A stretch of DNA of 58,950 nt from an uncultured Prevotellaceae bacterium (lineage in GTDB: Bacteria; Bacteroidota; Bacteroidia; Bacteroidales; Muribaculaceae): the NCBI GenBank assembly GCA_947165675.1, contig CAMVBJ010000019.1, positions 1-58,950 of the forward strand. Reading direction: 5' to 3'. Shown piece after piece: positions 1 to 58,950 of the stretch; position 1 is the stretch's first letter, and every line of letters begins with the position of its first letter. Under the pieces are notes generated by a model. The model was not told the origin of the DNA, searched no databases, and saw only the letters and a list, made by a program, of their open reading frames with translations. The position numbers and the translations under genes are program-made.

Positions 1-879
1 AACGGTGACTTGGTCCAGCAATTGCCGAATTGTACCTTTGCCGCCGAAATCATCTCGGACGGTGACGACTACTTCGTGTCGGGTGTCCAGTCCAAGGGGC
101 GTGTGGGCTATTGGAAAAACGGCAAGTGGAGCACCCTGCATGTGGATTTCATCGATGACGTGGATCACTGGACCTACGGCATCGGCAAGTGGGACTATTA
201 CATCTACCTGCTTGATATTCCTAACGTACTGAAAAACAGCGGTATTTTCCCCCTCGAGAATAACCAAAACTTCGTGCCTGCCAGTCATGCGCTCTCAGTG
301 AGTGAGGGCAAGTGTTATGTAATTGGTTACGGCTTTAGTGATGTCAATCCAGATGGGCATTATCAGCCGGTGCTTTACACCAATTACAAGAAAGAGTACT
401 TGCCCATGCCCGAGGGTGCCGTGACCGGAGAATGTCATGCCATTTATACCTATGACCGCGACCATACCATCATCGGTGGCATGATCGATGCCATGCCTGC
501 CGTCTGGGTAGATAAGCAATATGAGGTTTATCCTGTCACTTATCCCAGGGAAACACTCGGTGCCAACGAGTACTTGATTGGACGCGTGGAGTCGGTGACG
601 AAGTGTAACGGCCACATCTATGCGGCAGGCTTTGAATATGACTACGACAAGAATATAATTGCTACGCTGTGGACCGATGGCGTCCCCACACATTATGTGT
701 CAGGGTGGGAATGCTCCAATTCACAGGCCATCGAAATCTACTCCTATGGTGATGATGTGTATATGATCACATCAGAATATAACAATGAGACTGACGAGTT
801 GCGGGTTCACTTGTGGATGAATGGCCAACTCGTCAAGACCTATGATAACATCCAAGTAACAGGTTTTACAGTACTATAA
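1..879 (+). CDS. 3' part of a secreted repeat protein of unknown function (beta-propeller-like)
   Basis: The frame is open through the left edge of the window, so only the C-terminal 292 residues are visible and the true start lies outside. I do not recognise a named family. The protein contains spaced short motifs of the form aromatic-W-x-(N/D)-G-x-x (WKNGKW, VWVDKQY, LWTDGVP, LWMNGQL), each followed some residues later by an I-Y-x-x-G/Y-x-x-x-D stretch. This is the look of repeated four-stranded blades, as in the beta-propeller-like proteins common in Bacteroidales. It ends 28 bp before the phospholipase A gene on the same strand, so the two may be co-transcribed. Function is not assigned. 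An extracytoplasmic location is likely from composition, but the signal peptide is outside the window. Confidence 0.6.
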   Translation, partial: NGDLVQQLPNCTFAAEIISDGDDYFVSGVQSKGRVGYWKNGKWSTLHVDFIDDVDHWTYGIGKWDYYIYLLDIPNVLKNSGIFPLENNQNFVPASHALSVSEGKCYVIGYGFSDVNPDGHYQPVLYTNYKKEYLPMPEGAVTGECHAIYTYDRDHTIIGGMIDAMPAVWVDKQYEVYPVTYPRETLGANEYLIGRVESVTKCNGHIYAAGFEYDYDKNIIATLWTDGVPTHYVSGWECSNSQAIEIYSYGDDVYMITSEYNNETDELRVHLWMNGQLVKTYDNIQVTGFTVL

Positions 880-907
880 TCAACCAGAAACAAAAAACTA
901 AAAAAAT

Positions 908-1756
908 ATGAACTACACGAGAGCATTATATCTGACGTTGATGGCACTGGTTAGCCTACCGTTGATGGGCCAGATTGTTACATCAAGACAAGGCATGGAG
1001 CACAAAATTGATGTGGATAGCATTATCAATGACTTTGACAGCCGGCCGGCCTTTGGTATCTACAAGGACACCTACTTCGTGGGGGGTACGGCATTGAACC
1101 ATAAGCCGACCGAGTTCAACAGCGATGTGAAGTTCCAAATCAGTTTCCGCCACAGGCTCACCAAGTCCATCCTGCCCTTACACAGTCACCTGTTCCTGCA
1201 ATACTCACAGAAGGCGATTTGGAACGTGTTTGAGGAGTCGTTGCCCTTCCACGACCTGAACTTCAATCCCGGCATCGGTATTCAGAATCTGGTTGTGTAT
1301 AACGGTAAACTTGTGGGAAATGGCACGATCATGCTCGAACATGAGTCCAACGGACGTGACGGCGAGGCATCGCGCAGTTGGAACAAGGTTTCGGTCGCTT
1401 ATGCTGCGGTTATCGACCCTCGACTGGAAGTGTATTTCAAGACTTGGATTCCCATCATCGACGGGCAGCAGAACAAGGACATTCTCAAGTACTGCGGTAT
1501 CTTCCAGACGGGTACACAGTTTATTTCGGCCGACAGGCGTTGGGTGGCCGATGTCACCTTTGTGAAACGCCAGGGATGGAACCTCAACTTCAACACAATC
1601 CTGAATGTGGGATTCCGCTTCAGCAAGAGGGACAACCAGTACCTGATGCTGCACTTCTATGACGGCTACGGCGAGAACCTGCTCGACTACAACAAGTACC
1701 ACTGCCGCCTGCGCATCGGCTTGTTGATCCGACCCAATTTCTTCAGCGACTTCTAA
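908..1756 (+). CDS. pldA: outer-membrane phospholipase A (PldA/OMPLA family)
   Basis: This predicted outer-membrane beta-barrel hydrolyses acyl chains of phospholipids that reach the outer leaflet. The N-terminus (MNYTRALYLTLMALVSLPLMGQ) is a signal peptide. The OMPLA signature is clear: His145-x-Ser147-Asn-Gly followed by S-R-S-W-Asn159. This reproduces the catalytic His, Ser and Asn with the same spacing as E. coli OMPLA (His142, Ser144, Asn156). At 282 residues the length is close to the usual OMPLA size, and the alternating hydrophobic stretches ending in a terminal Phe suit a small barrel. It follows the upstream repeat-protein gene by 28 bp and has an A-rich leader without a Shine-Dalgarno sequence, which is typical of the phylum. 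Confidence 0.9.
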   Translation: MNYTRALYLTLMALVSLPLMGQIVTSRQGMEHKIDVDSIINDFDSRPAFGIYKDTYFVGGTALNHKPTEFNSDVKFQISFRHRLTKSILPLHSHLFLQYSQKAIWNVFEESLPFHDLNFNPGIGIQNLVVYNGKLVGNGTIMLEHESNGRDGEASRSWNKVSVAYAAVIDPRLEVYFKTWIPIIDGQQNKDILKYCGIFQTGTQFISADRRWVADVTFVKRQGWNLNFNTILNVGFRFSKRDNQYLMLHFYDGYGENLLDYNKYHCRLRIGLLIRPNFFSDF

Positions 1757-1778
1757 GCAGAGATTCGTTTTTTCTCAT

Positions 1779-1786
1779 TATCTTTG
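1779..1786 (+). promoter_or_regulatory. Bacteroidota -7 box (TATCTTTG)
   Basis: The sequence matches the TAnnTTTG consensus and lies only 7 nt before the ATG at 1794. Transcription would therefore start at or next to the start codon. No good TTG box is seen 19-21 bp upstream, so the call is tentative. Confidence 0.4.
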
Positions 1787-1793
1787 CAGCCTG

Positions 1794-2993
1794 ATGTCGA
1801 GACGTTGTATTCTGATATTGTCGCTTCTGTTCACTGTCTCGTTGCTGTCCTGGGGACAAGAACCAGAGACGCTTGTCACGTCTGCCCAAGACACCGTCCA
1901 GGAGAAATCCAGCCGACTTCAGCAGGCTAAGGAACGCTTCAAGCAGCGCATCGATGACAAACTCAATGAGCCCTACGACACCACACGCAACAGCGGCTAC
2001 TGGTGGCGGGCGCTCAAGCACGCCCATGTGGACTTCAACGACAGCACGATGGGCTATCCCAAATTTGTGATGTTCTGCTATAGGACCTACGTGTGGGGCG
2101 ACCGCACATTCAACAGTTACGACAGCACCTATGTCGTGAGCACTGGCAAGAACTGGAAACTCATTTTGAAAAGCAACAACTGGGTGGACTCTTACATCGG
2201 CCGTCCCGTCAAGGGCGTGACCCAGATCATCAACAGCAATCTGGTGTCCAACATCGGTGTCACGCTGTCGTTCATGGCCGTCAGTGTGGGCTATTCGCTG
2301 GGTGTGAGCAACCTGATATACGGCGACAACGTCTCCAATAAGGTCGACTTCTCATTCACTTGTGCCCGCTTTACCGCCGACGCCTACTATTGGGAGAACA
2401 ACAACGATATCAATGCGACCTATAGAATCAAGAGTCTGGATAACGTCACGCACAAGGTCAGGCAGTCGGGCGTCAGCCGTAAGGCGATGGGCTTGACGGC
2501 CTACTATTTCTTCAACAATAAGCGCTACGCCCAGGCAGCCGCCTATTGCTTCTCCAAGTACCAGAAACGCAGCGCCGGCTCGTGGCTGGCAGGCTTCAGC
2601 CTCCAGCACTACGACGTGAAACTGGATGTGGAAAAGTTGTCTGAAGATGTGCGTCCTTACTTCTCGACGCAGGCCGACGCCCCCCGCATCCTGTACAACG
2701 ACTACTGCCTGCTCTTCGGCTACGGACACAACTGGGTGTTGAGCCCCAAGTGGCTGTTGAACTTTACCATCACCCCCTACATCGGCTACCGCTACAACCA
2801 CTTCCCCAATGCTGATGACAGGGCTACTAACATCTCGCTCAACCTGCGTGCACGCGCGGCGGCCGTGTACAACCACAGGCAGTTCTTCTTGGGCTTCCAG
2901 GGCAATGCCGACCATCACCGTTACAAGTCCAAAAACAGCCGTCTGGTCAATTCGCTGCTCGAATTCTCCATCTTGACCGGCATCCGTTTCTAA
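1794..2993 (+). CDS. DUF4421 family outer-membrane protein
   Basis: The protein has 399 residues. It starts with a signal peptide ending at W-G-Q, then has a charged region (about 30-55) and a long segment rich in alternating aromatic residues that fits a beta-barrel. The block with WGDRTFNSYDSTYV, NWKLILKSNNW and YIGRP resembles DUF4421, a Bacteroidales family of unknown function. The last residues (ILTGIRF) end in Phe, as outer-membrane barrels usually do. The ATG at 1794 is chosen because the signal peptide begins there. The gene follows pldA by 37 bp and converges on the M16 gene. No enzymatic motif was found; a role in the outer membrane is an inference from the fold pattern. Confidence 0.6.
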   Translation: MSRRCILILSLLFTVSLLSWGQEPETLVTSAQDTVQEKSSRLQQAKERFKQRIDDKLNEPYDTTRNSGYWWRALKHAHVDFNDSTMGYPKFVMFCYRTYVWGDRTFNSYDSTYVVSTGKNWKLILKSNNWVDSYIGRPVKGVTQIINSNLVSNIGVTLSFMAVSVGYSLGVSNLIYGDNVSNKVDFSFTCARFTADAYYWENNNDINATYRIKSLDNVTHKVRQSGVSRKAMGLTAYYFFNNKRYAQAAAYCFSKYQKRSAGSWLAGFSLQHYDVKLDVEKLSEDVRPYFSTQADAPRILYNDYCLLFGYGHNWVLSPKWLLNFTITPYIGYRYNHFPNADDRATNISLNLRARAAAVYNHRQFFLGFQGNADHHRYKSKNSRLVNSLLEFSILTGIRF

Positions 2994-3075
2994 ATGCTCG
3001 CTGCGCGCGTGGGTTCATACAACCTGAACAACAATTTTTAAAAAAAACAACTGAATAATCTGATTGTTCTGATAA

Positions 3076-3109
3076 GCATCCGCATCCCGGTTGACCGGAA
3101 TGCGGATGC
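3076..3109. terminator. hairpin between convergent genes, candidate bidirectional terminator
   Basis: Two 15-nt arms (3076-3090 and 3095-3109) pair with one mismatch around a TTGA loop. It lies between the DUF4421 gene (+) and the M16 gene (-). The flanking U tracts are weak. The arms contain GCATCCGC/GCGGATGC, the same core seen in several spacers elsewhere in the window, so it may be a repeat element rather than a dedicated terminator. Confidence 0.5.
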
Positions 3110-3205
3110 AATACTTGTTTAATCCGCAGGCAGTTATTGTTGGAGTGCGGATGCCATAGTACTCATTGTACTTCTTGTTTTCGTTTTGTTGTTTTTGCTT
3201 GCAGG

Positions 3206-4633
3206 TCACTCGGGAGTCATGACGATCTCGAGCGTGTGGCCTGTTGCCAGCAGTTGGCGGGCAAAGGCTGAGATGTCCTCGGCAGTGAGGGACTTGATGA
3301 ATGGCACGTCATCCTTGTCGATGTCAACCTCACCGGTCGAGGCATAATTCTGTAGGATAGGCACCCATTTCCAATCGCCAGTCTTGTTCCTGTAATTTTC
3401 ATGAGTCTGGATCATCTCCTGCTTGTACTCCTCCAGGCTGGCTTCATCGATGTGCTCACAGGCCTTTTCCATTTCCTCTTTCAGGATTCTCGTCACCTCG
3501 TCGGCAAATTCTGGCTTGACGGTGACAAAGGCGTGCACCTCGGTGAACGGCTTGTCCCCTTCCATGTAATGCTGGTGGTTGCCTCCCACGGGGTGATAGG
3601 CCCCGTATTTGTCCGTATTGATCCTTTCACGGTGCCGTTCAAACTTGAGGTAGTCGCTCAAGAGCCTTGCCTTGATCTCATTCTCGCTGCTATAAGGAAT
3701 CTGAGTGTTGATCCACCTGATGTTGATCGAGGCTCTGGGATCCTTCATCTTGTGGGTGAAATGGCAGATGACGTCCCGCTGGGGGTGGGTAGCGACATTG
3801 ACCCAATCGGATTTCACGCCCTTCTGGGCCGGTAGCGAGGCGATGTATCGCTCGATATAGGGACGGATGGTGGACTCATCCACTGGTCCGACGATGACAA
3901 AGGTGTAGCCTGCGGCATTGGCAGTGCGCTCCCTGGCAATCTCGACGATGCGGTCATAGTTGAGCCGTGCTATGTCGCTTGACTTGAAGATCTTGTGGCG
4001 CCAGTTGTGGTCAGACGAGACACTCATGATGGAGTCCATAAAGACATTCTCCTGGAAAAACAGGTTATCGGTAGCCTGCTCATCCTCCTTGAGTTCCTTC
4101 TCCATGGCCTTGATGAGCGTGTTGTAGTTATTCTTGTCCATGGTCACATCGGTGAACTTCAGGTAGATAAGCTGGAACAAGGTCTCCAAATCCTTGACCG
4201 AAGAGTTGCCGTCCACGCGGTCTTCATAGGTGTCCATGGATTGGAAAACTTCTATTTTCTTGTCTGAGAAGTTCTGTATCCACTCATTGTCGTGGCCTGC
4301 CCAAATCCGCTGGCCAAAGAAGGCGTTGAACTTCTCGCAGTTGGCCCAGTCCTGCTCGCCATAGAGCGAACTGCCACCGCGTTGTGTTGCCCTTATCATG
4401 ACCTCATCCTCTCCCGAATCGGTGGACTTGAACAGCACACGCACGCCATTGCTCAACTCCAGGTCCTTGGCGCCCAGCGCTTCAATATTGGTTTCCTTGA
4501 CGATTTTCCCCTTCTTGGGCAATTTGGAGATCAGTGACTCTTGCTTGGCGTTATTGGCCATCATCACGTTGGCACTCAATACTGCCGTCAGTAGCAGCAG
4601 TGCAATGATAAAACTCTTAATTTTCATAGTCAT
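3206..4633 (-). CDS. secreted solitary M16-type peptidase domain lacking the zinc motif
   Basis: This 475-residue protein has a signal peptide (hydrophobic run about 6-24, ANVMMA) followed directly by a segment that resembles the second half of Bacteroidota M16 zinc proteases. The marker is KGKIVKETNIEALGAKDLEL-SNGVRVLFK leading into RATQRGGSSLY, which normally lies in the middle of a ~940-residue protein. No HxxEH zinc-binding motif is present, so it cannot be an active protease by itself. In two-subunit M16 enzymes a non-catalytic half completes the chamber, so it may pair with a catalytic partner encoded elsewhere or act as a binding protein. A second in-frame ATG at 4627 is an alternative start. 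The protein is intact, without frameshifts. Confidence 0.75.
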   Translation of the reverse strand: MTMKIKSFIIALLLLTAVLSANVMMANNAKQESLISKLPKKGKIVKETNIEALGAKDLELSNGVRVLFKSTDSGEDEVMIRATQRGGSSLYGEQDWANCEKFNAFFGQRIWAGHDNEWIQNFSDKKIEVFQSMDTYEDRVDGNSSVKDLETLFQLIYLKFTDVTMDKNNYNTLIKAMEKELKEDEQATDNLFFQENVFMDSIMSVSSDHNWRHKIFKSSDIARLNYDRIVEIARERTANAAGYTFVIVGPVDESTIRPYIERYIASLPAQKGVKSDWVNVATHPQRDVICHFTHKMKDPRASINIRWINTQIPYSSENEIKARLLSDYLKFERHRERINTDKYGAYHPVGGNHQHYMEGDKPFTEVHAFVTVKPEFADEVTRILKEEMEKACEHIDEASLEEYKQEMIQTHENYRNKTGDWKWVPILQNYASTGEVDIDKDDVPFIKSLTAEDISAFARQLLATGHTLEIVMTPE

Positions 4634-4694
4634 TACGGTTTTAAGATATAATTGTTTTGTCGGCAGGAAAACAGTGCATCCTATTTTCTCAATG

Positions 4695-4725
4695 CAAAGG
4701 TAAGCTTCAAGTCACAACAAGTCAA
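4695..4725 (-). promoter_or_regulatory. promoter of the M16-like gene
   Basis: Read on the minus strand, TTG (4725-4723) is followed after 20 nt by TACCTTTG (4702-4695), a near-perfect Bacteroidota -33/-7 pair. The leader to the ATG at 4633 is about 55 nt. Confidence 0.7.
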
Positions 4726-4860
4726 GCCTTTTTATGATAAAAATGCAGATTTTCTATTCTTTTTGCGTAATAATGTCAAATTATTTTACACTCATGGATA
4801 GTTCTTGGATAGAACTGTTATTGTTTCCCTTTTTATCATTGTCGTTGTGGCTGTTGTCGT

Positions 4861-6879
4861 TTAGAAGTCGAAGCCCAGCGAGATGTAGGGATAGACCTTG
4901 TGGGTGAAGTTGCTCCAGCTCAGCGAGGCTCCCAGGGGACCGGCGATGCTGTTGTAGCAGTAGCCGATCTGTGCGCCCCAGATGGGTTTGCGATCAAAGA
5001 TGTCGCCCAGTTTATTGTTTTGCTCGGCGACTTGGCCCTTGACGATAACGTAGTGTTCCTGGAACACGCGTTGCTGTAGCTTGAATCCTGCCACCAGCAG
5101 TTTGCTGTCCATGACTTGGCAGTAGCCGAAGCCCGCAAAGGGCAACTGCTGTGGATAATAAATTCCATGGTGATTGCCACCCATCATGTTCATCGCTGTG
5201 GCGGGCACATCCTTACCAAACATCAAGCGGCCATAGACCATGGGCTGCACGTGGGTTGTGGGGGTCAGTGGCAGGGTCATGCGCCAATGAGCTTTTACCT
5301 CACTCATGCCACTGTGCCCTTTCCACTGGGCAAAGTTGTCGGTATAGTAGGCGTAAGAGGCCTCAGCGCGCATGCCTCGACGGGTAAAGTACCAGTTGTC
5401 CTCGGTGTTGTACTGAGCTGTGGCGTGATAGCTGAAGTAGTATTCATTCTTATTGAAGTTGCTGATGCTGTACTCGTTGCTCAGTCTGTCATAGTTGTGG
5501 TAATGGTCCCATGCGATACCCAGGTCGAAATTCATGTTGAGTGCGTCGATCGAGAACAGGGTGGCATTGGCCTTCTGGTAAAGAAACTTCAGGTTGTCTG
5601 ATCGATGCCCACATTGATACAGGTTGATATCCTCGTGCCAGATCTCGTAAGAAAGACCCACGTTGCGGTTGGGCTTAGGACTCATGTTCCAAGCCAGTCG
5701 GGCCATCGAGCGCTTGCCCAGGCGGAGCGTGAGATCCACTTTCTGTTCCAGCTTGTTATCGTAGTAATAGGTAGCGCCAATCTGCGCTGCCACCAGCTCC
5801 TCGGTGTCATAGCGCAAACCCAGGCTCGCTTTGATGGAGTTGTTCGCATTTTCTTCCTGCACAAGTTTGCGTGCCTCGTTGTTATCGATGTCCCTCAGGT
5901 GGATGATACTGTACTCGGGCTTGTAATCCCGTGGCACGCCTGCCATCTGCTTGAGGAGCAGGATAGAGTCCATTTTTGCCCTGGCTGCGTCCTCGCCACG
6001 GTCAATCAAGTTGTTGATGGCCGAACGGTAGAAGTGGGCTGCCGAGTATCCCCTCACGGGGACATGGATGACCAGATCGCAATACTTCTCATTCTCGTCA
6101 CTGCGGTTGTGGATATCGGCACCCACCGAGCGTTCGAGGATATCGGATGTGGAGTAATATTCCTGGCTGATCCCTAAATCGGTCCTGATGCCGATGACGA
6201 TGTCAGCCCCCATCTTGCGAGCCAGGTCGGCAGGAAAGTTGTTCTTTGTTCCCCCATCTACCAGGATGTAAGGATCCATCCTGACAGGAGAAAAGACGCC
6301 TGGTATAGCCATGCTTGCACGGATGGCTTGGGGCAGAGAGCCATGAGTGAGCTCTACTTCGCTGTCGGTAATCAGGTCGGTGGCAATGCAGCCAAAGGCA
6401 CGGGGCAACTGTGTGAAGTCGATATTCTCGGGCTGTCGCAGGTAGTGTCGCAGGGTTTTCTCGACATTGGTACCGCGAATCAAGCCTCCCGCCAGTGAAT
6501 CCTTGCTGTGGTCAAGAAAGATGCGGTAATCCAGCAGGTAGATATTCTGGCGCTCGCGCTCGTCCAGGGTCTGGTTTCTCATTGATAATCGGTCTCGCAG
6601 CATCTCACCCCAATCGACATCGTTGACAAAGGTCTCGATGTCAGCGGCATTATAGCCCACAGCATACAGACCACCGATGATGGCTCCCATCGACGTGCCA
6701 GTGACCATGTCGATGGGGATGCCGGCCTCTTCAAGCACCTTGAGGGCACCGATGTGAACTGTGCCCATGGCTCCACCACCGCAAAGCACAACGGCGACTT
6801 TTTTGCGTTCTTGAACAGGCTGGGCCACTATGCCAGCAACAATGAGTAATGAAATGAGGATGGCGAAATATCTTTTCAT
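4861..6879 (-). CDS. patatin-like phospholipase with C-terminal barrel domain
   Basis: This 672-residue exported protein has a signal peptide (about 1-19). The patatin domain (about 25-320) has the oxyanion loop CGGGAMG, the nucleophile elbow G-T-Ser63-M-G and the catalytic Asp208 in V-D-G-G. It is therefore a predicted serine lipid acyl hydrolase with a Ser/Asp dyad. After residue ~330 comes a POTRA-like stretch and then about 250 residues of alternating aromatic strands ending ISLGFDF, typical of an outer-membrane barrel. This is the layout of PlpD-like (type Vd) or Bacteroidota RssA-type surface phospholipases. It is transcribed away from rfbB, from its own promoter at 6902-6909. The substrate is unknown. 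Confidence 0.85.
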   Translation of the reverse strand: MKRYFAILISLLIVAGIVAQPVQERKKVAVVLCGGGAMGTVHIGALKVLEEAGIPIDMVTGTSMGAIIGGLYAVGYNAADIETFVNDVDWGEMLRDRLSMRNQTLDERERQNIYLLDYRIFLDHSKDSLAGGLIRGTNVEKTLRHYLRQPENIDFTQLPRAFGCIATDLITDSEVELTHGSLPQAIRASMAIPGVFSPVRMDPYILVDGGTKNNFPADLARKMGADIVIGIRTDLGISQEYYSTSDILERSVGADIHNRSDENEKYCDLVIHVPVRGYSAAHFYRSAINNLIDRGEDAARAKMDSILLLKQMAGVPRDYKPEYSIIHLRDIDNNEARKLVQEENANNSIKASLGLRYDTEELVAAQIGATYYYDNKLEQKVDLTLRLGKRSMARLAWNMSPKPNRNVGLSYEIWHEDINLYQCGHRSDNLKFLYQKANATLFSIDALNMNFDLGIAWDHYHNYDRLSNEYSISNFNKNEYYFSYHATAQYNTEDNWYFTRRGMRAEASYAYYTDNFAQWKGHSGMSEVKAHWRMTLPLTPTTHVQPMVYGRLMFGKDVPATAMNMMGGNHHGIYYPQQLPFAGFGYCQVMDSKLLVAGFKLQQRVFQEHYVIVKGQVAEQNNKLGDIFDRKPIWGAQIGYCYNSIAGPLGASLSWSNFTHKVYPYISLGFDF

Positions 6880-6901
6880 GTGAGTTTTTTTATCTTTTCT
6901 G

Positions 6902-6909
6902 CAAAATTA
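6902..6909 (-). promoter_or_regulatory. -7 box of the patatin gene (TAATTTTG)
   Basis: On the minus strand TAATTTTG lies about 22 nt before the patatin ATG at 6879. It is arranged back-to-back with the rfbB promoter, with 13 bp between the two boxes. Confidence 0.55.
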
Positions 6910-6922
6910 CATCATTTTTTGT

Positions 6923-6930
6923 TACCTTTG
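6923..6930 (+). promoter_or_regulatory. -7 box of rfbB (TACCTTTG)
   Basis: A consensus TAnnTTTG box lies 26 nt before the rfbB ATG at 6957. The upstream -33 element is weak because it overlaps the divergent promoter. Confidence 0.55.
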
Positions 6931-6956
6931 CGCATTAACCTAAAAAAGACTTCAAG

Positions 6957-8156
6957 ATGAAAACATATCTCGTGACTGGAGCCGCTGGTTTTATTGGCTC
7001 AAACTTTGTGAAATACATTCTCAATAAGTATGGTGACAACATCGAGATCATCATCCTCGATGCCTTGACCTATGCTGGTAATCTCGCTTCGATCAAGGAC
7101 GAAATTGAGCGTTCCAATGTTACATTTGTCCGTGGTGACGTGCGTGACCGCGAGCTGGTACAGGGTATCATGCGCGATAACGATGTGGATTACATTGTCA
7201 ATTTTGCCGCCGAGAGTCATGTGGACCGCAGTATTACCAATCCGCGACTGTTCCTTGAGGTCAACATCCTGGGCACCCAGAATATGCTTGACTGTGCCCG
7301 CGAGGCCTGGTTTACGGGCAAGGATGCCAAGGGCCGCAATACCTATGCGCCAGGCAAGAAGTACCTCCAGATTTCGACCGATGAGGTCTATGGCTCACTC
7401 AGCAAGGACTATGACGAGCCCCATGAGCTTGAGGTGAGTGACGACGTGCGCGAGGTCATTGAGGGCCGCACCGACCTCAAGACCTATGGCCGCCACTTTT
7501 TCACCGAGGAGACCCCGCTGGCGCCCCGCTCGCCTTACTCGGCCAGCAAGACCAGTGCCGACCTCATCACCATGGCCTATCACGAGACCTACGGTTTGCC
7601 AGTCAACATCACCCGTTGCAGCAACAACTACGGTCCCTACCATTTTCCCGAGAAACTCATTCCTCTTATCATCAAGAACATCCTTGAGGGTAAGAAACTG
7701 CCCGTGTATGGCAAGGGTGAGAACGTGCGCGACTGGCTCTATGTCGAGGACCACTGCAAGGGTATCGACCTGGTGCTGCGTCAGGGCACTGTGGGCGAGG
7801 TGTATAACATCGGTGGCTTCAACGAGGAGAGTAACATCAATATCGTCAAGCAGGTCATTGCCATCATCGCCCGCATCATGCATGAGGAGCCCGAGTACCA
7901 GCAGCTATTGAAGTGTGACCTGGATGTGATCAATAATGACCTCATTGAGTTTGTCACCGACCGTCCCGGTCATGACATGCGCTATGCCATCGACCCCAGC
8001 AAGATTGCCCGCGAGCTCGGCTGGTATCCCGAGACGCCATTCACTGTGGGTATTGAAAAAACCGTCCGCTGGAACCTCGAACATCAGCCCTGGGTGCAGA
8101 GTGTCACCAGCGGCGACTACCAGCGCTACTATGACGAGATGTACGGCAACCGGTAA
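6957..8156 (+). CDS. rfbB: dTDP-glucose 4,6-dehydratase
   Basis: Converts dTDP-glucose to dTDP-4-keto-6-deoxyglucose with bound NAD, the second step of dTDP-rhamnose and related deoxysugar synthesis for surface polysaccharides. It is an extended short-chain dehydrogenase of 399 residues. The Rossmann motif G-A-A-G-F-I-G is at 8-14, the catalytic Thr-Asp-Glu in STDEVYG at about 140-146, and the active-site Tyr194-x-x-x-Lys198 in PYSASK. An insertion around residues 120-185 makes it longer than the ~350-residue enterobacterial enzyme, as seen in other Bacteroidales. No rfbA, rfbC or rfbD lies next to it, so the rest of the pathway must be elsewhere. A small gene of unknown function follows after 11 bp. 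Confidence 0.95.
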   Translation: MKTYLVTGAAGFIGSNFVKYILNKYGDNIEIIILDALTYAGNLASIKDEIERSNVTFVRGDVRDRELVQGIMRDNDVDYIVNFAAESHVDRSITNPRLFLEVNILGTQNMLDCAREAWFTGKDAKGRNTYAPGKKYLQISTDEVYGSLSKDYDEPHELEVSDDVREVIEGRTDLKTYGRHFFTEETPLAPRSPYSASKTSADLITMAYHETYGLPVNITRCSNNYGPYHFPEKLIPLIIKNILEGKKLPVYGKGENVRDWLYVEDHCKGIDLVLRQGTVGEVYNIGGFNEESNINIVKQVIAIIARIMHEEPEYQQLLKCDLDVINNDLIEFVTDRPGHDMRYAIDPSKIARELGWYPETPFTVGIEKTVRWNLEHQPWVQSVTSGDYQRYYDEMYGNR

Positions 8157-8167
8157 TTTCCATAATC

Positions 8168-8404
8168 ATGAGGTATCGGGTGGTTTTTGAGTTCCAGAGC
8201 GAGGACTCGGCGATGAGCGACGTGTATAACTGCAAGGACGAGCAGGCAGCGTTCGACAAGTTTGCCGAGTTGTGTGATATGCTCGAACATACCATGGATC
8301 CTACAGACCCCTCGGGTTGGGAGGTGGTTGATGAGCCTGATTTCTACAATATCATCAACCGCGAGGAGGGAATCTACGGCTATGTGCGCCTGCTTGAAGG
8401 TTAG
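8168..8404 (+). CDS. small acidic protein of unknown function downstream of rfbB
   Basis: The 78-residue product is acidic and has no signal peptide or membrane segment. It begins MRYRVVFEFQSEDSAM, which reads as an initial beta-strand, and has a helix-like middle (KDEQAAFDKFAELCDMLEHT). I do not recognise the family. It is probably real because it starts 11 bp after rfbB, has sensible codon use and ends exactly at the convergent response-regulator gene, their stop codons overlapping (TAG on plus, TAA on minus). It probably shares the rfbB transcript. Confidence 0.55.
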   Translation: MRYRVVFEFQSEDSAMSDVYNCKDEQAAFDKFAELCDMLEHTMDPTDPSGWEVVDEPDFYNIINREEGIYGYVRLLEG

Positions 8405-9105
8405 TCGGTGGTGAGGAGCTTGTAGCCGATGCCGCGGACGTTGACGATGCGCAGGGATGGGTCTTGGCCCAGGCGGTGGCGCAGCTTGGTGATGAACACG
8501 TGCAGGCTCTTGTTATTGAAGAAACTGTCGTCGCCCCACAATTCCAGCAATAATGACTGCGAGGTGACTACTTCGCTGGGATGAACACACAGGTGACGCA
8601 GGATTTCGCTCTCGCGAAAGGATAGCTCGGCGCGGCTGCCTGTAGGCACATGGGTCAAGCGCTGCGTAACAGCATCAAACAGGTATTGCCCGATGGTGAA
8701 ACGGGTGGCTTCGACGGCTTGTGGCGTGACAGTACAGGCTCGACCCAGCAGGGCCTTGATGCGGACGATGAGCTCCTGCATGCCGAAGGGCTTCTTCAGA
8801 TAATCGTTGGCCCCCATCTCAAAACCGTGTACCACATCGCCCACGGCCGAGCGGGCCGTGAGGAAAATGACGGGCGTCTGCCGGTCACTTTTGCGGATGC
8901 GCCTGACCAGCTCATAGCCGTCAAGCCTTGGCATCATCACGTCAGCAACCAGCACATCGGGCTTGCTGGTCATGAATAGTCTCAACGCCTCCTCGCCGTC
9001 ATCTGCCACAGTCACACGGAATCCCTGACCGTCCAGCGTGTCCTTGATGATCATGGCCAGCGTGCGCTCGTCCTCGGCCAGCAATATGTTGATGGTTTCG
9101 CTCAT
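8401..9105 (-). CDS. OmpR-family response regulator
   Basis: A 234-residue two-component regulator. The receiver domain (about 5-118) has the acidic pair E11-D12, the phospho-acceptor Asp55 in LVADVMMP and the conserved Lys in YLKKPFG near 104-105. It is followed by a winged-helix DNA-binding domain (about 130-232) ending in the typical RHRLGQDPSLRIVNVRGIGYKL block. Its start overlaps the end of the sensor kinase gene by 4 bp (ATGA), indicating translational coupling. Similar kinase/regulator pairs in Bacteroides are called RprX/RprY-like, but the sequence is not close enough for me to give that name. The divergent barrel gene at 10699 is a plausible target. Confidence 0.92.
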   Translation of the reverse strand: MSETINILLAEDERTLAMIIKDTLDGQGFRVTVADDGEEALRLFMTSKPDVLVADVMMPRLDGYELVRRIRKSDRQTPVIFLTARSAVGDVVHGFEMGANDYLKKPFGMQELIVRIKALLGRACTVTPQAVEATRFTIGQYLFDAVTQRLTHVPTGSRAELSFRESEILRHLCVHPSEVVTSQSLLLELWGDDSFFNNKSLHVFITKLRHRLGQDPSLRIVNVRGIGYKLLTTD

Positions 9106-10547
9106 TTTAGATTGATTGTAAATGTTGTTCCCTTGCCCTTGACACTGGTGGCATTGATGGTCCAGCCGTGCTTCTCGACCATCGTCTTGACATAGAACAG
9201 CCCCAGTCCATATCCCTTGATGTCGTGTACGTCTCCTGTGGGAACACGGTAGAATTTGTCATAGATATGTGCTAACTTGTCAGCAGCGATGCCCATGCCG
9301 TGGTCGGTAACGCTGATCATGTCGGGATTAGCGTTGATTTCGATGATCGCCTCGTTGCCCGAATATTTAATGGCATTATCGATGAGGTTATTCAAGATGT
9401 TGCTCAGATGGGCACGGTCGGCTTGCACCGTCAAGCATTCAGGCTCAACGTGGGTGCTGAATGTGACAGGTTTGTCGGCTTTTAACTGTTGTTGCTCAAT
9501 GACGGGTTGCAGCAGCTCGCCAACATTGACCGATTCGATATTGAGCTTGAACTGTCGCCGCCGTTCCATGCTCATCGACAGAATCTGCTCGACCATACCA
9601 CTCAGCCGTTCCAGTTGCTGGCGACACAGCGTCAAGTAGTGACGACGCTTGCCTTCATCGGCCTCTCTGCCAAAGTTGAGCAGGGCATCGTTGGCAGCAT
9701 AGGCCACGGAGATGGGCGTCTTCAGCTCATGGGTGATGTTGTTGGTGAAGTCGGTCTTCATCTCGTCGAGCGTGCGCTGCTTGAGGATGGTGCGGATGAG
9801 CTCGTAGAATGCAATCGCGAGCAGCAACACGATCAGTCCCGAGGCAATGAGTATGCCCATCATTTCTCGCAATACAAGGCCTGTTGTCGGCTCGATGGTG
9901 AGTTCGTAACGTCCGTAATTATTCCAGTCATAGGTGTAATGCCGAGCCCTTTTGCTGGGGATATAGCCAGGGGTGGTGTGCTTGAATACAGTATCGGTCT
10001 TGATGCAGTACAACTGGTGTTTGCCGCTCAAGCCTAATTGTTGCAACCCAGCAGTGAGCAAGGAGTCGTATTTCTCATATCGTGTGCCCTCAAAACGGTC
10101 AACGCCCAGGTGCAGCCCCTTCTGGATCATCGAGGCCAGCTCGGTAACCGAGATCTGCTCCTCGAGCATCTTCATGAAGGCATTGTCATCAGCCGTGCTG
10201 TCGTTGCCGGCCTGTGGGCTTGAGCGTAACACCACTCCTGTTTTCTGTTCAAGTGTACCGTCGCCAACTGTGACCTGGGTTGTAGTGACAGTTTTGGCAG
10301 TGATACTGCCATCCTCCTCAATGCCAGCCCTCACGTCCATCATGCCGTGAGGGTCACTCTCCTTGATGCCCTTGAGGCGCAGGAACACCTCTTTGAGATC
10401 GGCCACGCGCATGGCTTCGCGGATGTCGTTATCCATCTGTTCGCCTATGGTAAAGTGCAGTTGCTCCAGCCAGTAGGCTTGATAAACAGCTACACCTAAT
10501 AGTGCCATGATGACCAATCCACCTATGTACTTCAACCTCGTGTTCAT
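9102..10547 (-). CDS. membrane sensor histidine kinase
   Basis: This 481-residue kinase phosphorylates the adjacent response regulator. It has a transmembrane helix at about 8-26, a periplasmic sensor region (about 30-225) without a recognised domain, and a second transmembrane helix at about 228-250. The HisKA dimerisation helix has phospho-His273 in NITHELKTP. The HATPase domain shows the N box (NILNNLIDNAIKYS), the G1 box (VTDHGMGIA) and the G2 box (GYGLGLFYVK). I use the ATG at 10547; the TTG three codons upstream overlaps the predicted -7 promoter box and is unlikely. Kinase and regulator overlap by 4 bp. The signal sensed is unknown. Confidence 0.93.
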   Translation of the reverse strand: MNTRLKYIGGLVIMALLGVAVYQAYWLEQLHFTIGEQMDNDIREAMRVADLKEVFLRLKGIKESDPHGMMDVRAGIEEDGSITAKTVTTTQVTVGDGTLEQKTGVVLRSSPQAGNDSTADDNAFMKMLEEQISVTELASMIQKGLHLGVDRFEGTRYEKYDSLLTAGLQQLGLSGKHQLYCIKTDTVFKHTTPGYIPSKRARHYTYDWNNYGRYELTIEPTTGLVLREMMGILIASGLIVLLLAIAFYELIRTILKQRTLDEMKTDFTNNITHELKTPISVAYAANDALLNFGREADEGKRRHYLTLCRQQLERLSGMVEQILSMSMERRRQFKLNIESVNVGELLQPVIEQQQLKADKPVTFSTHVEPECLTVQADRAHLSNILNNLIDNAIKYSGNEAIIEINANPDMISVTDHGMGIAADKLAHIYDKFYRVPTGDVHDIKGYGLGLFYVKTMVEKHGWTINATSVKGKGTTFTINLK

Positions 10548-10553
10548 TGCCCG

Positions 10554-10585
10554 CAAAAATACATATTATTTTATTACATGGACAA
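10554..10585 (-). promoter_or_regulatory. promoter of the sensor-kinase operon, nearly leaderless
   Basis: On the minus strand TTG (10585-10583), a 21-nt spacer and TATTTTTG (10561-10554) form a Bacteroidota promoter. Only 6 nt separate the -7 box from the ATG at 10547, so the mRNA would begin at or within a few bases of the start codon. Confidence 0.6.
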
Positions 10586-10660
10586 GGCCGTTAAGACTAA
10601 ATAAGACTTTTGTTAAGACTTGGTAAGTTGAATATTGCTCTCTGGGAAGATGGGTAAAGG

Positions 10661-10668
10661 TAATTTTG
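10661..10668 (+). promoter_or_regulatory. -7 box of the outer-membrane barrel gene (TAATTTTG)
   Basis: A consensus TAnnTTTG box lies 30 nt before the ATG at 10699. A TTG at 10635-10637 gives a 23-nt spacing, slightly longer than usual. Confidence 0.5.
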
Positions 10669-10698
10669 CAGCGAAAAATTGAATTAATCATCAAAGCA

Positions 10699-12915
10699 AT
10701 GAAACGAATGGTAAAGATTGTGATGGCGCTGGTTGCATTGATGGGTTCAGTGACCAGTGCCGTGGCCCAGGAAGCCACAGGAATGGACAGTGTGGCAGTG
10801 GAGTGGGGCGACACGCTGCAGTTGCAGGATGTGGAGGTGGTGACGATGCGCCAGTTGGTCAAGACGATGGACGACCGCGTGAGTTACAACGTGCAGGCCG
10901 ACCCCGAGGTCCGCACGAGCACCGTGTTGGACATGCTGCGCAAGGTGCCGCTGGTGAGCGTTGACGGTCAGGATAACGTGCGCGTGAATGGCGGCGGTAG
11001 CTTCAAGATTTACAAGAACGGACATCCCGACCCGGCCCTGTCGTCCAATCCACGCGAGGTGCTGCGTGCCATGCCTGCCAGTGTGGTCAAGCGCATCGAG
11101 GTTATCACCGAGCCCGGTGCTCGCTACGATGCCGAGGGGGCGACTGCCATACTCAATATTGTCACTGTCGAGAGCGTGCGCATCGAGGGCGTGAACGGCA
11201 CCGTGTCGGCCTCGATCAACACCTTCGGGTCACCCAATGCGAGTGCCTATGTCGCTGCCCGTGCGGGTAAGTTCACCCTGGGTGCAACGGGTTTCTATCA
11301 GAAGCAGACGCGCCGCATGTTTGCCAGCGAGGACGAGACATGGACGACCTATAAGGACACAGGGACCACGATGTATAACCGCTATCGTAACGAGCAGCCT
11401 GCTTGGGTATATAACCTTAACCTGAACGCCAGCCTTGAAATAGATTCGCTGAACTTGATTACCGCATCCTTCGGCGGTTACCGCTACGGCATGAACATCT
11501 ATGGCGACAGCCACATCGAGTATCATGACGCAACGGGGCAGTTGCTCACTTCCTATGACAACCCGTTTAATCTGCCACGGTATGGTGGCATGACATGGAA
11601 CGGGCGTGCCGACTGGGAGCATCGCACCAGCCGCAAAGACGAAGTGTTGACCGCATCCTACATGTTCTCGACCACGGGCCAGCACGAGGAGCAATTCGAC
11701 TCGCTCATCAATCTGGTGAATCCACCGTTCGACTACACGAGCTACAACAAGTGGGGCAAGGAGCGCTTTGTTGAGCACACTTGGCAACTGGACTATCAAC
11801 TGCCGCTATGGGGCCATCACCTGCTTGAGGTTGGCGGCAAGTACATCCTGCGCCTGAACAAGAGCCACAACCGCATGAACTATGACGGCGCTGCTGAACT
11901 GGACACCGACACCCGCTTCAAGCACGTCATGCACGTGGGTGCCGCCTATGCCTCGTGGCGATACAAAGTGGGCGACGTCACCCTGCGCGGCGGTGTGCGC
12001 TACGAGTACAGCCACTTCCGCGCCAGTTACCCCAATGGCGACGGGGAGCCTTTCGGGCGCGACCTGCACGATGTGGTGCCCTCGGCGAGCATTCATTGGC
12101 AGTTGTCGCCGTTCAACAGCCTGCGGCTGTCGTGGGCGACAAGCCTTAACCGCCCAGGCATCAACTACTTGAATCCCGCCGTTAAGCGCTATACCTCGAC
12201 CATCGAGTATGGCAATCCTCACTTGTCCAGCGCCCGCAACAACATGGTGAGTATCAACTTCCAGCACACGGGCAACCGGTTGACCTTTAATGTCAAGCCA
12301 AGCCTCACTATCACCAATAACCTCATTGGCACTTCTCGCACTGCCCATGACGGTATCGTCTATCTGACCAACAGTAATGACTGCCGTTACATGATGGCCG
12401 GAGTGGGCGGCTTCGTACAGTGGATGATGACAGGCAAGACCACCCTTGTCATGAACGGTGAGGTGTGCTACAAGCGCTACCGCAATCCCTCACAGGACTT
12501 GACCAACAGCGGCTGGGGTGGCAACCTGTATGCCCAGCTGTCGCAGCAGTTGCCGTGGAAGTTAAGGGTGACGGCGACCTGCATGTGGTATGGCATCGGG
12601 CATGACTTGAATCATGTGTATGGTTACAGCACCATGCCCGATCCTACCATCATGCTGGGGCTGTCGCGCTCCTTCCTCAAGGACAACCGCCTGACTGTGC
12701 GCTTGAGCGCCAATTCCATCCTGCACAAGCACCAGGTTGACAAGACATTTGTCACTCAAGGTGACTATGTGAACCATGGCGTGGGGCGCTATAACCAGCG
12801 CAACGTGCAAGTGAGTGTGAGTTACGCCTTCGGCTCTAGCAACACCCGTGTCAAGCAAACCGAGACTACCGTCGAGAACGACGACCTCGTGGGCGGCCTC
12901 CGGTCAGGCAACTGA
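10699..12915 (+). CDS. TonB-dependent-receptor-like outer-membrane beta-barrel protein
   Basis: The protein has 738 residues from the ATG at 10699, chosen because the signal peptide (MKRMVKIVMALVALMGSVTS) begins there; an upstream TTG sits inside the promoter box. A plug-like domain (about 40-165: VRTSTVLDMLRKVPLVSVDG, RIEVITEPGARYDAEG-ATAILNIVT) is followed by a long barrel domain with repeated aromatic strands. This is the Bacteroidota outer-membrane beta-barrel family related to TonB receptors, but without an N-terminal carboxypeptidase-like domain and without a SusD partner. It is divergent from the kinase/regulator pair. The substrate is unknown; a peptide, siderophore or signalling role are all possible. 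Confidence 0.85.
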   Translation: MKRMVKIVMALVALMGSVTSAVAQEATGMDSVAVEWGDTLQLQDVEVVTMRQLVKTMDDRVSYNVQADPEVRTSTVLDMLRKVPLVSVDGQDNVRVNGGGSFKIYKNGHPDPALSSNPREVLRAMPASVVKRIEVITEPGARYDAEGATAILNIVTVESVRIEGVNGTVSASINTFGSPNASAYVAARAGKFTLGATGFYQKQTRRMFASEDETWTTYKDTGTTMYNRYRNEQPAWVYNLNLNASLEIDSLNLITASFGGYRYGMNIYGDSHIEYHDATGQLLTSYDNPFNLPRYGGMTWNGRADWEHRTSRKDEVLTASYMFSTTGQHEEQFDSLINLVNPPFDYTSYNKWGKERFVEHTWQLDYQLPLWGHHLLEVGGKYILRLNKSHNRMNYDGAAELDTDTRFKHVMHVGAAYASWRYKVGDVTLRGGVRYEYSHFRASYPNGDGEPFGRDLHDVVPSASIHWQLSPFNSLRLSWATSLNRPGINYLNPAVKRYTSTIEYGNPHLSSARNNMVSINFQHTGNRLTFNVKPSLTITNNLIGTSRTAHDGIVYLTNSNDCRYMMAGVGGFVQWMMTGKTTLVMNGEVCYKRYRNPSQDLTNSGWGGNLYAQLSQQLPWKLRVTATCMWYGIGHDLNHVYGYSTMPDPTIMLGLSRSFLKDNRLTVRLSANSILHKHQVDKTFVTQGDYVNHGVGRYNQRNVQVSVSYAFGSSNTRVKQTETTVENDDLVGGLRSGN

Positions 12916-12920
12916 TTTAA

Positions 12921-12972
12921 GGCAACAGGATAAAACGGATAGAACGGATAGAACAGGTGAAACGGAGAGGTA
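12921..12972 (+). repeat. short tandem array of GATAGAACG-like units
   Basis: Immediately after the barrel gene the spacer contains degenerate 9-bp units (GATAAAACG, GATAGAACG, GATAGAACA) followed by a related AGGTGAAACGG. The rest of the 186-bp spacer to htpG shows no other feature I can support. Confidence 0.5.
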
Positions 12973-13101
12973 GAAGGGTTGTCAGTTGGGAGGTGACGAT
13001 TTGTCACCTTGTTATATCATGGCATGGATTTTGAGGTGGAGTGGGGCAGAGACCTCCCTCCACCTCACTAATATTAAAACAACCAAAAAATTAAAGATAT
13101 T

Positions 13102-15150
13102 ATGCCAAAAGGAACAATTGGGGTAACGACTAACAACATCTTCCCCGTCATCAAGAAATTTCTGTACAGTGATCACGAGATTTTCCTGCGCGAGCTGGTG
13201 AGCAACGCTGTCGATGCCACGCAGAAGCTGAAAACCCTTTCCGGTGCCGGTGAGTTCAAGGGCTCAACCGAGGGCCTGCGCGTGACCGTCAGTGTCGATA
13301 AGGAGGCTGGCACGCTGACCGTGAGCGACAGCGGCATCGGCATGACTGCCGAGGAGATCGACAAGTACATTAACCAGATAGCCTTCTCAGGCGCCGAGGA
13401 GTTTCTTGCTAAATACAAGGACACCGCCAACGCCATCATCGGCCACTTCGGTCTGGGCTTCTACTCGGCATTCATGGTGGCCAAGAAGGTGGAAATCCGC
13501 ACCCTGAGCTGGCAAGACGGCGCCAAGGCCATGACATGGGTCTGCGACGGCTCGCCTGAATATGAGATGAGCGAGTGTGACAAGGCCGAGCGCGGCACCG
13601 ATATCATCCTCACCATCGACGACGATGAGAAGGAATTTCTGGAGAAGGGTCGCATTGAGGGACTGCTGAAGAAGTATTGCCGCTTCCTGCCTGTGCCCAT
13701 CATCTTCGGCAAGGAGCAGGAGTGGAAAGACGGTAAGTATCAGGACACCGACCGCGACAAGGTCATCAATGACGTCGAGCCTCTGTGGGCCCGCATGCCT
13801 GCCGACCTCAAGGACGAGGATTACCTGAAGTTCTACCACGCCATCGAGCCGGGGCAGGACGATCCCTTGTTCTGGATCCACCTCAATGTGGATTACCCCT
13901 TCACCTTGACGGGTATCCTCTATTTCCCCAAGATCAAGAATAACCTGGACATCCGCAAGGACCGCATCCAGCTCTATTGCAACCAGGTCTATGTGACCGA
14001 TAGCGTCGAGGGCGTTGTCCCCGACTGGTTGATGCTCTTGCAGGGTGTCATCGACAGCCCCGACATTCCCTTGAACGTGTCGCGTAGCTACTTGCAGAGC
14101 GACCGTGCCGTGAAGAAGATCTCGACCTATATCACCAAGAAAGTCGCCGCCCGCTTGGAAGAAATTGCCAAGAACCAACCCGACGAGTTCGAGAAGAAGT
14201 GGAACGACATCAAGATTTTCATCGAGTATGGCATGCTGAGCGATGAGAAATTCTGTGAGTCGGGCCTCAAGTTTGCCTTGCTCGAGAACACCGACGGCAA
14301 GTATTTCAAGATTGAGGACTATCGCAAGCTCATTGAGGGTGAGCAGACCGACAAGGACGGCAACTTGATCTGCCTGTACGCTACAGACAAGGAAGCACAG
14401 TACTCCTACATCAAGGGTGCCACCGACAAGGGTTATGACGTGCTGATGATGAATGGCGAGTTGGACACCCCCTTTGTGGGTATGCTTGAGCAGAAGCAGG
14501 AGAAGATGCGCTTTGTCCGCGTCGATAGCGACGTGCTCGACAACATCATCCGCAAGAAGGATGAGGACAAGCCCCAGTTCACCATGGAACAGCAGGAAAT
14601 TGCTCAGACCCTGTTCAAGTCCCAGATTCCACATGTCGAGAAAGCCGAGTTTATGGTCAGCTTTGCTGCCATGTCGCCCGACGACAAGCCCGTTGTCATC
14701 ACTCAGGCCGAGTACATGCGCCGCATGAAGGACATGGCGCGCTTCCAGCCTGGCATGAGTTTCTATGGAGAAATGCCCGACATGTATAGCATGGTGCTCA
14801 ATACCAAGCACCCGCTCATCCAGAAGGTCGTTGAGGAAGCTGAGAAAGCGCTCGATGCCGAGCTCAAGCCAGTCAACGAGGAAATCACTGCGACCCAGAA
14901 TGTGGTCAACGCCATCCGTGACCTGGACAAGGATAACAAGGGCGTGCCCGAGGACAAGAAGAAGGATCTCGAAGACAACGAGAAACAGCTTGATGAGTTG
15001 CACAAGAAGAAAGAGAACCTGGTGACGGCTTATGCCGCTGGCGATAGCCGTGTTCATCAGCTCATCGACATCGCGCTGCTGAGCAACGGCATGCTCAAGG
15101 GCGAGGGCTTGGACCGTTTCTTGAAGCGCTCCATCGGCTTGCTCAAGTAA
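13102..15150 (+). CDS. htpG: molecular chaperone HtpG (Hsp90)
   Basis: This cytoplasmic ATP-dependent chaperone has 682 residues. The N-terminal GHKL ATPase domain has the helix with NAVDATQKL, the nucleotide-binding DSGIGMT motif and the lid/G2 segment GHFGLGFYSAFMVA. The middle domain follows, with the conserved SRSYLQSDRAVKKI block containing the catalytic-loop Arg. The C-terminal dimerisation domain includes a charged helical stretch (about 585-645). Length and motif order match bacterial Hsp90. It is a single-gene unit, with a strong hairpin terminator starting about 30 bp downstream. Confidence 0.97.
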   Translation: MPKGTIGVTTNNIFPVIKKFLYSDHEIFLRELVSNAVDATQKLKTLSGAGEFKGSTEGLRVTVSVDKEAGTLTVSDSGIGMTAEEIDKYINQIAFSGAEEFLAKYKDTANAIIGHFGLGFYSAFMVAKKVEIRTLSWQDGAKAMTWVCDGSPEYEMSECDKAERGTDIILTIDDDEKEFLEKGRIEGLLKKYCRFLPVPIIFGKEQEWKDGKYQDTDRDKVINDVEPLWARMPADLKDEDYLKFYHAIEPGQDDPLFWIHLNVDYPFTLTGILYFPKIKNNLDIRKDRIQLYCNQVYVTDSVEGVVPDWLMLLQGVIDSPDIPLNVSRSYLQSDRAVKKISTYITKKVAARLEEIAKNQPDEFEKKWNDIKIFIEYGMLSDEKFCESGLKFALLENTDGKYFKIEDYRKLIEGEQTDKDGNLICLYATDKEAQYSYIKGATDKGYDVLMMNGELDTPFVGMLEQKQEKMRFVRVDSDVLDNIIRKKDEDKPQFTMEQQEIAQTLFKSQIPHVEKAEFMVSFAAMSPDDKPVVITQAEYMRRMKDMARFQPGMSFYGEMPDMYSMVLNTKHPLIQKVVEEAEKALDAELKPVNEEITATQNVVNAIRDLDKDNKGVPEDKKKDLEDNEKQLDELHKKKENLVTAYAAGDSRVHQLIDIALLSNGMLKGEGLDRFLKRSIGLLK

Positions 15151-15181
15151 GAACACCGTCCGTCAACACCTTAATAATAAT

Positions 15182-15225
15182 ATCATCGGGCTATCCTGCT
15201 GCAAGGGTGCCCGATGATTTTTTTG
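15182..15225 (+). terminator. Rho-independent terminator of htpG
   Basis: Perfect 10-bp arms ATCATCGGGC (15182-15191) and GCCCGATGAT (15209-15218) are followed directly by a run of seven T. Confidence 0.9.
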
Positions 15226-15258
15226 GGTGATATGAAGTTTTGTCTCGTCATTAATGAC

Positions 15259-15266
15259 TACCTTTG
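15259..15266 (+). promoter_or_regulatory. -7 box of the dockerin-like gene (TACCTTTG)
   Basis: A TAnnTTTG match lies 49 nt before the ATG at 15316. A TTG at 15240-15242 is spaced 16 nt away, shorter than the usual 19-21. Confidence 0.5.
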
Positions 15267-15315
15267 TGGCGAGTTCAAATTAAAGTTGATGAAAGTAATA
15301 ATAGTTTAATAGGCA

Positions 15316-15990
15316 ATGAAAAACTTAATATTGACATTACTAATGATTTTTTCGGTGATGGGAACTTGGGCTCAGGTGCCGCAATTTTCCTCCAAAAATT
15401 TTGTGGGCTGGGTCTATAATAACCCTGCGCTTGACCTCAATGCCTCCAATATCCTGGCTAACAGAATCACACTGTACACAACAAGCCTGGGCCTGAAGCA
15501 GACGTTGACTTCACCTCCATTTGATACCTATGCAGGACAAAGCTTGGATATGAGCGTGATATGGGTGACCGACCAGTGGACCAACAGCAACTTTGTGATG
15601 AGCAAGGTGGAACTGACCGCTGCGCTGGTTGATGAGAACAGTGTCACTGTGGACTCGGTGACATGGGTTCCCACGTCACTTGGCCGGTTCAATTATGTGG
15701 ACATGACACTCAATGTGAGCCGCAGTGTGCATAATGGCCGATTACGTTTTGCCGCATGGAAAGCCGACGTGAAAAGTTGTGGTGCGGTCAGACAAATTGA
15801 AATTGCATCGACACTGCGGGGTGATGTCAATAACGATGGCGAGATATCGGTGGCCGACGTCAATGCTATTATTAATGTGATTCTGGATGGGACGGATAAT
15901 GCCGAGCTCATGGCCCGGGCCGATGTGAACAGGGATGGTGAAGTGACCGTTGCCGATGTCAATCAAGTGGTGGATGTCATCCTAAAGTGA
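15316..15990 (+). CDS. secreted protein with C-terminal dockerin-like domain
   Basis: The 224-residue product has a signal peptide ending at TWAQ (about 20). The central region (25-165) is a beta-rich unknown. The C-terminal 57 residues hold two calcium-loop repeats, DVNNDGEISVADVNAIINVIL and DVNRDGEVTVADVNQVVDVIL in shortened view, which is the duplicated F-hand pattern of type I dockerins. No cohesin or scaffoldin is visible nearby, and in Bacteroidales such domains are frequent in proteins unrelated to cellulosomes, so cellulosome membership should not be assumed. Monocistronic between the htpG terminator and the porin promoter. Confidence 0.75.
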   Translation: MKNLILTLLMIFSVMGTWAQVPQFSSKNFVGWVYNNPALDLNASNILANRITLYTTSLGLKQTLTSPPFDTYAGQSLDMSVIWVTDQWTNSNFVMSKVELTAALVDENSVTVDSVTWVPTSLGRFNYVDMTLNVSRSVHNGRLRFAAWKADVKSCGAVRQIEIASTLRGDVNNDGEISVADVNAIINVILDGTDNAELMARADVNRDGEVTVADVNQVVDVILK

Positions 15991-16119
15991 ACGCTTGAAT
16001 GGTCTGTAATGCTATCCTATTGATTTCTTTCTAACAATTTGTTTGAATATTTGTATAATTCGATTTTTGATACTACTTTTGCTTGATAGCTTAGTTTTGG
16101 CCGATTTTTGGGCATGTAA

Positions 16120-16180
16120 TTAAGGGAAAATATCACTATTTGGATGAAAAGTGGTCTTTTTGACCAATATTTTTCCTTAA
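16120..16180 (+). other. nested inverted repeats upstream of the OmpA-type gene
   Basis: Outer arms at 16120-16132 and 16168-16180 match in 12 of 13 positions (TTAAGGGAAAATA and its partner). They enclose a small hairpin TGGTC-TTTTT-GACCA. The structure ends 11 bp before the -33 box of the porin promoter. It may be the 3' structure of the preceding gene or a regulatory site. The rest of the 276-bp spacer is AT-rich without other signals. Confidence 0.4.
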
Positions 16181-16193
16181 TGAATGTTAAATT

Positions 16194-16224
16194 TTGGCTG
16201 TATTAGAAATTTGTATTACTTTTG
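16194..16224 (+). promoter_or_regulatory. strong Bacteroidota promoter of the OmpA-type porin
   Basis: TTG (16194-16196, within TTTTG) and TACTTTTG (16217-16224) are separated by exactly 20 nt. The leader to the ATG at 16267 is about 35 nt. Confidence 0.75.
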
Positions 16225-16266
16225 CCAAAAATTTTGTCTAATAAAGTTTTTAAAGTTTTAATTACA

Positions 16267-17508
16267 ATGAAAAAGATTATCTTGACTTTAGCCCTTCTGA
16301 TGGGCGTATTTGCTGCTCAGGCTCAGTCTCTCGAGCAGAACAAGTTCTTTGACAACTGGTCGGTAACCTTGAAGGGTGGTGCTATCATGCCCTTCCAGGG
16401 TTATGCATTCTGGCCCAGCGCTCGTGGTATCTTCGGTCTGGAGATCCGCAAGCAGCTCACTCCGGTCTTCGGTTTGGGCGCTGAGGGTGAGGCTACCATC
16501 AACACCACCAGCTGGACCAAGGAGCCCAACTACTGGGGACCCAAGAGCCCGAACATCATCGACCACACCATGGCCGGTCTGTTTGGTACCGTTAACCTGA
16601 GCAACCTCTTCGGTGGTTACAAGGGCAAGCCCCGCGTATTTGAGCTTGAGGGTGTTATCGGTGCTGGTTGGCTGCACGCTTTCCATCGCACAGAGTCTGC
16701 TGACATCTATGGCAACGACTACAACAGCTGGTACACCAAGGCTGGTGCAAACCTCAACTTCAACTTCGGTGCAAACCGCGCTTGGACCTTCAGCTTGAAG
16801 CCCAGCGTTGTTTGGGACATGAACGGCGACATCATGATGCCCTATCGTCACAACACCAACGCCCGCGCTGAGTGGAACGGCGAGCCCCGCAATGGCAAGA
16901 GCCAGATGAATGCTAACCACGCTGCTGTTGAGCTCGAGGCTGGTATCACCTATCACTTCAAGGGTAGCAATGGCGAGCACTACATGACCTTCTGCCCCTA
17001 CAAGTACAGCCAGGATGACATCGATGCTCTGAATGGTCAGATCAACGGTCTGCGCAGCCAGCTCAATGGCCTGCAGGGTGACCTCGACGCTGCTAACGCA
17101 CGCAACGCTCAGCTCCAGCGCGATCTGGATGCTGCCCGCAAGGCTCCCAAGCCCGAGACTCAGGTTGTTGACAAGAGCGCTCAGTACATGAACGTCCTCG
17201 TTCACTTCAAGGTTAACAAGACCAACATCACTGCTGACCAGCAGCCCAATGTTGAGCGCGTTGCCATGTACCTCAAGAACAACCCCACTGCCACTGTTGA
17301 CATCAAGGGTTATGCTTCTCCCGAGGGTCCCAAGGACAACAACATCCGTCTGGCCAATGGCCGTGCCGAGGCTGTGAAGAACATGCTGATCAACAAGTAC
17401 AAGATTGATGCTAAGCGCATCAACGCTCAGGGCTGTGGTATCACCGACATGTTCCAGGAGCTCAGCTGGAACCGCGTATCGATCTGCGAACTCATCGTTA
17501 AGAAGTAA
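16267..17508 (+). CDS. major OmpA-family outer-membrane protein
   Basis: The protein has 413 residues from the ATG at 16267 (an upstream in-frame TTG lies in the promoter). It has a signal peptide (ending AAQAQ, about 20), an N-terminal eight-strand-type barrel (about 25-245) and a helical linker with heptad-like repeats (about 255-300). The C-terminal OmpA domain binds peptidoglycan (about 310-410, including VDIKGYASPEGP, then NNIRLANGRAEAVKNML). It tethers the outer membrane to the wall. Codon use is markedly more restricted than in neighbours (GGT, GCT, AAC, AAG preferred), the sign of a very highly expressed gene, consistent with the near-ideal promoter and strong terminator. Confidence 0.9.
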   Translation: MKKIILTLALLMGVFAAQAQSLEQNKFFDNWSVTLKGGAIMPFQGYAFWPSARGIFGLEIRKQLTPVFGLGAEGEATINTTSWTKEPNYWGPKSPNIIDHTMAGLFGTVNLSNLFGGYKGKPRVFELEGVIGAGWLHAFHRTESADIYGNDYNSWYTKAGANLNFNFGANRAWTFSLKPSVVWDMNGDIMMPYRHNTNARAEWNGEPRNGKSQMNANHAAVELEAGITYHFKGSNGEHYMTFCPYKYSQDDIDALNGQINGLRSQLNGLQGDLDAANARNAQLQRDLDAARKAPKPETQVVDKSAQYMNVLVHFKVNKTNITADQQPNVERVAMYLKNNPTATVDIKGYASPEGPKDNNIRLANGRAEAVKNMLINKYKIDAKRINAQGCGITDMFQELSWNRVSICELIVKK

Positions 17509-17544
17509 TTCCTGACGACCGATCGAACAAACGGTTAAGTTAAA

Positions 17545-17588
17545 AATCAACCCCGTTGACATTGCGTCAATGGGGTTGATTTTTTTTA
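17545..17588 (+). terminator. Rho-independent terminator of the OmpA-type gene
   Basis: Arms 17545-17560 and 17566-17581 pair almost perfectly (AATCAACCCC with GGGGTTGATT, plus TTGAC with GTCAA) and are followed by eight T. Confidence 0.9.
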
Positions 17589-17619
17589 GTGCCTTAAGGT
17601 CTTTTCTTTGTAAGGACGC

Positions 17620-18240
17620 TCACTTGAGGAGGCGCATGTGCTCCTGGTCAAGTTGTTTGCCGTAGCGCTCACGGATGATGCGGCCGACGGCGTCGCCACG
17701 GTTGATGCGGTCAACGGTAATGCGTTGCAGGGAGTCGTTCAACAAGCTATCCTGGCGTACCATGCGCAACTCATCGTCACGCTTGAGCGATGAGTCGCTG
17801 GCCATGTTGAGGTATTCCTGCCAGGTGGCCACGCGTGAATCCATGATGCCGTTGCGCTGGTTGATGTAGTGCAGGTATTCGCTGTTCAGCGGGCTGCCTG
17901 TAATATTCCATGAACCTGGCTGGATAGTGATATTCGTCTCTCCGCTCTCCAGCACAAAGTAGAATGGCTCCACTGTATCGTTGTCCCAGCGGATGAGGGC
18001 AACCTTCGGCTGGTCGGTCTGGCCAGTGAAGGTGAATGTGCCGTCTGAGTTGCGGGAGGCTCCACACACCCTCAGTTGACCGTAGGCGTCCTCCAGTACC
18101 AGCAAGGTGGCACTGTCGTGTCGCACCTTGTTGTCGAGTGTACACGAAACCTTGTAATCCAGACCTCGTGAATGGTTGTCACAGCCTGTCATGGCCATGA
18201 CGGCAAGGAAAGCGCCGATGGATAGAATAATCTTTTTCAT
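17620..18240 (-). CDS. DUF4369-like lipoprotein
   Basis: The protein has 206 residues. The N-terminus MKKIILSIGAFLAVMAMTGC carries a lipobox with Cys20, so it is a predicted lipoprotein. Residues ~28-130 resemble the DUF4369 domain, a beta-sandwich usually found in front of a thioredoxin-like domain in Bacteroidota. Here the thioredoxin part and its CxxC motif are missing, and a helical, charged tail (about 130-206) follows. It may be a truncated relative of those periplasmic thiol proteins or a binding domain reused alone. It is divergent from the dipeptidyl peptidase gene, with a promoter so close to the ATG that the mRNA would be leaderless. Confidence 0.65.
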   Translation of the reverse strand: MKKIILSIGAFLAVMAMTGCDNHSRGLDYKVSCTLDNKVRHDSATLLVLEDAYGQLRVCGASRNSDGTFTFTGQTDQPKVALIRWDNDTVEPFYFVLESGETNITIQPGSWNITGSPLNSEYLHYINQRNGIMDSRVATWQEYLNMASDSSLKRDDELRMVRQDSLLNDSLQRITVDRINRGDAVGRIIRERYGKQLDQEHMRLLK

Positions 18241-18245
18241 AGCTG

Positions 18246-18274
18246 CAAAATTACGAAACTTTTTGAAATCTCAA
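18246..18274 (-). promoter_or_regulatory. nearly leaderless promoter of the DUF4369 lipoprotein
   Basis: On the minus strand TTG (18274-18272), 18 nt and TAATTTTG (18253-18246) precede the ATG at 18240 by only 5 nt. It overlaps the divergent dipeptidyl peptidase promoter. Confidence 0.6.
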
Positions 18275-18292
18275 TAGAAAAGCATACCTTTG
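18263..18292 (+). promoter_or_regulatory. promoter of the dipeptidyl peptidase gene
   Basis: TTG (18263-18265), a 19-nt spacer and TACCTTTG (18285-18292) form a full consensus promoter, interleaved with the minus-strand promoter. Confidence 0.7.
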
Positions 18293-18332
18293 CGACTAAA
18301 ATAGAATAACCCTATTCATATTACCATTGACA

Positions 18333-20507
18333 ATGAAGATAACAAAACAAAATGGCTTGGCGCTGTTGCTGATGGCGGTAGCAATGATCCCTGCGATGGC
18401 GCAAAAGCAATTTACCCTCGAAGACTTGAACTTCGGCGGAAAGAATTACCGTAACATGGTTCCCCAAAACCGCAGCCTCGTCTGGTGGGGCGACCAACTG
18501 GTGCGCATGTCCAGCGACACGTGCTGGACGGTCAACGTGACCAACGGTAAGGAGAAAGTGCTTTTTACCCGCGACAAGCTCAACAAGCGTACAGGATTGA
18601 CGGGTGAGTCTGAAAAGATCACGAGTGTATCGTCATTTCCTGTTGCGGGCAAGCCTCTGGTGATGGCCTGGAGTGGCAAGGAACGCATGTTAGTCAATTT
18701 CAAGACTGGCAAGGTGGAGTGGCGTCAAGCCTATGACCGTGATGTGCAGGCTTCTGAATGGAATCAGGAGAGCCGTGCCACGGCCTTTGTCAAGGGTGAT
18801 AACCTCTATGTTACCGATGGGTCTGGCAACACACGCCAGGTGACCAGTGACGGCTCACGCGACATGGTCTATGGCCAGAGTGTGCATCGCAACGAGTTTG
18901 GCATCGAGGGTGGATTGTTCTGGAATCCACAGGGCACCCGCTTGGCCTATTACCGCATGGACCAGAGCATGGTGACTGACTATCCCTTGATTACCGTCCC
19001 CGAGATCGATGACAGCACCCAGGTGATTGCAACTCCCGCTCCCGAGAAGTACCCCATGGCGGGTCAGACGTCCCATCTGGTTTGGGTGGGTGTGCTTGAC
19101 GTGGCTACAGGCGACACCGTCTATCTCAAGGCAGGAGACCCCACCGATCGCTATTTCTCTAACATCTCGTGGAGTCCTGACGGCAACATCGTTTACATGA
19201 TGGAGGGTAACCGTGACCAGAATGTTGTTGACCTTGTTGCCTATGACGCGGTGACGGGCAACCGCATCAAGACGCTCTATCACGAGGAGCATCCCAAGTA
19301 TGTGGAACCACAGCATCCCATCACGTTCCTGCCCTGGGATAAAGATAAATTCCTCTTGTGGAGCGAAAAGGACGGCTACAACCACCTGTATGTTTACAAT
19401 ACCGATGGCAAGCAGGTGAAGCAACTCACCCGTGGCAACTGGGTGGTGATGGACTTGTTGGGCTTTGACACCGAGCGTCAGGCCGTCATCATCAGCGCCA
19501 ATGCCGAGTCCCCCATCCAGCAGAACCTCTACCGTGTGGATGTCGCCAATGGCCAGATGACCCGCATCGATGAGGGCGGGCGTGGTTGGCACAGTGGGCG
19601 CTTGAGCGCTACCGGCGCTTGGCTGGTGGACTATTACCAGGAGCCCGATGTGCCCCGCAATATCGCTATCGTTAGTACCCGAGACAACAAGCAGGTGCGC
19701 TACTTCACCGCACCTGATCCCTGGCAGGGCTATGCCGTGCCCGAGTACCGTTGTGGCAGCATCAAGGCAGCCGATGGTGTTACCGACCTGTATTACCGCA
19801 TGGTGATGCCCGTAGATTTTGACCCGACGAAGAAATATCCCACCGTGGTCTATGTCTATGGTGGTCCACACGCCCACAACGTGGATGCGCGCTGGCACTG
19901 GAGCAGCCGCAGTTGGGAGACCTATATGGCCCAGCGTGGCTATCTCTTGTTCATCCTCGACAACCGTGGCAGCGAGAACCGTGGCCGTGACTTTGAGCAG
20001 GCCACCTTCCGCCAGCTCGGTCAGGTTGAGATGCAGGACCAGATGTGCGGTGTGGATTTCCTGCGCACGCTCAACTATGTCGATACAGCACGCCTGGGCG
20101 TGCACGGATGGAGTTTCGGCGGATTTATGACCATCAGCTTGATGACTAACTATCCTGACGTGTTCAAGGTGGGTGTTGCCGGAGGACCTGTTATTGATTG
20201 GAAGTGGTATGAGGTGATGTATGGTGAGCGCTATATGGACACCCCGCAGGCCAATCCCGAGGGCTATAGCAAGACGAGCCTCATCCACAAGGCCAAGGAT
20301 CTCAAGGGTCGCCTGCAGATCATCATTGGGCTCAACGACCCCACCGTCGTGCCGCAGCATGCCTACAGCTTCTTGAAGGCTTGTATCGCTGCAGGAACTC
20401 AGCCCGATTTCTACGTCTATCCAGGCCAGGGGCACAATATGATGGGGCACCAGAGTGTGCACCTGCATGAGCGCATAACCCGCTACTTTGACGACTACCT
20501 GAAATAA
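18333..20507 (+). CDS. dipeptidyl peptidase IV (S9 family serine peptidase)
   Basis: This exported peptidase releases N-terminal dipeptides, preferring Pro or Ala at position two. It has 724 residues from the ATG at 18333. The signal peptide ends at AMAQ. The N-terminal DPP-IV beta-propeller domain spans about 30-490. The C-terminal alpha/beta hydrolase domain has the nucleophile in HGW-Ser594-FGGF, the catalytic Asp in GLNDPTV and the His in YPGQGHNM. The conserved NRGSENRGRDFE segment precedes the nucleophile. In asaccharolytic Bacteroidales such enzymes feed peptide catabolism, which suits the lysine-fermentation operon nearby, though that link is inferred. It ends in a strong bidirectional terminator. 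Confidence 0.93.
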   Translation: MKITKQNGLALLLMAVAMIPAMAQKQFTLEDLNFGGKNYRNMVPQNRSLVWWGDQLVRMSSDTCWTVNVTNGKEKVLFTRDKLNKRTGLTGESEKITSVSSFPVAGKPLVMAWSGKERMLVNFKTGKVEWRQAYDRDVQASEWNQESRATAFVKGDNLYVTDGSGNTRQVTSDGSRDMVYGQSVHRNEFGIEGGLFWNPQGTRLAYYRMDQSMVTDYPLITVPEIDDSTQVIATPAPEKYPMAGQTSHLVWVGVLDVATGDTVYLKAGDPTDRYFSNISWSPDGNIVYMMEGNRDQNVVDLVAYDAVTGNRIKTLYHEEHPKYVEPQHPITFLPWDKDKFLLWSEKDGYNHLYVYNTDGKQVKQLTRGNWVVMDLLGFDTERQAVIISANAESPIQQNLYRVDVANGQMTRIDEGGRGWHSGRLSATGAWLVDYYQEPDVPRNIAIVSTRDNKQVRYFTAPDPWQGYAVPEYRCGSIKAADGVTDLYYRMVMPVDFDPTKKYPTVVYVYGGPHAHNVDARWHWSSRSWETYMAQRGYLLFILDNRGSENRGRDFEQATFRQLGQVEMQDQMCGVDFLRTLNYVDTARLGVHGWSFGGFMTISLMTNYPDVFKVGVAGGPVIDWKWYEVMYGERYMDTPQANPEGYSKTSLIHKAKDLKGRLQIIIGLNDPTVVPQHAYSFLKACIAAGTQPDFYVYPGQGHNMMGHQSVHLHERITRYFDDYLK

Positions 20508-20526
20508 AGAGGCCTATTCACCACGT

Positions 20527-20571
20527 AAAACAGGCAGGATGCCCATTGATGACGGGCATCCTGCCTGTTTT
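20527..20571. terminator. bidirectional Rho-independent terminator
   Basis: Perfect 18-bp arms (20527-20544 and 20554-20571), starting AAAACAGGCAGG and ending in TTTT, sit between the convergent peptidase and flotillin genes. A-rich and T-rich ends allow termination in both directions. Confidence 0.92.
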
Positions 20572-20601
20572 AATGCATTGAAGGGGGGGGAGAGCCTTGT
20601 C

Positions 20602-22083
20602 TTACTCCTTGTTCTCGGGGGTATCCTTGGGACCCTCGTGCTTGCGGACGATGCTGGCCAGATCCACGCCGACGGCGCTCTTGACGGTGTCATTGACCTG
20701 GGCGAGCACGATGGGCAGGGTGCCTGTGATGGAGCTGATGCCGGCGCCCTGGTCGCCCCCCGAGCTATAGATGTTCACACCCTTGATAGTGGCTACCTGT
20801 TCGGCCACGTTGCGGGTGATTTCGGGCAACTTCTCGATGACCATCTGAGCCACAGCGGCATCGTTGTACTTCTTGAAGGCCTCGGCTTTCTTCTCCATGG
20901 CCTGGGCTTCGGCTTCACCTTTCTTCTGCACGGCATAGGCTTCGGCCTCACCGCGGGCTTTGATACCCTCGGCCTCCTGCATCATGGCAAATTTCTGGGC
21001 CTCGGCCTTGGCTCGGATGGCTTGGGCTTCCTGTTCGGCCTCGTAACGCTGAGCCTCGGCCTCACGTTTGCGCTTCTCCAGGTCGGCCTCGGCGTTCTTC
21101 TGGATCTGGAATTTCTCGGCCTCGGCCTCGATTTGCTTCTGGTAGCGGTCGGCATCGGCTTTCTTGTTCACCTCGGCGAGTAGGGTGTTCTCGCGGATCT
21201 TGATCTGCTCGTTGGTCAGGTCCTGCTCCTTCTTGGTGCGGGCAATCTGGGCGTCCACTTCCTTCTCATTGAGCACCTTCTGCTGCTCCTGTTCCTGGAT
21301 GCGATAGGCGGCATCGGCTTGCGCCTGGCGGGTGTCGGCTTCCTGCTTCAGGTCGGCACGGCGGATGGTGAGTTCGTTCTGTCGCTCGGCGATGGCGGTC
21401 TGTGAGGCCACTGTGGCGTCATTGGCGAGTTTCTCATTCTCGGCCTTGGCCTGGGCAATGTCCTTTTCGGCCTGAGCCTTGGTGATGGCCGCGTTCTTGC
21501 GGATGGTCCATGTGTTGTCGGCACCCAAGTTCTCGATCAGCCCCAGTTCATCGGTGATGTTCTGCACGTTGAAGGCGAGAATCGAGATACCTAACTTGGC
21601 CATATCGGGAGCGGCCTTGTCCATCACTTGATTGGAAAAACCGTCGCGGTCCACGTTCAGTTCCTTCAGACCCTGGCTGCCGATGAGCTCACGCAGGTTA
21701 CCTTGCAGGGTATCTTGCAACTGGCCAGATATGGTGGCGGCGTCCATATTCAAGAAGTTGCGGGCGGCGAGGCGCACACCGTCGGGGGTAGGGGTGACGG
21801 CGACCTTGGCAACAGCGTCAACATTGACGTTAATGAAGTCGTTGGTGGGCACACTGCGCTCGGTGCGGATGTCAACCGTCAACTGGCCGAGATAGACCTT
21901 GTCAAGACGCTCAAATATGGGGATTTTCACGCCACCGGCACCGATGAGGATGCGGGGTTCACGCTTGATACCCGAGATGACGTAAGCAGTGCTGGGCGGA
22001 GCTTTGACATAGCAAGTAAACAGTACTACCAATAACAGCAGGATTATGGCACCTGCAATAATTCCAATTTCTAACGTTCCCAT
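20602..22083 (-). CDS. flotillin-like SPFH/band 7 membrane protein
   Basis: The protein has 493 residues. It has an N-terminal membrane helix (about 7-25), an SPFH/PHB domain (about 28-200) and a long alpha-helical coiled coil (about 200-430) very rich in Glu, Ala, Lys and Gln with EAEA-type repeats, as in flotillin and YqiK. The C-terminus has a conserved-type segment with GISSITGTLPIVLAQV and a charged tail. These proteins form large assemblies that organise membrane microdomains. Partner NfeD-like proteins, often encoded next to bacterial flotillins, are not present here. It is monocistronic and convergent with the peptidase gene. Confidence 0.9.
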   Translation of the reverse strand: MGTLEIGIIAGAIILLLLVVLFTCYVKAPPSTAYVISGIKREPRILIGAGGVKIPIFERLDKVYLGQLTVDIRTERSVPTNDFINVNVDAVAKVAVTPTPDGVRLAARNFLNMDAATISGQLQDTLQGNLRELIGSQGLKELNVDRDGFSNQVMDKAAPDMAKLGISILAFNVQNITDELGLIENLGADNTWTIRKNAAITKAQAEKDIAQAKAENEKLANDATVASQTAIAERQNELTIRRADLKQEADTRQAQADAAYRIQEQEQQKVLNEKEVDAQIARTKKEQDLTNEQIKIRENTLLAEVNKKADADRYQKQIEAEAEKFQIQKNAEADLEKRKREAEAQRYEAEQEAQAIRAKAEAQKFAMMQEAEGIKARGEAEAYAVQKKGEAEAQAMEKKAEAFKKYNDAAVAQMVIEKLPEITRNVAEQVATIKGVNIYSSGGDQGAGISSITGTLPIVLAQVNDTVKSAVGVDLASIVRKHEGPKDTPENKE

Positions 22084-22240
22084 AACTGTGATTCTTTAAA
22101 TGTTTACTAAAGTTTTTTACTCATCAGACGTAATAGATACTCATTTCCCTACATCTTTTTCGTTAAAATCTGCAAAAATCATGCCAAATTATTTGAAAAA
22201 GTAACATCTTGTAGGGGTGCGGATGATATTGGGACCACGT

Positions 22241-22344
22241 TTAGGATTTGATTCCAAAAAGTGGTGGAGAATTTGAAGTTTTTGGATTTGATTCCAAAAA
22301 GTTGGTGTCTTTGGCGGGTTTTGGGATTTCGTTCCAAAAAGTGG
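22241..22344 (+). repeat. three repeats at exact 40-bp spacing with dyad symmetry
   Basis: Copies begin at 22241, 22281 and 22321. Each has a conserved ~24-bp part of the form TTxGGATTTgaTTCCAAAAAG plus GTGG, followed by ~16 variable bases. The core contains an inverted pair, best preserved in the second copy as TTTGGA-N6-TCCAAA. The 40-bp period equals about four helical turns, so the three sites would lie on one face of the DNA. They sit 120-220 bp before the predicted operon promoter. A cluster of operator sites is possible; a degenerate extragenic repeat is the alternative. Confidence 0.65.
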
Positions 22345-22460
22345 CTGAAATGGGGGTTGGGTGGAGGGCAATGTATTGAGATTATAGCAGTTATCTATAT
22401 AATAGATAAAAAGTTAATAAAAAATGGGGCGAAATGACCTGAAAAATGGGGAAATTTTTC

Positions 22461-22468
22461 TATATTTG
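22461..22468 (+). promoter_or_regulatory. -7 box of the lysine-fermentation operon (TATATTTG)
   Basis: A TAnnTTTG match lies 46 nt before the first ATG at 22515. No good TTG box is present at the usual distance, which would fit a promoter needing an activator. Confidence 0.55.
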
Positions 22469-22514
22469 CGCCCAATTATAGACATAAACCATATACTCCA
22501 AAAACATAAACATT

Positions 22515-23165
22515 ATGAACAAACAAATCACATTGCAACAAGCCGTTGAGAAAGTAAAGGACGGCATGACAATCATGTTTGGCGGTTTCCTGGGCAACGG
22601 CAGTGCCACCCAGATCATTGACGCCATCGTTGAAAAAGGTGTTAAAGACCTCACGATCATTGCTAACGATACCGCCTATGATGAGGTGGCTCATGGCAAA
22701 TTGGTTACCAACCACCAGGTGAAGAAGGCTATCGTCAGCCACACGGGTACTAACAAGCAGACTGCTTTGCAGAAGAATGAGGGCACCCTCATTGTGGAAT
22801 ATGTTCCCCAGGGTACACTGGCCGAGCGCATCCGTGCAGCAGGCGCTGGCTTGGGTGGCGTGTTGACCCCGACTGGATTGGGCACCATCATGGCCGATGG
22901 TAAGGAAATCATCAAGGTTGATGGCAAGGATTACTTGCTGGAGAAGCCCTTGCGTGCCGATATCGCTTTCCTGCGTGCCAACATCGTTGACGAGTTTGGC
23001 AACATGGTATTCCTGGGCACCACCAACAACTTTAACCCCCTGATGGCTACCGCTGCCGACTATGTTGTCGTTGAGGCCGAGAAGCTGGTTCCCGTGGGCG
23101 AAATCGCTCCTGAGCACGTTCATGCTTCGGGCATCTATGTAGATGGCATCTATGTTGAAAAATAA
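22515..23165 (+). CDS. atoD: butyrate-acetoacetate CoA-transferase, subunit A
   Basis: First gene of the operon, 216 residues. With subunit B (31865-32524) it moves CoA from butyryl-CoA to acetoacetate, releasing butyrate and giving acetoacetyl-CoA. Family I CoA-transferase alpha features are visible: DGMTIMFGGFLGNGSATQII near the N-terminus, the central RAAGAGLGGVLTPTGLGT block and NFNPLMATAADYVVVEAE toward the end. The catalytic Glu is in subunit B, as expected. The two subunit genes are usually adjacent in clostridia; here nine other genes lie between them. Cytoplasmic. Confidence 0.92.
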   Translation: MNKQITLQQAVEKVKDGMTIMFGGFLGNGSATQIIDAIVEKGVKDLTIIANDTAYDEVAHGKLVTNHQVKKAIVSHTGTNKQTALQKNEGTLIVEYVPQGTLAERIRAAGAGLGGVLTPTGLGTIMADGKEIIKVDGKDYLLEKPLRADIAFLRANIVDEFGNMVFLGTTNNFNPLMATAADYVVVEAEKLVPVGEIAPEHVHASGIYVDGIYVEK

Positions 23166-23166
23166 A

Positions 23167-23188
23167 TACTAAAAACTGAAAACTGAAC
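23167..23188 (+). repeat. short ACTGAAA-type heptamer remnant before kal
   Basis: The 23-bp spacer between atoD and kal reads ACTAAAA-ACTGAAA-ACTGAAC, three near-copies of a 7-bp unit that is also found before bcd and etfA. It ends at the kal ATG. Confidence 0.5.
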
Positions 23189-23578
23189 ATGGAATACAAG
23201 ACAATGATCAGACTGCGCATGAGCGCAAAGGATGCCCACTACGGTGGCAATCTGGTTGACGGTGCTCACATGGTACACCTCTTCGGTGACGTGGCTACCG
23301 AGCTGTTGATTATGCGCGATGGTGATGAAGGTCTCTTCTGCGCCTATGATAACATTGAGTTCCTGGCTCCCGTCTATGCTGGTGACTTCATTGAGGCCGA
23401 GGGCTGGATCGACCGCGAGGGCAATACCTCACGCCACATGGTGTTTGAGGCCCGCAAGGTGGCAAAAGCCCGTCCCGACATCAGCGCATCGGCTGCCGAC
23501 ATCCTCGATGAGCCCATCGTGGTTTGCCGTGCATCAGGTACCTGTGTAACTCCCAAGGATTGCCAACGCAAGAAATGA
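23189..23578 (+). CDS. kal: 3-aminobutyryl-CoA ammonia-lyase
   Basis: Removes ammonia from L-3-aminobutyryl-CoA to give crotonyl-CoA in lysine fermentation. The 129-residue protein has a hot-dog fold pattern: an initial strand ([35 protein letters not shown]), a central block with [19 protein letters not shown] and a second half with [17 protein letters not shown]; each block matches the known Kal family. Length agrees with characterised members. It lies between CoA-transferase A and kce, as in other Bacteroidales and fusobacterial lysine operons. Confidence 0.92.
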
Positions 23579-23607
23579 GGCTTTAGGCTTTAGGTCTTAG
23601 GCTTTAG
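23579..23607 (+). repeat. TTTAGGC heptamer array between kal and kce
   Basis: Directly after the kal stop codon come four consecutive 7-bp units (TTTAGGC, TTTAGGT, CTTAGGC, TTTAG). They are followed by an A-rich run of AACTTAAAACT-like units up to the kce ATG. Confidence 0.75.
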
Positions 23608-23651
23608 TCATCTTACTTACAACTTAAAACTAAAAACTTACAACTCAATAA

Positions 23652-24485
23652 ATGGACAAACTGATTATCACTGCCGCAATCTGTGGCGCCGAGGTTACCA
23701 AGGAGCAGAATCCCAACGTGCCCTATACCGTAGAAGAAATCGTCCGCGAGGCCAAGTCGGCTGTTGATGCTGGCGCTGCTATCGTGCACCTGCACGTGCG
23801 CTGGGACGATGGTACGCCCACTCAGGACCGCGCCCGCTTCCAGGAGTGTGAAGAGGCCATCTTGAAGGTGTGCCCCAATGTCATCCTCATCCCCTCAACT
23901 GGCGGTGCTGTGGGCATGACTCCCGATGAGCGCCTGCAATCGACCGACACGACCCCGCTGCCCGAGATGGCAACCCTCGACTGCGGTACTTGCAACTTTG
24001 GCGACGAGATCTTTGATAACACAATGCCCACGATGCGCGCCTTCGGTAAGCGTATGATCGAGCGCGGCATCAAGCCCGAGTATGAGTGCTTCGAGATGGG
24101 TCACCTCGACACCATCCTGAATATGGCTCGTAAGGGTGAGGTGCCTGGCAACCCCATGCAGTTCAACTTTGTGCTGGGCGTTCCCGGTTGCACACCCGCT
24201 ACCGTTGCCAACCTGTGCTGGCTCGTGAACGGCATTCCCGCTGGCTCTACCTGGACCGTGACCGGCGTTGGCCGTCACGCCTTCCCGATGGCAGCTGCGG
24301 CTATCGCTATGGGCGGTAACGTGCGTGTGGGCTTTGAGGACAACCTGTATCTCTCTAAGGGTGTACTTGCCAAGAGCAATGGCGAACTCGTCGAGAAGGT
24401 GGTGCGCCTGGCCAATGAGCTGGGTCGTCCCATCGCAACAAGCGACGAGGCCCGCGAAATCCTGGGTCTGCCCAAGCGTAATTAG
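23652..24485 (+). CDS. kce: 3-keto-5-aminohexanoate cleavage enzyme
   Basis: Condenses 3-keto-5-aminohexanoate with acetyl-CoA and cleaves it to acetoacetate and 3-aminobutyryl-CoA. It is a zinc-dependent TIM-barrel BKACE enzyme of 277 residues. The metal-binding pair His46-x-His48 is in VHLHVR, and the conserved STGGAVGMTPDER and ECFEMGHLD segments follow. The later VTGVGRHAFPMAAAAIAMGG and RVGFEDNLYLSKG blocks are typical, the latter holding the conserved Glu. Its stop codon TAG is the first part of the next heptamer array. Confidence 0.95.
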   Translation: MDKLIITAAICGAEVTKEQNPNVPYTVEEIVREAKSAVDAGAAIVHLHVRWDDGTPTQDRARFQECEEAILKVCPNVILIPSTGGAVGMTPDERLQSTDTTPLPEMATLDCGTCNFGDEIFDNTMPTMRAFGKRMIERGIKPEYECFEMGHLDTILNMARKGEVPGNPMQFNFVLGVPGCTPATVANLCWLVNGIPAGSTWTVTGVGRHAFPMAAAAIAMGGNVRVGFEDNLYLSKGVLAKSNGELVEKVVRLANELGRPIATSDEAREILGLPKRN

Positions 24486-24508
24486 GCTTTAGCTATTAGG
24501 CTTTAGGA
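24482..24508 (+). repeat. TTAGGCT-type heptamer array between kce and kdd
   Basis: TTAGGCTTTAGC followed by TATTAGGCTTTAGG. The kce stop codon (24483-24485) is contained in the first unit. Confidence 0.7.
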
Positions 24509-24568
24509 ACTTTTTTAGAAAAAAATAAAATTACAATAACTGTTTAACACTTAAACCAAATTAAAACA

Positions 24569-25642
24569 ATGCAGAAACACGGAAATAGATTCGGTACCCA
24601 CCGAGTAATCGAGCCCAAGGGCATTCTTCCTCAGCCCGCCAACAAGCTGGACAACAACATGGACGAGATCTATGACAACGAGATCCTGATTGATGTTCAG
24701 ACCCTGAATATTGACTCCGCTTCGTTCACCGACATCCACAACTATGCTAAGCAGCAGGCCAAGGATCCTAATAACGAGGCCGAGGTGATGGAGGAGATCA
24801 AGAAGGAGATGCTCCTTAATGTCGAGCTGCAGGGCAAGCACCGCAACCGTCGCACCGGTTCAGGTGGTATGCTCCTGGGTAAGGTAGAGAAGATTGGTGA
24901 CGCCTTGAAGGGCAAGATCGACCTCAAGGAGGGTGATCGCATCGCTACCCTCGTGTCGCTGTCACTGACCCCGCTGCGCATCGATGAGATTCTGGACATC
25001 CGTGCCGATGTTGACCAAGTGGACATCAAGGGTAAGGCTATCCTGTTCGAGAGCGGTATCTATGCCAAGATTCCCGATGACATGCCCGAGAAGCTTGCTT
25101 TGAGCGCACTCGACGTGGCTGGTGCTCCCGCCCAGACCGCCAAGCTGTGCCAGTATGGCCAGAACGTAGTGATCCTGGGTGCTGGTGGCAAGAGTGGTAT
25201 GCTGTGCTGCTATGAGGCCAAGAAGCGCGTAGGCGTTACCGGTAAGGTGATCGGCCTTGCCAACAGCCCCAAATCGACCCAGCGCATCAAGGACCTGGGC
25301 TTCTGTGACGTGGTAGAGAGCGTTGCCGGTATGACTCCCGTTGAGGTTTATGAGCTGGTTTACAAGCTGACCGACGGCAAGATGGCCGACACCACCATCA
25401 ACTGCGTGAACGTGCCTGACTGCGAGATGACCGCTGTGCTGTGTACCAAGGATGACGGCGTGGTTTACTTCTTCTCGATGGCTACCAGCTTCACCAAGGC
25501 TGCTCTGGGTGCCGAGGGTATCGGTGCCGACGTGAACATGATCATCGGTAACGGTTACACCAAGGGCCATGCCGACTTCACCCTGCAGGAGCTGCGCGAG
25601 TGCCCCGAGCTGCGCAAGATCTTTGAGGAACTGTACGCTTAA
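24569..25642 (+). CDS. kdd: L-erythro-3,5-diaminohexanoate dehydrogenase
   Basis: Oxidises 3,5-diaminohexanoate to 3-keto-5-aminohexanoate with NAD(P). The 357-residue protein opens with the family-specific HRVIEPKGILPQPANKLDN segment. The catalytic/medium-chain-like part includes SGGMLLGKVEKIG, and a Rossmann fold has VVILGAGGKSGMLCCYEAKK (G-A-G-G-K-S-G) near 206-212. The IGNGYTKGHADFTLQELREC tail is also characteristic. It lies between kce and kamA, the order seen in other lysine-fermenting Bacteroidales. Confidence 0.95.
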   Translation: MQKHGNRFGTHRVIEPKGILPQPANKLDNNMDEIYDNEILIDVQTLNIDSASFTDIHNYAKQQAKDPNNEAEVMEEIKKEMLLNVELQGKHRNRRTGSGGMLLGKVEKIGDALKGKIDLKEGDRIATLVSLSLTPLRIDEILDIRADVDQVDIKGKAILFESGIYAKIPDDMPEKLALSALDVAGAPAQTAKLCQYGQNVVILGAGGKSGMLCCYEAKKRVGVTGKVIGLANSPKSTQRIKDLGFCDVVESVAGMTPVEVYELVYKLTDGKMADTTINCVNVPDCEMTAVLCTKDDGVVYFFSMATSFTKAALGAEGIGADVNMIIGNGYTKGHADFTLQELRECPELRKIFEELYA

Positions 25643-25671
25643 TCCATTCACATCATCCATTACTTTTTTAT

Positions 25672-26955
25672 ATGGCTGAATCAAGAAGAAAACAACTCTT
25701 TCCCGATGTCACCGACGAGCAGTGGAATGACTGGAAGTGGCAGGTGAAGAACCGCATCGAGACCCTTGAGGAGCTCAAGAAGTATGTGAGCCTCACTGCC
25801 GAGGAGGAAGAGGGCGTCAAGCAGACCCTCAAAACCCTGCGCATGGCTATCACGCCTTACTACCTGAGCCTCATCAATCCCGATGATCCCCACGATCCCA
25901 TTCGTCGTCAGTGCATCCCCACAGGTCTTGAGACCCATCAGGCTGCTGCCGACTTGCTCGACCCACTGCATGAGGACGAGGATTCTCCAACGCCCGGTTT
26001 GACTCATCGTTATCCCGACCGCGTACTGTTCCTTATTACCGACATGTGCTCGATGTACTGCCGTCATTGCACCCGTCGCCGCTTTGCCGGCCAGACGGAC
26101 AATGAATGTGGCATGGACCGCATCGAGAAAGCGCTGGAGTACATCCGCAACACGCCGACCGTTCGTGACGTCCTGCTCTCGGGTGGTGACGCCCTGATGG
26201 TGAGCGACAAGCGACTGGAATACATCATCTCGGAGCTGAGGAAGATTCCTCACGTGGAGATTGTTCGCCTGGGAACCCGCACTCCCGTGGTTTGCCCGCA
26301 GCGCATCACTCCCGAGCTGTGTGACATGTTGAAGAAGTATCATCCCATCTGGATCAATACCCACTTCAACCATCCCAATGAGGTGACTCCCGAGTCGAGT
26401 CGTGCCTGCGAAATGCTGGCCAATGCCGGTATCCCCTTGGGCAACCAGAGTGTGCTGCTGCGCGGTGTGAACGACTGTGTCCACGTGATGAAGAAGCTCG
26501 TGCATGAGATCGTCAAGATACGTGTGCGTCCTTACTACATCTACCAGTGTGACCTGTCGATGGGTCTGGAGCACTTCCGCACTCCCGTCAGCAAGGGCAT
26601 CGAGATCATCGAGGGCCTGCGCGGTCACACGAGCGGTTACTGTGTTCCCACCTTTGTGGTTGATGCTCCTGGTGGCGGTGGCAAGACGCCCGTCATGCCC
26701 CAGTACGTCATCTCACAGGCTCCCGGCAAGGTTGTCCTGCGCAACTTTGAGGGCGTGATCACGACCTACACCGAGCCTACCGATTACCACAGTGAGTGCA
26801 ACTGCCCCGAGTGCCAGGCTGCCCGCAAGCGCGAGCAAGTGGCTGCCGACAAGGCGGTGGATGGCGTTATCTCACTGCTTGAGGGTGAGCGCATGAACAT
26901 TGAGCCCAAGGCGCTGAAGCGTCATGAGCGCAACGAGATCCGTAACAAGAAGTAA
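25672..26955 (+). CDS. kamA: L-lysine 2,3-aminomutase (radical SAM)
   Basis: Converts L-lysine to L-beta-lysine, the first step of the pathway. The protein has 427 residues. The radical-SAM cluster motif is Cys126-x3-Cys130-x2-Cys133 (CSMYCRHC, followed by TRRR). The GGD SAM-contact motif is LLSGGDALM near 171-173. The PLP-binding lysine is Lys338 in APGGGGKTPVMPQY. The C-terminal CNCPEC segment fits the structural zinc site of the tetrameric enzyme. The size and the terminal extension separate it from EpmB-type relatives. Transcription continues into kamB after a 71-bp spacer. Confidence 0.97.
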   Translation: MAESRRKQLFPDVTDEQWNDWKWQVKNRIETLEELKKYVSLTAEEEEGVKQTLKTLRMAITPYYLSLINPDDPHDPIRRQCIPTGLETHQAAADLLDPLHEDEDSPTPGLTHRYPDRVLFLITDMCSMYCRHCTRRRFAGQTDNECGMDRIEKALEYIRNTPTVRDVLLSGGDALMVSDKRLEYIISELRKIPHVEIVRLGTRTPVVCPQRITPELCDMLKKYHPIWINTHFNHPNEVTPESSRACEMLANAGIPLGNQSVLLRGVNDCVHVMKKLVHEIVKIRVRPYYIYQCDLSMGLEHFRTPVSKGIEIIEGLRGHTSGYCVPTFVVDAPGGGGKTPVMPQYVISQAPGKVVLRNFEGVITTYTEPTDYHSECNCPECQAARKREQVAADKAVDGVISLLEGERMNIEPKALKRHERNEIRNKK

Positions 26956-27026
26956 CACATGATGTCGGTTCCGTGGAGAAGTGCCACAGGGCGCTTCTCC
27001 ATCGGGGCTGACTTGTCAGTATCGCA

Positions 27027-28040
27027 GTGCTCCCGTTCATTGACGAAATATTGCGTTACGATAGTCTGTCTATCGTGGGTCTGGAAAAGAACACTGGCAA
27101 GACCGAGTGTCTCAAGTATGTGCTTGACCACATGCCTGTCCAGAAAAAACGCATCGCCGTGACATCGATCGGCATCGATGGGGAGACCGTGGATCAGGTG
27201 ACCCGAACCCAGAAGCCCGAAATCGTCTTGCGTGAAGGCATGTATTTTGGTACGAGCGAGATGCACTACCGTCAGCGCAGGCTGGTGTCGGAACTCATCG
27301 ATGTGAGCGACGAGACCACGTCGCTGGGTCGAGTGGTGACTGCCAAGGCTCTCACCACGGGCAAAATCCTGCTCTCGGGCCCTTCCTCGTCAGTCAGCTT
27401 GAGGCGCTGGATGGGAGACATGAGGCGACTGGGCATAGATCTGGTGATTATCGACGGTGCGTTGTCACGCATGAGTTCGGCATCGCCCGCCGTGAGCCAG
27501 TCGATGATATTGGCCACTGGCGCAGCCTATTCGGCCAACATGACTACGCTGGTAAACAAGACGGCCCATGTCGTGGAGCTTGTCAATCTGGACTTGACCA
27601 GCCAGGAAAACGTCAAGCGGCTCTTGCACCTGGATAAGGGCGTGTGGTTCATCGACAAACAAGGTGCCCTGCATGACCTGGATGCCGTGACCTCCCTGTC
27701 ACGCGACATCCACTTTGAGGGAATGGAGAATTGCGAGACCCTCTATGTCGCCGGAGCATTGGTCGATGGCTTCTTGGAGAAGGTTAGGAAGAACAAGGTT
27801 CTCAAGCAAGTCGAACTGGTGGTGCGTGATTTCACCAAGATATTTGTGTCACCCCAGCAATTCAGACTCTTTCTCAAGGCGGGTGGGCGAGTCACAGTGT
27901 TGCAGAAGAGCAGACTCATCGCCGTTACCGTCAACCCGACTTCGCCCAGCGGATATGTCCTCGATTCGGACACACTGTGTGGCCAATTAAGCGAAACCAT
28001 CGGGCTTCCCGTTTATGACCTGTTAAAGAACAAACACTAA
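27027..28040 (+). CDS. kamB: KamB, putative reactivase subunit for lysine 5,6-aminomutase
   Basis: The 337-residue product matches the KamB family of lysine operons, described as part of a reactivating system for the B12 enzyme KamDE. Near the N-terminus a P-loop-like motif G18-LEKNT-G24-K-T is visible; it has five rather than four residues between the glycines. A stretch with LGIDLVIIDGALSRMSSASP resembles a Walker B region. There is no ATG; GTG at 27027 is the only sensible start because TGA at 27009 closes the frame upstream. kamC follows after 10 bp. The molecular role is inferred from family naming and context. Confidence 0.8.
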   Translation: MLPFIDEILRYDSLSIVGLEKNTGKTECLKYVLDHMPVQKKRIAVTSIGIDGETVDQVTRTQKPEIVLREGMYFGTSEMHYRQRRLVSELIDVSDETTSLGRVVTAKALTTGKILLSGPSSSVSLRRWMGDMRRLGIDLVIIDGALSRMSSASPAVSQSMILATGAAYSANMTTLVNKTAHVVELVNLDLTSQENVKRLLHLDKGVWFIDKQGALHDLDAVTSLSRDIHFEGMENCETLYVAGALVDGFLEKVRKNKVLKQVELVVRDFTKIFVSPQQFRLFLKAGGRVTVLQKSRLIAVTVNPTSPSGYVLDSDTLCGQLSETIGLPVYDLLKNKH

Positions 28041-28050
28041 AGAAGAGACA

Positions 28051-29415
28051 GTGCAACTGAAGAATGTAATAGAATCGCCTTGCGGCCTGCGTTTCATGCT
28101 TGATGAGCTGGAATTGCAGTCGGGTTTTGCCCGTCGCTGGCTTCTCGACTCGCCCATGATGACGCGTGACGAGGAGATTGTTGCATCCTATGCCGAGTTG
28201 CGCCGCTTTGCCGATTTTGTCAACCAGGTCGATCACATTTACATCAACACCCTCTTCCACAAGTTGTGTGGTTTGAAAGACATCCGCACAACCATCAAGA
28301 ACCTCAAGCAGAGTTCGGTACTCGACGACATCGAGCTCTTTGAGGTCAAGCATCTTGCCATCCTGTCGGTCGATGTGCGCCAGTTGCTCGCGCAGCACGG
28401 CATGGATGGTATTGTGGATATTCCTGCTCTCGACAGGGTCATCGACATCCTTGACCCTGATGGAATGAAGATAGCCACATTTTATATATATGACTCCTAT
28501 TGCGCCCAGCTCAAGGACCTACGTGTCCAGATGAGACAGCATCCCGATCAGCAAGATGACCTGTTGTTGCAGGCCAGCGAGCTTGAGGAGGGCGTGAGAC
28601 GTGACCTGAGCCGGCAGCTCGCACCATTTGCCGAATCCATTGAGCAGGCGCAGCTTGCCCTGGCACGTACTGATGTCGGTCTGGCCAAGGCCGTGCAGAT
28701 GAGGACGATGGGGCTGACCTTCCCCGTCATCTCCCCTGATGGTACCAGCCGTTACGAGGCGATGTTCCATCCCCAGGTCAAGTCGGCACTTGCTGCCCGT
28801 GGCCGTGCGTTCCAGCCAGTGGATGTCACCTTCGGCATGGAACCCACCTTGATCACTGGTGCCAACATGGGTGGCAAGACCGTGGTATTGAAGACATTGA
28901 CCCTGTGTCAACTGCTCTTCCAGTTCGGGTTCGGCATCCCTGCGGCCAGTGCCCAGATTGCCGTGAAAGACGAGATATACTTCTGCATCGGTGACGAGCA
29001 GTCGGTCGAGAAAGGCCTGTCGTCGTTTGCCGCCGAGATGAAGAACATCGATGCCGTTATCAAGGCATCACGCAAGAACAAGAAACTGATGGCGTTGATT
29101 GACGAGCCCGCCCGCACGACCAATCCCACCGAGGGCGCTGCCCTCGTGACGGCTCTGCTGAGCGTGCTGGCTGGCAAGGACGTGAGTCTGGTCATGACAA
29201 CGCACTACGATATAGAGCCGGGAGATGCCCGTTGCCTCCGGGTCAAGGGCTTCGAGAACGGCACGATGGATTACCGCTTGGTCGAGGTGCAGGATGGCGA
29301 GGTGCCCCACGAGGCCCTCAACATCGCCCAGAGCTTGGGCATCGACAGCGAGTGGATCAACTTGGCAAGGCAACGTCTTGAAGCCTCGCCAGCATTGGAG
29401 AAGAACAAACATTGA
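28051..29415 (+). CDS. kamC: KamC, MutS-like ATPase of the lysine 5,6-aminomutase reactivase
   Basis: The protein has 454 residues. The C-terminal third is a MutS-type ABC ATPase: Walker A G270-ANMGGKT, the ST-rich signature DEQSVEKGLSSFAAEM near 315-330, and Walker B LMALIDEP (351-353) followed by ARTTNPTEG. The N-terminal part is helical, resembling MutS core and lever segments, and there is no mismatch-recognition domain. This matches KamC of lysine-fermentation operons rather than a DNA-repair MutS. GTG start at 28051, preceded by a purine-rich AAGAAGAGA, one of the few Shine-Dalgarno-like sequences here. Probably works with KamB to release damaged cobalamin from KamDE. Confidence 0.85.
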   Translation: MQLKNVIESPCGLRFMLDELELQSGFARRWLLDSPMMTRDEEIVASYAELRRFADFVNQVDHIYINTLFHKLCGLKDIRTTIKNLKQSSVLDDIELFEVKHLAILSVDVRQLLAQHGMDGIVDIPALDRVIDILDPDGMKIATFYIYDSYCAQLKDLRVQMRQHPDQQDDLLLQASELEEGVRRDLSRQLAPFAESIEQAQLALARTDVGLAKAVQMRTMGLTFPVISPDGTSRYEAMFHPQVKSALAARGRAFQPVDVTFGMEPTLITGANMGGKTVVLKTLTLCQLLFQFGFGIPAASAQIAVKDEIYFCIGDEQSVEKGLSSFAAEMKNIDAVIKASRKNKKLMALIDEPARTTNPTEGAALVTALLSVLAGKDVSLVMTTHYDIEPGDARCLRVKGFENGTMDYRLVEVQDGEVPHEALNIAQSLGIDSEWINLARQRLEASPALEKNKH

Positions 29416-29434
29416 TACTATATACTATAATACT

Positions 29435-30991
29435 ATGCAAAAGAGCAAGTTAGGATTAGACTTTGAAAAAGTTGAGTATGCCAGAGGTCTGGCCAAAGGC
29501 ATCGCCGAGGACGTTCAGTCCTTTGTGGAGCAATACACGACGGTTGCCGTCGAGCGCACCCTGTGCCGCTTGATGGGCATCGACGGTGTTGACGACAACG
29601 ACGTGCCCCTGCCCAACGTGGTAGTCGAGGCATTAAAGGACAAGGGGGTCTTGAATGAGGGCGCCCTGTTCTTCATCGCCAATGCCATGATACAGACGGG
29701 TCTCAACCCCCAGCAGATTGCCGAGAAGGTGGCTGCCGATGAGTTGGACATTACCCAGGTTGTTACCCGTGACCCCATGCAGATTGCCGATGCCCTGCAG
29801 CCCGTCATCGACGAGAGCATGGCACGCATCCGCGCTCGCCGTTCACGTCGCGAGCATTACCTCGAGACCATCGGTGAGGGACCCAAGCCTTACCTCTACA
29901 TCATCGTGGCAACGGGTAACATCTATGAGGACGTGGTGCAAGCCCAGGCGGGAGCCCGCCAGGGTGCCGACGTTATCGCCGTTATCCGCACAACCGGTCA
30001 GAGTCTGCTGGACTACGTGCCATACGGCGCCACGACCGAGGGCTTCGGTGGTACCTTTGCCACTCAGGAGAACTTCCGCATCATGCGTAAGGCGCTCGAT
30101 GAGGTGGGCGAGGAACAGGGCCGTTACATCCGCTTGTGTAACTATTGCTCAGGTCTGTGCATGCCCGAGATTGCCATCATGGGTGCATTTGAGGGTCTTG
30201 ACGTGATGCTGAACGATGCCCTGTATGGCATCCTCTTCCGTGACATCAACATGCAGCGCACGCTCATCGACCAGTACATGAGCCGCATCATCAATGGCTT
30301 TGCTGGCGTGATCATCAACACGGGTGAGGACAACTACCTGACCACTGCCGACGCTGTTGAGGCTGCCCACACCGTGCTGGCATCTGATCTCATCAACGAG
30401 CAGCTTGCACTCATGGCTGGTCTGCCCGAGGAGCAGATGGGTCTGGGTCATGCTTTCGAGATGGATCCCATGCTTGAGAATGGTTTCCTGCTGGAGCTTG
30501 CTCAGGCGCAGATGACCCGTGAGATTTTCCCCAAGGCTACACTGAAGTATATGCCACCGACCAAGTTCATGACAGGCAACATCTTCCGTGGCCACATCCA
30601 GGACGCCCTGTTCAACATGATCGGCATCTGGACCCATCAGGGTATCCAGCTGTTAGGAATGCCCACCGAGGCTATCCACACCCCCTTCATGAGCGACCGT
30701 TACCTCTCAATTGAGAATGCCAAGTACATCTTCAATAACATGAAGAGCATCGGCGAGGAGATGGAGTTTGTCGAGGGTGGCATCTGCCGCAACCGTGTCA
30801 AGGAAGTGCTGGGCAACACCATCAAGTTGCTTGAGGACATTACCAAGGAAGGTCTGTTCACCGCTCTGGAGAAGGGTATCTTTGGCGACGTGAAGCGTCC
30901 CAAGAACGGTGGCAAGGGACTGGAAGGCGTCACCATGAAGGGTGAGAACTACTACAACCCGTTTGTGGAGCTGATGAAAGGCAAGAGATAA
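29435..30991 (+). CDS. kamD: lysine 5,6-aminomutase alpha subunit
   Basis: Large subunit of the adenosylcobalamin- and PLP-dependent aminomutase that turns beta-lysine into 3,5-diaminohexanoate. It has 518 residues from the ATG at 29435. Longer in-frame readings into kamC are not needed because MQKSKLGLDFEKVEYARGLA is the typical N-terminus. The TIM-barrel segment includes TGQSLLDYVPYGATTEGFGG and NYCSGLCMPEIAIMGAFEGLD, both family hallmarks. The 19-bp gap to kamC contains tandem TACTATA units. The partner kamE follows after 38 bp. Confidence 0.96.
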   Translation: MQKSKLGLDFEKVEYARGLAKGIAEDVQSFVEQYTTVAVERTLCRLMGIDGVDDNDVPLPNVVVEALKDKGVLNEGALFFIANAMIQTGLNPQQIAEKVAADELDITQVVTRDPMQIADALQPVIDESMARIRARRSRREHYLETIGEGPKPYLYIIVATGNIYEDVVQAQAGARQGADVIAVIRTTGQSLLDYVPYGATTEGFGGTFATQENFRIMRKALDEVGEEQGRYIRLCNYCSGLCMPEIAIMGAFEGLDVMLNDALYGILFRDINMQRTLIDQYMSRIINGFAGVIINTGEDNYLTTADAVEAAHTVLASDLINEQLALMAGLPEEQMGLGHAFEMDPMLENGFLLELAQAQMTREIFPKATLKYMPPTKFMTGNIFRGHIQDALFNMIGIWTHQGIQLLGMPTEAIHTPFMSDRYLSIENAKYIFNNMKSIGEEMEFVEGGICRNRVKEVLGNTIKLLEDITKEGLFTALEKGIFGDVKRPKNGGKGLEGVTMKGENYYNPFVELMKGKR

Positions 30992-31029
30992 TTACTAACA
31001 CATATCTATAAGGTTACTATCATACTACT

Positions 31030-31818
31030 ATGAGCGAAGGATTATATAGCATGGAAGCTAAGGATTTTGACAAAACCTTAGACTTCACCAAGATAAAGCC
31101 ATACGGCGACACGATGAACGACGGTAAGGTGCAGCTCAGTTTCACCCTGCCTGTCCCCTGTGGCGCCGAGGCCGTTGAGGCCGCCAAGCAGTTGCTCCGC
31201 AAGATGGGGCTTGAGAATCCCAGCGTGGTTTATTACAAGGAGTTGACTCCGGGTTTCACTTTCTTTAACTGCTACGGTAGCTGCACCCACACGGTGGACT
31301 ACAGCACCATCTATGTCCCCAAGGTCGAGAGCAACACGATGGACATGTATGAGACCGACGAGTACATCAAGGAGAACATCGGCCGCAAGATCGTCATCGT
31401 GGGCGCTTCGACGGGAACCGATGCCCACACCGTGGGCATTGACGCCATCATGAACATGAAGGGCTATGCCGGTCACTATGGCCTGGAGCGTTACGAGATG
31501 ATCGAGGCCTACAACCTGGGTTCCCAGGTGCCTAACGACGAGTTTATCGCCAAGGGCATCGAACTGCATGCCGACGCCCTGCTCGTCTCACAGACCGTGA
31601 CCCAGAAGGACGTCCACATCAAGAACATGACAGAGTTTATCGAGCTCATGGAGGCCGAGGGCCTGCGTGACAAGATGATCTGCTGCTGCGGTGGTGCCCG
31701 CATCACCCACGAACTGGCCAAGGAGCTCGGCTTTGACGCCGGCTTTGGCATGAACACCTATGCCGACGACGTGGCATCGTTTGTCGTGCAAGAGATGGTC
31801 AAGAGAGGAATGAAATAA
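31030..31818 (+). CDS. kamE: lysine 5,6-aminomutase beta subunit
   Basis: Small subunit carrying the cobalamin-binding Rossmann domain and the PLP lysine. The 262-residue protein has a base-off B12 motif D131-A-H133-T-V-G136 (the DxHxxG signature). The usual downstream segments ALLVSQTVTQKDVHIKNM and ICCCGGARITHELAKELGFDAGFG complete the B12 domain. The N-terminal ~100 residues form the dimerisation/PLP region (KIKPYGDTMNDGKVQLSFTLP). Its place directly after kamD is universal in this pathway. Confidence 0.96.
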   Translation: MSEGLYSMEAKDFDKTLDFTKIKPYGDTMNDGKVQLSFTLPVPCGAEAVEAAKQLLRKMGLENPSVVYYKELTPGFTFFNCYGSCTHTVDYSTIYVPKVESNTMDMYETDEYIKENIGRKIVIVGASTGTDAHTVGIDAIMNMKGYAGHYGLERYEMIEAYNLGSQVPNDEFIAKGIELHADALLVSQTVTQKDVHIKNMTEFIELMEAEGLRDKMICCCGGARITHELAKELGFDAGFGMNTYADDVASFVVQEMVKRGMK

Positions 31819-31864
31819 CTTTTTAAAAAAACATATAATTAATCTCAAAAACCGTACTATTATT

Positions 31865-32524
31865 ATGGATAAATATCAAATGAGAGAAGTCATCGCAAAG
31901 CGTGCTGCCAAGGAGTTGCACGATGGCGATGTTGTGAACTTGGGTATTGGTATCCCTACCTTAATTCCTAACTACCTTCCCGAGGGCGTTTCAGTAACGC
32001 TCCAGACCGAGAATGGCGCTATGGGCATGGGACCCACGCCCGAAGAAGGCAAGGAAGACAAGAACCTCATCAACGCTGGTGGCGGTGCCATCACGCTGAA
32101 TCCTGGTGCGTGCACCTTTGACTCGGCTACCTCGTTCGCTATCATCCGCGGTGGTCACGTGAACGTCTCGTTCCTGGGCGCTCTGCAGGTCGATGAGAAG
32201 GGTAACCTCGCCAACTGGATTATCCCTGGCAAGATGGCTCCCGGCATGGGTGGCGCTATGGACCTCGTTGTGGGTGCCAAGCGCGTGATCCTCACCATGG
32301 AGCATACCCAGAAGGGTAACCCCAAGATCTTGAAGCAGTGCACATTGCCCTTGACCGCTGCTGGACAGGTCAACATGATCATCACCGAGATGGGCGTTAT
32401 GGACATTACCCCCGAGGGTATCGTCCTGCGTGAGCTGCATCCCGAGTTCACCGTCGAGGATGTGCAGGCCGCTACCGAGGCCAAGCTGATCATCTCGCCC
32501 GACCTCAAGCCCATGGATATCTAA
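31865..32524 (+). CDS. atoA: butyrate-acetoacetate CoA-transferase, subunit B
   Basis: Beta subunit, 219 residues, carrying the catalytic glutamate Glu49 in TENGAMGMGP, which forms the CoA-thioester intermediate. Other family features are LGIGIPTLIPNYLP near the start, the GGHVNVSFLGALQVDEKGNLANW block and VGAKRVILTMEHTQKGNPKIL. Together with atoD at the head of the operon it makes the final butyrate-releasing enzyme. The separation of the two subunit genes by about 8.7 kb is notable. Preceded by an A/T-rich leader with TACTATTATT before the ATG. Confidence 0.94.
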   Translation: MDKYQMREVIAKRAAKELHDGDVVNLGIGIPTLIPNYLPEGVSVTLQTENGAMGMGPTPEEGKEDKNLINAGGGAITLNPGACTFDSATSFAIIRGGHVNVSFLGALQVDEKGNLANWIIPGKMAPGMGGAMDLVVGAKRVILTMEHTQKGNPKILKQCTLPLTAAGQVNMIITEMGVMDITPEGIVLRELHPEFTVEDVQAATEAKLIISPDLKPMDI

Positions 32525-32543
32525 TTTTTATCCCTTTTATCAC

Positions 32544-33320
32544 ATGGATTACCAGTTTCTAAAAGTTGAGCACAACGGTGGCATCACCGTCATGAAGGTG
32601 TCGGCTCCCAAGTCGCTCAATGCGCTCAACTCCACGATACTCAAGGAGATGGACGACTTTATCGACCATCTTGACAAGGCCACGCGTGTGCTCATCATCA
32701 CGGGCGATGGCGAGAAGTCCTTTGTCGCTGGTGCCGACATCAGCGAGATGGCTCACCTCAACGAGCAAGAGGGCTTTGAATTTGGCCGTCTGGGCGCACA
32801 GGTATTCCGCAAGATCGAGTTGCTGCCCACGCCGGTTATTGCCGCTGTCAACGGCTTCGCGCTGGGCGGCGGTTGTGAGCTGGCGATGTCCTGCGACATC
32901 CGCATCGCTTCGAGCAAAGCCAAGTTCGGCCAGCCCGAGGTGGGTCTGGGCATCATTCCCGGCTTCTCGGGTACTCACCGACTGCCCAAGCTCATCGGCC
33001 AGGGCTATGCCAAGGAGATGATCTACACCGGCAAGGTGATCCGCGCCGATGAAGCCCTGCGCATTGGTCTGGTCAATGCCGTCTATGAGCCCGAGGAACT
33101 GATGGACAAGGCCATGGAAATGGCTCAGTTGATGCTCAAGAATGCCCCCGTGGCCATCAGCCTGGCCAAGCAGAGCATCAACGAGGGCCATGACCTGGAT
33201 GCCGACGGTGCCATCGGTCTGGAGAACAAGCTCTTCGGCAAGTGCTTCGCCACCCGCGACCAGAAGGAGGGCATGGATGCCTTCTTGAATAAGCGTAAGG
33301 CCGATTTTCAAGGAGAATAA
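32544..33320 (+). CDS. crt: crotonase (3-hydroxybutyryl-CoA dehydratase)
   Basis: A 258-residue enoyl-CoA hydratase-family protein that would interconvert 3-hydroxybutyryl-CoA and crotonyl-CoA. The oxyanion-hole segment is FVAGADISEM, with the second half in NGFALGGGCELAMSCDIRIAS containing one catalytic Glu. The other Glu is in FGQPEVGLGIIPGFSGTHRL. The length is normal for bacterial crotonase. The classical lysine pathway does not need this step; its presence with the following dehydrogenase suggests that acetoacetyl-CoA is also reduced to crotonyl-CoA. Follows atoA by 19 bp. Confidence 0.92.
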   Translation: MDYQFLKVEHNGGITVMKVSAPKSLNALNSTILKEMDDFIDHLDKATRVLIITGDGEKSFVAGADISEMAHLNEQEGFEFGRLGAQVFRKIELLPTPVIAAVNGFALGGGCELAMSCDIRIASSKAKFGQPEVGLGIIPGFSGTHRLPKLIGQGYAKEMIYTGKVIRADEALRIGLVNAVYEPEELMDKAMEMAQLMLKNAPVAISLAKQSINEGHDLDADGAIGLENKLFGKCFATRDQKEGMDAFLNKRKADFQGE

Positions 33321-33363
33321 TTAACAAAACATCATTAATCATCAATAATAAAACATTCAAATC

Positions 33364-34200
33364 ATGAAAATTTGCGTTATTGGAACAGGTACGATGGCCA
33401 AGGGTATCGTCAAGGCTTTTGCCGCCAAGATGCCCGTCGTCATGAAGAGCCGCACTCAGGAGAGCCTGGACAAGGCTATGGCTTCGATCTCCAAGGGCTA
33501 CAACAAGCTCGTCGAGAAGGGTAAGATCACCGAGGATGCCATGAAGGCTATCCTGGCTAACATCACCACGACGACCGACTATGCCACATTTGCTGATGCC
33601 GACCTCGTTATCGAGGCTGCTGTCGAGAACATGCAGTTGAAGAAAGACGTCTTCATGGAGCTTGACAAGATCTGCAAGCCCGAGACCATCTTTGCCACCA
33701 ACTCATCGTCACTCTCGATCACCGAGATCGCTGCCTGCACCAGTCGTCCCGCTCAGTTCATTGGCTGCCACTTCTTCAACCCTGCCGACCGCATGGCGCT
33801 CGTTGAGGTCATCAAGGGTCAGCTCACCAGCGATGAGACAGCCCAGTGCATCATCGACCTGACCACCCAGATCGGCAAGACCCCCGTGCCCGTTAACGAG
33901 GCTCCCGGTTTTGTCGTTAACCGTATCCTTATCCCGATGATTAACGAGGCCGTAGGTATCCTGGCCGATGGCATTGCCAGTGCCGAGGACATCGACAAGT
34001 GCATGATGCTGGGTGCTAACCATCCCATGGGTCCCCTTGCGCTGGCCGACCTCATCGGTAACGATGTGAACCTCGCCATCATGGAGGTGCTCTACAACGA
34101 GTTCGGTGATCCCAAGTATCGTCCTCACCCGCTGCTGCGCAAGATGGTCCGCGCTGGCCTGCTGGGCCGCAAGACCGGTGAAGGTTTCTACAAGTATTAA
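33364..34200 (+). CDS. hbd: 3-hydroxybutyryl-CoA dehydrogenase
   Basis: NAD(P)-dependent reduction of acetoacetyl-CoA to 3-hydroxybutyryl-CoA. The 278-residue protein has an N-terminal Rossmann motif G7-T-G9-T-M-A12-K-G14. The usual third glycine is Ala12, a mild deviation. The segment SSLSITEIA precedes the catalytic region with [17 protein letters not shown] (the conserved His before FFNP). The C-terminal helical domain (about 190-278) carries the conserved [10 protein letters not shown] and [13 protein letters not shown] elements. Works with the adjacent crotonase and the butyryl-CoA dehydrogenase to reduce C4 units. Confidence 0.93.
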
Positions 34201-34210
34201 TGAGAGTAAT

Positions 34211-34297
34211 CAGTTTTCAGTTGTCAGTTTTCAGCGACATCAGCAGACTCACTGACAACTGAAAACTGTCAACTGAAAACTTAAAACTAAAAACTAA
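34211..34297 (+). repeat. TCAGTTT heptamer arrays forming a perfect hairpin between hbd and bcd
   Basis: The arms 34211-34228 and 34251-34268 are perfect 18-bp reverse complements. Each is built of 7-bp units (TCAGTTT, TCAGTTG and the complement ACTGAAA, ACTGACA). More ACTGAAA/ACTAAAA units continue to the bcd ATG. There is no T tract, so it is not a classical terminator. Confidence 0.85.
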
Positions 34298-34298
34298 T

Positions 34299-35438
34299 AT
34301 GGATTTTAGCTATTCCAAGACTGAACAACTGTTCTTGCAGATGGTCCGCTCATTTGCAGAGAACGAGGTGAAGCCCCTTGCTGCCGAGATTGATGAGCAG
34401 GAGCGCTTCCCTATCGAGACTGTCGAGAAGATGGGTAAGCTCGGCATGATGGGTATTCCTGTCCCCAAGCAATATGGCGGTGCTGGTGGTACCGTGCAGA
34501 TGTATATCATGGCTGTCGAGGAACTCTCCCGCGTGTGTGCCACCACGGGTGTTGTCCTGTCCGCCCACACCTCGCTGTGCGTGGCTCCCATCATGGAGCA
34601 CGGCACCGAGGAGCAGAAGATGAAGTACTTGCCCAAGCTCGCCTCGGGCGAGTGGATTGGCGCCTTCGGTCTGACCGAGCCCAACGCCGGTACCGATGCT
34701 GCTATGCAGCAGACTACCGCTGTCGATGCTGGTGACCACTGGGTGCTCAACGGCTCCAAGATCTTTATCACCAACGCCTCTAACGCTCACGTGTTTATCG
34801 TGATGGCTATGACCGACAAGTCCCAGGGCACCAAGGGTATCTCGGCCTTTATCGTCGAGAAGGGTATGCCCGGCTTCTCCATCGGCAAGAAGGAGTTGAA
34901 GATGGGTATCCGTGGCAGCGCTACCTGTGAGTTGATTTTTGAAAACTGCATTGTCCCCAAGGAGAACCTCCTGGGCCAGCTCGGCAAGGGTTTCAAGATT
35001 GCCATGATGACCCTGGACGGTGGCCGCATCGGTATCGCTTCCCAGGCTCTGGGTATCGCTCAGGGCGCTATGGACGAGACCGTCAAGTACACCAAGGAGC
35101 GCAAGCAGTTTGGCCGCTCGATTGCCAAGTTCCAGAACACCCAGTTCCAGATGGCCGACCTCAAGACCAAGGTCGAGGCCGCCCGTCTGCTCGTGCGCAG
35201 CGCAGCCTGGAAGAAGGACATGCACCTGCCCTACAGCGCCGATGCCGCTATGGCTAAGCTCTTTGCCGCCGAGACCGCTATGGAAGTGACGACCAAGGCC
35301 GTACAGTTCCACGGTGGCTATGGTTACACCCGTGAATATCCTGTTGAGCGCATGATGCGTGATGCCAAGATTACCGAGATCTATGAGGGTACATCCGAGG
35401 TTCAGCGCATGGTCATTGCCGGTCAATTGTTTAAATAA
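34299..35438 (+). CDS. bcd: butyryl-CoA dehydrogenase
   Basis: FAD-dependent acyl-CoA dehydrogenase of 379 residues that reduces crotonyl-CoA to butyryl-CoA with electrons from EtfAB. The FAD/substrate signature is FGLTEPNAGTDAAMQQTTA, and the middle beta-domain includes IRGSATCELIFENCIVPKEN. The catalytic Glu lies in ITEIYEGTSEVQRMVIAG near the C-terminus. Its place directly before etfB-etfA matches clostridial bcd-etf operons, where the complex bifurcates electrons to ferredoxin. A heptamer hairpin precedes it and a second array follows. Confidence 0.95.
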   Translation: MDFSYSKTEQLFLQMVRSFAENEVKPLAAEIDEQERFPIETVEKMGKLGMMGIPVPKQYGGAGGTVQMYIMAVEELSRVCATTGVVLSAHTSLCVAPIMEHGTEEQKMKYLPKLASGEWIGAFGLTEPNAGTDAAMQQTTAVDAGDHWVLNGSKIFITNASNAHVFIVMAMTDKSQGTKGISAFIVEKGMPGFSIGKKELKMGIRGSATCELIFENCIVPKENLLGQLGKGFKIAMMTLDGGRIGIASQALGIAQGAMDETVKYTKERKQFGRSIAKFQNTQFQMADLKTKVEAARLLVRSAAWKKDMHLPYSADAAMAKLFAAETAMEVTTKAVQFHGGYGYTREYPVERMMRDAKITEIYEGTSEVQRMVIAGQLFK

Positions 35439-35445
35439 ATCAGCT

Positions 35446-35522
35446 CTTAGGCATCAGGCGTTAGGCATTATAGGTGGCATCTGCTTCCCTAAAGCCTAAG
35501 ACCTAAAACCTAAAGCCTTATA
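35446..35522 (+). repeat. TTAGGC/CCTAAAG heptamer arrays around a GCGGATGCC-like core, bcd-etfB spacer
   Basis: A left array of TTAGGCATCAGGCGTTAGGC type, a central GGTGGCATCTGCTTCC (35473-35488) and a right array of CCTAAAGCCTAAGACC type. The left and right arms are imperfectly complementary. The centre is the reverse complement of the core at 39847-39862 with one mismatch. Confidence 0.8.
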
Positions 35523-35534
35523 AAGAACAAAATT

Positions 35535-36317
35535 ATGAATATTATAGTTTGTATCAAACAAGTTCCCGATACCACCGTTGTCAAGATTGACCCCGTGAAG
35601 GGTACTCTGATTCGCGAAGGCGTTCCCAGCATTATGAATCCCGACGACAAGGGCGGACTCGAGCTCGCCTTGAGACTCAAGGATCAGTTCGGCGCCCATG
35701 TCACCGTTATCTCGATGGGACCTCCCCAAGCCGATGTCATGCTGCGCGAGGCACTCGCCATGGGTGCCGACCGTGCCATCTTGTTGAGCGACCGCAAGTT
35801 TGCTGGCGCCGATACCCTGGCTACCTCCTATGCCCTGTCGGGCCTGTGCCGCGTGTTGGACTATGACCTGATCATCGCTGGCCGTCAGGCCATCGACGGC
35901 GATACCGCCCAGGTGGGTCCCGAGCTCGCCGAGCATCTGGGTCTGCCCCAGATCACCTATGTTGCCGATGCCAAGGTGCTTGACAATGGCAACCTGCAGG
36001 TCGATAAGGAGAATGAAGATGGTGTGCAAGTTCTCGAGGTCGAGGGCAAGTGCCTGTTGACCGTTCTCGCATCAGCCTTTGAGCCCCGCTACATGAGCGT
36101 GAGCGGCATCATGGAGGCCTATGACAAGGAAGTCGAGGTCTGGAGTGCCGACAAGATTGACGTTGATGAGGGTAAGTTAGGTCTCGCTGGCTCGCCCACC
36201 AAGGTCTTCAAGTCCTTCCCCAAGGCCATGAAGGCTCCTGGCGAGGTGCACGAGGTAACCCCCGAGGAGGCTGTTGAGCTCATTGTTAATCAACTCAAAG
36301 TTAAACACATTATCTAA
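35535..36317 (+). CDS. etfB: electron transfer flavoprotein beta subunit
   Basis: The protein has 260 residues. It starts NIIVCIKQVPDTTVVKID, the usual EtfB opening, and contains ISMGPPQADVMLREALAMGADRAILL. The flavin/AMP-binding loop is GRQAIDGDTAQVGPELAEHL. The DGDTAQVGP form is, as I recall, the version found in electron-bifurcating EtfB proteins rather than the mitochondrial type, which would support ferredoxin-coupled crotonyl-CoA reduction. That point is an inference. It pairs with EtfA encoded 105 bp downstream. Confidence 0.94.
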   Translation: MNIIVCIKQVPDTTVVKIDPVKGTLIREGVPSIMNPDDKGGLELALRLKDQFGAHVTVISMGPPQADVMLREALAMGADRAILLSDRKFAGADTLATSYALSGLCRVLDYDLIIAGRQAIDGDTAQVGPELAEHLGLPQITYVADAKVLDNGNLQVDKENEDGVQVLEVEGKCLLTVLASAFEPRYMSVSGIMEAYDKEVEVWSADKIDVDEGKLGLAGSPTKVFKSFPKAMKAPGEVHEVTPEEAVELIVNQLKVKHII

Positions 36318-36323
36318 AAGTAG

Positions 36324-36419
36324 TTTGCAGTTGTCAGTTGTTAGTTGTCAGTTAATGCGCATGCCGCTGAAAACAGAAAACTCAAAAAAACTGAAAACTG
36401 AAAACTCAAGAAACTGAAT
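36324..36419 (+). repeat. GTCAGTT/ACTGAAA heptamer arrays in the etfB-etfA spacer
   Basis: A left array of CAGTTGTCAGTTGTTAGTTG type, a central AATGCGCATGCCGC (36353-36366) and a right array of ACTGAAAACTGAAAACT type ending at the etfA ATG. It has the same left-core-right layout as the other spacer elements. Confidence 0.75.
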
Positions 36420-36422
36420 ATT

Positions 36423-37439
36423 ATGGATAAGAAAGATTATAAGAACGTATTCGTTTTTGCCGAGCAGCGCGAAGGTGTCATCCAGCCCGTTGCCTTTGAA
36501 CTTTTAGGTAAAGCACGTGACCTGGCCGACGCCCTCGGCGAGAAGGTGGTTGCCATGCTCCTGGGCTGCGGCATCAAGGATCAGGCCCAGACTCTCATCG
36601 AGCAGGGTGCCGACGAGGTGATCGTCGTTGACGCTCCCGAGTTGAAGGACTTCCTGAGCGAGCAGTACTCACAGGCCGTTGGTCAGATCATCACCGAGCG
36701 CAAGCCCAGCATCGTGCTCTATGGTGCCACCACCATTGGTCGTGACCTGGCTCCCCGCATCGCTTCGCGCCTCAAGACGGGTCTTACCGCTGACTGCACC
36801 AAGCTCGAAATCGAGCCCGACAAGGATGGTGAACCCGAATTCCGCATGACACGTCCCGCATTTGGCGGTAACCTGATGGCTACCATCATCTGCCCCAACA
36901 ACCGTCCCCAGATGTCAACCGTTCGCCCCGGTGTGATGCAGAAGATGCAGCGCCAGGAGGGCCGTCAGGGCACCGTTACCGAGTTCCAGCCCACCTTCGA
37001 CGCCAGCAAGTTCAAGGTGAAACTCGTCAAGACCATCAAGGCCGACAAGCAGGTGGCCGACATCAGCGAGGCCAAGATCCTCGTCAGCGGTGGCCGCGGT
37101 GTGCATGACAAGGAAGGTTTCGACAAGCTCCAGGCTCTGGCCGACGTCCTCGGCGGACAGGTGGCTTCGTCGCGTGCCATGGTTGACAATGGCGTGATGC
37201 CCCACGAGGTACAGGTAGGTCAGACCGGTAAGACCGTTCGCCCCAATCTGTACATGGCTTGCGGTATCAGCGGTGCCATCCAGCACCTCGCTGGTATGGA
37301 AGAGAGCGACTTCATCATCGCCATCAACAAGGACAAGTTCGCCCCCATCTTCAGCGTCGCTGACCTGGGTATCGTGGGCGACCTGCACAAGATCGTTCCC
37401 ATGTTGACCGAGCGCATCAAGAAGGAACTCGAGAAGTAA
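36423..37439 (+). CDS. etfA: electron transfer flavoprotein alpha subunit
   Basis: The protein has 338 residues. The C-terminal FAD domain carries the family signature: [40 protein letters not shown] and [14 protein letters not shown] followed by [20 protein letters not shown]. There is no N-terminal ferredoxin-like extension. Last gene of the operon; a GC-rich terminator starts 25 bp after the stop codon. With EtfB it delivers electrons to butyryl-CoA dehydrogenase. Confidence 0.95.
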
Positions 37440-37463
37440 ACCACAACCTTCAAGGTTGACTAA

Positions 37464-37499
37464 GCAGGGCGGGGCCACCACGGCATCCCGCCCGCTTTT
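37464..37499 (+). terminator. terminator of the lysine-fermentation operon
   Basis: GC-rich arms (37464-37473 and 37487-37495, GGGCGGG pairing with CCCGCCC) are followed by TTTTGTT. It is the first classical terminator after the one at 20554, supporting a single ~15-kb transcript. Confidence 0.8.
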
Positions 37500-37650
37500 G
37501 TTCTTGTGCCGCAATGCTACAAGAGCCGGACAAGTTTAAGCATCAGTCTTTTGTCGAGCATACGTTAATTAAACTTTTTTGGATTTTTCTTGTCTTAATA
37601 ATAGAGTTTATTATTGTAATAGTATTAACCTGCCTTAACAATTATTAATT

Positions 37651-38100
37651 ATGAAAAAGATTATTCTAATGATAGCAGTGACTATCCTGGCGGCCAACGT
37701 CGCTACAGCTCAACATACAAGGGGGATTAAGAAGGAGACGCAGTCACACGCTGTTGTGGTCACTCCAGTTCAACAACAAGTTGTGTCGGACCAAAAAGCC
37801 AATGCGAACAGGCAGTTGAATCAGGCACAGAGTGAGGTGCAGAATGCGCAAAATGCTGTAAATGAGGCACAGCGCAAATTGAATGAACTGCTTGCCAGGC
37901 ACAAGAAGGCTGCCGAGAAATTTGCGGGCAAACAAGCTAAAATCACTGATCCGGCAAAGCGTGAAGCCGAGCAGAAGAAGTTTGACCAGAAGATGACCAA
38001 GGAACAGATGAAGGCTCAGGAAGCCTATGATCGAGCATTGGCAAGGCTGTATCGGGCTCAAGAAAATCTTGACCGGGCACTTTCTGAGAAAGGAATGTAA
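37651..38100 (+). CDS. secreted coiled-coil protein of unknown function
   Basis: The 149-residue product has a signal peptide (MKKIILMIAVTILAANVATAQ), then a short basic region. From about residue 45 to the end it is continuous alpha-helix rich in Ala, Gln, Lys and Glu with heptad-like periodicity (for example QLNQAQSEVQNAQNAVNEAQ). No domain is recognised. Such small periplasmic helical proteins often act as adaptors or envelope spacers, but nothing here shows which. It has its own AT-rich upstream region of about 210 bp after the operon terminator. Confidence 0.65.
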   Translation: MKKIILMIAVTILAANVATAQHTRGIKKETQSHAVVVTPVQQQVVSDQKANANRQLNQAQSEVQNAQNAVNEAQRKLNELLARHKKAAEKFAGKQAKITDPAKREAEQKKFDQKMTKEQMKAQEAYDRALARLYRAQENLDRALSEKGM

Positions 38101-38159
38101 TCATCTGATTCGTGGACTACTTTTTCAAGTGGGCTCAATCATCAATATGGAATGGCGTT

Positions 38160-38564
38160 ATGTATAATAGAGAATTTACACCAGCTTGGATTAAGGAGCT
38201 GAAGGAGAACGAGGTATTTGTGTTTGGCAGCAACCTGGGCGGATTTCACGGTGGCGGGGCTGCACGTGTCGCACTGGAGCAGTTTGGTGCCGTGTGGGGG
38301 CAGGGCGTAGGCTTGCAGGGCCACAGTTACGCTATCCCCACGATGCATGGCGGGGTGGACGTGATCAAGCCCTATGTGGATGAGTTCATCGCCTTTGCCC
38401 GCGGGCATCGTGAGTTGAAGTTCCTGGTCACGCCCATCGGCTGTGGCATTGCGGGCTTTACTGTCGAGGAGATGGCTCCACTGTTTGCCGATGCCATCGA
38501 CGATGAGAACATCATCCTGCCCGAGAGCTTTGTCAAGGCTTTAGGCTTTAAGGAGAAGATATAA
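38160..38564 (+). CDS. macro-fold-like protein of unknown function
   Basis: The protein has 134 residues from the ATG at 38160; an upstream GTG at 38112 would add 16 residues that look unlike the family. The motif NEVFVFGSNLGGFHGGGAARVALEQFG followed by GHSYAIPT and FLVTPIGCGIAGF (shown in part) resembles a widespread bacterial and phage family with a macro-domain-like nucleotide or ADP-ribose-binding fold. The glycine-rich loop GGFHGGGAA would be the binding loop. Catalysis is not shown. Its last residues (KALGFK) are encoded by a TTTAGGC-type repeat (38538-38553). A 61-codon gene begins at the base after its stop. Confidence 0.6.
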   Translation: MYNREFTPAWIKELKENEVFVFGSNLGGFHGGGAARVALEQFGAVWGQGVGLQGHSYAIPTMHGGVDVIKPYVDEFIAFARGHRELKFLVTPIGCGIAGFTVEEMAPLFADAIDDENIILPESFVKALGFKEKI

Positions 38565-38750
38565 ATGAAGAAGAAAAAGAATAATCAAGAGAAATCGCGC
38601 CTGGATGATGTCATCAAGGCGATGCGCCGTGGTAACCGCGAGGGCCAGCAAGAGGTGCTGGGCCCTGGTTTCCACTCGACCAACCGTGTCCACCGCTCCA
38701 AGAAAACCTACACCCGCAAGCTCAAGCACAAAGCTACCGATCAGGAGTAA
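38565..38750 (+). CDS. small basic protein of unknown function
   Basis: The 61-residue protein is strongly basic (Lys/Arg-rich at both ends: MKKKKNNQEKSRLDD and the HRSKKTYTRKLKHK region). Its ATG follows the stop of the macro-like gene without a gap (TAAATG), so translation is probably coupled. It has no cysteines, signal peptide or membrane segment. Conserved sequence character (RLDDVIKAMRRGNREGQ) suggests a genuine gene, possibly binding RNA or DNA; this is only an inference from charge. Confidence 0.6.
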   Translation: MKKKKNNQEKSRLDDVIKAMRRGNREGQQEVLGPGFHSTNRVHRSKKTYTRKLKHKATDQE

Positions 38751-38776
38751 TTATTTGATTTTATTTAAAAATTTGA

Positions 38777-38854
38777 TTAATTTCCCGTGCGTTAGCACGG
38801 TTTAATGCAGAGACGTTTCAACGCAGGGGCAACTGCTATGTCATTGCAAAATAA
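38777..38854 (+). repeat. extragenic palindromic element, copy A
   Basis: Begins TTAATTTCCCG, contains the hairpin CCGTGC-GTTA-GCACGG (38785-38800) and AGAGACGTTT, and ends with CAACTGCTATGTC and CAAAATAA. About 65 bp are shared with 4 mismatches with the inverted copy at 54561-54630. A third, diverged copy is at 54660-54730. Confidence 0.85.
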
Positions 38855-38977
38855 TTATATTAAACAGATAGAACTTAAATACACTTTTTCTTGAAACGAG
38901 ATTCAAATTGGCGTGCAAAATGAAAAGGTTTTTCAAATATCATCATTGTTTTTTTGGAAGTTTTTCTGGTCAATAGG

Positions 38978-39006
38978 TTGTTAACTATTAAAAAAGCCTA
39001 CCTTTG
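38978..39006 (+). promoter_or_regulatory. promoter of the VanX-like gene
   Basis: TTG (38978-38980), an 18-nt spacer and TACCTTTG (38999-39006) lie 35 nt before the ATG at 39041. Confidence 0.65.
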
Positions 39007-39040
39007 CAGGAAAGAAGTTATCCATTAATCAAAAATTGAG

Positions 39041-39811
39041 ATGAGAAAGCATGTAAAGATGATTGTGGCAGCCTTGCTGATCACTGTGGGTTTGCAGACG
39101 GGTTGCAAGAGCGCCCAGGACGTAGCGCGGGTCAAGGACAAGACGATGGACTCGAGCCAGTTTGTCAACATCACCGATGTCGTGCCCGATGCGATGCTGG
39201 AGATCCGTTATCACAGCACCTACAACTTTGTGGGTGCCCGTATCGACGGCTATGAGGAGCCGACGGCGTTGCTCACTCGCCAGGCCGCCGACAGCCTGCG
39301 TGCCGTGAGCCTGGACTTGAAGCGACATGGCTATGTATTGAAAATCTATGATGCTTACCGTCCCCAGCGTGCTGTAGATCACTTCATGCGATGGTCTCAA
39401 GACCTGGGCGACACCATTACCAAGGCCTACTTCTATCCCCGATTGACCAAGAAGGAGGTCTTTGACGGTGAGTATGTCGCGACCAAGAGTGGTCACTCGC
39501 GTGGCTCGACGGTCGATCTGACGATTGTCGATATGAAGACGGGCAAGGAGGTCGATATGGGCGGCACGTTCGACTGGTTCGGCATCGAGAGCCATCCCGA
39601 CTACGGTGGCGGTAATCCCGAGACACTGGATTTCCAGCAGACTGACCCCAACCTCACGTCGGTTCAGTTCTACAACCGCATGGTGTTACGCACGGCCATG
39701 TTGCGCCATGGCTTTAAACCGCTGGACAACGAGTGGTGGCACTTCACCTTGAAGGATGAACCCTTCCCCGACACCTACTTCAACTTCCCGGTCAAGCGCT
39801 TGTCGTTTTAG
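39041..39811 (+). CDS. D-Ala-D-Ala dipeptidase (VanX/DdpX family) lipoprotein
   Basis: The 256-residue protein has a lipobox (LQTGC, Cys22), so it would be anchored in the envelope. The M15D zinc peptidase motifs are complete: SGH152-SRGSTVD159 (metal ligands His and Asp) and E231-WWH234 (catalytic Glu and third ligand His). The conserved Arg is in YDAYRPQRAVDHF. The family cleaves D-Ala-D-Ala; with an intact cell wall in Gram-negatives the role is usually recycling or scavenging of wall-derived dipeptide rather than vancomycin resistance. Convergent with the NRPS operon; both terminal genes end in TAG codons of the same repeat hairpin. Confidence 0.88.
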   Translation: MRKHVKMIVAALLITVGLQTGCKSAQDVARVKDKTMDSSQFVNITDVVPDAMLEIRYHSTYNFVGARIDGYEEPTALLTRQAADSLRAVSLDLKRHGYVLKIYDAYRPQRAVDHFMRWSQDLGDTITKAYFYPRLTKKEVFDGEYVATKSGHSRGSTVDLTIVDMKTGKEVDMGGTFDWFGIESHPDYGGGNPETLDFQQTDPNLTSVQFYNRMVLRTAMLRHGFKPLDNEWWHFTLKDEPFPDTYFNFPVKRLSF

Positions 39812-39812
39812 G

Positions 39813-39895
39813 TTTTAGGCTATAGGTATTAGGTTATAGGCTTTATGGAAGCGGATGCCACCTAATGCCTATCACCTATAACCTATAGCCTAAAA
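39813..39895. repeat. near-perfect heptamer hairpin with GCGGATGCC core between convergent genes
   Basis: The arms 39813-39840 and 39868-39895 are complementary in 25 of 28 positions. They consist of TTTAGGC, TATAGGT and TTATAGG-like 7-bp units. The loop holds GGAAGCGGATGCCACC (39847-39862). The stop codon of the phosphopantetheinyl transferase (39883-39885) lies inside the right arm, and the dipeptidase stop (39809-39811) abuts the left arm. It could serve as a bidirectional transcription end. Confidence 0.88.
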
Positions 39896-40455
39896 CGGCA
39901 TACGGTGCAGACGTAGCTGGGGTGGACGGTCGTCTCGAAGGTCACGGGAAGGCCGTCTGTGAGCATGTGGGCAATGTCACCGCCGCCGTCGTCGCCCGTC
40001 AGTTTGTAGAGGCTCTCCTTCATCGTCCACAGGCGGGTGAATGCCTCGGCAGGGTAGGGTGACGTGAGAATCTGACGCATCTCCTTCTCGCTCATCACGC
40101 GGGCAGCCACCTCGTAGCTGTAGTGGTCAAGGGTCTCGATGTCGATGCCCACGGCTCTACTGTCAACAGCACAGGCCACCGCCTCGCGGCAGTGGCTCAG
40201 GCTGAAGTGAATATCGGGATGCCCCTGGAGCCGGGGCTTGCCTGACGGGTCATATTCAAACTGTGGTAACTCATCGCTGATGCCAAATTCTTGACTCAAG
40301 GCGTGCAGCAAGAGCCTGTAGGCCGCAAGGCACTGGCGCTGGTCACGCTCGTTGCGGTAGCGCAGGGCATGGGCTCGCCGCTGCGGGCTGACCTCTGCCA
40401 GTGCCTGTTGCAAGTCAAAATCGCTGATGTGCTCGTCGATGTAGGCTTTAGGCAT
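39883..40455 (-). CDS. Sfp-type 4'-phosphopantetheinyl transferase
   Basis: Transfers phosphopantetheine from CoA to the carrier-domain serines of the NRPS. The protein has 190 residues from the ATG at 40455, which overlaps the end of the MATE gene by 8 bp. The Sfp signatures are GIDIE at 103-107 and W143-TMKESLYK at 143-151, the Mg- and CoA-binding motifs; the usual FSLSH stretch occurs at 84-88. The first codons (MPKAY) and the last three residues (FRL) are written in TTTAGGC-type repeat sequence. Last gene of the NRPS operon, so the pathway carries its own activating enzyme. Confidence 0.92.
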   Translation of the reverse strand: MPKAYIDEHISDFDLQQALAEVSPQRRAHALRYRNERDQRQCLAAYRLLLHALSQEFGISDELPQFEYDPSGKPRLQGHPDIHFSLSHCREAVACAVDSRAVGIDIETLDHYSYEVAARVMSEKEMRQILTSPYPAEAFTRLWTMKESLYKLTGDDGGGDIAHMLTDGLPVTFETTVHPSYVCTVCRFRL

Positions 40456-40458
40456 TAG
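40442..40458 (-). repeat. heptamer array inside the MATE/transferase gene overlap
   Basis: On the plus strand TAGGCTTTAGGCATTAG spans the MATE stop codon and the first codons of the phosphopantetheinyl transferase. It is the same 7-bp family found in the spacers, here used as coding sequence. Confidence 0.65.
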
Positions 40459-41773
40459 CTGGGAGCTTGAACTGAATGTGGCAGGCCTTGTGCAGGACAT
40501 AGATGACAATCCCCTCGATGATGTAGGCAATGAGGTAGCTGTACCAGATGTACTGTGGCATCGTGCGAGCCATGATCCACAACACGGGAATGACCGTGAG
40601 CGACAAGGCGAACGAGATGAACAATGCCATGTTGTGGTGGCTATAGAGCTTATAGATAATCATCAGCACATAGATGTAGCAGAAGGGGATGAAACTCAAG
40701 GCAAAGACCCTCAAGGCACGATTGCATTCGCTGATCATAGCACCCTCATCGGCGCCAAACAGCCAGGTGATGATTGACGGCCATATCAGCACCACCAGGC
40801 AAGTGATGGCCATTGACGTGGTGATGAAACGCAGTGACTTGCGCACCACCAGCGAGAACGCCTCGATGTTGCCCGATCCCATTTGGATGGCGCCCAGGGA
40901 TTGCAGCGTGCGGCAAGTACCGGCAAGATACAAGTTATAGATCTGCAGCAGGTTCATGCAAACTGAGAAGGCAAAAATACCAGTGCGTCCCAGTGTGGAC
41001 AACACGGTGGTATTGGCCGTCAGTAACAATAGCGTCAGGCAGATCGACGCAACTGCAAGTGGCGCTCCCTGAGAGACGATATTCAGGGACTCAGGTTGAT
41101 CGTGAGTGAGTGAGAGCCGCAAGTTGTTGTTCTTGTACTTGAAGTGACGTAGCATGATGGCGATGCCCACAAGATGACCCACAACGGTAGCCGTGGATGA
41201 TCCCGTGATGCCCCAGCCAAACAGGGAGATGAACACGAGGTCGAGCAACAGGTTAACAGCGTTGTCAATGACGATGGCCATGGATGCCAATCGCGGACTG
41301 CCATCAACACTGATCATGGTACTCATGGTCCACATCATCATGTAGGCAGGCGCACCCAGGAGCAAGGGCAAGAGGTATTCCTCGGATTGCTTTAACAGCT
41401 GCTCATTGTTGCATAGCAGGTGGGCAATATTACCATTGGCAAACAATCCCAAGAGACTGAAGATCAAGCCGATCGCCAGATTGAAGATTACGGCTAACGT
41501 GAAGACGTAGGTTACACGTTTCTTGTCCTTCTTGCCCAACGCATGGCCCACAATCATACTTGCTCCCATACCCAAGAGCAGGTTGAGGGTCATGTAAAAC
41601 TGGACAACGGGCTTGGACAGGTTGATGGCACTCACACCATCCTCCCCGATGAGGTGTCCCACGATAATGCCATCAACGATGTTACCCAGACATCCCGACA
41701 AGGTTATGAGCACCGATGACCACAGGAAACGGTTGAATTGAGTGGAAAGAGCAGATTTCTCTTCGTTAGTCAT
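40448..41773 (-). CDS. MATE-family efflux transporter
   Basis: The 441-residue integral membrane protein has about twelve hydrophobic helices in two halves. MATE features are the opening SSVLITLSGCLGNIVDGIIVGHLIGEDGVSAINL and the TM2 stretch LLLGMGASMIVGHALGKKDKKR. It exports small organic compounds through the inner membrane using a Na+ or H+ gradient. It sits between the acyl ligase and the phosphopantetheinyl transferase (24 bp and overlapping, respectively), so export of the NRPS product or immunity is the likely role. Confidence 0.9.
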   Translation of the reverse strand: MTNEEKSALSTQFNRFLWSSVLITLSGCLGNIVDGIIVGHLIGEDGVSAINLSKPVVQFYMTLNLLLGMGASMIVGHALGKKDKKRVTYVFTLAVIFNLAIGLIFSLLGLFANGNIAHLLCNNEQLLKQSEEYLLPLLLGAPAYMMMWTMSTMISVDGSPRLASMAIVIDNAVNLLLDLVFISLFGWGITGSSTATVVGHLVGIAIMLRHFKYKNNNLRLSLTHDQPESLNIVSQGAPLAVASICLTLLLLTANTTVLSTLGRTGIFAFSVCMNLLQIYNLYLAGTCRTLQSLGAIQMGSGNIEAFSLVVRKSLRFITTSMAITCLVVLIWPSIITWLFGADEGAMISECNRALRVFALSFIPFCYIYVLMIIYKLYSHHNMALFISFALSLTVIPVLWIMARTMPQYIWYSYLIAYIIEGIVIYVLHKACHIQFKLPANA

Positions 41774-41797
41774 GACTACGATACATGGATTTCGATA

Positions 41798-43150
41798 CTA
41801 ATTCTGGATATTGTTGACATAGAGTGGGATCTTGCCGCCTCGCTTGTTGGGAATCAAGGGGTCGGTGGACCAGGTGAAATGTGCATCGGGACAGCCCATC
41901 TCTTCCATAAACTCCTTGAGGCAGACGCACAACGGCGATAGCACTTTGTCGGGTTCGCTCTTGCACACGCCTCTCACCTGTATCGTAGCGTCGTCGATTT
42001 GGACAAACTGGAAGCTCACGAGGTCTGGCCACACTTCTGCTTTGGCAAACAGTCCTGCCACACTATAATTCTTGCCTCCCATCGTGAACACGGGGAGCGT
42101 GCGGCCCTGCACCTTGAGAATGGGCATGGTGGAACATGCCTCATCCGACGGGACAATGCGCACCATGTCGTTCACATAGTAGCGGATCACGGGCTGGATA
42201 AAGTTGCTGAGGTCGGTGATGAGGACACCTTGTGACCATTCCTCGGGATCCTTGATGGGACGGAGGTCGGCATCTACGGGCTCAACAATGACCCAGTCAT
42301 CGTTGATGTGGAGATGCGGACAATTGTGTGTCATGGCCACCTCGCCACCCTCGGTCATGCAGTAGTTGTTGCCCACGGGGCACTGGAACGCTTGTCGCAG
42401 CAGCTTGTAATTCTTTTCGGTCAAGGTCTCGGCCGACGTTACCAAGTGCTTGAGCGAGAGGTGCAGGCGACCTTGCAGCTGCTCAACGGCCAGCTGAACC
42501 ATCATCGAGGGATAACCTGCCATGGTCTCGGGCTGAAAATCGTTGAGCTTTTTCACGATGCTATCCACACTCTCGATGACATTGATGCCTAACAGATTGT
42601 CGGCGAAGTCGGGGTTGTTGGCCTTGATGCGGAGGAATGCACCGTAACTTGAAGCGCCCTTTGACAAGGAGATGACCGATGCACGGCGGTGCTTGGCGAT
42701 GGACAGCATGTCGGGCGTTGTGCCCTTCAACAAGCGTTGAGCGATGAGTTGTGCATGGATCTTGTTGTGATAGTCATCACGCACCATGAGCAGCGGGTTA
42801 CCCGTGCTGCCCGAGGTGTGGAGCGCAGTGTACTGGTCCAGGAGCAGGGAGTGGTCTTTCTCGGCATCGCGTTCCAGATACTCGGTCACCATGTCCTTGT
42901 TGATGCGTCGGTCTGTCACCCAGTCGTCAAAGTTGGCAGCAAGCACGGGTTTCTCGGTGGCTGGCAGGTCAGTAAGCTCAAAATCCTCAGGTATGTCGGC
43001 ATACAGTTTGGCGAAATAGGGCGAATTCTCCCTTGCATAGTTCACCAGTTCGTGCAGGCGCTGACGTCTCACCTCGGCACGCTGCTCTATAGTCATTTGT
43101 TCGCCCTCGGCAACGAGGCGTTTAGCTTCCTCGATTGAAATTGTTTTCAT
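41798..43150 (-). CDS. PaaK-like AMP-dependent acyl/aryl ligase
   Basis: The 450-residue adenylate-forming enzyme is related to phenylacetate-CoA ligase and coenzyme F390 synthetase. The nucleotide loop HTSGSTGNP lies near residue 108-116, after the N-terminal HELVNYARENSPYFAKLY segment typical of PaaK-like proteins. Later elements are NNYCMTEGG (adenine/substrate region), VLITDLSNFIQPVIRYYVNDMV and the C-terminal GKIPL-type end. The ATG at 43150 is 31 bp after the NRPS gene; a longer reading would overlap the NRPS coding region. In this operon it could activate a carboxylic acid as the acyl cap loaded by the first condensation domain. Substrate unknown. Confidence 0.82.
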   Translation of the reverse strand: MKTISIEEAKRLVAEGEQMTIEQRAEVRRQRLHELVNYARENSPYFAKLYADIPEDFELTDLPATEKPVLAANFDDWVTDRRINKDMVTEYLERDAEKDHSLLLDQYTALHTSGSTGNPLLMVRDDYHNKIHAQLIAQRLLKGTTPDMLSIAKHRRASVISLSKGASSYGAFLRIKANNPDFADNLLGINVIESVDSIVKKLNDFQPETMAGYPSMMVQLAVEQLQGRLHLSLKHLVTSAETLTEKNYKLLRQAFQCPVGNNYCMTEGGEVAMTHNCPHLHINDDWVIVEPVDADLRPIKDPEEWSQGVLITDLSNFIQPVIRYYVNDMVRIVPSDEACSTMPILKVQGRTLPVFTMGGKNYSVAGLFAKAEVWPDLVSFQFVQIDDATIQVRGVCKSEPDKVLSPLCVCLKEFMEEMGCPDAHFTWSTDPLIPNKRGGKIPLYVNNIQN

Positions 43151-43181
43151 CGTTATTTTATTTTTTTTGTTTATTATGTTG

Positions 43182-46100
43182 TTATTCAAAGAATCCGAAT
43201 CCGCCAATAGCGGTGAGCATACGCTCCACATAGTCCCACGAAGTGGGCGACCAGGCAAAGCCCAAGCGGTAGAGCACTTGGGTCGTATAGTCGTTCTCAC
43301 GCTTGACGTCGGTGGTCTTCTGGCCATGGGCCATGTCCTGATAGGCCAGCAAGCTCGACATGGAACGGGCCTTCTCGGGATCCTCCTTGGCAGCATTCAT
43401 GATCTGTTCAAACTCCTCGGGCTCGACAAACTTCACGCCGTTGCCCACTGCGGTGAGTTCCATGAGTACGTCACCGAGGAACTGGGTGTGGATGTTGTAA
43501 GGATGGAATACACAACATGCCGTTGGTGTTGTCGCAAGCAGCAGGATGGCCTTGGCCACCTCGTTGATGGGTGAGAACTCGACCTGCTTGTTGCGCATCG
43601 AGTGAGGACAAGCTCCCAGCATGTTATAAACCTTGATGCGACCCATGAACGAGTTGGTCTGGAAGTTGGCCTGGAACTCACCATCGGTCGAGCGAGCTGC
43701 CAGGTTGCCCACACGCATGATCTTGGCACTCAAGCCATGACGGGCGACGGCATCGAGGATGAGACGCTCGGCCATGAACTTGGAGTAGATGTACTTGTTG
43801 CCCAAGAACTGGCCCATGTACAGGCGCTGCTCGGTATAGATGTCGTTCTTAACCTCACCGGCCCACAAGCCACGGGTGCTGGCAGTGGAGATGTGGACGA
43901 GTTTGGCGCCCGTCTTGACGCAATAGTCCACGCAGCGTTGAGCTCCGCCGATGTTCACGTCCTCGATCTCGGTGCCCTCGCTGAAGTGCTTCACGATAGC
44001 CGCACAGTTGAAGATGGTATCAACCTGCAAGTTCTCGTCAAAGTCGCTGGTCACGTCACCCAGCACGATGTGCAGGCGAGTGCCGAATAGGTCGGCAAAC
44101 GAGTTGTCAAAGTAGTAGAATAGCAACGACTTCAAGCGGCGCTCGGCAGCCTCCAGGGTCTTGCCGCGCACCAGACAATGGATCTGTCCCGCATCACTGT
44201 CGATAAGGTCACGCAGGATGTGGATGCCTAAGTAGCCCGTGGCACCCGTCAGCAGCACGTTACCCAACTGCTGGCGATCACCGCGCTTGAAGGCTGCCAG
44301 GGTATTGCCTTGCAGCAGGTTGTCGATGGCAGTGTAGTCATAGTGGGTTACCGTGTCGTCGCCCGAGGCCTCGGTCTCGCCGGTTACCAGGCGTGCCAGT
44401 TGGCGTGGGGTGGGATTAGCAAACACGTCGCCATAGGCCACATGCATGCCAGCCTTGTCGGCCTCGATGATGACGCGTGTCACCACGAGCGACGTGCCGC
44501 CCAGCTCAAAGAAGTTGTCCGTTGCACCCACCTTGTCCATCTGCAGGATTTCGGCAAAGATGTCACAGAAGGTGCGCTCAGTGTCGCCCACAGGAGCCTC
44601 ATAGGCCGAGGTGATGGCCAGCATGGGCTCGGGCAGCGCCTTGACGTCGGTCTTGCCGTTAGGTGTCATCGGCATCTCAGGCAGTTGCAGGTAGGCTGTG
44701 GGCACCATGTATTGGGTCAGGCTCTTGGAAATCTCGGCCTTCAGGGCATCGGGGGCAATCTCGCGCTCAGCGGTGTAGTAGGCACACAAGTGCTCCTTGC
44801 CTCCCAACTTGCGTATCATGATGACCACCTTCTTCATGCCATCGACCTTGAGCATCACGTTCTCGATCTCGCCCAGCTCGATGCGCAGTCCGCGCAGCTT
44901 GATCTGGTGGTCGGTACGACCCAGGATAACGACATCGCCGTCAGGCAGCCACTTGGCATAGTCACCCGACTTGTAGATGCGTTCGCCATGGTAATCGATG
45001 AAGCGTTCACGGGTCATCTGGTCCAGGTTGTTATAGCCATGAGCAACGCCACGGCCACCGATGTAGAGCTCGCCCACAACGCCCACGGGCAACTCGTTGC
45101 CGTCGGCATCGACGATAAACTCCTTGACATTCAACTGGGGCTTGCCCACGGTCACGATGTCGGCATGAGTCAGCTCCTTGTTGTTTGATGCCACGGTGGT
45201 CTCGGTGGGTCCATAGCAGTTGAAGATGCGGGCCTGGGTCACCGAACGCATGAGTGACAACAACTGGTCGGAGAACTTCTCTCCACCGGCACGGCAGATC
45301 TTGATCTTGCTGATGGCATTGCCAAAGTCCTCGCTCGTCAACCACGTCTGCCAGCGCGAGGGCGTGCCCGACACCATGTCGATGCGTTGCTCATTGATGA
45401 GGCGTGCCAGGTCGAGCGGGTTATTGGCCTGCTCCTCGGTGGCGACGATGAGCGTCTTGCCGTTGAAGTAGGCGGTGCCGATGTCCTGGAGGGCTGCGTC
45501 AAACGAGATGGTTGTCACGCTCAGGATGCGGGAGGCATCGGTCAGGACACCGTTGGCAAACACGTTGGCGGGATGGCCGTACAGGTAGTTGCAGATGCCA
45601 CGGTGATGCAGCATCACGCCTTTGGGACGGCCGGTCGAACCACTGGTATAGATCAGATAGGCCAGGTCATCGGGATTGATGTCGGGTACCTGATACTCGT
45701 CGTTGGCGGCAATCAGGTCCTCAACGTTGATGGCCTTGTCGGCAGGCACGGTGTCCATGCGGTCGGCCGTGGTGATGATATAGCGGGCCTCGCTGTCCTC
45801 AAGGATGAGTTTCACGCGGTCGGCAGGATATTCAGGATCACAGGGGATGTAGGCGGCACCCGACTTGAGCACACCGAACAGGGCTAAAATCAGCCTGCTC
45901 GTGCGTGGCAGCAGCAGGGCTACACGGTCACGAGCCACCACGCCACGGTGTTGCAGGGCGGCGGCGATGCGAGTGGTAACCTCGTCCATCTCCTTGTAGG
46001 TGAAGGATGCATCGGTGGCCACCAGAGCCTCGTGGTCGGGTTGGGTCTGGGCGAAGTGTCCCAGACACTCGTGGAAGAATGTGAACGGAGCGTCGCCGTT

Positions 46101-49100
46101 GCCGTCAATCTCGACTTGGCGAACTTGGTTCAATTCTGTTGCTTGGTTATCACTCACGATTGACAACTGGCGCAGGCGTCCCTGGGGCTGTTCCATCATC
46201 CTGTTAGCCACAGCGACGATGCTCTCGGCCATGCCGCGACCCACGCGTTCGCTATAGATAGAGTCATCGTACTGGACCACTACGCCACGGCTCTCGATCT
46301 TGATGTTGATCTTGAACTTGGGCACGTTGAGTTCGAGCAGTTCCTGTCCCACAGGTTGCCCCTTGACGGTATATTGCGAGAGGACGCCCACTTGGTAAGC
46401 ATAGGCGATAGCAGGACGGAAACCGTAGTCGGTGGCGATGCGGGCAAACGGGTAATCCTCGTGTCGCAGCGTCTGGTCAAATGTGTCGCTTGTCTTCTTC
46501 AAGAACTCGCTCACCGTGATGTCGTCGATGCTCATGCCCAGGGCGAGCGTGTTGACAAACATGCCCACTGTGTCGGCAATCTTGAGGTTGCTGCGACCGC
46601 TGCTGACGGTGCACAGATACACTTCACGGTTGTTGGTATAGCGGGACACTACATAGGAAGTGGCGGCCAGGAACAGGTGGGCTGGGGTGATTTCCTGCTG
46701 GCGGCAGAAGGCCGTTGCCTTGTCATAGTCGGCTGGGCATACCGCTTCGCCAATCCAGCCCTGCTCCTCGGTCTTGGGCAGGTCGGCAGGAATTTCGCTC
46801 GCTCCCTCACAAGTCTGTAATTTTTCGGCAAAGAACTGCTGTGAGGCCTTGAAACTGTCACTCTGTTCAGCTTGTTGCTGGTCGGTGACAAAGTCCATGT
46901 AGGTATAGGATTCCTTCTCAACGTCATTCCCCTCAAGAACGGCATTGATCTGGCGGATGAGCAGGTCGGCAGAACCGCCGTCAAACACGAGATGATGCAT
47001 GTCAATCAGCAGACTGGTGCCAGTGGGCGTTTTCACAACCTCGGCACGGTAGAGGGGAGCCTTCTGCAAGTTAAAGGGACGTACAAACTCGCTCTTGTAG
47101 CTTGTCAACTGCTCGTCGCTCATCTCGGTGATGGGCACCTCGACAGGCACGCTGTCGTTGATTGTCTGGACAATGCTGTCACCCTCGGTCGCGAAGTGGA
47201 TGCTGAGCTCGGGGTGAGCCTCAATCACACGCTTCACAGCATCAGCCAGGGTGTTGGCGTCAGTGCCATCAGGATAGGACAGCAGGTAGGGAATGTTGTA
47301 GATGGTGGAAGCAGGATTCTTCAAGCAATCAAAATAGACACCGGTCTGGGCATAAGACAGCGGAACACTCGTCACGGCATCGTGAGGCTTCTCGGCTGCT
47401 TGTTTTGCGGGACTTGCCATCTCGCCTGCCATCATGGCTTTCAGAATCTCGTTTTCAATGCTTTGCAGGGTACCGCTCTTGACCAGGGACTTGGAGTCGA
47501 GGGTGACGCCGTAGCGCTTGTTGATCATCACTGCGAGCTTGATGGCCGAGATGGAGGTCAACCCGGCATATCCCAAGATGGTTGTCACACCGAAGGCGGT
47601 GTTGCCCACCACTTCGGCAATGATCTGATGCAGTTCCTCTTCCAGCACGTTCATGGGCACGTTGCTCTCCTCGATGGCGTCAGCGGCTTTCTTCTCGGGC
47701 TTGGGCAGGGCGCGCTTGTTGACCTTCTGGTTCTGGTTCAACGGGATGGCATCGATCTGCATCGTCACGGCAGGCACCATGTAGGGTGGCTTCTCATCCA
47801 TGATGAAGTTGTTCAGTGCCTCGATGTCAATGGTCTCGTCACTCACGATGTAGGCAGCGATAAACTTGCCGCCACCTTCCTCGTCAAAGGCCTGTACCGT
47901 GGCATCCTTGATGCCCGGGAACTCGCGGATGATGCTTTCGACCTCTTTTAACTCGATGCGGAAACCACGGATCTTGACCTGACCGTCACGACGGCCCACA
48001 AACTGGATGTCACCCGAGGGCAGATACCTCACGATGTCGCCCGTGCGATAGACGCGTGCATATTTCTCAACGGTGGTGAAGGGGTTGTCGATATAGACCT
48101 CGGTGGTTTTTTCAGGACGGTTGAGATAACCACGGCTCACCTGGGGTCCCGATACCCACAACTCACCGGCGGCGCCGACGGGCAAGCGGTGACCCTGACC
48201 ATCGACGATGTACAACCGCATGTTGTCGAGCGGCTTGCCGATGGGGATTTCTTTCATCTTCTTGTCCACCAGATAGGTTGTGGTGAAGATGGTGCATTCG
48301 GTGGGACCGTAACAGTTAAAGAAATTGAAGCCCTGTGGAGGCGTGAGGGTGGCTAATTTCTCACCACCGGTCGAGAGGTGCAGTAGCGAGTGGTTCTCGA
48401 TGCTGGTGGCGAACTGGTAACCCACCTGGGTCGTCATGAACGAGTGGGTGATGTGATTCTGCTCGAAGTACTCGTTCAGGGCAATCAGGTCGAGGCGCAG
48501 TTCCTCGGGCACGATGTGGACCGTGGATCCGCAGGTCAGGGCAGGGTACATGTCCATCATGCAGGCGTCAAAACCATAGCTGGCATAGGCGGCCACATTG
48601 TTCTCGGGCTTAAGGTCATAATAGCGTTGATACCAGTGGCAGAAGGCCACCAGATTGCGATGAGTCAGCTGGCAACCCTTGGGGATACCCGTCGAGCCCG
48701 ACGTGTAGAGCATGATGAACAGTTGGTCGGGATGGATATCGACATCGGGAGCGTCTTGGGGTGGCAGATTGGCGATGTCGCGTGTCAGCAGCACGTCACC
48801 TTGATATTCATCGACGATGGTGCGCAGTTCCTCGTCGGCAATCAGCAGATTGGCGCTGGCATCCTGCATCATGAAGTTGAGTCGCTCCTTGGGATAGCTG
48901 GGATCGAGTGGCTGGTAACCGCAGCCGGCTTTGAGAACACCCAGCGAGGCAATGGCCATCCACTCGCAGCGCGGAATCAGTACCGACACGACATCCTCGG
49001 CTCCCAGACCCTTGCTGGCAATATAGGCGGCAATGCGGTCGCTGATTTCGGCCACTTGAGCATAGGTGTACTGCTTGTCTTGATAGACTACAGCCACGTT

Positions 49101-50444
49101 GTCGGGCGTGGCTTGAACCTGCTTGTTGAACAGCGAGACGATGGTCTGGCTGTCGTCATAGTCCACGTCGGTGTGGTTAAAGCTGTCCAGTGTCTCAATC
49201 TGCTGGCTGGTGGCAATGCTGATGTCGCGCAGGTGCTCGACGGTGAGGAATCCCCTCACCACAGCCTCATAGCTCTCTAACAGCTGGCTGATGAGTTCGC
49301 TGGAATATTCGTTAGCATTATACTCGGCCTTGAGCTGATACTTGCCGTCCATGATGAACATCTTCAGGTAGAGCGAGACCTCAAGGGTGCTGTTGCCGAT
49401 GCGGATGGTCTTCATGGGCTTGTCACCCATCGTCTCGTTGTCAAACAGCAGGCCGTGCCATGCAAACATCGAGTTGCTCTGCAAGTTCAGGTCGGTCATC
49501 ACGTCGCTGTAGGAGTAGATGTGATGCTCACGGCAACCGCTCATCTGGTCCTGACCCTGGCGCAGCAATTCCAGCACGGTAGTGTCGGGAGTAAACTTGG
49601 CGTAGACGGGCAGTGTCTTGACCGTCATGCCCACCGAGTGCTGGTAACGCTTGTCGGTGCGGCCGTTATAGACCGTGGTGAACAAGGATTCCTGCTCGTT
49701 GTTGAACTTGGCCAGTAAGAAGGAATAGGCCGTAGTAAACAGGGTGGACTTGTAGATGCCTTTCTCGGCACAGTATTTATCGACCTGCGCGCTATCAATG
49801 TCGAGCGTGCGCAGCATGTTGTCCTCGCGGTGCACGGGCTCCTCATTATCGGGCAGCAGTTGGGTAAAGGTATCGCTACAGTCAAAATTCTGGGCGTACC
49901 ATTGCTTAGCCTCGTCAAAGGCGGGTGTCTCACGCATCCGGGCTTCGTCCTCGGCTACCTGCATGAGGGTCATCTCCTCAGGATCGATAGCCTGGCCGTG
50001 ATAGGCCTTGTCAATATCTTGGAGGATGATTTGCATCGACGTGCCGTCAACGATGATGTGGTGGTAATCCAGGAAGAGGTAATAATGCTCGCTGTTGCGC
50101 ATGAGCTTGACGTGGAACAAGCGTCCACCATAGATGTCAAACGGTGTCACCAGCCGAGCCTTTTCCTGCTCGATGTCCTGAATCTCCTCGATGTCGAGCG
50201 ACCACTGTTCGCTTGCCATGTCGAGTGTCTGCATGGGCTCACCGTCGTCACCCAGTTCGATGCGGATAAACAGGGTAGGGTGGGACTTGAATGCCGTCTC
50301 AATGGATTCCAGCAGGCGTTGTCCGTCCAGTGAGGGATCTAACTCATAAATGTAAGGGAGGTTATAACAGGGCTCGCCGGTGTGGCTTGCACATTCTACA
50401 TAGATACCATATTGTGACTTGGTTAATGGTGCAATTCTTTTCAT
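43182..50444 (-). CDS. two-module NRPS with terminal reductase (C-A-T-C-A-T-R)
   Basis: 2420 residues. C1 (1-425; HHIIVDG 128-134), A1 (435-915; TSGSTG 581-586), T1 (930-1005; Ser964), C2 (1025-1440; HHLVFDG 1150-1156), A2 (1455-1940; TSGSTG 1600-1605), T2 (1950-2020; LGGTSL, Ser1985) and R (2060-2420; Rossmann TGATGYLG 2066-2073, Tyr2218-x3-Lys2222). There is no thioesterase, so the dipeptidyl thioester should be released by reduction as an aldehyde, which can cyclise to a pyrazinone. A condensation domain at the very N-terminus suggests an N-acyl cap. Hand-aligned ten-residue codes: A1 D-A-M-F-S-G-C-I-F-K and A2 D-A-Q-S-C-A-C-V-A-K. Asp at position one indicates alpha-amino acids; side chains cannot be named safely. 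T1 has the variant core GLTSI. The start is the ATG giving MKRIAPLTKSQ; 32 bp follow the barrel gene. Confidence 0.95.
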   Translation of the reverse strand: MKRIAPLTKSQYGIYVECASHTGEPCYNLPYIYELDPSLDGQRLLESIETAFKSHPTLFIRIELGDDGEPMQTLDMASEQWSLDIEEIQDIEQEKARLVTPFDIYGGRLFHVKLMRNSEHYYLFLDYHHIIVDGTSMQIILQDIDKAYHGQAIDPEEMTLMQVAEDEARMRETPAFDEAKQWYAQNFDCSDTFTQLLPDNEEPVHREDNMLRTLDIDSAQVDKYCAEKGIYKSTLFTTAYSFLLAKFNNEQESLFTTVYNGRTDKRYQHSVGMTVKTLPVYAKFTPDTTVLELLRQGQDQMSGCREHHIYSYSDVMTDLNLQSNSMFAWHGLLFDNETMGDKPMKTIRIGNSTLEVSLYLKMFIMDGKYQLKAEYNANEYSSELISQLLESYEAVVRGFLTVEHLRDISIATSQQIETLDSFNHTDVDYDDSQTIVSLFNKQVQATPDNVAVVYQDKQYTYAQVAEISDRIAAYIASKGLGAEDVVSVLIPRCEWMAIASLGVLKAGCGYQPLDPSYPKERLNFMMQDASANLLIADEELRTIVDEYQGDVLLTRDIANLPPQDAPDVDIHPDQLFIMLYTSGSTGIPKGCQLTHRNLVAFCHWYQRYYDLKPENNVAAYASYGFDACMMDMYPALTCGSTVHIVPEELRLDLIALNEYFEQNHITHSFMTTQVGYQFATSIENHSLLHLSTGGEKLATLTPPQGFNFFNCYGPTECTIFTTTYLVDKKMKEIPIGKPLDNMRLYIVDGQGHRLPVGAAGELWVSGPQVSRGYLNRPEKTTEVYIDNPFTTVEKYARVYRTGDIVRYLPSGDIQFVGRRDGQVKIRGFRIELKEVESIIREFPGIKDATVQAFDEEGGGKFIAAYIVSDETIDIEALNNFIMDEKPPYMVPAVTMQIDAIPLNQNQKVNKRALPKPEKKAADAIEESNVPMNVLEEELHQIIAEVVGNTAFGVTTILGYAGLTSISAIKLAVMINKRYGVTLDSKSLVKSGTLQSIENEILKAMMAGEMASPAKQAAEKPHDAVTSVPLSYAQTGVYFDCLKNPASTIYNIPYLLSYPDGTDANTLADAVKRVIEAHPELSIHFATEGDSIVQTINDSVPVEVPITEMSDEQLTSYKSEFVRPFNLQKAPLYRAEVVKTPTGTSLLIDMHHLVFDGGSADLLIRQINAVLEGNDVEKESYTYMDFVTDQQQAEQSDSFKASQQFFAEKLQTCEGASEIPADLPKTEEQGWIGEAVCPADYDKATAFCRQQEITPAHLFLAATSYVVSRYTNNREVYLCTVSSGRSNLKIADTVGMFVNTLALGMSIDDITVSEFLKKTSDTFDQTLRHEDYPFARIATDYGFRPAIAYAYQVGVLSQYTVKGQPVGQELLELNVPKFKINIKIESRGVVVQYDDSIYSERVGRGMAESIVAVANRMMEQPQGRLRQLSIVSDNQATELNQVRQVEIDGNGDAPFTFFHECLGHFAQTQPDHEALVATDASFTYKEMDEVTTRIAAALQHRGVVARDRVALLLPRTSRLILALFGVLKSGAAYIPCDPEYPADRVKLILEDSEARYIITTADRMDTVPADKAINVEDLIAANDEYQVPDINPDDLAYLIYTSGSTGRPKGVMLHHRGICNYLYGHPANVFANGVLTDASRILSVTTISFDAALQDIGTAYFNGKTLIVATEEQANNPLDLARLINEQRIDMVSGTPSRWQTWLTSEDFGNAISKIKICRAGGEKFSDQLLSLMRSVTQARIFNCYGPTETTVASNNKELTHADIVTVGKPQLNVKEFIVDADGNELPVGVVGELYIGGRGVAHGYNNLDQMTRERFIDYHGERIYKSGDYAKWLPDGDVVILGRTDHQIKLRGLRIELGEIENVMLKVDGMKKVVIMIRKLGGKEHLCAYYTAEREIAPDALKAEISKSLTQYMVPTAYLQLPEMPMTPNGKTDVKALPEPMLAITSAYEAPVGDTERTFCDIFAEILQMDKVGATDNFFELGGTSLVVTRVIIEADKAGMHVAYGDVFANPTPRQLARLVTGETEASGDDTVTHYDYTAIDNLLQGNTLAAFKRGDRQQLGNVLLTGATGYLGIHILRDLIDSDAGQIHCLVRGKTLEAAERRLKSLLFYYFDNSFADLFGTRLHIVLGDVTSDFDENLQVDTIFNCAAIVKHFSEGTEIEDVNIGGAQRCVDYCVKTGAKLVHISTASTRGLWAGEVKNDIYTEQRLYMGQFLGNKYIYSKFMAERLILDAVARHGLSAKIMRVGNLAARSTDGEFQANFQTNSFMGRIKVYNMLGACPHSMRNKQVEFSPINEVAKAILLLATTPTACCVFHPYNIHTQFLGDVLMELTAVGNGVKFVEPEEFEQIMNAAKEDPEKARSMSSLLAYQDMAHGQKTTDVKRENDYTTQVLYRLGFAWSPTSWDYVERMLTAIGGFGFFE

Positions 50445-50476
50445 AGAGTTGTTTGGATATATTTGTCTTTGATAAT

Positions 50477-51835
50477 TTACCATTTAAAGGAAAAAATGCG
50501 AGGGTTGACGTTTAGGGAAATCCAACTCCAGCGCAGGACGTTTTTGTTGGTCGATCGCTTGAGTTTCTCCATCGTCTCGGTCCCTTTCATGAATGAACCA
50601 CCGAGCGATATTGCGATATCCCGCGTGATGGCGTAGGAGGCCTGTAGCTCAAACTCGTTACCCAGCGACCTGTCAAGCTTTTCCAGCTTGGTGGCTGTGG
50701 CCAGATAGTGATAACTGGCGTTGATGTTGAGTCCTTTGATCGGGCTATAATTGGCCTTGAAATAAGCATTTTGCAGACCTGGAGTGAATCCGTTGAAATA
50801 GGTGCTCACATAGAAGAAATCCATAGCTCCGTAGAACTTATGGTGGGAACCATAGACGGTGCTGAAACCCTTGATAACCTTGTGGAGTGACATGCCGATG
50901 GATCCCCCGGTGGGTACGGCAAAGTGATCGTCACCACTCAGGTAGTCATAGCCCACGGTAAAACCATAGTTAGCGGGCTGGAATTTGACCTTGGCACTCA
51001 TCATCCAGGCATCAATCTTTTGAGCAAACTCGTTCTTGCCCATCTGGTGGTAATAGGAAACCTCGGCGAGCCAGCGATTGGGGTGGAACTTGAGATAGCC
51101 ACCGATGAGCTGCTGGTACATGGTCCCCTTCGTGAATGCATCGGGGTCACTCTCCATGCCGACGTTCATGAACAATACTGACATTCCCAACGGAAAACGT
51201 GGCAGGTCGTAATGATACCATGCGGTATGCATCGTCTTGTAGGGTTGTGCACCGTTGGCATAGTGGGAGTCGCCTACTGTCATTACAGTGGAATTCTGGT
51301 TGTAGGCCAGGATCACATGAGCCTTGTGGCCATGACCTTCATAGCCCACGCGCAGCACATCGTGGGACGATGACGCCATCGCCCAATCATCCGAGCCGAT
51401 GATGCGTTCGTCGTCATAATCGAGGGCCATGCGTCCCACCTGGGCAAACAGGCCAAACGGGGCGTTTAACTTGACCCATGTCTCAAAGAGATTGAAACCA
51501 CCCTTTCCCTCTTGCCCCCACACGCCCGAATGCTGTGGCGTGACTCGGGCTTCAAGCCAATCACGCTTATAGTTGATAGCCAGTCGTGTACGGGTTAGCA
51601 GGAAGTTGGAATTGGGCGTTTTCTTCTCTTCCTCTCCCTCTTCTTCATCAGAGTGATCCCCCTTGGACATCAAACCTCCATGACGAGCCTCGCCACGGGT
51701 CATGAACTGCAGGTCAACTTTCAGCTCATTGACCTTTGGGGGAATGCTGTCGCCCGTAGGCTGGGCCATGATGGTTAACGCGGGTGCAACGAGAGCGGCC
51801 AGTAACCAGCGCTTGATGAAACCATGACTGTTCAT
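50477..51835 (-). CDS. outer-membrane barrel protein in the NRPS operon
   Basis: The 452-residue protein has a signal peptide ending at TIMAQ (about 25). A short acidic loop (DHSDEEEGEEEKK, about 61-73) is followed by many alternating aromatic strands with porin-like spacing and a C-terminal IFSFKW. This resembles the porin-type barrels that include alginate-export-like proteins; I cannot assign a substrate. It lies 18 bp after the STAS gene and 32 bp before the NRPS gene, so it is firmly part of the operon. Together with the MATE protein it would give a route through both membranes, or it may be a product target or uptake pore. Confidence 0.78.
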   Translation of the reverse strand: MNSHGFIKRWLLAALVAPALTIMAQPTGDSIPPKVNELKVDLQFMTRGEARHGGLMSKGDHSDEEEGEEEKKTPNSNFLLTRTRLAINYKRDWLEARVTPQHSGVWGQEGKGGFNLFETWVKLNAPFGLFAQVGRMALDYDDERIIGSDDWAMASSSHDVLRVGYEGHGHKAHVILAYNQNSTVMTVGDSHYANGAQPYKTMHTAWYHYDLPRFPLGMSVLFMNVGMESDPDAFTKGTMYQQLIGGYLKFHPNRWLAEVSYYHQMGKNEFAQKIDAWMMSAKVKFQPANYGFTVGYDYLSGDDHFAVPTGGSIGMSLHKVIKGFSTVYGSHHKFYGAMDFFYVSTYFNGFTPGLQNAYFKANYSPIKGLNINASYHYLATATKLEKLDRSLGNEFELQASYAITRDIAISLGGSFMKGTETMEKLKRSTNKNVLRWSWISLNVNPRIFSFKW

Positions 51836-51853
51836 GGGTTGTCACTCGTTAAG

Positions 51854-52156
51854 TTATTCAAACTCAAACAGGTTGATGAACCCCGTGATATTAAATACGT
51901 TCTTGATGTCGTCGTTGACGTTGCGCAGGATCACCTTGTGACCTCTGGCCTTGTTCTTCTTGAGCACGTCGAGCAGGATGCGCAGGCCACTTGATGCGAT
52001 GTACTCCAGATCGGCGCATTCAAACACGATGTCCTTGCCCTCACCCTCGGTAATGGGCTTCAATGTCTGATCGGCCTCGATGGCTGCTGCCGTGTCGAGT
52101 GAACCCGTCATGGTGACGATGGTTTTTTCTTCAAGTTCTTGAATTGTAGTTTTCAT
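51854..52156 (-). CDS. STAS-domain anti-sigma factor antagonist
   Basis: The 100-residue single STAS domain resembles RsbV/SpoIIAA. The switch serine is Ser55 in LEYIASSGLRILL, at the position phosphorylated by RsbW-type kinases. The beginning IQELEEKTIVTMTGSLDT is the expected first strand pair. It lies 33 bp downstream of the gene for the phosphatase/kinase sensor, which contains both enzymes that would act on it. In partner switching, the unphosphorylated form binds its target. Bacteroidota lack sigma-B-type factors, so the output here is unknown. Confidence 0.92.
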   Translation of the reverse strand: MKTTIQELEEKTIVTMTGSLDTAAAIEADQTLKPITEGEGKDIVFECADLEYIASSGLRILLDVLKKNKARGHKVILRNVNDDIKNVFNITGFINLFEFE

Positions 52157-52189
52157 AATTTAAGTGACTTTTTTTTGATATTGAGTTGA

Positions 52190-54406
52190 TTAATCTTTCT
52201 TCTTATCGTTAGATGACTGATAGCTCTTCTTCAAGGTGAGCACGTTCTTGTCATCGGTGCGCTCATAGTTGATGGTATCCATCAATTGCTGAACGAGCAG
52301 GATGCCAAGTCCGCCGATGGGGCGCTCCTCGGCATTCAGTGTGGTGTCGGCCTTGTTGGTTGTCGTCGGGTCAAAGGCCTTACCCCCGTCGGTGATGATG
52401 ATCTTGATGTCCTTGTCGGTACAATTGGCAGTGATGTTGACGTCACCCTGGGTACCGATGGGGTAAGCGTAGTTCATCACATTGACCACAGCTTCTTCAA
52501 CGGCAAGCATCAATTGAGACGACAAGGATGACCCAAGGTTTAATCGCTGACTCACCGATTGGATAAAATGGTTGAGTTCAGGCACTTTGTGCACATCGTT
52601 GGGCAGGGTGATGGACTCGTGCAGAACGATCGTCTCCTGGGGGTGGCGGTAATTCAAGGTCAGCATTGTCAGGTCATCGCTCTGGGTGGCGGTGCCGACA
52701 TAGCTTGTTACGGCAAAGTGCATGGCCCCCATCAGTTCCTCGGGCGATGTCATGCCCTGCTCCAGACATTCCTGGGCGGTAGAGATGATGCGGTCCAGGC
52801 CGTAGAGCTTGTGCGTCTCATCGGCGGCCTCGGTCAGACCATCGGTATAGAGGAATAGTGTCGAGCCACTGGGCAGTGTCTCTTGTTGCTGGCTATACTT
52901 GAAGTCATGGATTACACCCACGGGCAGGTTGGCGTTGACGGGCAGTTTCTTGACCTCGTCATGGATAATCAGCGGGGCATCGTGTCCCGCGTTACAGTAG
53001 CGCAGGCGTCCTGTGGGCAAGTCGAGCACACCGACGAACAGTGTGACAAACATACTGGTCTTGTTGCCCTCACTGACGTTCTTGTTGATGGACTGGATGA
53101 TGTGGGCGGGGTTACTATCGTGCAGGCTCATGCTGCGGAAGAGGGAATGTACCACCGCCATGACAAGCGATGACGGCACGCCCTTGCCGCTCACGTCACC
53201 GATGCAGAAGTACAGTTTCTCATCCCTCACAAAGTAGTCATACAGGTCACCGCCCACCTCGAGTGCGGTCACTTGGGAACCGCTGATGTCCACTTCGGGG
53301 CGGCTGATGGGGTGCTCGGGCAGCATCTCGCTCTGGATGCCCTGGGCAATGCGCAGCTCGCTGTTGGTGCGCTCCTGTTGCAGTCTTGAATCGTTCAAGT
53401 GGCGCATGTTGCGGTAGAACAGATACATGATGATGCCTAACAGCGAGAAGAAGCCCAACATCATCAGCACGAAGTTGCGCCTCAAGTCATTCAACTTGAT
53501 GAACAATTCGTCATCATAGCAGACCATCACCATCTGCCAGTGCGGCTTGCCCATCATATTGGCGTGGTAGATGTAGCCCAGCGAGTTGTCGCTGTTGTCC
53601 TTGAAGGTGATGACACAGCTCCTGCCGTCGCTGCTGAGCTCGTGATGGGCGGTGCTGTCATTGATGAGTTCCACAATCTGGTGGGCATCGCCAAATTTCC
53701 AGTTGAGGCTGTCGAGCTTGGAGATGAGTTGGCCGTCCTCGGTCAGCAGCAGGTGATAGGTCGAGGGAAAGTCATGGCGGGTGTTGATGGTGTCGATAAT
53801 CCCCTTTGTGGACAAGTCGAGGCCCAGGGCTCCGATGATCTCACCAGCGCTATCGGTGATGGGCATCGAGTAGGTGGTGACCTTGACGCCCGAGGCATCC
53901 TTGTCGATATAGGGGTCACTCCAGGTAGATGCCTGTTTCTCCACTGCCAGGCGGTAAAAGTCACTCTTGGTATAATCGTGGTTTGGACCCGCTACCTGCT
54001 TGACGATGATGCTGTCCTCACGCCGGTAGGCTACCAGCTCGCACAATCTGCCATACTCGCTGAAGTAGTTGGGCGTGAACGCCACAAAACTGCCCACCAC
54101 GTCACTGTTGGTGGAAACAATTCGACGCAGGATGCTCTGGATTCTCTCGGGGGCACCGGGGGAGCCAAGTTGACTCTGGATGGACCATTGATAGTTGCGC
54201 ATCATCCGCTCGTTAGACTTGAGAATGCCACGCACCCTAAGGGCCTTCATGCTCATCTCGGTTGTGGCTCGGTGGTCCAGCTCATTCTCCAGAATCTGGT
54301 GAGTGTACCGGTATTGTGCCAGCGAGATCAACTCAATCAGGATTGCTGCAATGATGATTATAGTCAGTGCCGGCAAGGCCAGCTTGTATTTTCTTTTACT
54401 TTTCAT
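52190..54406 (-). CDS. membrane sensor with PP2C phosphatase and RsbW-like kinase domains
   Basis: 738 residues. TM1 (about 9-31), a periplasmic Cache-type sensor (about 35-305; WSDPY 162-166, then YSMPITDSAGEIIGALGLDL) and TM2 (about 311-331). The SpoIIE/RsbU-type PP2C domain (about 345-585) has the metal-binding Asp in VGGDLYDYF (384-392), GDVSGKG (403-409), the NAGHDAP segment and YTDGLTEA. The C-terminal HATPase_c_2 domain (about 600-725) has an N box EEAVVNVMNYAY (637-648), DGG (673-675) and GGLGILL (698-704). It thus joins the phosphatase and kinase of a partner switch under one extracellular input. The first gene of the NRPS operon, directly followed by the STAS gene. Confidence 0.92.
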   Translation of the reverse strand: MKSKRKYKLALPALTIIIIAAILIELISLAQYRYTHQILENELDHRATTEMSMKALRVRGILKSNERMMRNYQWSIQSQLGSPGAPERIQSILRRIVSTNSDVVGSFVAFTPNYFSEYGRLCELVAYRREDSIIVKQVAGPNHDYTKSDFYRLAVEKQASTWSDPYIDKDASGVKVTTYSMPITDSAGEIIGALGLDLSTKGIIDTINTRHDFPSTYHLLLTEDGQLISKLDSLNWKFGDAHQIVELINDSTAHHELSSDGRSCVITFKDNSDNSLGYIYHANMMGKPHWQMVMVCYDDELFIKLNDLRRNFVLMMLGFFSLLGIIMYLFYRNMRHLNDSRLQQERTNSELRIAQGIQSEMLPEHPISRPEVDISGSQVTALEVGGDLYDYFVRDEKLYFCIGDVSGKGVPSSLVMAVVHSLFRSMSLHDSNPAHIIQSINKNVSEGNKTSMFVTLFVGVLDLPTGRLRYCNAGHDAPLIIHDEVKKLPVNANLPVGVIHDFKYSQQQETLPSGSTLFLYTDGLTEAADETHKLYGLDRIISTAQECLEQGMTSPEELMGAMHFAVTSYVGTATQSDDLTMLTLNYRHPQETIVLHESITLPNDVHKVPELNHFIQSVSQRLNLGSSLSSQLMLAVEEAVVNVMNYAYPIGTQGDVNITANCTDKDIKIIITDGGKAFDPTTTNKADTTLNAEERPIGGLGILLVQQLMDTINYERTDDKNVLTLKKSYQSSNDKKKD

Positions 54407-54418
54407 TATTTTGCAGTT

Positions 54419-54470
54419 TTTCAGTTTTCAGTTGTCAGTGGGCATCCGCAAACACCTAAAGCCTAATAAT
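54419..54470 (-). repeat. composite heptamer/core repeat in the NRPS operon leader
   Basis: On the plus strand: TCAGTTTTCAGTTGTCAGT, then GGGCATCCGC (core, 54440-54449), then ACACCTAAAGCCTAATAATA. It joins both heptamer families around the GCGGATGCC core and lies between the predicted start of transcription and the sensor gene's ATG. Confidence 0.75.
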
Positions 54471-54476
54471 AAGATG

Positions 54477-54484
54477 CAAAAATA
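54477..54484 (-). promoter_or_regulatory. -7 box of the NRPS operon (TATTTTTG)
   Basis: On the minus strand TATTTTTG matches TAnnTTTG, 70 nt before the ATG at 54406. No clear TTG box lies 19-21 nt upstream; the region is a T/A run. The leader would contain the composite repeat. Confidence 0.5.
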
Positions 54485-54560
54485 CTATTTTTTCTTGAAA
54501 AAAATATTAATTTTCATGCTGAATCAAACATTTTGGCTGATGATTGCACAATTCGGTTGG

Positions 54561-54630
54561 AAACGATATAGCAGTTGACCCTGCGCTGAAACGTCTCTGC
54601 ATCAAACCGTGCTAACGCACGGGAAATTAA
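54561..54630 (-). repeat. extragenic palindromic element, copy B
   Basis: Read on the minus strand it begins TTAATTTCCCG, has the hairpin CCGTGC-GTTA-GCACGG, then AGAGACGTTTC and CAACTGCTATATC. It is almost identical to copy A at 38777-38854 but in opposite orientation. Confidence 0.85.
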
Positions 54631-54659
54631 AAGAAAATTAAATTTTAAAATTAATTTGC

Positions 54660-54730
54660 TTAATTTCCCGCCCGACAGGGCGGTTAATACCACCAATGGG
54701 CCAACATCTATATCGTTGCCGCAAAATAAA
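54660..54730 (+). repeat. extragenic palindromic element, diverged copy C
   Basis: Same layout as copies A and B: TTAATTTCCCG, a hairpin (CCGCCC-GACA-GGGCGG), TTAAT, a variable middle, then CTATATCGTTGC and CAAAATAA. The hairpin sequence differs but its pairing is kept. It faces away from copy B. Confidence 0.7.
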
Positions 54731-54734
54731 AGAA

Positions 54735-54767
54735 ACCGCCCTGACAGTGCAACGCTGTCAGGGCGGT
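54735..54767 (-). terminator. Rho-independent terminator of the GH3 gene
   Basis: Perfect 13-bp arms ACCGCCCTGACAG (54735-54747) and CTGTCAGGGCGGT (54755-54767). On the minus strand they are followed by TTCTTTTATTTT. Confidence 0.9.
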
Positions 54768-54796
54768 GAAATTTAATGAGGCAAGAGATCGAATGC

Positions 54797-57034
54797 TCAG
54801 CGGACGGTGAAGGTGGTCTTGAGCGGCAGGTTGTCGCTGGCGGTGCCCACGAGCATCGTGCGCTTGCCCAGCGATGTAGTCCACTTGCCACGAGCCTCGT
54901 CCCAGTACTGGAAGGCGCGGCCACCGATGGTGATGGTGACGTCGCGGCTCTCGCCTGGCTGGAGGGTGACCTTCTGGAATCCGCGCAGTTCCTTGACTGG
55001 CATCTCCACAGCCGTGTTGTGGTCACTCACGTAGAGCTGGATGACCTCGGCGCCAAGGCGGTTGCCTGTGTTCTTGATGGTCACGGTAGCACTGACGGTT
55101 CCGTCGGCAGCAACCTCACGGTTGTCGATGCGCAGGTTGCTCACGGCAAAGGTCGTGTAGCTCAAACCGTGGCCAAAGGCAAACATCGGCTTCTTCTTCT
55201 GCTTGTCGGCCCAGCGGTAACCCACGTAGATGCCCTCCTTGTACTCCTCGTCGATGATCTTGTGACCCTCACGCCAGGTGCCAGGATAGGTGCCCAGAGC
55301 GTGGGCGCCCACGTCGTTCAGGCTCTTATACCAAGTGAACGGCAATTTGCCCGAAGGGTTCACGTCGCCCACCAGAATGCTGGCCAGCGCCTTGCCCGCC
55401 TCGCTGCCGATGAACCAGCCCTGCACGATGGCGGCCACCTTGTCACGCCATGGCATGGCCACGGCATCGCCCGAGATGTTGACAAACACGACGTTCTTGT
55501 TCACGCGAGCCAGTGCCTCGACGAGTGCGTCCTGACCGTAGGGCATGTCCATGTGCTTGCGGTCATGGCCCTCGGCATCCTGGTAGTCACTCTTGTTCAA
55601 GCCGCCGTAGATGATGACATAGTCGGCCTGTTGAGCCTTGGCGACGGCCTCGGCAATGAGTTCACTGGCAGGACGGTTGTCGGCCAGTGATTGCTTGGCG
55701 ACCACGCCATTGTACTCGCCTGTGGTATCGCCCACATAACCGCGGGTATAGTCCACCTCGATGCCTGTGCCCGCAAGACGGGTCTTGAGGCCTTCGAGCG
55801 GCAAGATCTCGTGTTGAGCCTTGAGCGAACTACTGCCGCCACCGACGGTCATCATCTTGATGGCGTTCTCTCCCACGACAAGCACACGCTTGGTGCTATT
55901 GAGGTCGATGGGCAGGACGTTGCGCTTGTTTTGTAACAGCACAATGCCGTCTTGTGCAATCTTCAAGGCTGCGTCATAGTGTGCCTCGCTGCACAGGAAG
56001 CCACGGGAACGGTTGTTGCTCATCGTGGTGCGGAAGAACAGGCGCAGCACGCGGCGCACCTTGTCATCGAGTTCGCGGGTGGTGAACTTGCCTTCCTTGA
56101 TCAGCTTCTTGTAAGGCATTGCCATGAAGTAAGCGTCATAGGCGTTGCTGGCGCCCCACGCCAGACCGTCGGTCCAGCTGCCAAACTCCATGTCCAGGCC
56201 GTTCTTGACCGCCATCTCGGTGTCGTGGGCACCACCCCAGTCGCTCACCACCACGCCGTCATACTGCCAGTTGCCCTTCAATATCTGATTGAGGGTGTAC
56301 TGGTTTTGGCAACAGTGCTGATCCTTATAGAGGTTATAGGAGCCCATGATGCCCCAGGTGTGACCCTCCTTGACAGCAGCCTCAAAGGCGGGCAAGTAAA
56401 TCTCACGCAGGGCACGGTCGCTCACGATGACGTTGACCTGATGGCGATATTCTTCATCGTTGTTCAGGCAGAAGTGCTTGACACACGCCGCAGTGCCTGT
56501 AGATTGCAAACCCTGAACGTAGGGTACTACCATGCGGGACGCCAACAAGGGATCCTCGCCCATGTACTCAAAGTTGCGGCCATTCAGTGGCGTGCGGTTG
56601 ATGTTCACACCAGGTCCCAGAATCATGTCCTTGCCACGATAACGCGCTTCCTCACCCAGGCTGCGGCCATACAGTTCGGCCAAAACTGGGTTCCATGATG
56701 CTGCCAAGCAGGTCAGGGCAGGGAATGCCACACACGAGTCATTGGTCTGTCCTGCCTGCACCCACTCGTCCCACAGGACATCAGGGCGCACGCCATGTGG
56801 TCCGTCATCGGTCCAGAAGTCGGGCAGGCCCAACCGCTTCACACCAGGAGATGAAAACTTGCTCTGGGCATGGATGACAGCGATTTTCTCATCGAGTGTC
56901 ATGCGTACCAAGGCATCCTCGACACGCTGTTCGATGGGCGCGCTGTCATCAAGATATACAGGCACTTGCTGGGCCATGACCGTCATGGACATAGCCACAG
57001 CAGTTGCCAGCAGAATTAATTGAATCTTTCTCAT
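54797..57034 (-). CDS. GH3 family beta-glucosidase
   Basis: The exported glycoside hydrolase has 745 residues. The signal peptide ends MTVMAQ (about 22). The N-terminal TIM barrel (about 35-350) has the conserved KHF motif at 186-188 and the catalytic nucleophile Asp265 in VVVSDWGGAHD. The alpha/beta sandwich domain follows (about 360-610; GGGSSSLKAQH region), with a C-terminal fibronectin-III-like domain (about 660-745). It removes terminal glucose from beta-glucan oligosaccharides and suits the GH16 endoglucanase encoded upstream. The 90-bp spacer between the two genes is filled with heptamer repeats. Confidence 0.93.
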   Translation of the reverse strand: MRKIQLILLATAVAMSMTVMAQQVPVYLDDSAPIEQRVEDALVRMTLDEKIAVIHAQSKFSSPGVKRLGLPDFWTDDGPHGVRPDVLWDEWVQAGQTNDSCVAFPALTCLAASWNPVLAELYGRSLGEEARYRGKDMILGPGVNINRTPLNGRNFEYMGEDPLLASRMVVPYVQGLQSTGTAACVKHFCLNNDEEYRHQVNVIVSDRALREIYLPAFEAAVKEGHTWGIMGSYNLYKDQHCCQNQYTLNQILKGNWQYDGVVVSDWGGAHDTEMAVKNGLDMEFGSWTDGLAWGASNAYDAYFMAMPYKKLIKEGKFTTRELDDKVRRVLRLFFRTTMSNNRSRGFLCSEAHYDAALKIAQDGIVLLQNKRNVLPIDLNSTKRVLVVGENAIKMMTVGGGSSSLKAQHEILPLEGLKTRLAGTGIEVDYTRGYVGDTTGEYNGVVAKQSLADNRPASELIAEAVAKAQQADYVIIYGGLNKSDYQDAEGHDRKHMDMPYGQDALVEALARVNKNVVFVNISGDAVAMPWRDKVAAIVQGWFIGSEAGKALASILVGDVNPSGKLPFTWYKSLNDVGAHALGTYPGTWREGHKIIDEEYKEGIYVGYRWADKQKKKPMFAFGHGLSYTTFAVSNLRIDNREVAADGTVSATVTIKNTGNRLGAEVIQLYVSDHNTAVEMPVKELRGFQKVTLQPGESRDVTITIGGRAFQYWDEARGKWTTSLGKRTMLVGTASDNLPLKTTFTVR

Positions 57035-57041
57035 TTCTTGT

Positions 57042-57127
57042 TCCTAAAGCCTTAGTCGTTAGTCATTAGTCGTTAGTCGCTCCTAAAGCCTATAACCTAA
57101 AGCCTAAAGCCTAAAGCCTATAACCTA
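57042..57127 (-). repeat. TTAGTCR and CCTAAAG heptamer arrays between the GH16 and GH3 genes
   Basis: On the plus strand: TTAGTCGTTAGTCATTAGTC-type units, then CTCC, then seven consecutive CCTAWAR units. The last unit supplies the TAG stop codon of the GH16 gene (57125-57127, minus strand). Two different heptamer sequences are juxtaposed. Confidence 0.82.
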
Positions 57128-58231
57128 TTTCTTCTGGAACACACGCACATAGTCCACTTCCATCGTGACGGGCAGGGCAGCCTCGTCAACGCCCTGAGCG
57201 CCACCCCAGTCGCCACCCCAAGCCAGGTTGAAGATGACATAGAACGGGTCGTCATAGGGCCAGTCGTCGCGGCCCAGTCCACGGTTGTCGTAGCTCAACT
57301 GAACTTTACCGTCAACATAGGTGGTGATGTTCTGGGCTGTCCATTCGATGGCATAGGTGTGGAACTCGCCCTCGGCGCCCTCGCAATACATCTCGTGGGT
57401 CACTTGGGTGCCATTGGAGTGAACGTGGGCATTGGCGTGCAGGCTGGATGACACATAGTTGGGGTGGTAGCCCACCTCTTCCATAATGTCGATTTCACCG
57501 TCGGCAGGCCAGGACCTGAAGTTGACAGGCATCATCCAGAAGGCAGGCCAGGTGCCTTTACCCTTGGGTAACTTGATGCTGGCCTCGATGTAGCCATACT
57601 TCCAGCCCGTGTTGCGCTTGGCATACACACGACCAGAGTACACCTTGCCGTTCTCCTTGAGCGCGGTGATGCGCAGGTGACCGTTTCTCACCTCGGTGAC
57701 CAGCTTGCCATCGGGAGTCTTGTGGTTCACGTAGTTCTGCAACTCGTGGTTGACCCAACCGCTGTTCTGCACCTCATGGTACCAGTCATCGGCATTCAGC
57801 TCAGAACCCTTGTCAAACTCATCGTGCCACACGAGGCTATAGCCCTCGGGGGCATAGTAGGCTGCCTGTTCGGCTGCTTGTTGAGCGACTTGGATCGACT
57901 TGCGGGCCGATCCCGACATGATAGTGACGGTGCCAGTGCGGGCGTCAGTAGTCGGATTGGAGGGAACAATGACAGTGAGTGTCCCCGACTGCGACGTGGT
58001 GTTCTTGGCGTCGAGAGTGATGAAATCCTGGTCGACATAGGCACCCCATTCCTTACCCGTGGTAGTGACGTTGATGGAATAGGTTCCACCAGTGGCGGGT
58101 ACATTGATGTTGTCCTGTGAGACAGTGATGTTCACCTTAGACGTCTGTGGCTCATCTTTGCCATCCCCACCGCAGCCCCAGAGGGCTACGGTGAGAGTGA
58201 GCAATAAAGTGTAAAGCATGGATTGTTTCAT
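57125..58231 (-). CDS. GH16 beta-glucanase (laminarinase-like) lipoprotein with BACON domain
   Basis: The 368-residue protein has a lipobox (VALWGC, Cys20) followed by GGDGKDEP, the acidic pattern of surface-exported Bacteroidota lipoproteins. A BACON domain (about 32-115) precedes the GH16 jelly-roll (about 130-368). The catalytic motif is Glu246-Ile-Asp248-Ile-Met-Glu251 in DGEIDIMEEVG, where the extra Met is typical of beta-1,3-glucanase-type GH16 enzymes. It probably cuts beta-1,3- or mixed-linked glucan at the cell surface for the GH3 enzyme to finish. The stop codon is formed by the adjoining repeat array. Confidence 0.93.
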   Translation of the reverse strand: MKQSMLYTLLLTLTVALWGCGGDGKDEPQTSKVNITVSQDNINVPATGGTYSINVTTTGKEWGAYVDQDFITLDAKNTTSQSGTLTVIVPSNPTTDARTGTVTIMSGSARKSIQVAQQAAEQAAYYAPEGYSLVWHDEFDKGSELNADDWYHEVQNSGWVNHELQNYVNHKTPDGKLVTEVRNGHLRITALKENGKVYSGRVYAKRNTGWKYGYIEASIKLPKGKGTWPAFWMMPVNFRSWPADGEIDIMEEVGYHPNYVSSSLHANAHVHSNGTQVTHEMYCEGAEGEFHTYAIEWTAQNITTYVDGKVQLSYDNRGLGRDDWPYDDPFYVIFNLAWGGDWGGAQGVDEAALPVTMEVDYVRVFQKK

Positions 58232-58236
58232 TTTCT

Positions 58237-58306
58237 TTCAGTTGTCAGTTTCGGATATAGCCTAATGCCTATAGCCTATAACCTATAACCTATAACCTAA
58301 AGCCTA
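58237..58306 (-). repeat. heptamer arrays between the glycan-binding and GH16 genes
   Basis: On the plus strand a short TCAGTTGTCAGTT run is followed by CGGATATAG and then by seven or more units of CCTATAG/CCTATAA/CCTAAAG type. The stop codon of the glycan-binding gene (58304-58306, minus strand) is in the final unit. Confidence 0.8.
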
Positions 58307-58950
58307 CTTATGCTTCTGGATAATGATGTCGCTGATTTTGGCTTCAAAGCCAGCAGGGCAACCACCAAAGTCAAGGATGAACTTACCCTGATCAAACTCG
58401 ATTTCCTCAGCACCGTTCTTGGCAACCACACCGATGAACTGGAGCACGTTCTCTCCATCCTCGAGTGCAAAGTCACCCTTGTAGCACAGCGTGTTGGGAT
58501 CATTGGTCACGTCAGGATCCTTGTTGACCTTGACGGTGGCACGACCCAGCTCCATGTTGGTGGTGACGGTGACGCGAACGTCATAGGCCTGACCCTTCTC
58601 GATGTGCAGGGGCACGCCAGTGATCGAGCACTGAGCTTGCCACTCCGAGGCGGTAGCATCGTTAGCCGTTACGGTATAAACACCGTTGGCATAGGAGAAG
58701 CCTGGGTCGGCAATCTGCTGCCAACCAGCGTCGGCCCACCAGAAGGTCATCAAGCCAGCCGTGTTGAAACCAGCACCCAGGTTGTCGGCAGAATTTACAT
58801 CTACCCATTCAACAGTGGGCTCGTCGGGGGTGACGGGCAGCACGGTGCCGTCGTCGTTGGCATGGTCCTTGAGCACGATGTTCGCGATGTTGACCGTGGT
58901 ACCGGCCTGGCAACCGCCAAAGTCGAAGAACAGGTTCACGCGCTCCATGT
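58304..58950 (-). CDS. 3' part of a surface glycan-binding protein with tandem carbohydrate-binding modules
   Basis: The frame runs off the right edge, so the N-terminus is missing; the visible ATG near 58948 is internal. The 214 visible residues include the end of one beta-sandwich module (NLFFDFGGCQAGTTVNIANIVLKDH) and a complete second module (about 45-214) ending in the same motif (LDFGGCPAGFEAKISDIIIQKHK, shortened). This duplication is typical of CBM4/9-like or SusE/SusF-type binding proteins. Located upstream of the GH16 and GH3 genes on the same strand, it most likely binds beta-glucan at the surface. No SusC/SusD pair is visible; it may lie beyond the window. Confidence 0.75.
   Translation of the reverse strand, partial: MERVNLFFDFGGCQAGTTVNIANIVLKDHANDDGTVLPVTPDEPTVEWVDVNSADNLGAGFNTAGLMTFWWADAGWQQIADPGFSYANGVYTVTANDATASEWQAQCSITGVPLHIEKGQAYDVRVTVTTNMELGRATVKVNKDPDVTNDPNTLCYKGDFALEDGENVLQFIGVVAKNGAEEIEFDQGKFILDFGGCPAGFEAKISDIIIQKHK

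Follow-up and report, generated by a model that had tools for sequence, protein, structure and literature searches.

An operon of seven tightly packed minus-strand genes (54406 to 39883) was identified, by reading the sequence and by Pfam and NCBIfam scans, in the window, a 58,950-nucleotide stretch of DNA from an uncultured, rumen-type Prevotellaceae bacterium. We hold with about even confidence that its genes form a self-contained route to a secreted peptide aldehyde, and that a dedicated partner switch acts on this pathway, most likely on export, and not on a sigma factor. A fusion of the MATE exporter with a kinase of the RsbW/SpoIIAB type, its ATP-site residues intact, is found in 13 sister loci, and this joining of a switch kinase to the predicted product pump suggests that secretion may be opened or closed in response to an outside signal. 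If true, it would offer a means of telling when gut and rumen bacteria release protease-inhibiting peptide aldehydes.

All seven genes, with the domain identities proposed by an earlier sequence-only reading of this DNA, are present, and the spacing it described (gaps of 18-33 bp or overlaps) holds once two mechanical ORF starts are corrected. For the ligase the most probable start is 43150, which leaves 31 bp after the NRPS stop; for the phosphopantetheinyl transferase (PPTase) it is 40455, so that this gene overlaps the MATE stop. The gaps in operon order are then 33, 18, -7, 31, 24 and -8 bp, the 7-bp overlap being that between the barrel and NRPS genes. A terminator-like stem on the minus strand (54735..54767; 13-bp stem, nine G-C pairs, T tail) lies 3′ of the upstream GH3 gene, and the operon promoter presumably lies between this stem and 54406. 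Besides it, the sole minus-strand terminator-like match is a weak 6-bp stem within the MATE gene (41050-41032); over the region, 13 terminator-like matches against a shuffle mean of 11.1 represent no excess.

The NRPS (43182..50483, minus strand, 2433 aa) has the order C-A-T-C-A-T-R: Pfam places a pair each of Condensation, AMP-binding and PP-binding stretches ahead of a terminal NAD_binding_4 reductase, the domain order and terminal reductase of a dipeptide-aldehyde NRPS. Of 120 aligned sequences, 118-120 keep the active-site residues of the C, T and R domains and the rest have gaps there, so that at the level of sequence the reductase activity on which the earlier reading depended would be retained. 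The best NCBIfam match is the aureusimine synthetase AusA (NF047350), whose R domain is related, at 1155.7 bits, far below the curated cut-off of 2500, and the window NRPS does not belong to that family; unlike AusA, which we understand to lack one, it has an N-terminal condensation domain. The T-R region aligns over 473 residues (E 2.4e-97) with PDB 6vtj, listed as 'Non-ribosomal peptide synthetase' and which we take to be an archaeal PCP-R structure. At what we assume to be the GrsA pocket positions, A1 reads DAMFLTCIFK and A2 reads DAQSCACVAK, the final K of each being assumed; to our knowledge neither code clearly matches a substrate, and no amino acid was assigned. The A2 code was compared over 90 NRPSs of at least 65% identity: its three commonest forms (37, 36 and 10 sequences) differ from one another at a single position, and the other 7 sequences differ more. 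The first condensation domain would accept an acyl starter, the reductase would release an aldehyde, and the product is probably an N-acyl dipeptide aldehyde; N-octanoyl-Met-Phe-H and ruminopeptin are such compounds from NRPS clusters of gut bacteria, for which the accessible text mentions no partner switch (PMC8518294, PMC12327764). Viral contigs scanned with the NRPS gave no relatives. The operon ends with its own Sfp-type 4'-phosphopantetheinyl transferase (39883..40455, minus strand; PF01648, 2.9e-12).

The first gene (52190..54406, minus strand) encodes a 738-aa sensor with an MCP-like PDC/dCache domain (PF22673, 4.2e-21), which by inference is periplasmic, a SpoIIE/PP2C domain of the partner-switching phosphatase type (PF07228, 6.1e-48) and an RsbW-like HATPase (PF13581, 1.3e-25); the Pfam scan found no receiver family. 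The N-box Glu and Asn of the HATPase align in the window sensor and in the 13 fused tails. Strict motif patterns were matched by 101-108 (SpoIIE), 91 (kinase N-box) and 20 (G1 box) of 120 sensor ORFs, a set that took in truncated ORFs, and this partial matching may count against an action of the switch on export. The second gene (51854..52156, minus strand) encodes a STAS-only protein of the anti-sigma-antagonist type (100 aa; PF01740, 1.4e-15). Its serine, two residues ahead of the conserved-motif glycine and retained in 117 of the 118 STAS ORFs compared, is presumably the phosphorylated position, as in SpoIIAA and RsbV.

Within the window's genome (98.07% complete), the sensor is the sole SpoIIE and the sole HATPase_c_2 match and the STAS protein the sole STAS match. 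There is one Sigma70_r3 match, a 285-aa protein on a separate contig, presumably the primary sigma factor; besides it, no cognate alternative region-3 sigma factor was found. Because the lone SpoIIE, STAS and RsbW-like domains all lie in this operon and the genome has a single region-3 sigma factor, the switch looks dedicated to the operon and without a sigma link, as judged by a scan for region-3 sigma factors. The earlier description of a stress-type switch is therefore doubtful. RsbU-RsbV-RsbW and SpoIIE-SpoIIAA-SpoIIAB have the same three domain types as the window operon (phosphatase, STAS, kinase), with their motifs conserved. The differences are that the genome here has no second region-3 sigma factor and that the kinase is part of the sensor protein and, in relatives, also of the exporter.

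The linkage of switch and synthetase recurs. Among the 65 Bacteroidales loci with sufficient upstream sequence, 58 have a STAS gene within 2 kb and a sensor gene within 2.5 kb upstream of the NRPS, often in a different gene order, bearing out the linkage on which the sequence-only reading had staked its case. Chance does not account for the arrangement: dozens of other loci have it, but the GH3 gene upstream of the operon turns up in just 2 of 80. Some loci bear against an action on export: within 6 kb, L087 and L091 show STAS but lack a sensor and L151 shows a kinase gene but lacks STAS, and the sensor and NRPS lie on separate contigs in G005, G010 and G030. That the sensor and STAS genes merely hitch-hike with the NRPS or share its recent ancestry, with no functional link, is in our view very improbable; the 80 named loci were retained as best matches and all come from one bacterial phylum and mostly one kind of habitat, which would favour it, yet it is at odds with the rarity of the GH3 neighbour, with a gene order that is reshuffled among loci while the gene set is retained, with other NRPSs that have differently built switches (L063, L059, L060) and with the existence of the exporter-kinase fusion.

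In the window the MATE exporter (40448..41773, minus strand, 441 aa; PF01554, 2e-30) is unfused and matches no other family. All 13 MATE-kinase fusions adjoin a reductase NRPS with a STAS gene in the same run, in a survey that was seeded from one fusion next to an NRPS and from one family and that leaves out a 518-aa MATE ORF in G130. Three MATEs with decayed tails are not beside a reductase NRPS with STAS, one of them (L216) adjoining a lone AMP-binding protein, and in the G400 run the exporter-fused kinase is the only kinase seen. A VIA-align search with the fusion returned mostly MATE rows and one anti-sigma row among the 50 matches listed. The fusion is predicted in Bacteroidota and, from the source names of single clusters, also in Oscillospiraceae, Lachnospiraceae and Synergistaceae. 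Viral contigs scanned with fusion alignments A1 and A3 contained no relatives, and plasmids searched by tblastn with fusion query P0262 gave two weak matches of less than 25% identity.

The grouping of switch, NRPS and MatE had been thought undescribed, but it has been on record since 2010. Leahy et al. (PMC2812497) described, in Methanobrevibacter ruminantium, an NRPS of two C-A-T modules that ends in a release domain, called a thioesterase in the main text and a thioester reductase in the Figure S8 legend; around it lie a MatE protein, an anti-sigma factor antagonist and two serine phosphatases. By its published description, this cluster (mru0068) would share with the window the two-module NRPS, terminal release domain, MatE, serine phosphatase and antagonist; unlike the window, it is archaeal, has two separate phosphatases and, with no outer membrane, has no barrel. 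The 2010 methanogen observation can now be set beside a wide range of Bacteroidales operons. For the exporter-kinase fusion, no report was found in searches of open-licence PMC papers. A close parallel for the switch is Vibrio fischeri SypE, a single protein with both kinase and phosphatase that determines the phosphorylation state of SypA, a STAS protein encoded within the biosynthetic locus it controls and acting below transcription (PMC10120452). The single kinase-phosphatase protein and the STAS protein within a biosynthetic locus are common to both systems, but in SypE a receiver domain separates the kinase from the phosphatase where the window sensor has dCache and no receiver, the SypE locus makes a polysaccharide and not a peptide, and the accessible text mentions no exporter fusion. 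The same source gives no known target for SypA or HmpV. A transporter-fused kinase of the RsbW family is a concrete candidate for such a target, testable with two proteins.

We propose that the dCache domain would bind a ligand outside the inner membrane and that binding would shift the balance between the SpoIIE phosphatase and the RsbW-like kinase of the sensor, whereupon the conserved STAS serine would gain or lose phosphate. The resulting STAS form would dock on the exporter or NRPS machinery and open or close product output, and in the sister operons the MATE-fused kinase may be the explicit docking site. The specific version, in which STAS docks on the MATE-fused (in the window, MATE-associated) RsbW-type kinase, gates peptide-aldehyde secretion post-translationally and defines a sigma-independent class of switch, is put forward tentatively, as somewhat less than an even prospect. 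The earlier suggestion that release follows an extracellular cue is strengthened by the fusions, the cue itself being conjectural. Against an action on export, the window MATE is not joined to a kinase, and of all the operon genes it shows the weakest co-divergence with the rest (r 0.18-0.35), including the switch. That the switch instead governs transcription of the operon through some regulator (a transcription factor, an ECF or the housekeeping sigma factor) is unlikely but deserves weight: canonical partner switches target sigma factors, the sensor is the first gene past the terminator-like stem, and Leahy et al. themselves supposed that the archaeal switch was 'regulating NRPS expression' (PMC2812497). 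Nonetheless, none of the seven proteins matched a DNA-binding family in the Pfam and NCBIfam scans, the genome has no second region-3 sigma factor, and it is not obvious what part a kinase joined to an exporter would play in transcription. That a like grouping is reported in an archaeon also counts against transcriptional control, since archaea lack bacterial sigma factors.

The switch could instead mainly serve the outer-membrane barrel (50477..51835, minus strand, 452 aa; AlgE/OprD-type fold, PF13372), sensing or importing an outside compound, perhaps the very peptide in question as made by neighbours; the NRPS and MATE would then be a production half that can be detached. All barrel-bearing genus genomes (31 of 31) have a SpoIIE gene no more than a few kb from the barrel, and sensor and barrel co-diverge with r 0.77. 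Five of 37 genus genomes retain sensor and barrel and have no long NRPS orthologue, three of them with the run sensor-STAS-barrel-PPTase, so that the switch may have a target other than export. Under this definition G007 and G011 still have single-module NRPSs, G019 ends a contig with a reductase fragment of 353 aa, and G014 is 66% complete. The loci without the NRPS are scattered over several places in a quick barrel tree, and label shuffles on that tree found no clustering. However, the PPTase kept in such loci suggests recent loss of the NRPS or another carrier. Around the 13 fusions, the stretches that were read gave no match to the window-type barrel although switch, NRPS and MATE persist there; L172 (a fusion locus) and L059 have in its place an OMP_b-brl_3 barrel, which is unrelated. 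We regard the barrel as main client of the switch as a distinctly improbable alternative to an action on export.

The PaaK/F390-synthetase-like adenylate-forming ligase (41798..43150, minus strand; TIGR02304 9e-29, under cut-off), which the sequence-only reading had counted in the operon set, was rejected as a core part, being found in only 5 of 80 loci, and is accessory. The tblastn 'PaaK' matches at 8-20% coverage are an artefact of the mechanical ORF, because it overlaps the NRPS end in a different frame. The ligase also recurs in three g54 operons and at L169 and L219.

Relatives of the NRPS were scanned in one genome per species, yielding 366 stretches, and the best 80 of these were retained for comparison. 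All 80 retained loci have titles that name Bacteroidota lineages, and 61 of these best 80 carry RUG (which we take to be 'rumen uncultured genome'), RGIG, rumen, deer or sheep labels. The NRPS N-terminus is present in every retained locus and at least 4.5 kb of upstream sequence is available in 65 of them. The sequence-only reading had placed the sensor and STAS genes in one operon with the NRPS, and this association recurs in other genomes: among the 65 loci with enough upstream sequence, drawn from the best 80 of 366, STAS lies within 2 kb of the NRPS in 61, the sensor is no more than 2.5 kb away in 59, and 58 have both at these limits; the barrel is found within 2.5 kb in 48. Seven loci are exceptions. 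One or both switch parts are more distant, still within 6 kb, in L100, L132 and L138, a separate kinase gene occurs with STAS in L134 and with no STAS seen in L151, and STAS is present with no sensor seen in L087 and L091.

Gene presence was also scored anywhere in the 80 loci at more than 60% coverage, some contigs ending early; on this measure the MATE exporter is present in 62, the PPTase in 29, the PaaK-like ligase in 5 and the GH3 gene, which in the window is upstream of the operon, in 2. The most frequent order is sensor-STAS-barrel-NRPS-MATE, and other orders exist, including barrel-NRPS-MATE-sensor-STAS (L176) and STAS-barrel-MATE-sensor-NRPS (L100). In L079 a second, shorter reductase NRPS immediately follows the operon's NRPS (9001-19551).

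Within the genus, a set of 37 genomes including that of the window, a barrel orthologue occurs in 31, all 31 of which have a SpoIIE match within a few kb of the barrel, and a long NRPS relative occurs in 28. The window-type sensor is near the long NRPS in 23 of these 28 genomes; in G010 and G030 STAS is 6 bp upstream of the NRPS and the sensor and barrel are on a separate contig. The run sensor-STAS-barrel-PPTase is retained without the long NRPS in three genomes (G007, G014 and G019), and two more that lack this NRPS (G001 and G011) retain the sensor and barrel, G011 also STAS. In a quick tree the loci without a long NRPS are scattered at several places among the NRPS-bearing ones, and it looks as if the production half was lost repeatedly. 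Such loci are hard to reconcile with any interpretation that has the switch serving the NRPS only. Sensor-STAS-barrel-PPTase runs with the NRPS and MATE absent between barrel and PPTase are found on the minus strand in L156 (6754-11229), L158 (1382-5899) and L159 (6406-10976). Single-module C-A-T-R NRPSs of about 1430-1460 aa are encoded in L064 (G011), L065 (G007), L066 (G032) and L067 (G017), and no switch genes were matched beside these four.

Switches that are built differently stand around other NRPSs. In L063 the NRPS, SpoIIE, HATPase and STAS are all separate genes in that order, L059 has STAS-NRPS-SpoIIE followed by an OMP_b-brl_3 barrel, and L172 has STAS-NRPS-OMP_b-brl_3, then a MATE-kinase fusion and a PPTase. 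Since the same parts recur in various builds beside different reductase NRPSs, they argue for a functional link. L216, L220 and L223 encode long MATE pumps whose HATPase tails have decayed, and no NRPS was seen in the stretch examined.

The window's genome has exactly one match each for SpoIIE, STAS and HATPase_c_2, all within the operon, and one for Sigma70 region-3, which makes a sigma-B-like target of the switch unlikely. A second partner switch was found in G021 (L164, 5783-9304, minus strand), where STAS is fused to an APH-type phosphotransferase and adjoins a dCache-HAMP-SpoIIE-HATPase sensor. The stretch examined contains no NRPS, and this switch may represent another sigma-free output.

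Sequence distances were also compared, using 999 permutations, in the 41 loci (out of 81) where each of the five genes had been called. Distances of the sensor, STAS, barrel and NRPS correlate with r of 0.62-0.80, none of the 999 permutations being as high for any of the six pairs, and this co-divergence shows shared inheritance rather than interaction. MATE correlates least with these four (r 0.18-0.35; 0-6 of 999 permutations), and such low values argue against its being a fixed partner in operons like that of the window. With truncated ORFs included, the strict patterns for the SpoIIE motifs are matched in 101-108 of 120 sensor ORFs, the kinase N-box in 91 and the G1 box in 20. The STAS serine is kept in 117 of 118 STAS ORFs.

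The grouping has a precedent. In the available text of Leahy et al. 2010 (PMC2812497), the mru0068 NRPS is accompanied by two serine phosphatases, an anti-sigma factor antagonist and MatE, a second locus has a PPTase, phosphatase, antagonist and anti-sigma kinase, and environment sensing with regulation of NRPS expression is proposed. A rumen gene-cluster survey counts NRPS clusters, and 'anti-sigma' is absent from its main text as available (PMC8241843); likewise, 'efflux' and 'nonribosomal' are absent from the available text of a review of STAS-only proteins (PMC8256260). Indigoidine is affected by an RsbW-like response regulator, according to the accessible part of PMC12826045. Our searches of the open-licence PMC literature found no published report of a MATE-kinase fusion. 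Given the grouping described by Leahy et al., the operon type is thus a variation on a known theme and the new element is the exporter fusion, which occurs in sister loci.

The observed genes, their linkage, the conserved residues, the fusion and the absence of other switch parts from the window's genome are consistent with a model in which a ligand outside the inner membrane would set the phosphatase/kinase balance, STAS would be the partner that is switched, and its target would be the exporter, or the exporter and NRPS. The nearest mechanism, judging from the available portion of PMC10120452, is SypE-SypA. The product is probably an N-acyl dipeptide aldehyde, judging from the opening condensation domain and the reductase of the NRPS and from the analogous dipeptide aldehydes of gut bacteria partly described in PMC8518294 and PMC12327764.

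A lysine-fermentation cluster adjoins the operon on the plus strand (24569-37439), encoding 3,5-diaminohexanoate dehydrogenase, lysine 2,3-aminomutase, KamB/KamC reactivase, lysine 5,6-aminomutase, CoA-transferase, crotonase, 3-hydroxyacyl-CoA and acyl-CoA dehydrogenases and ETF.
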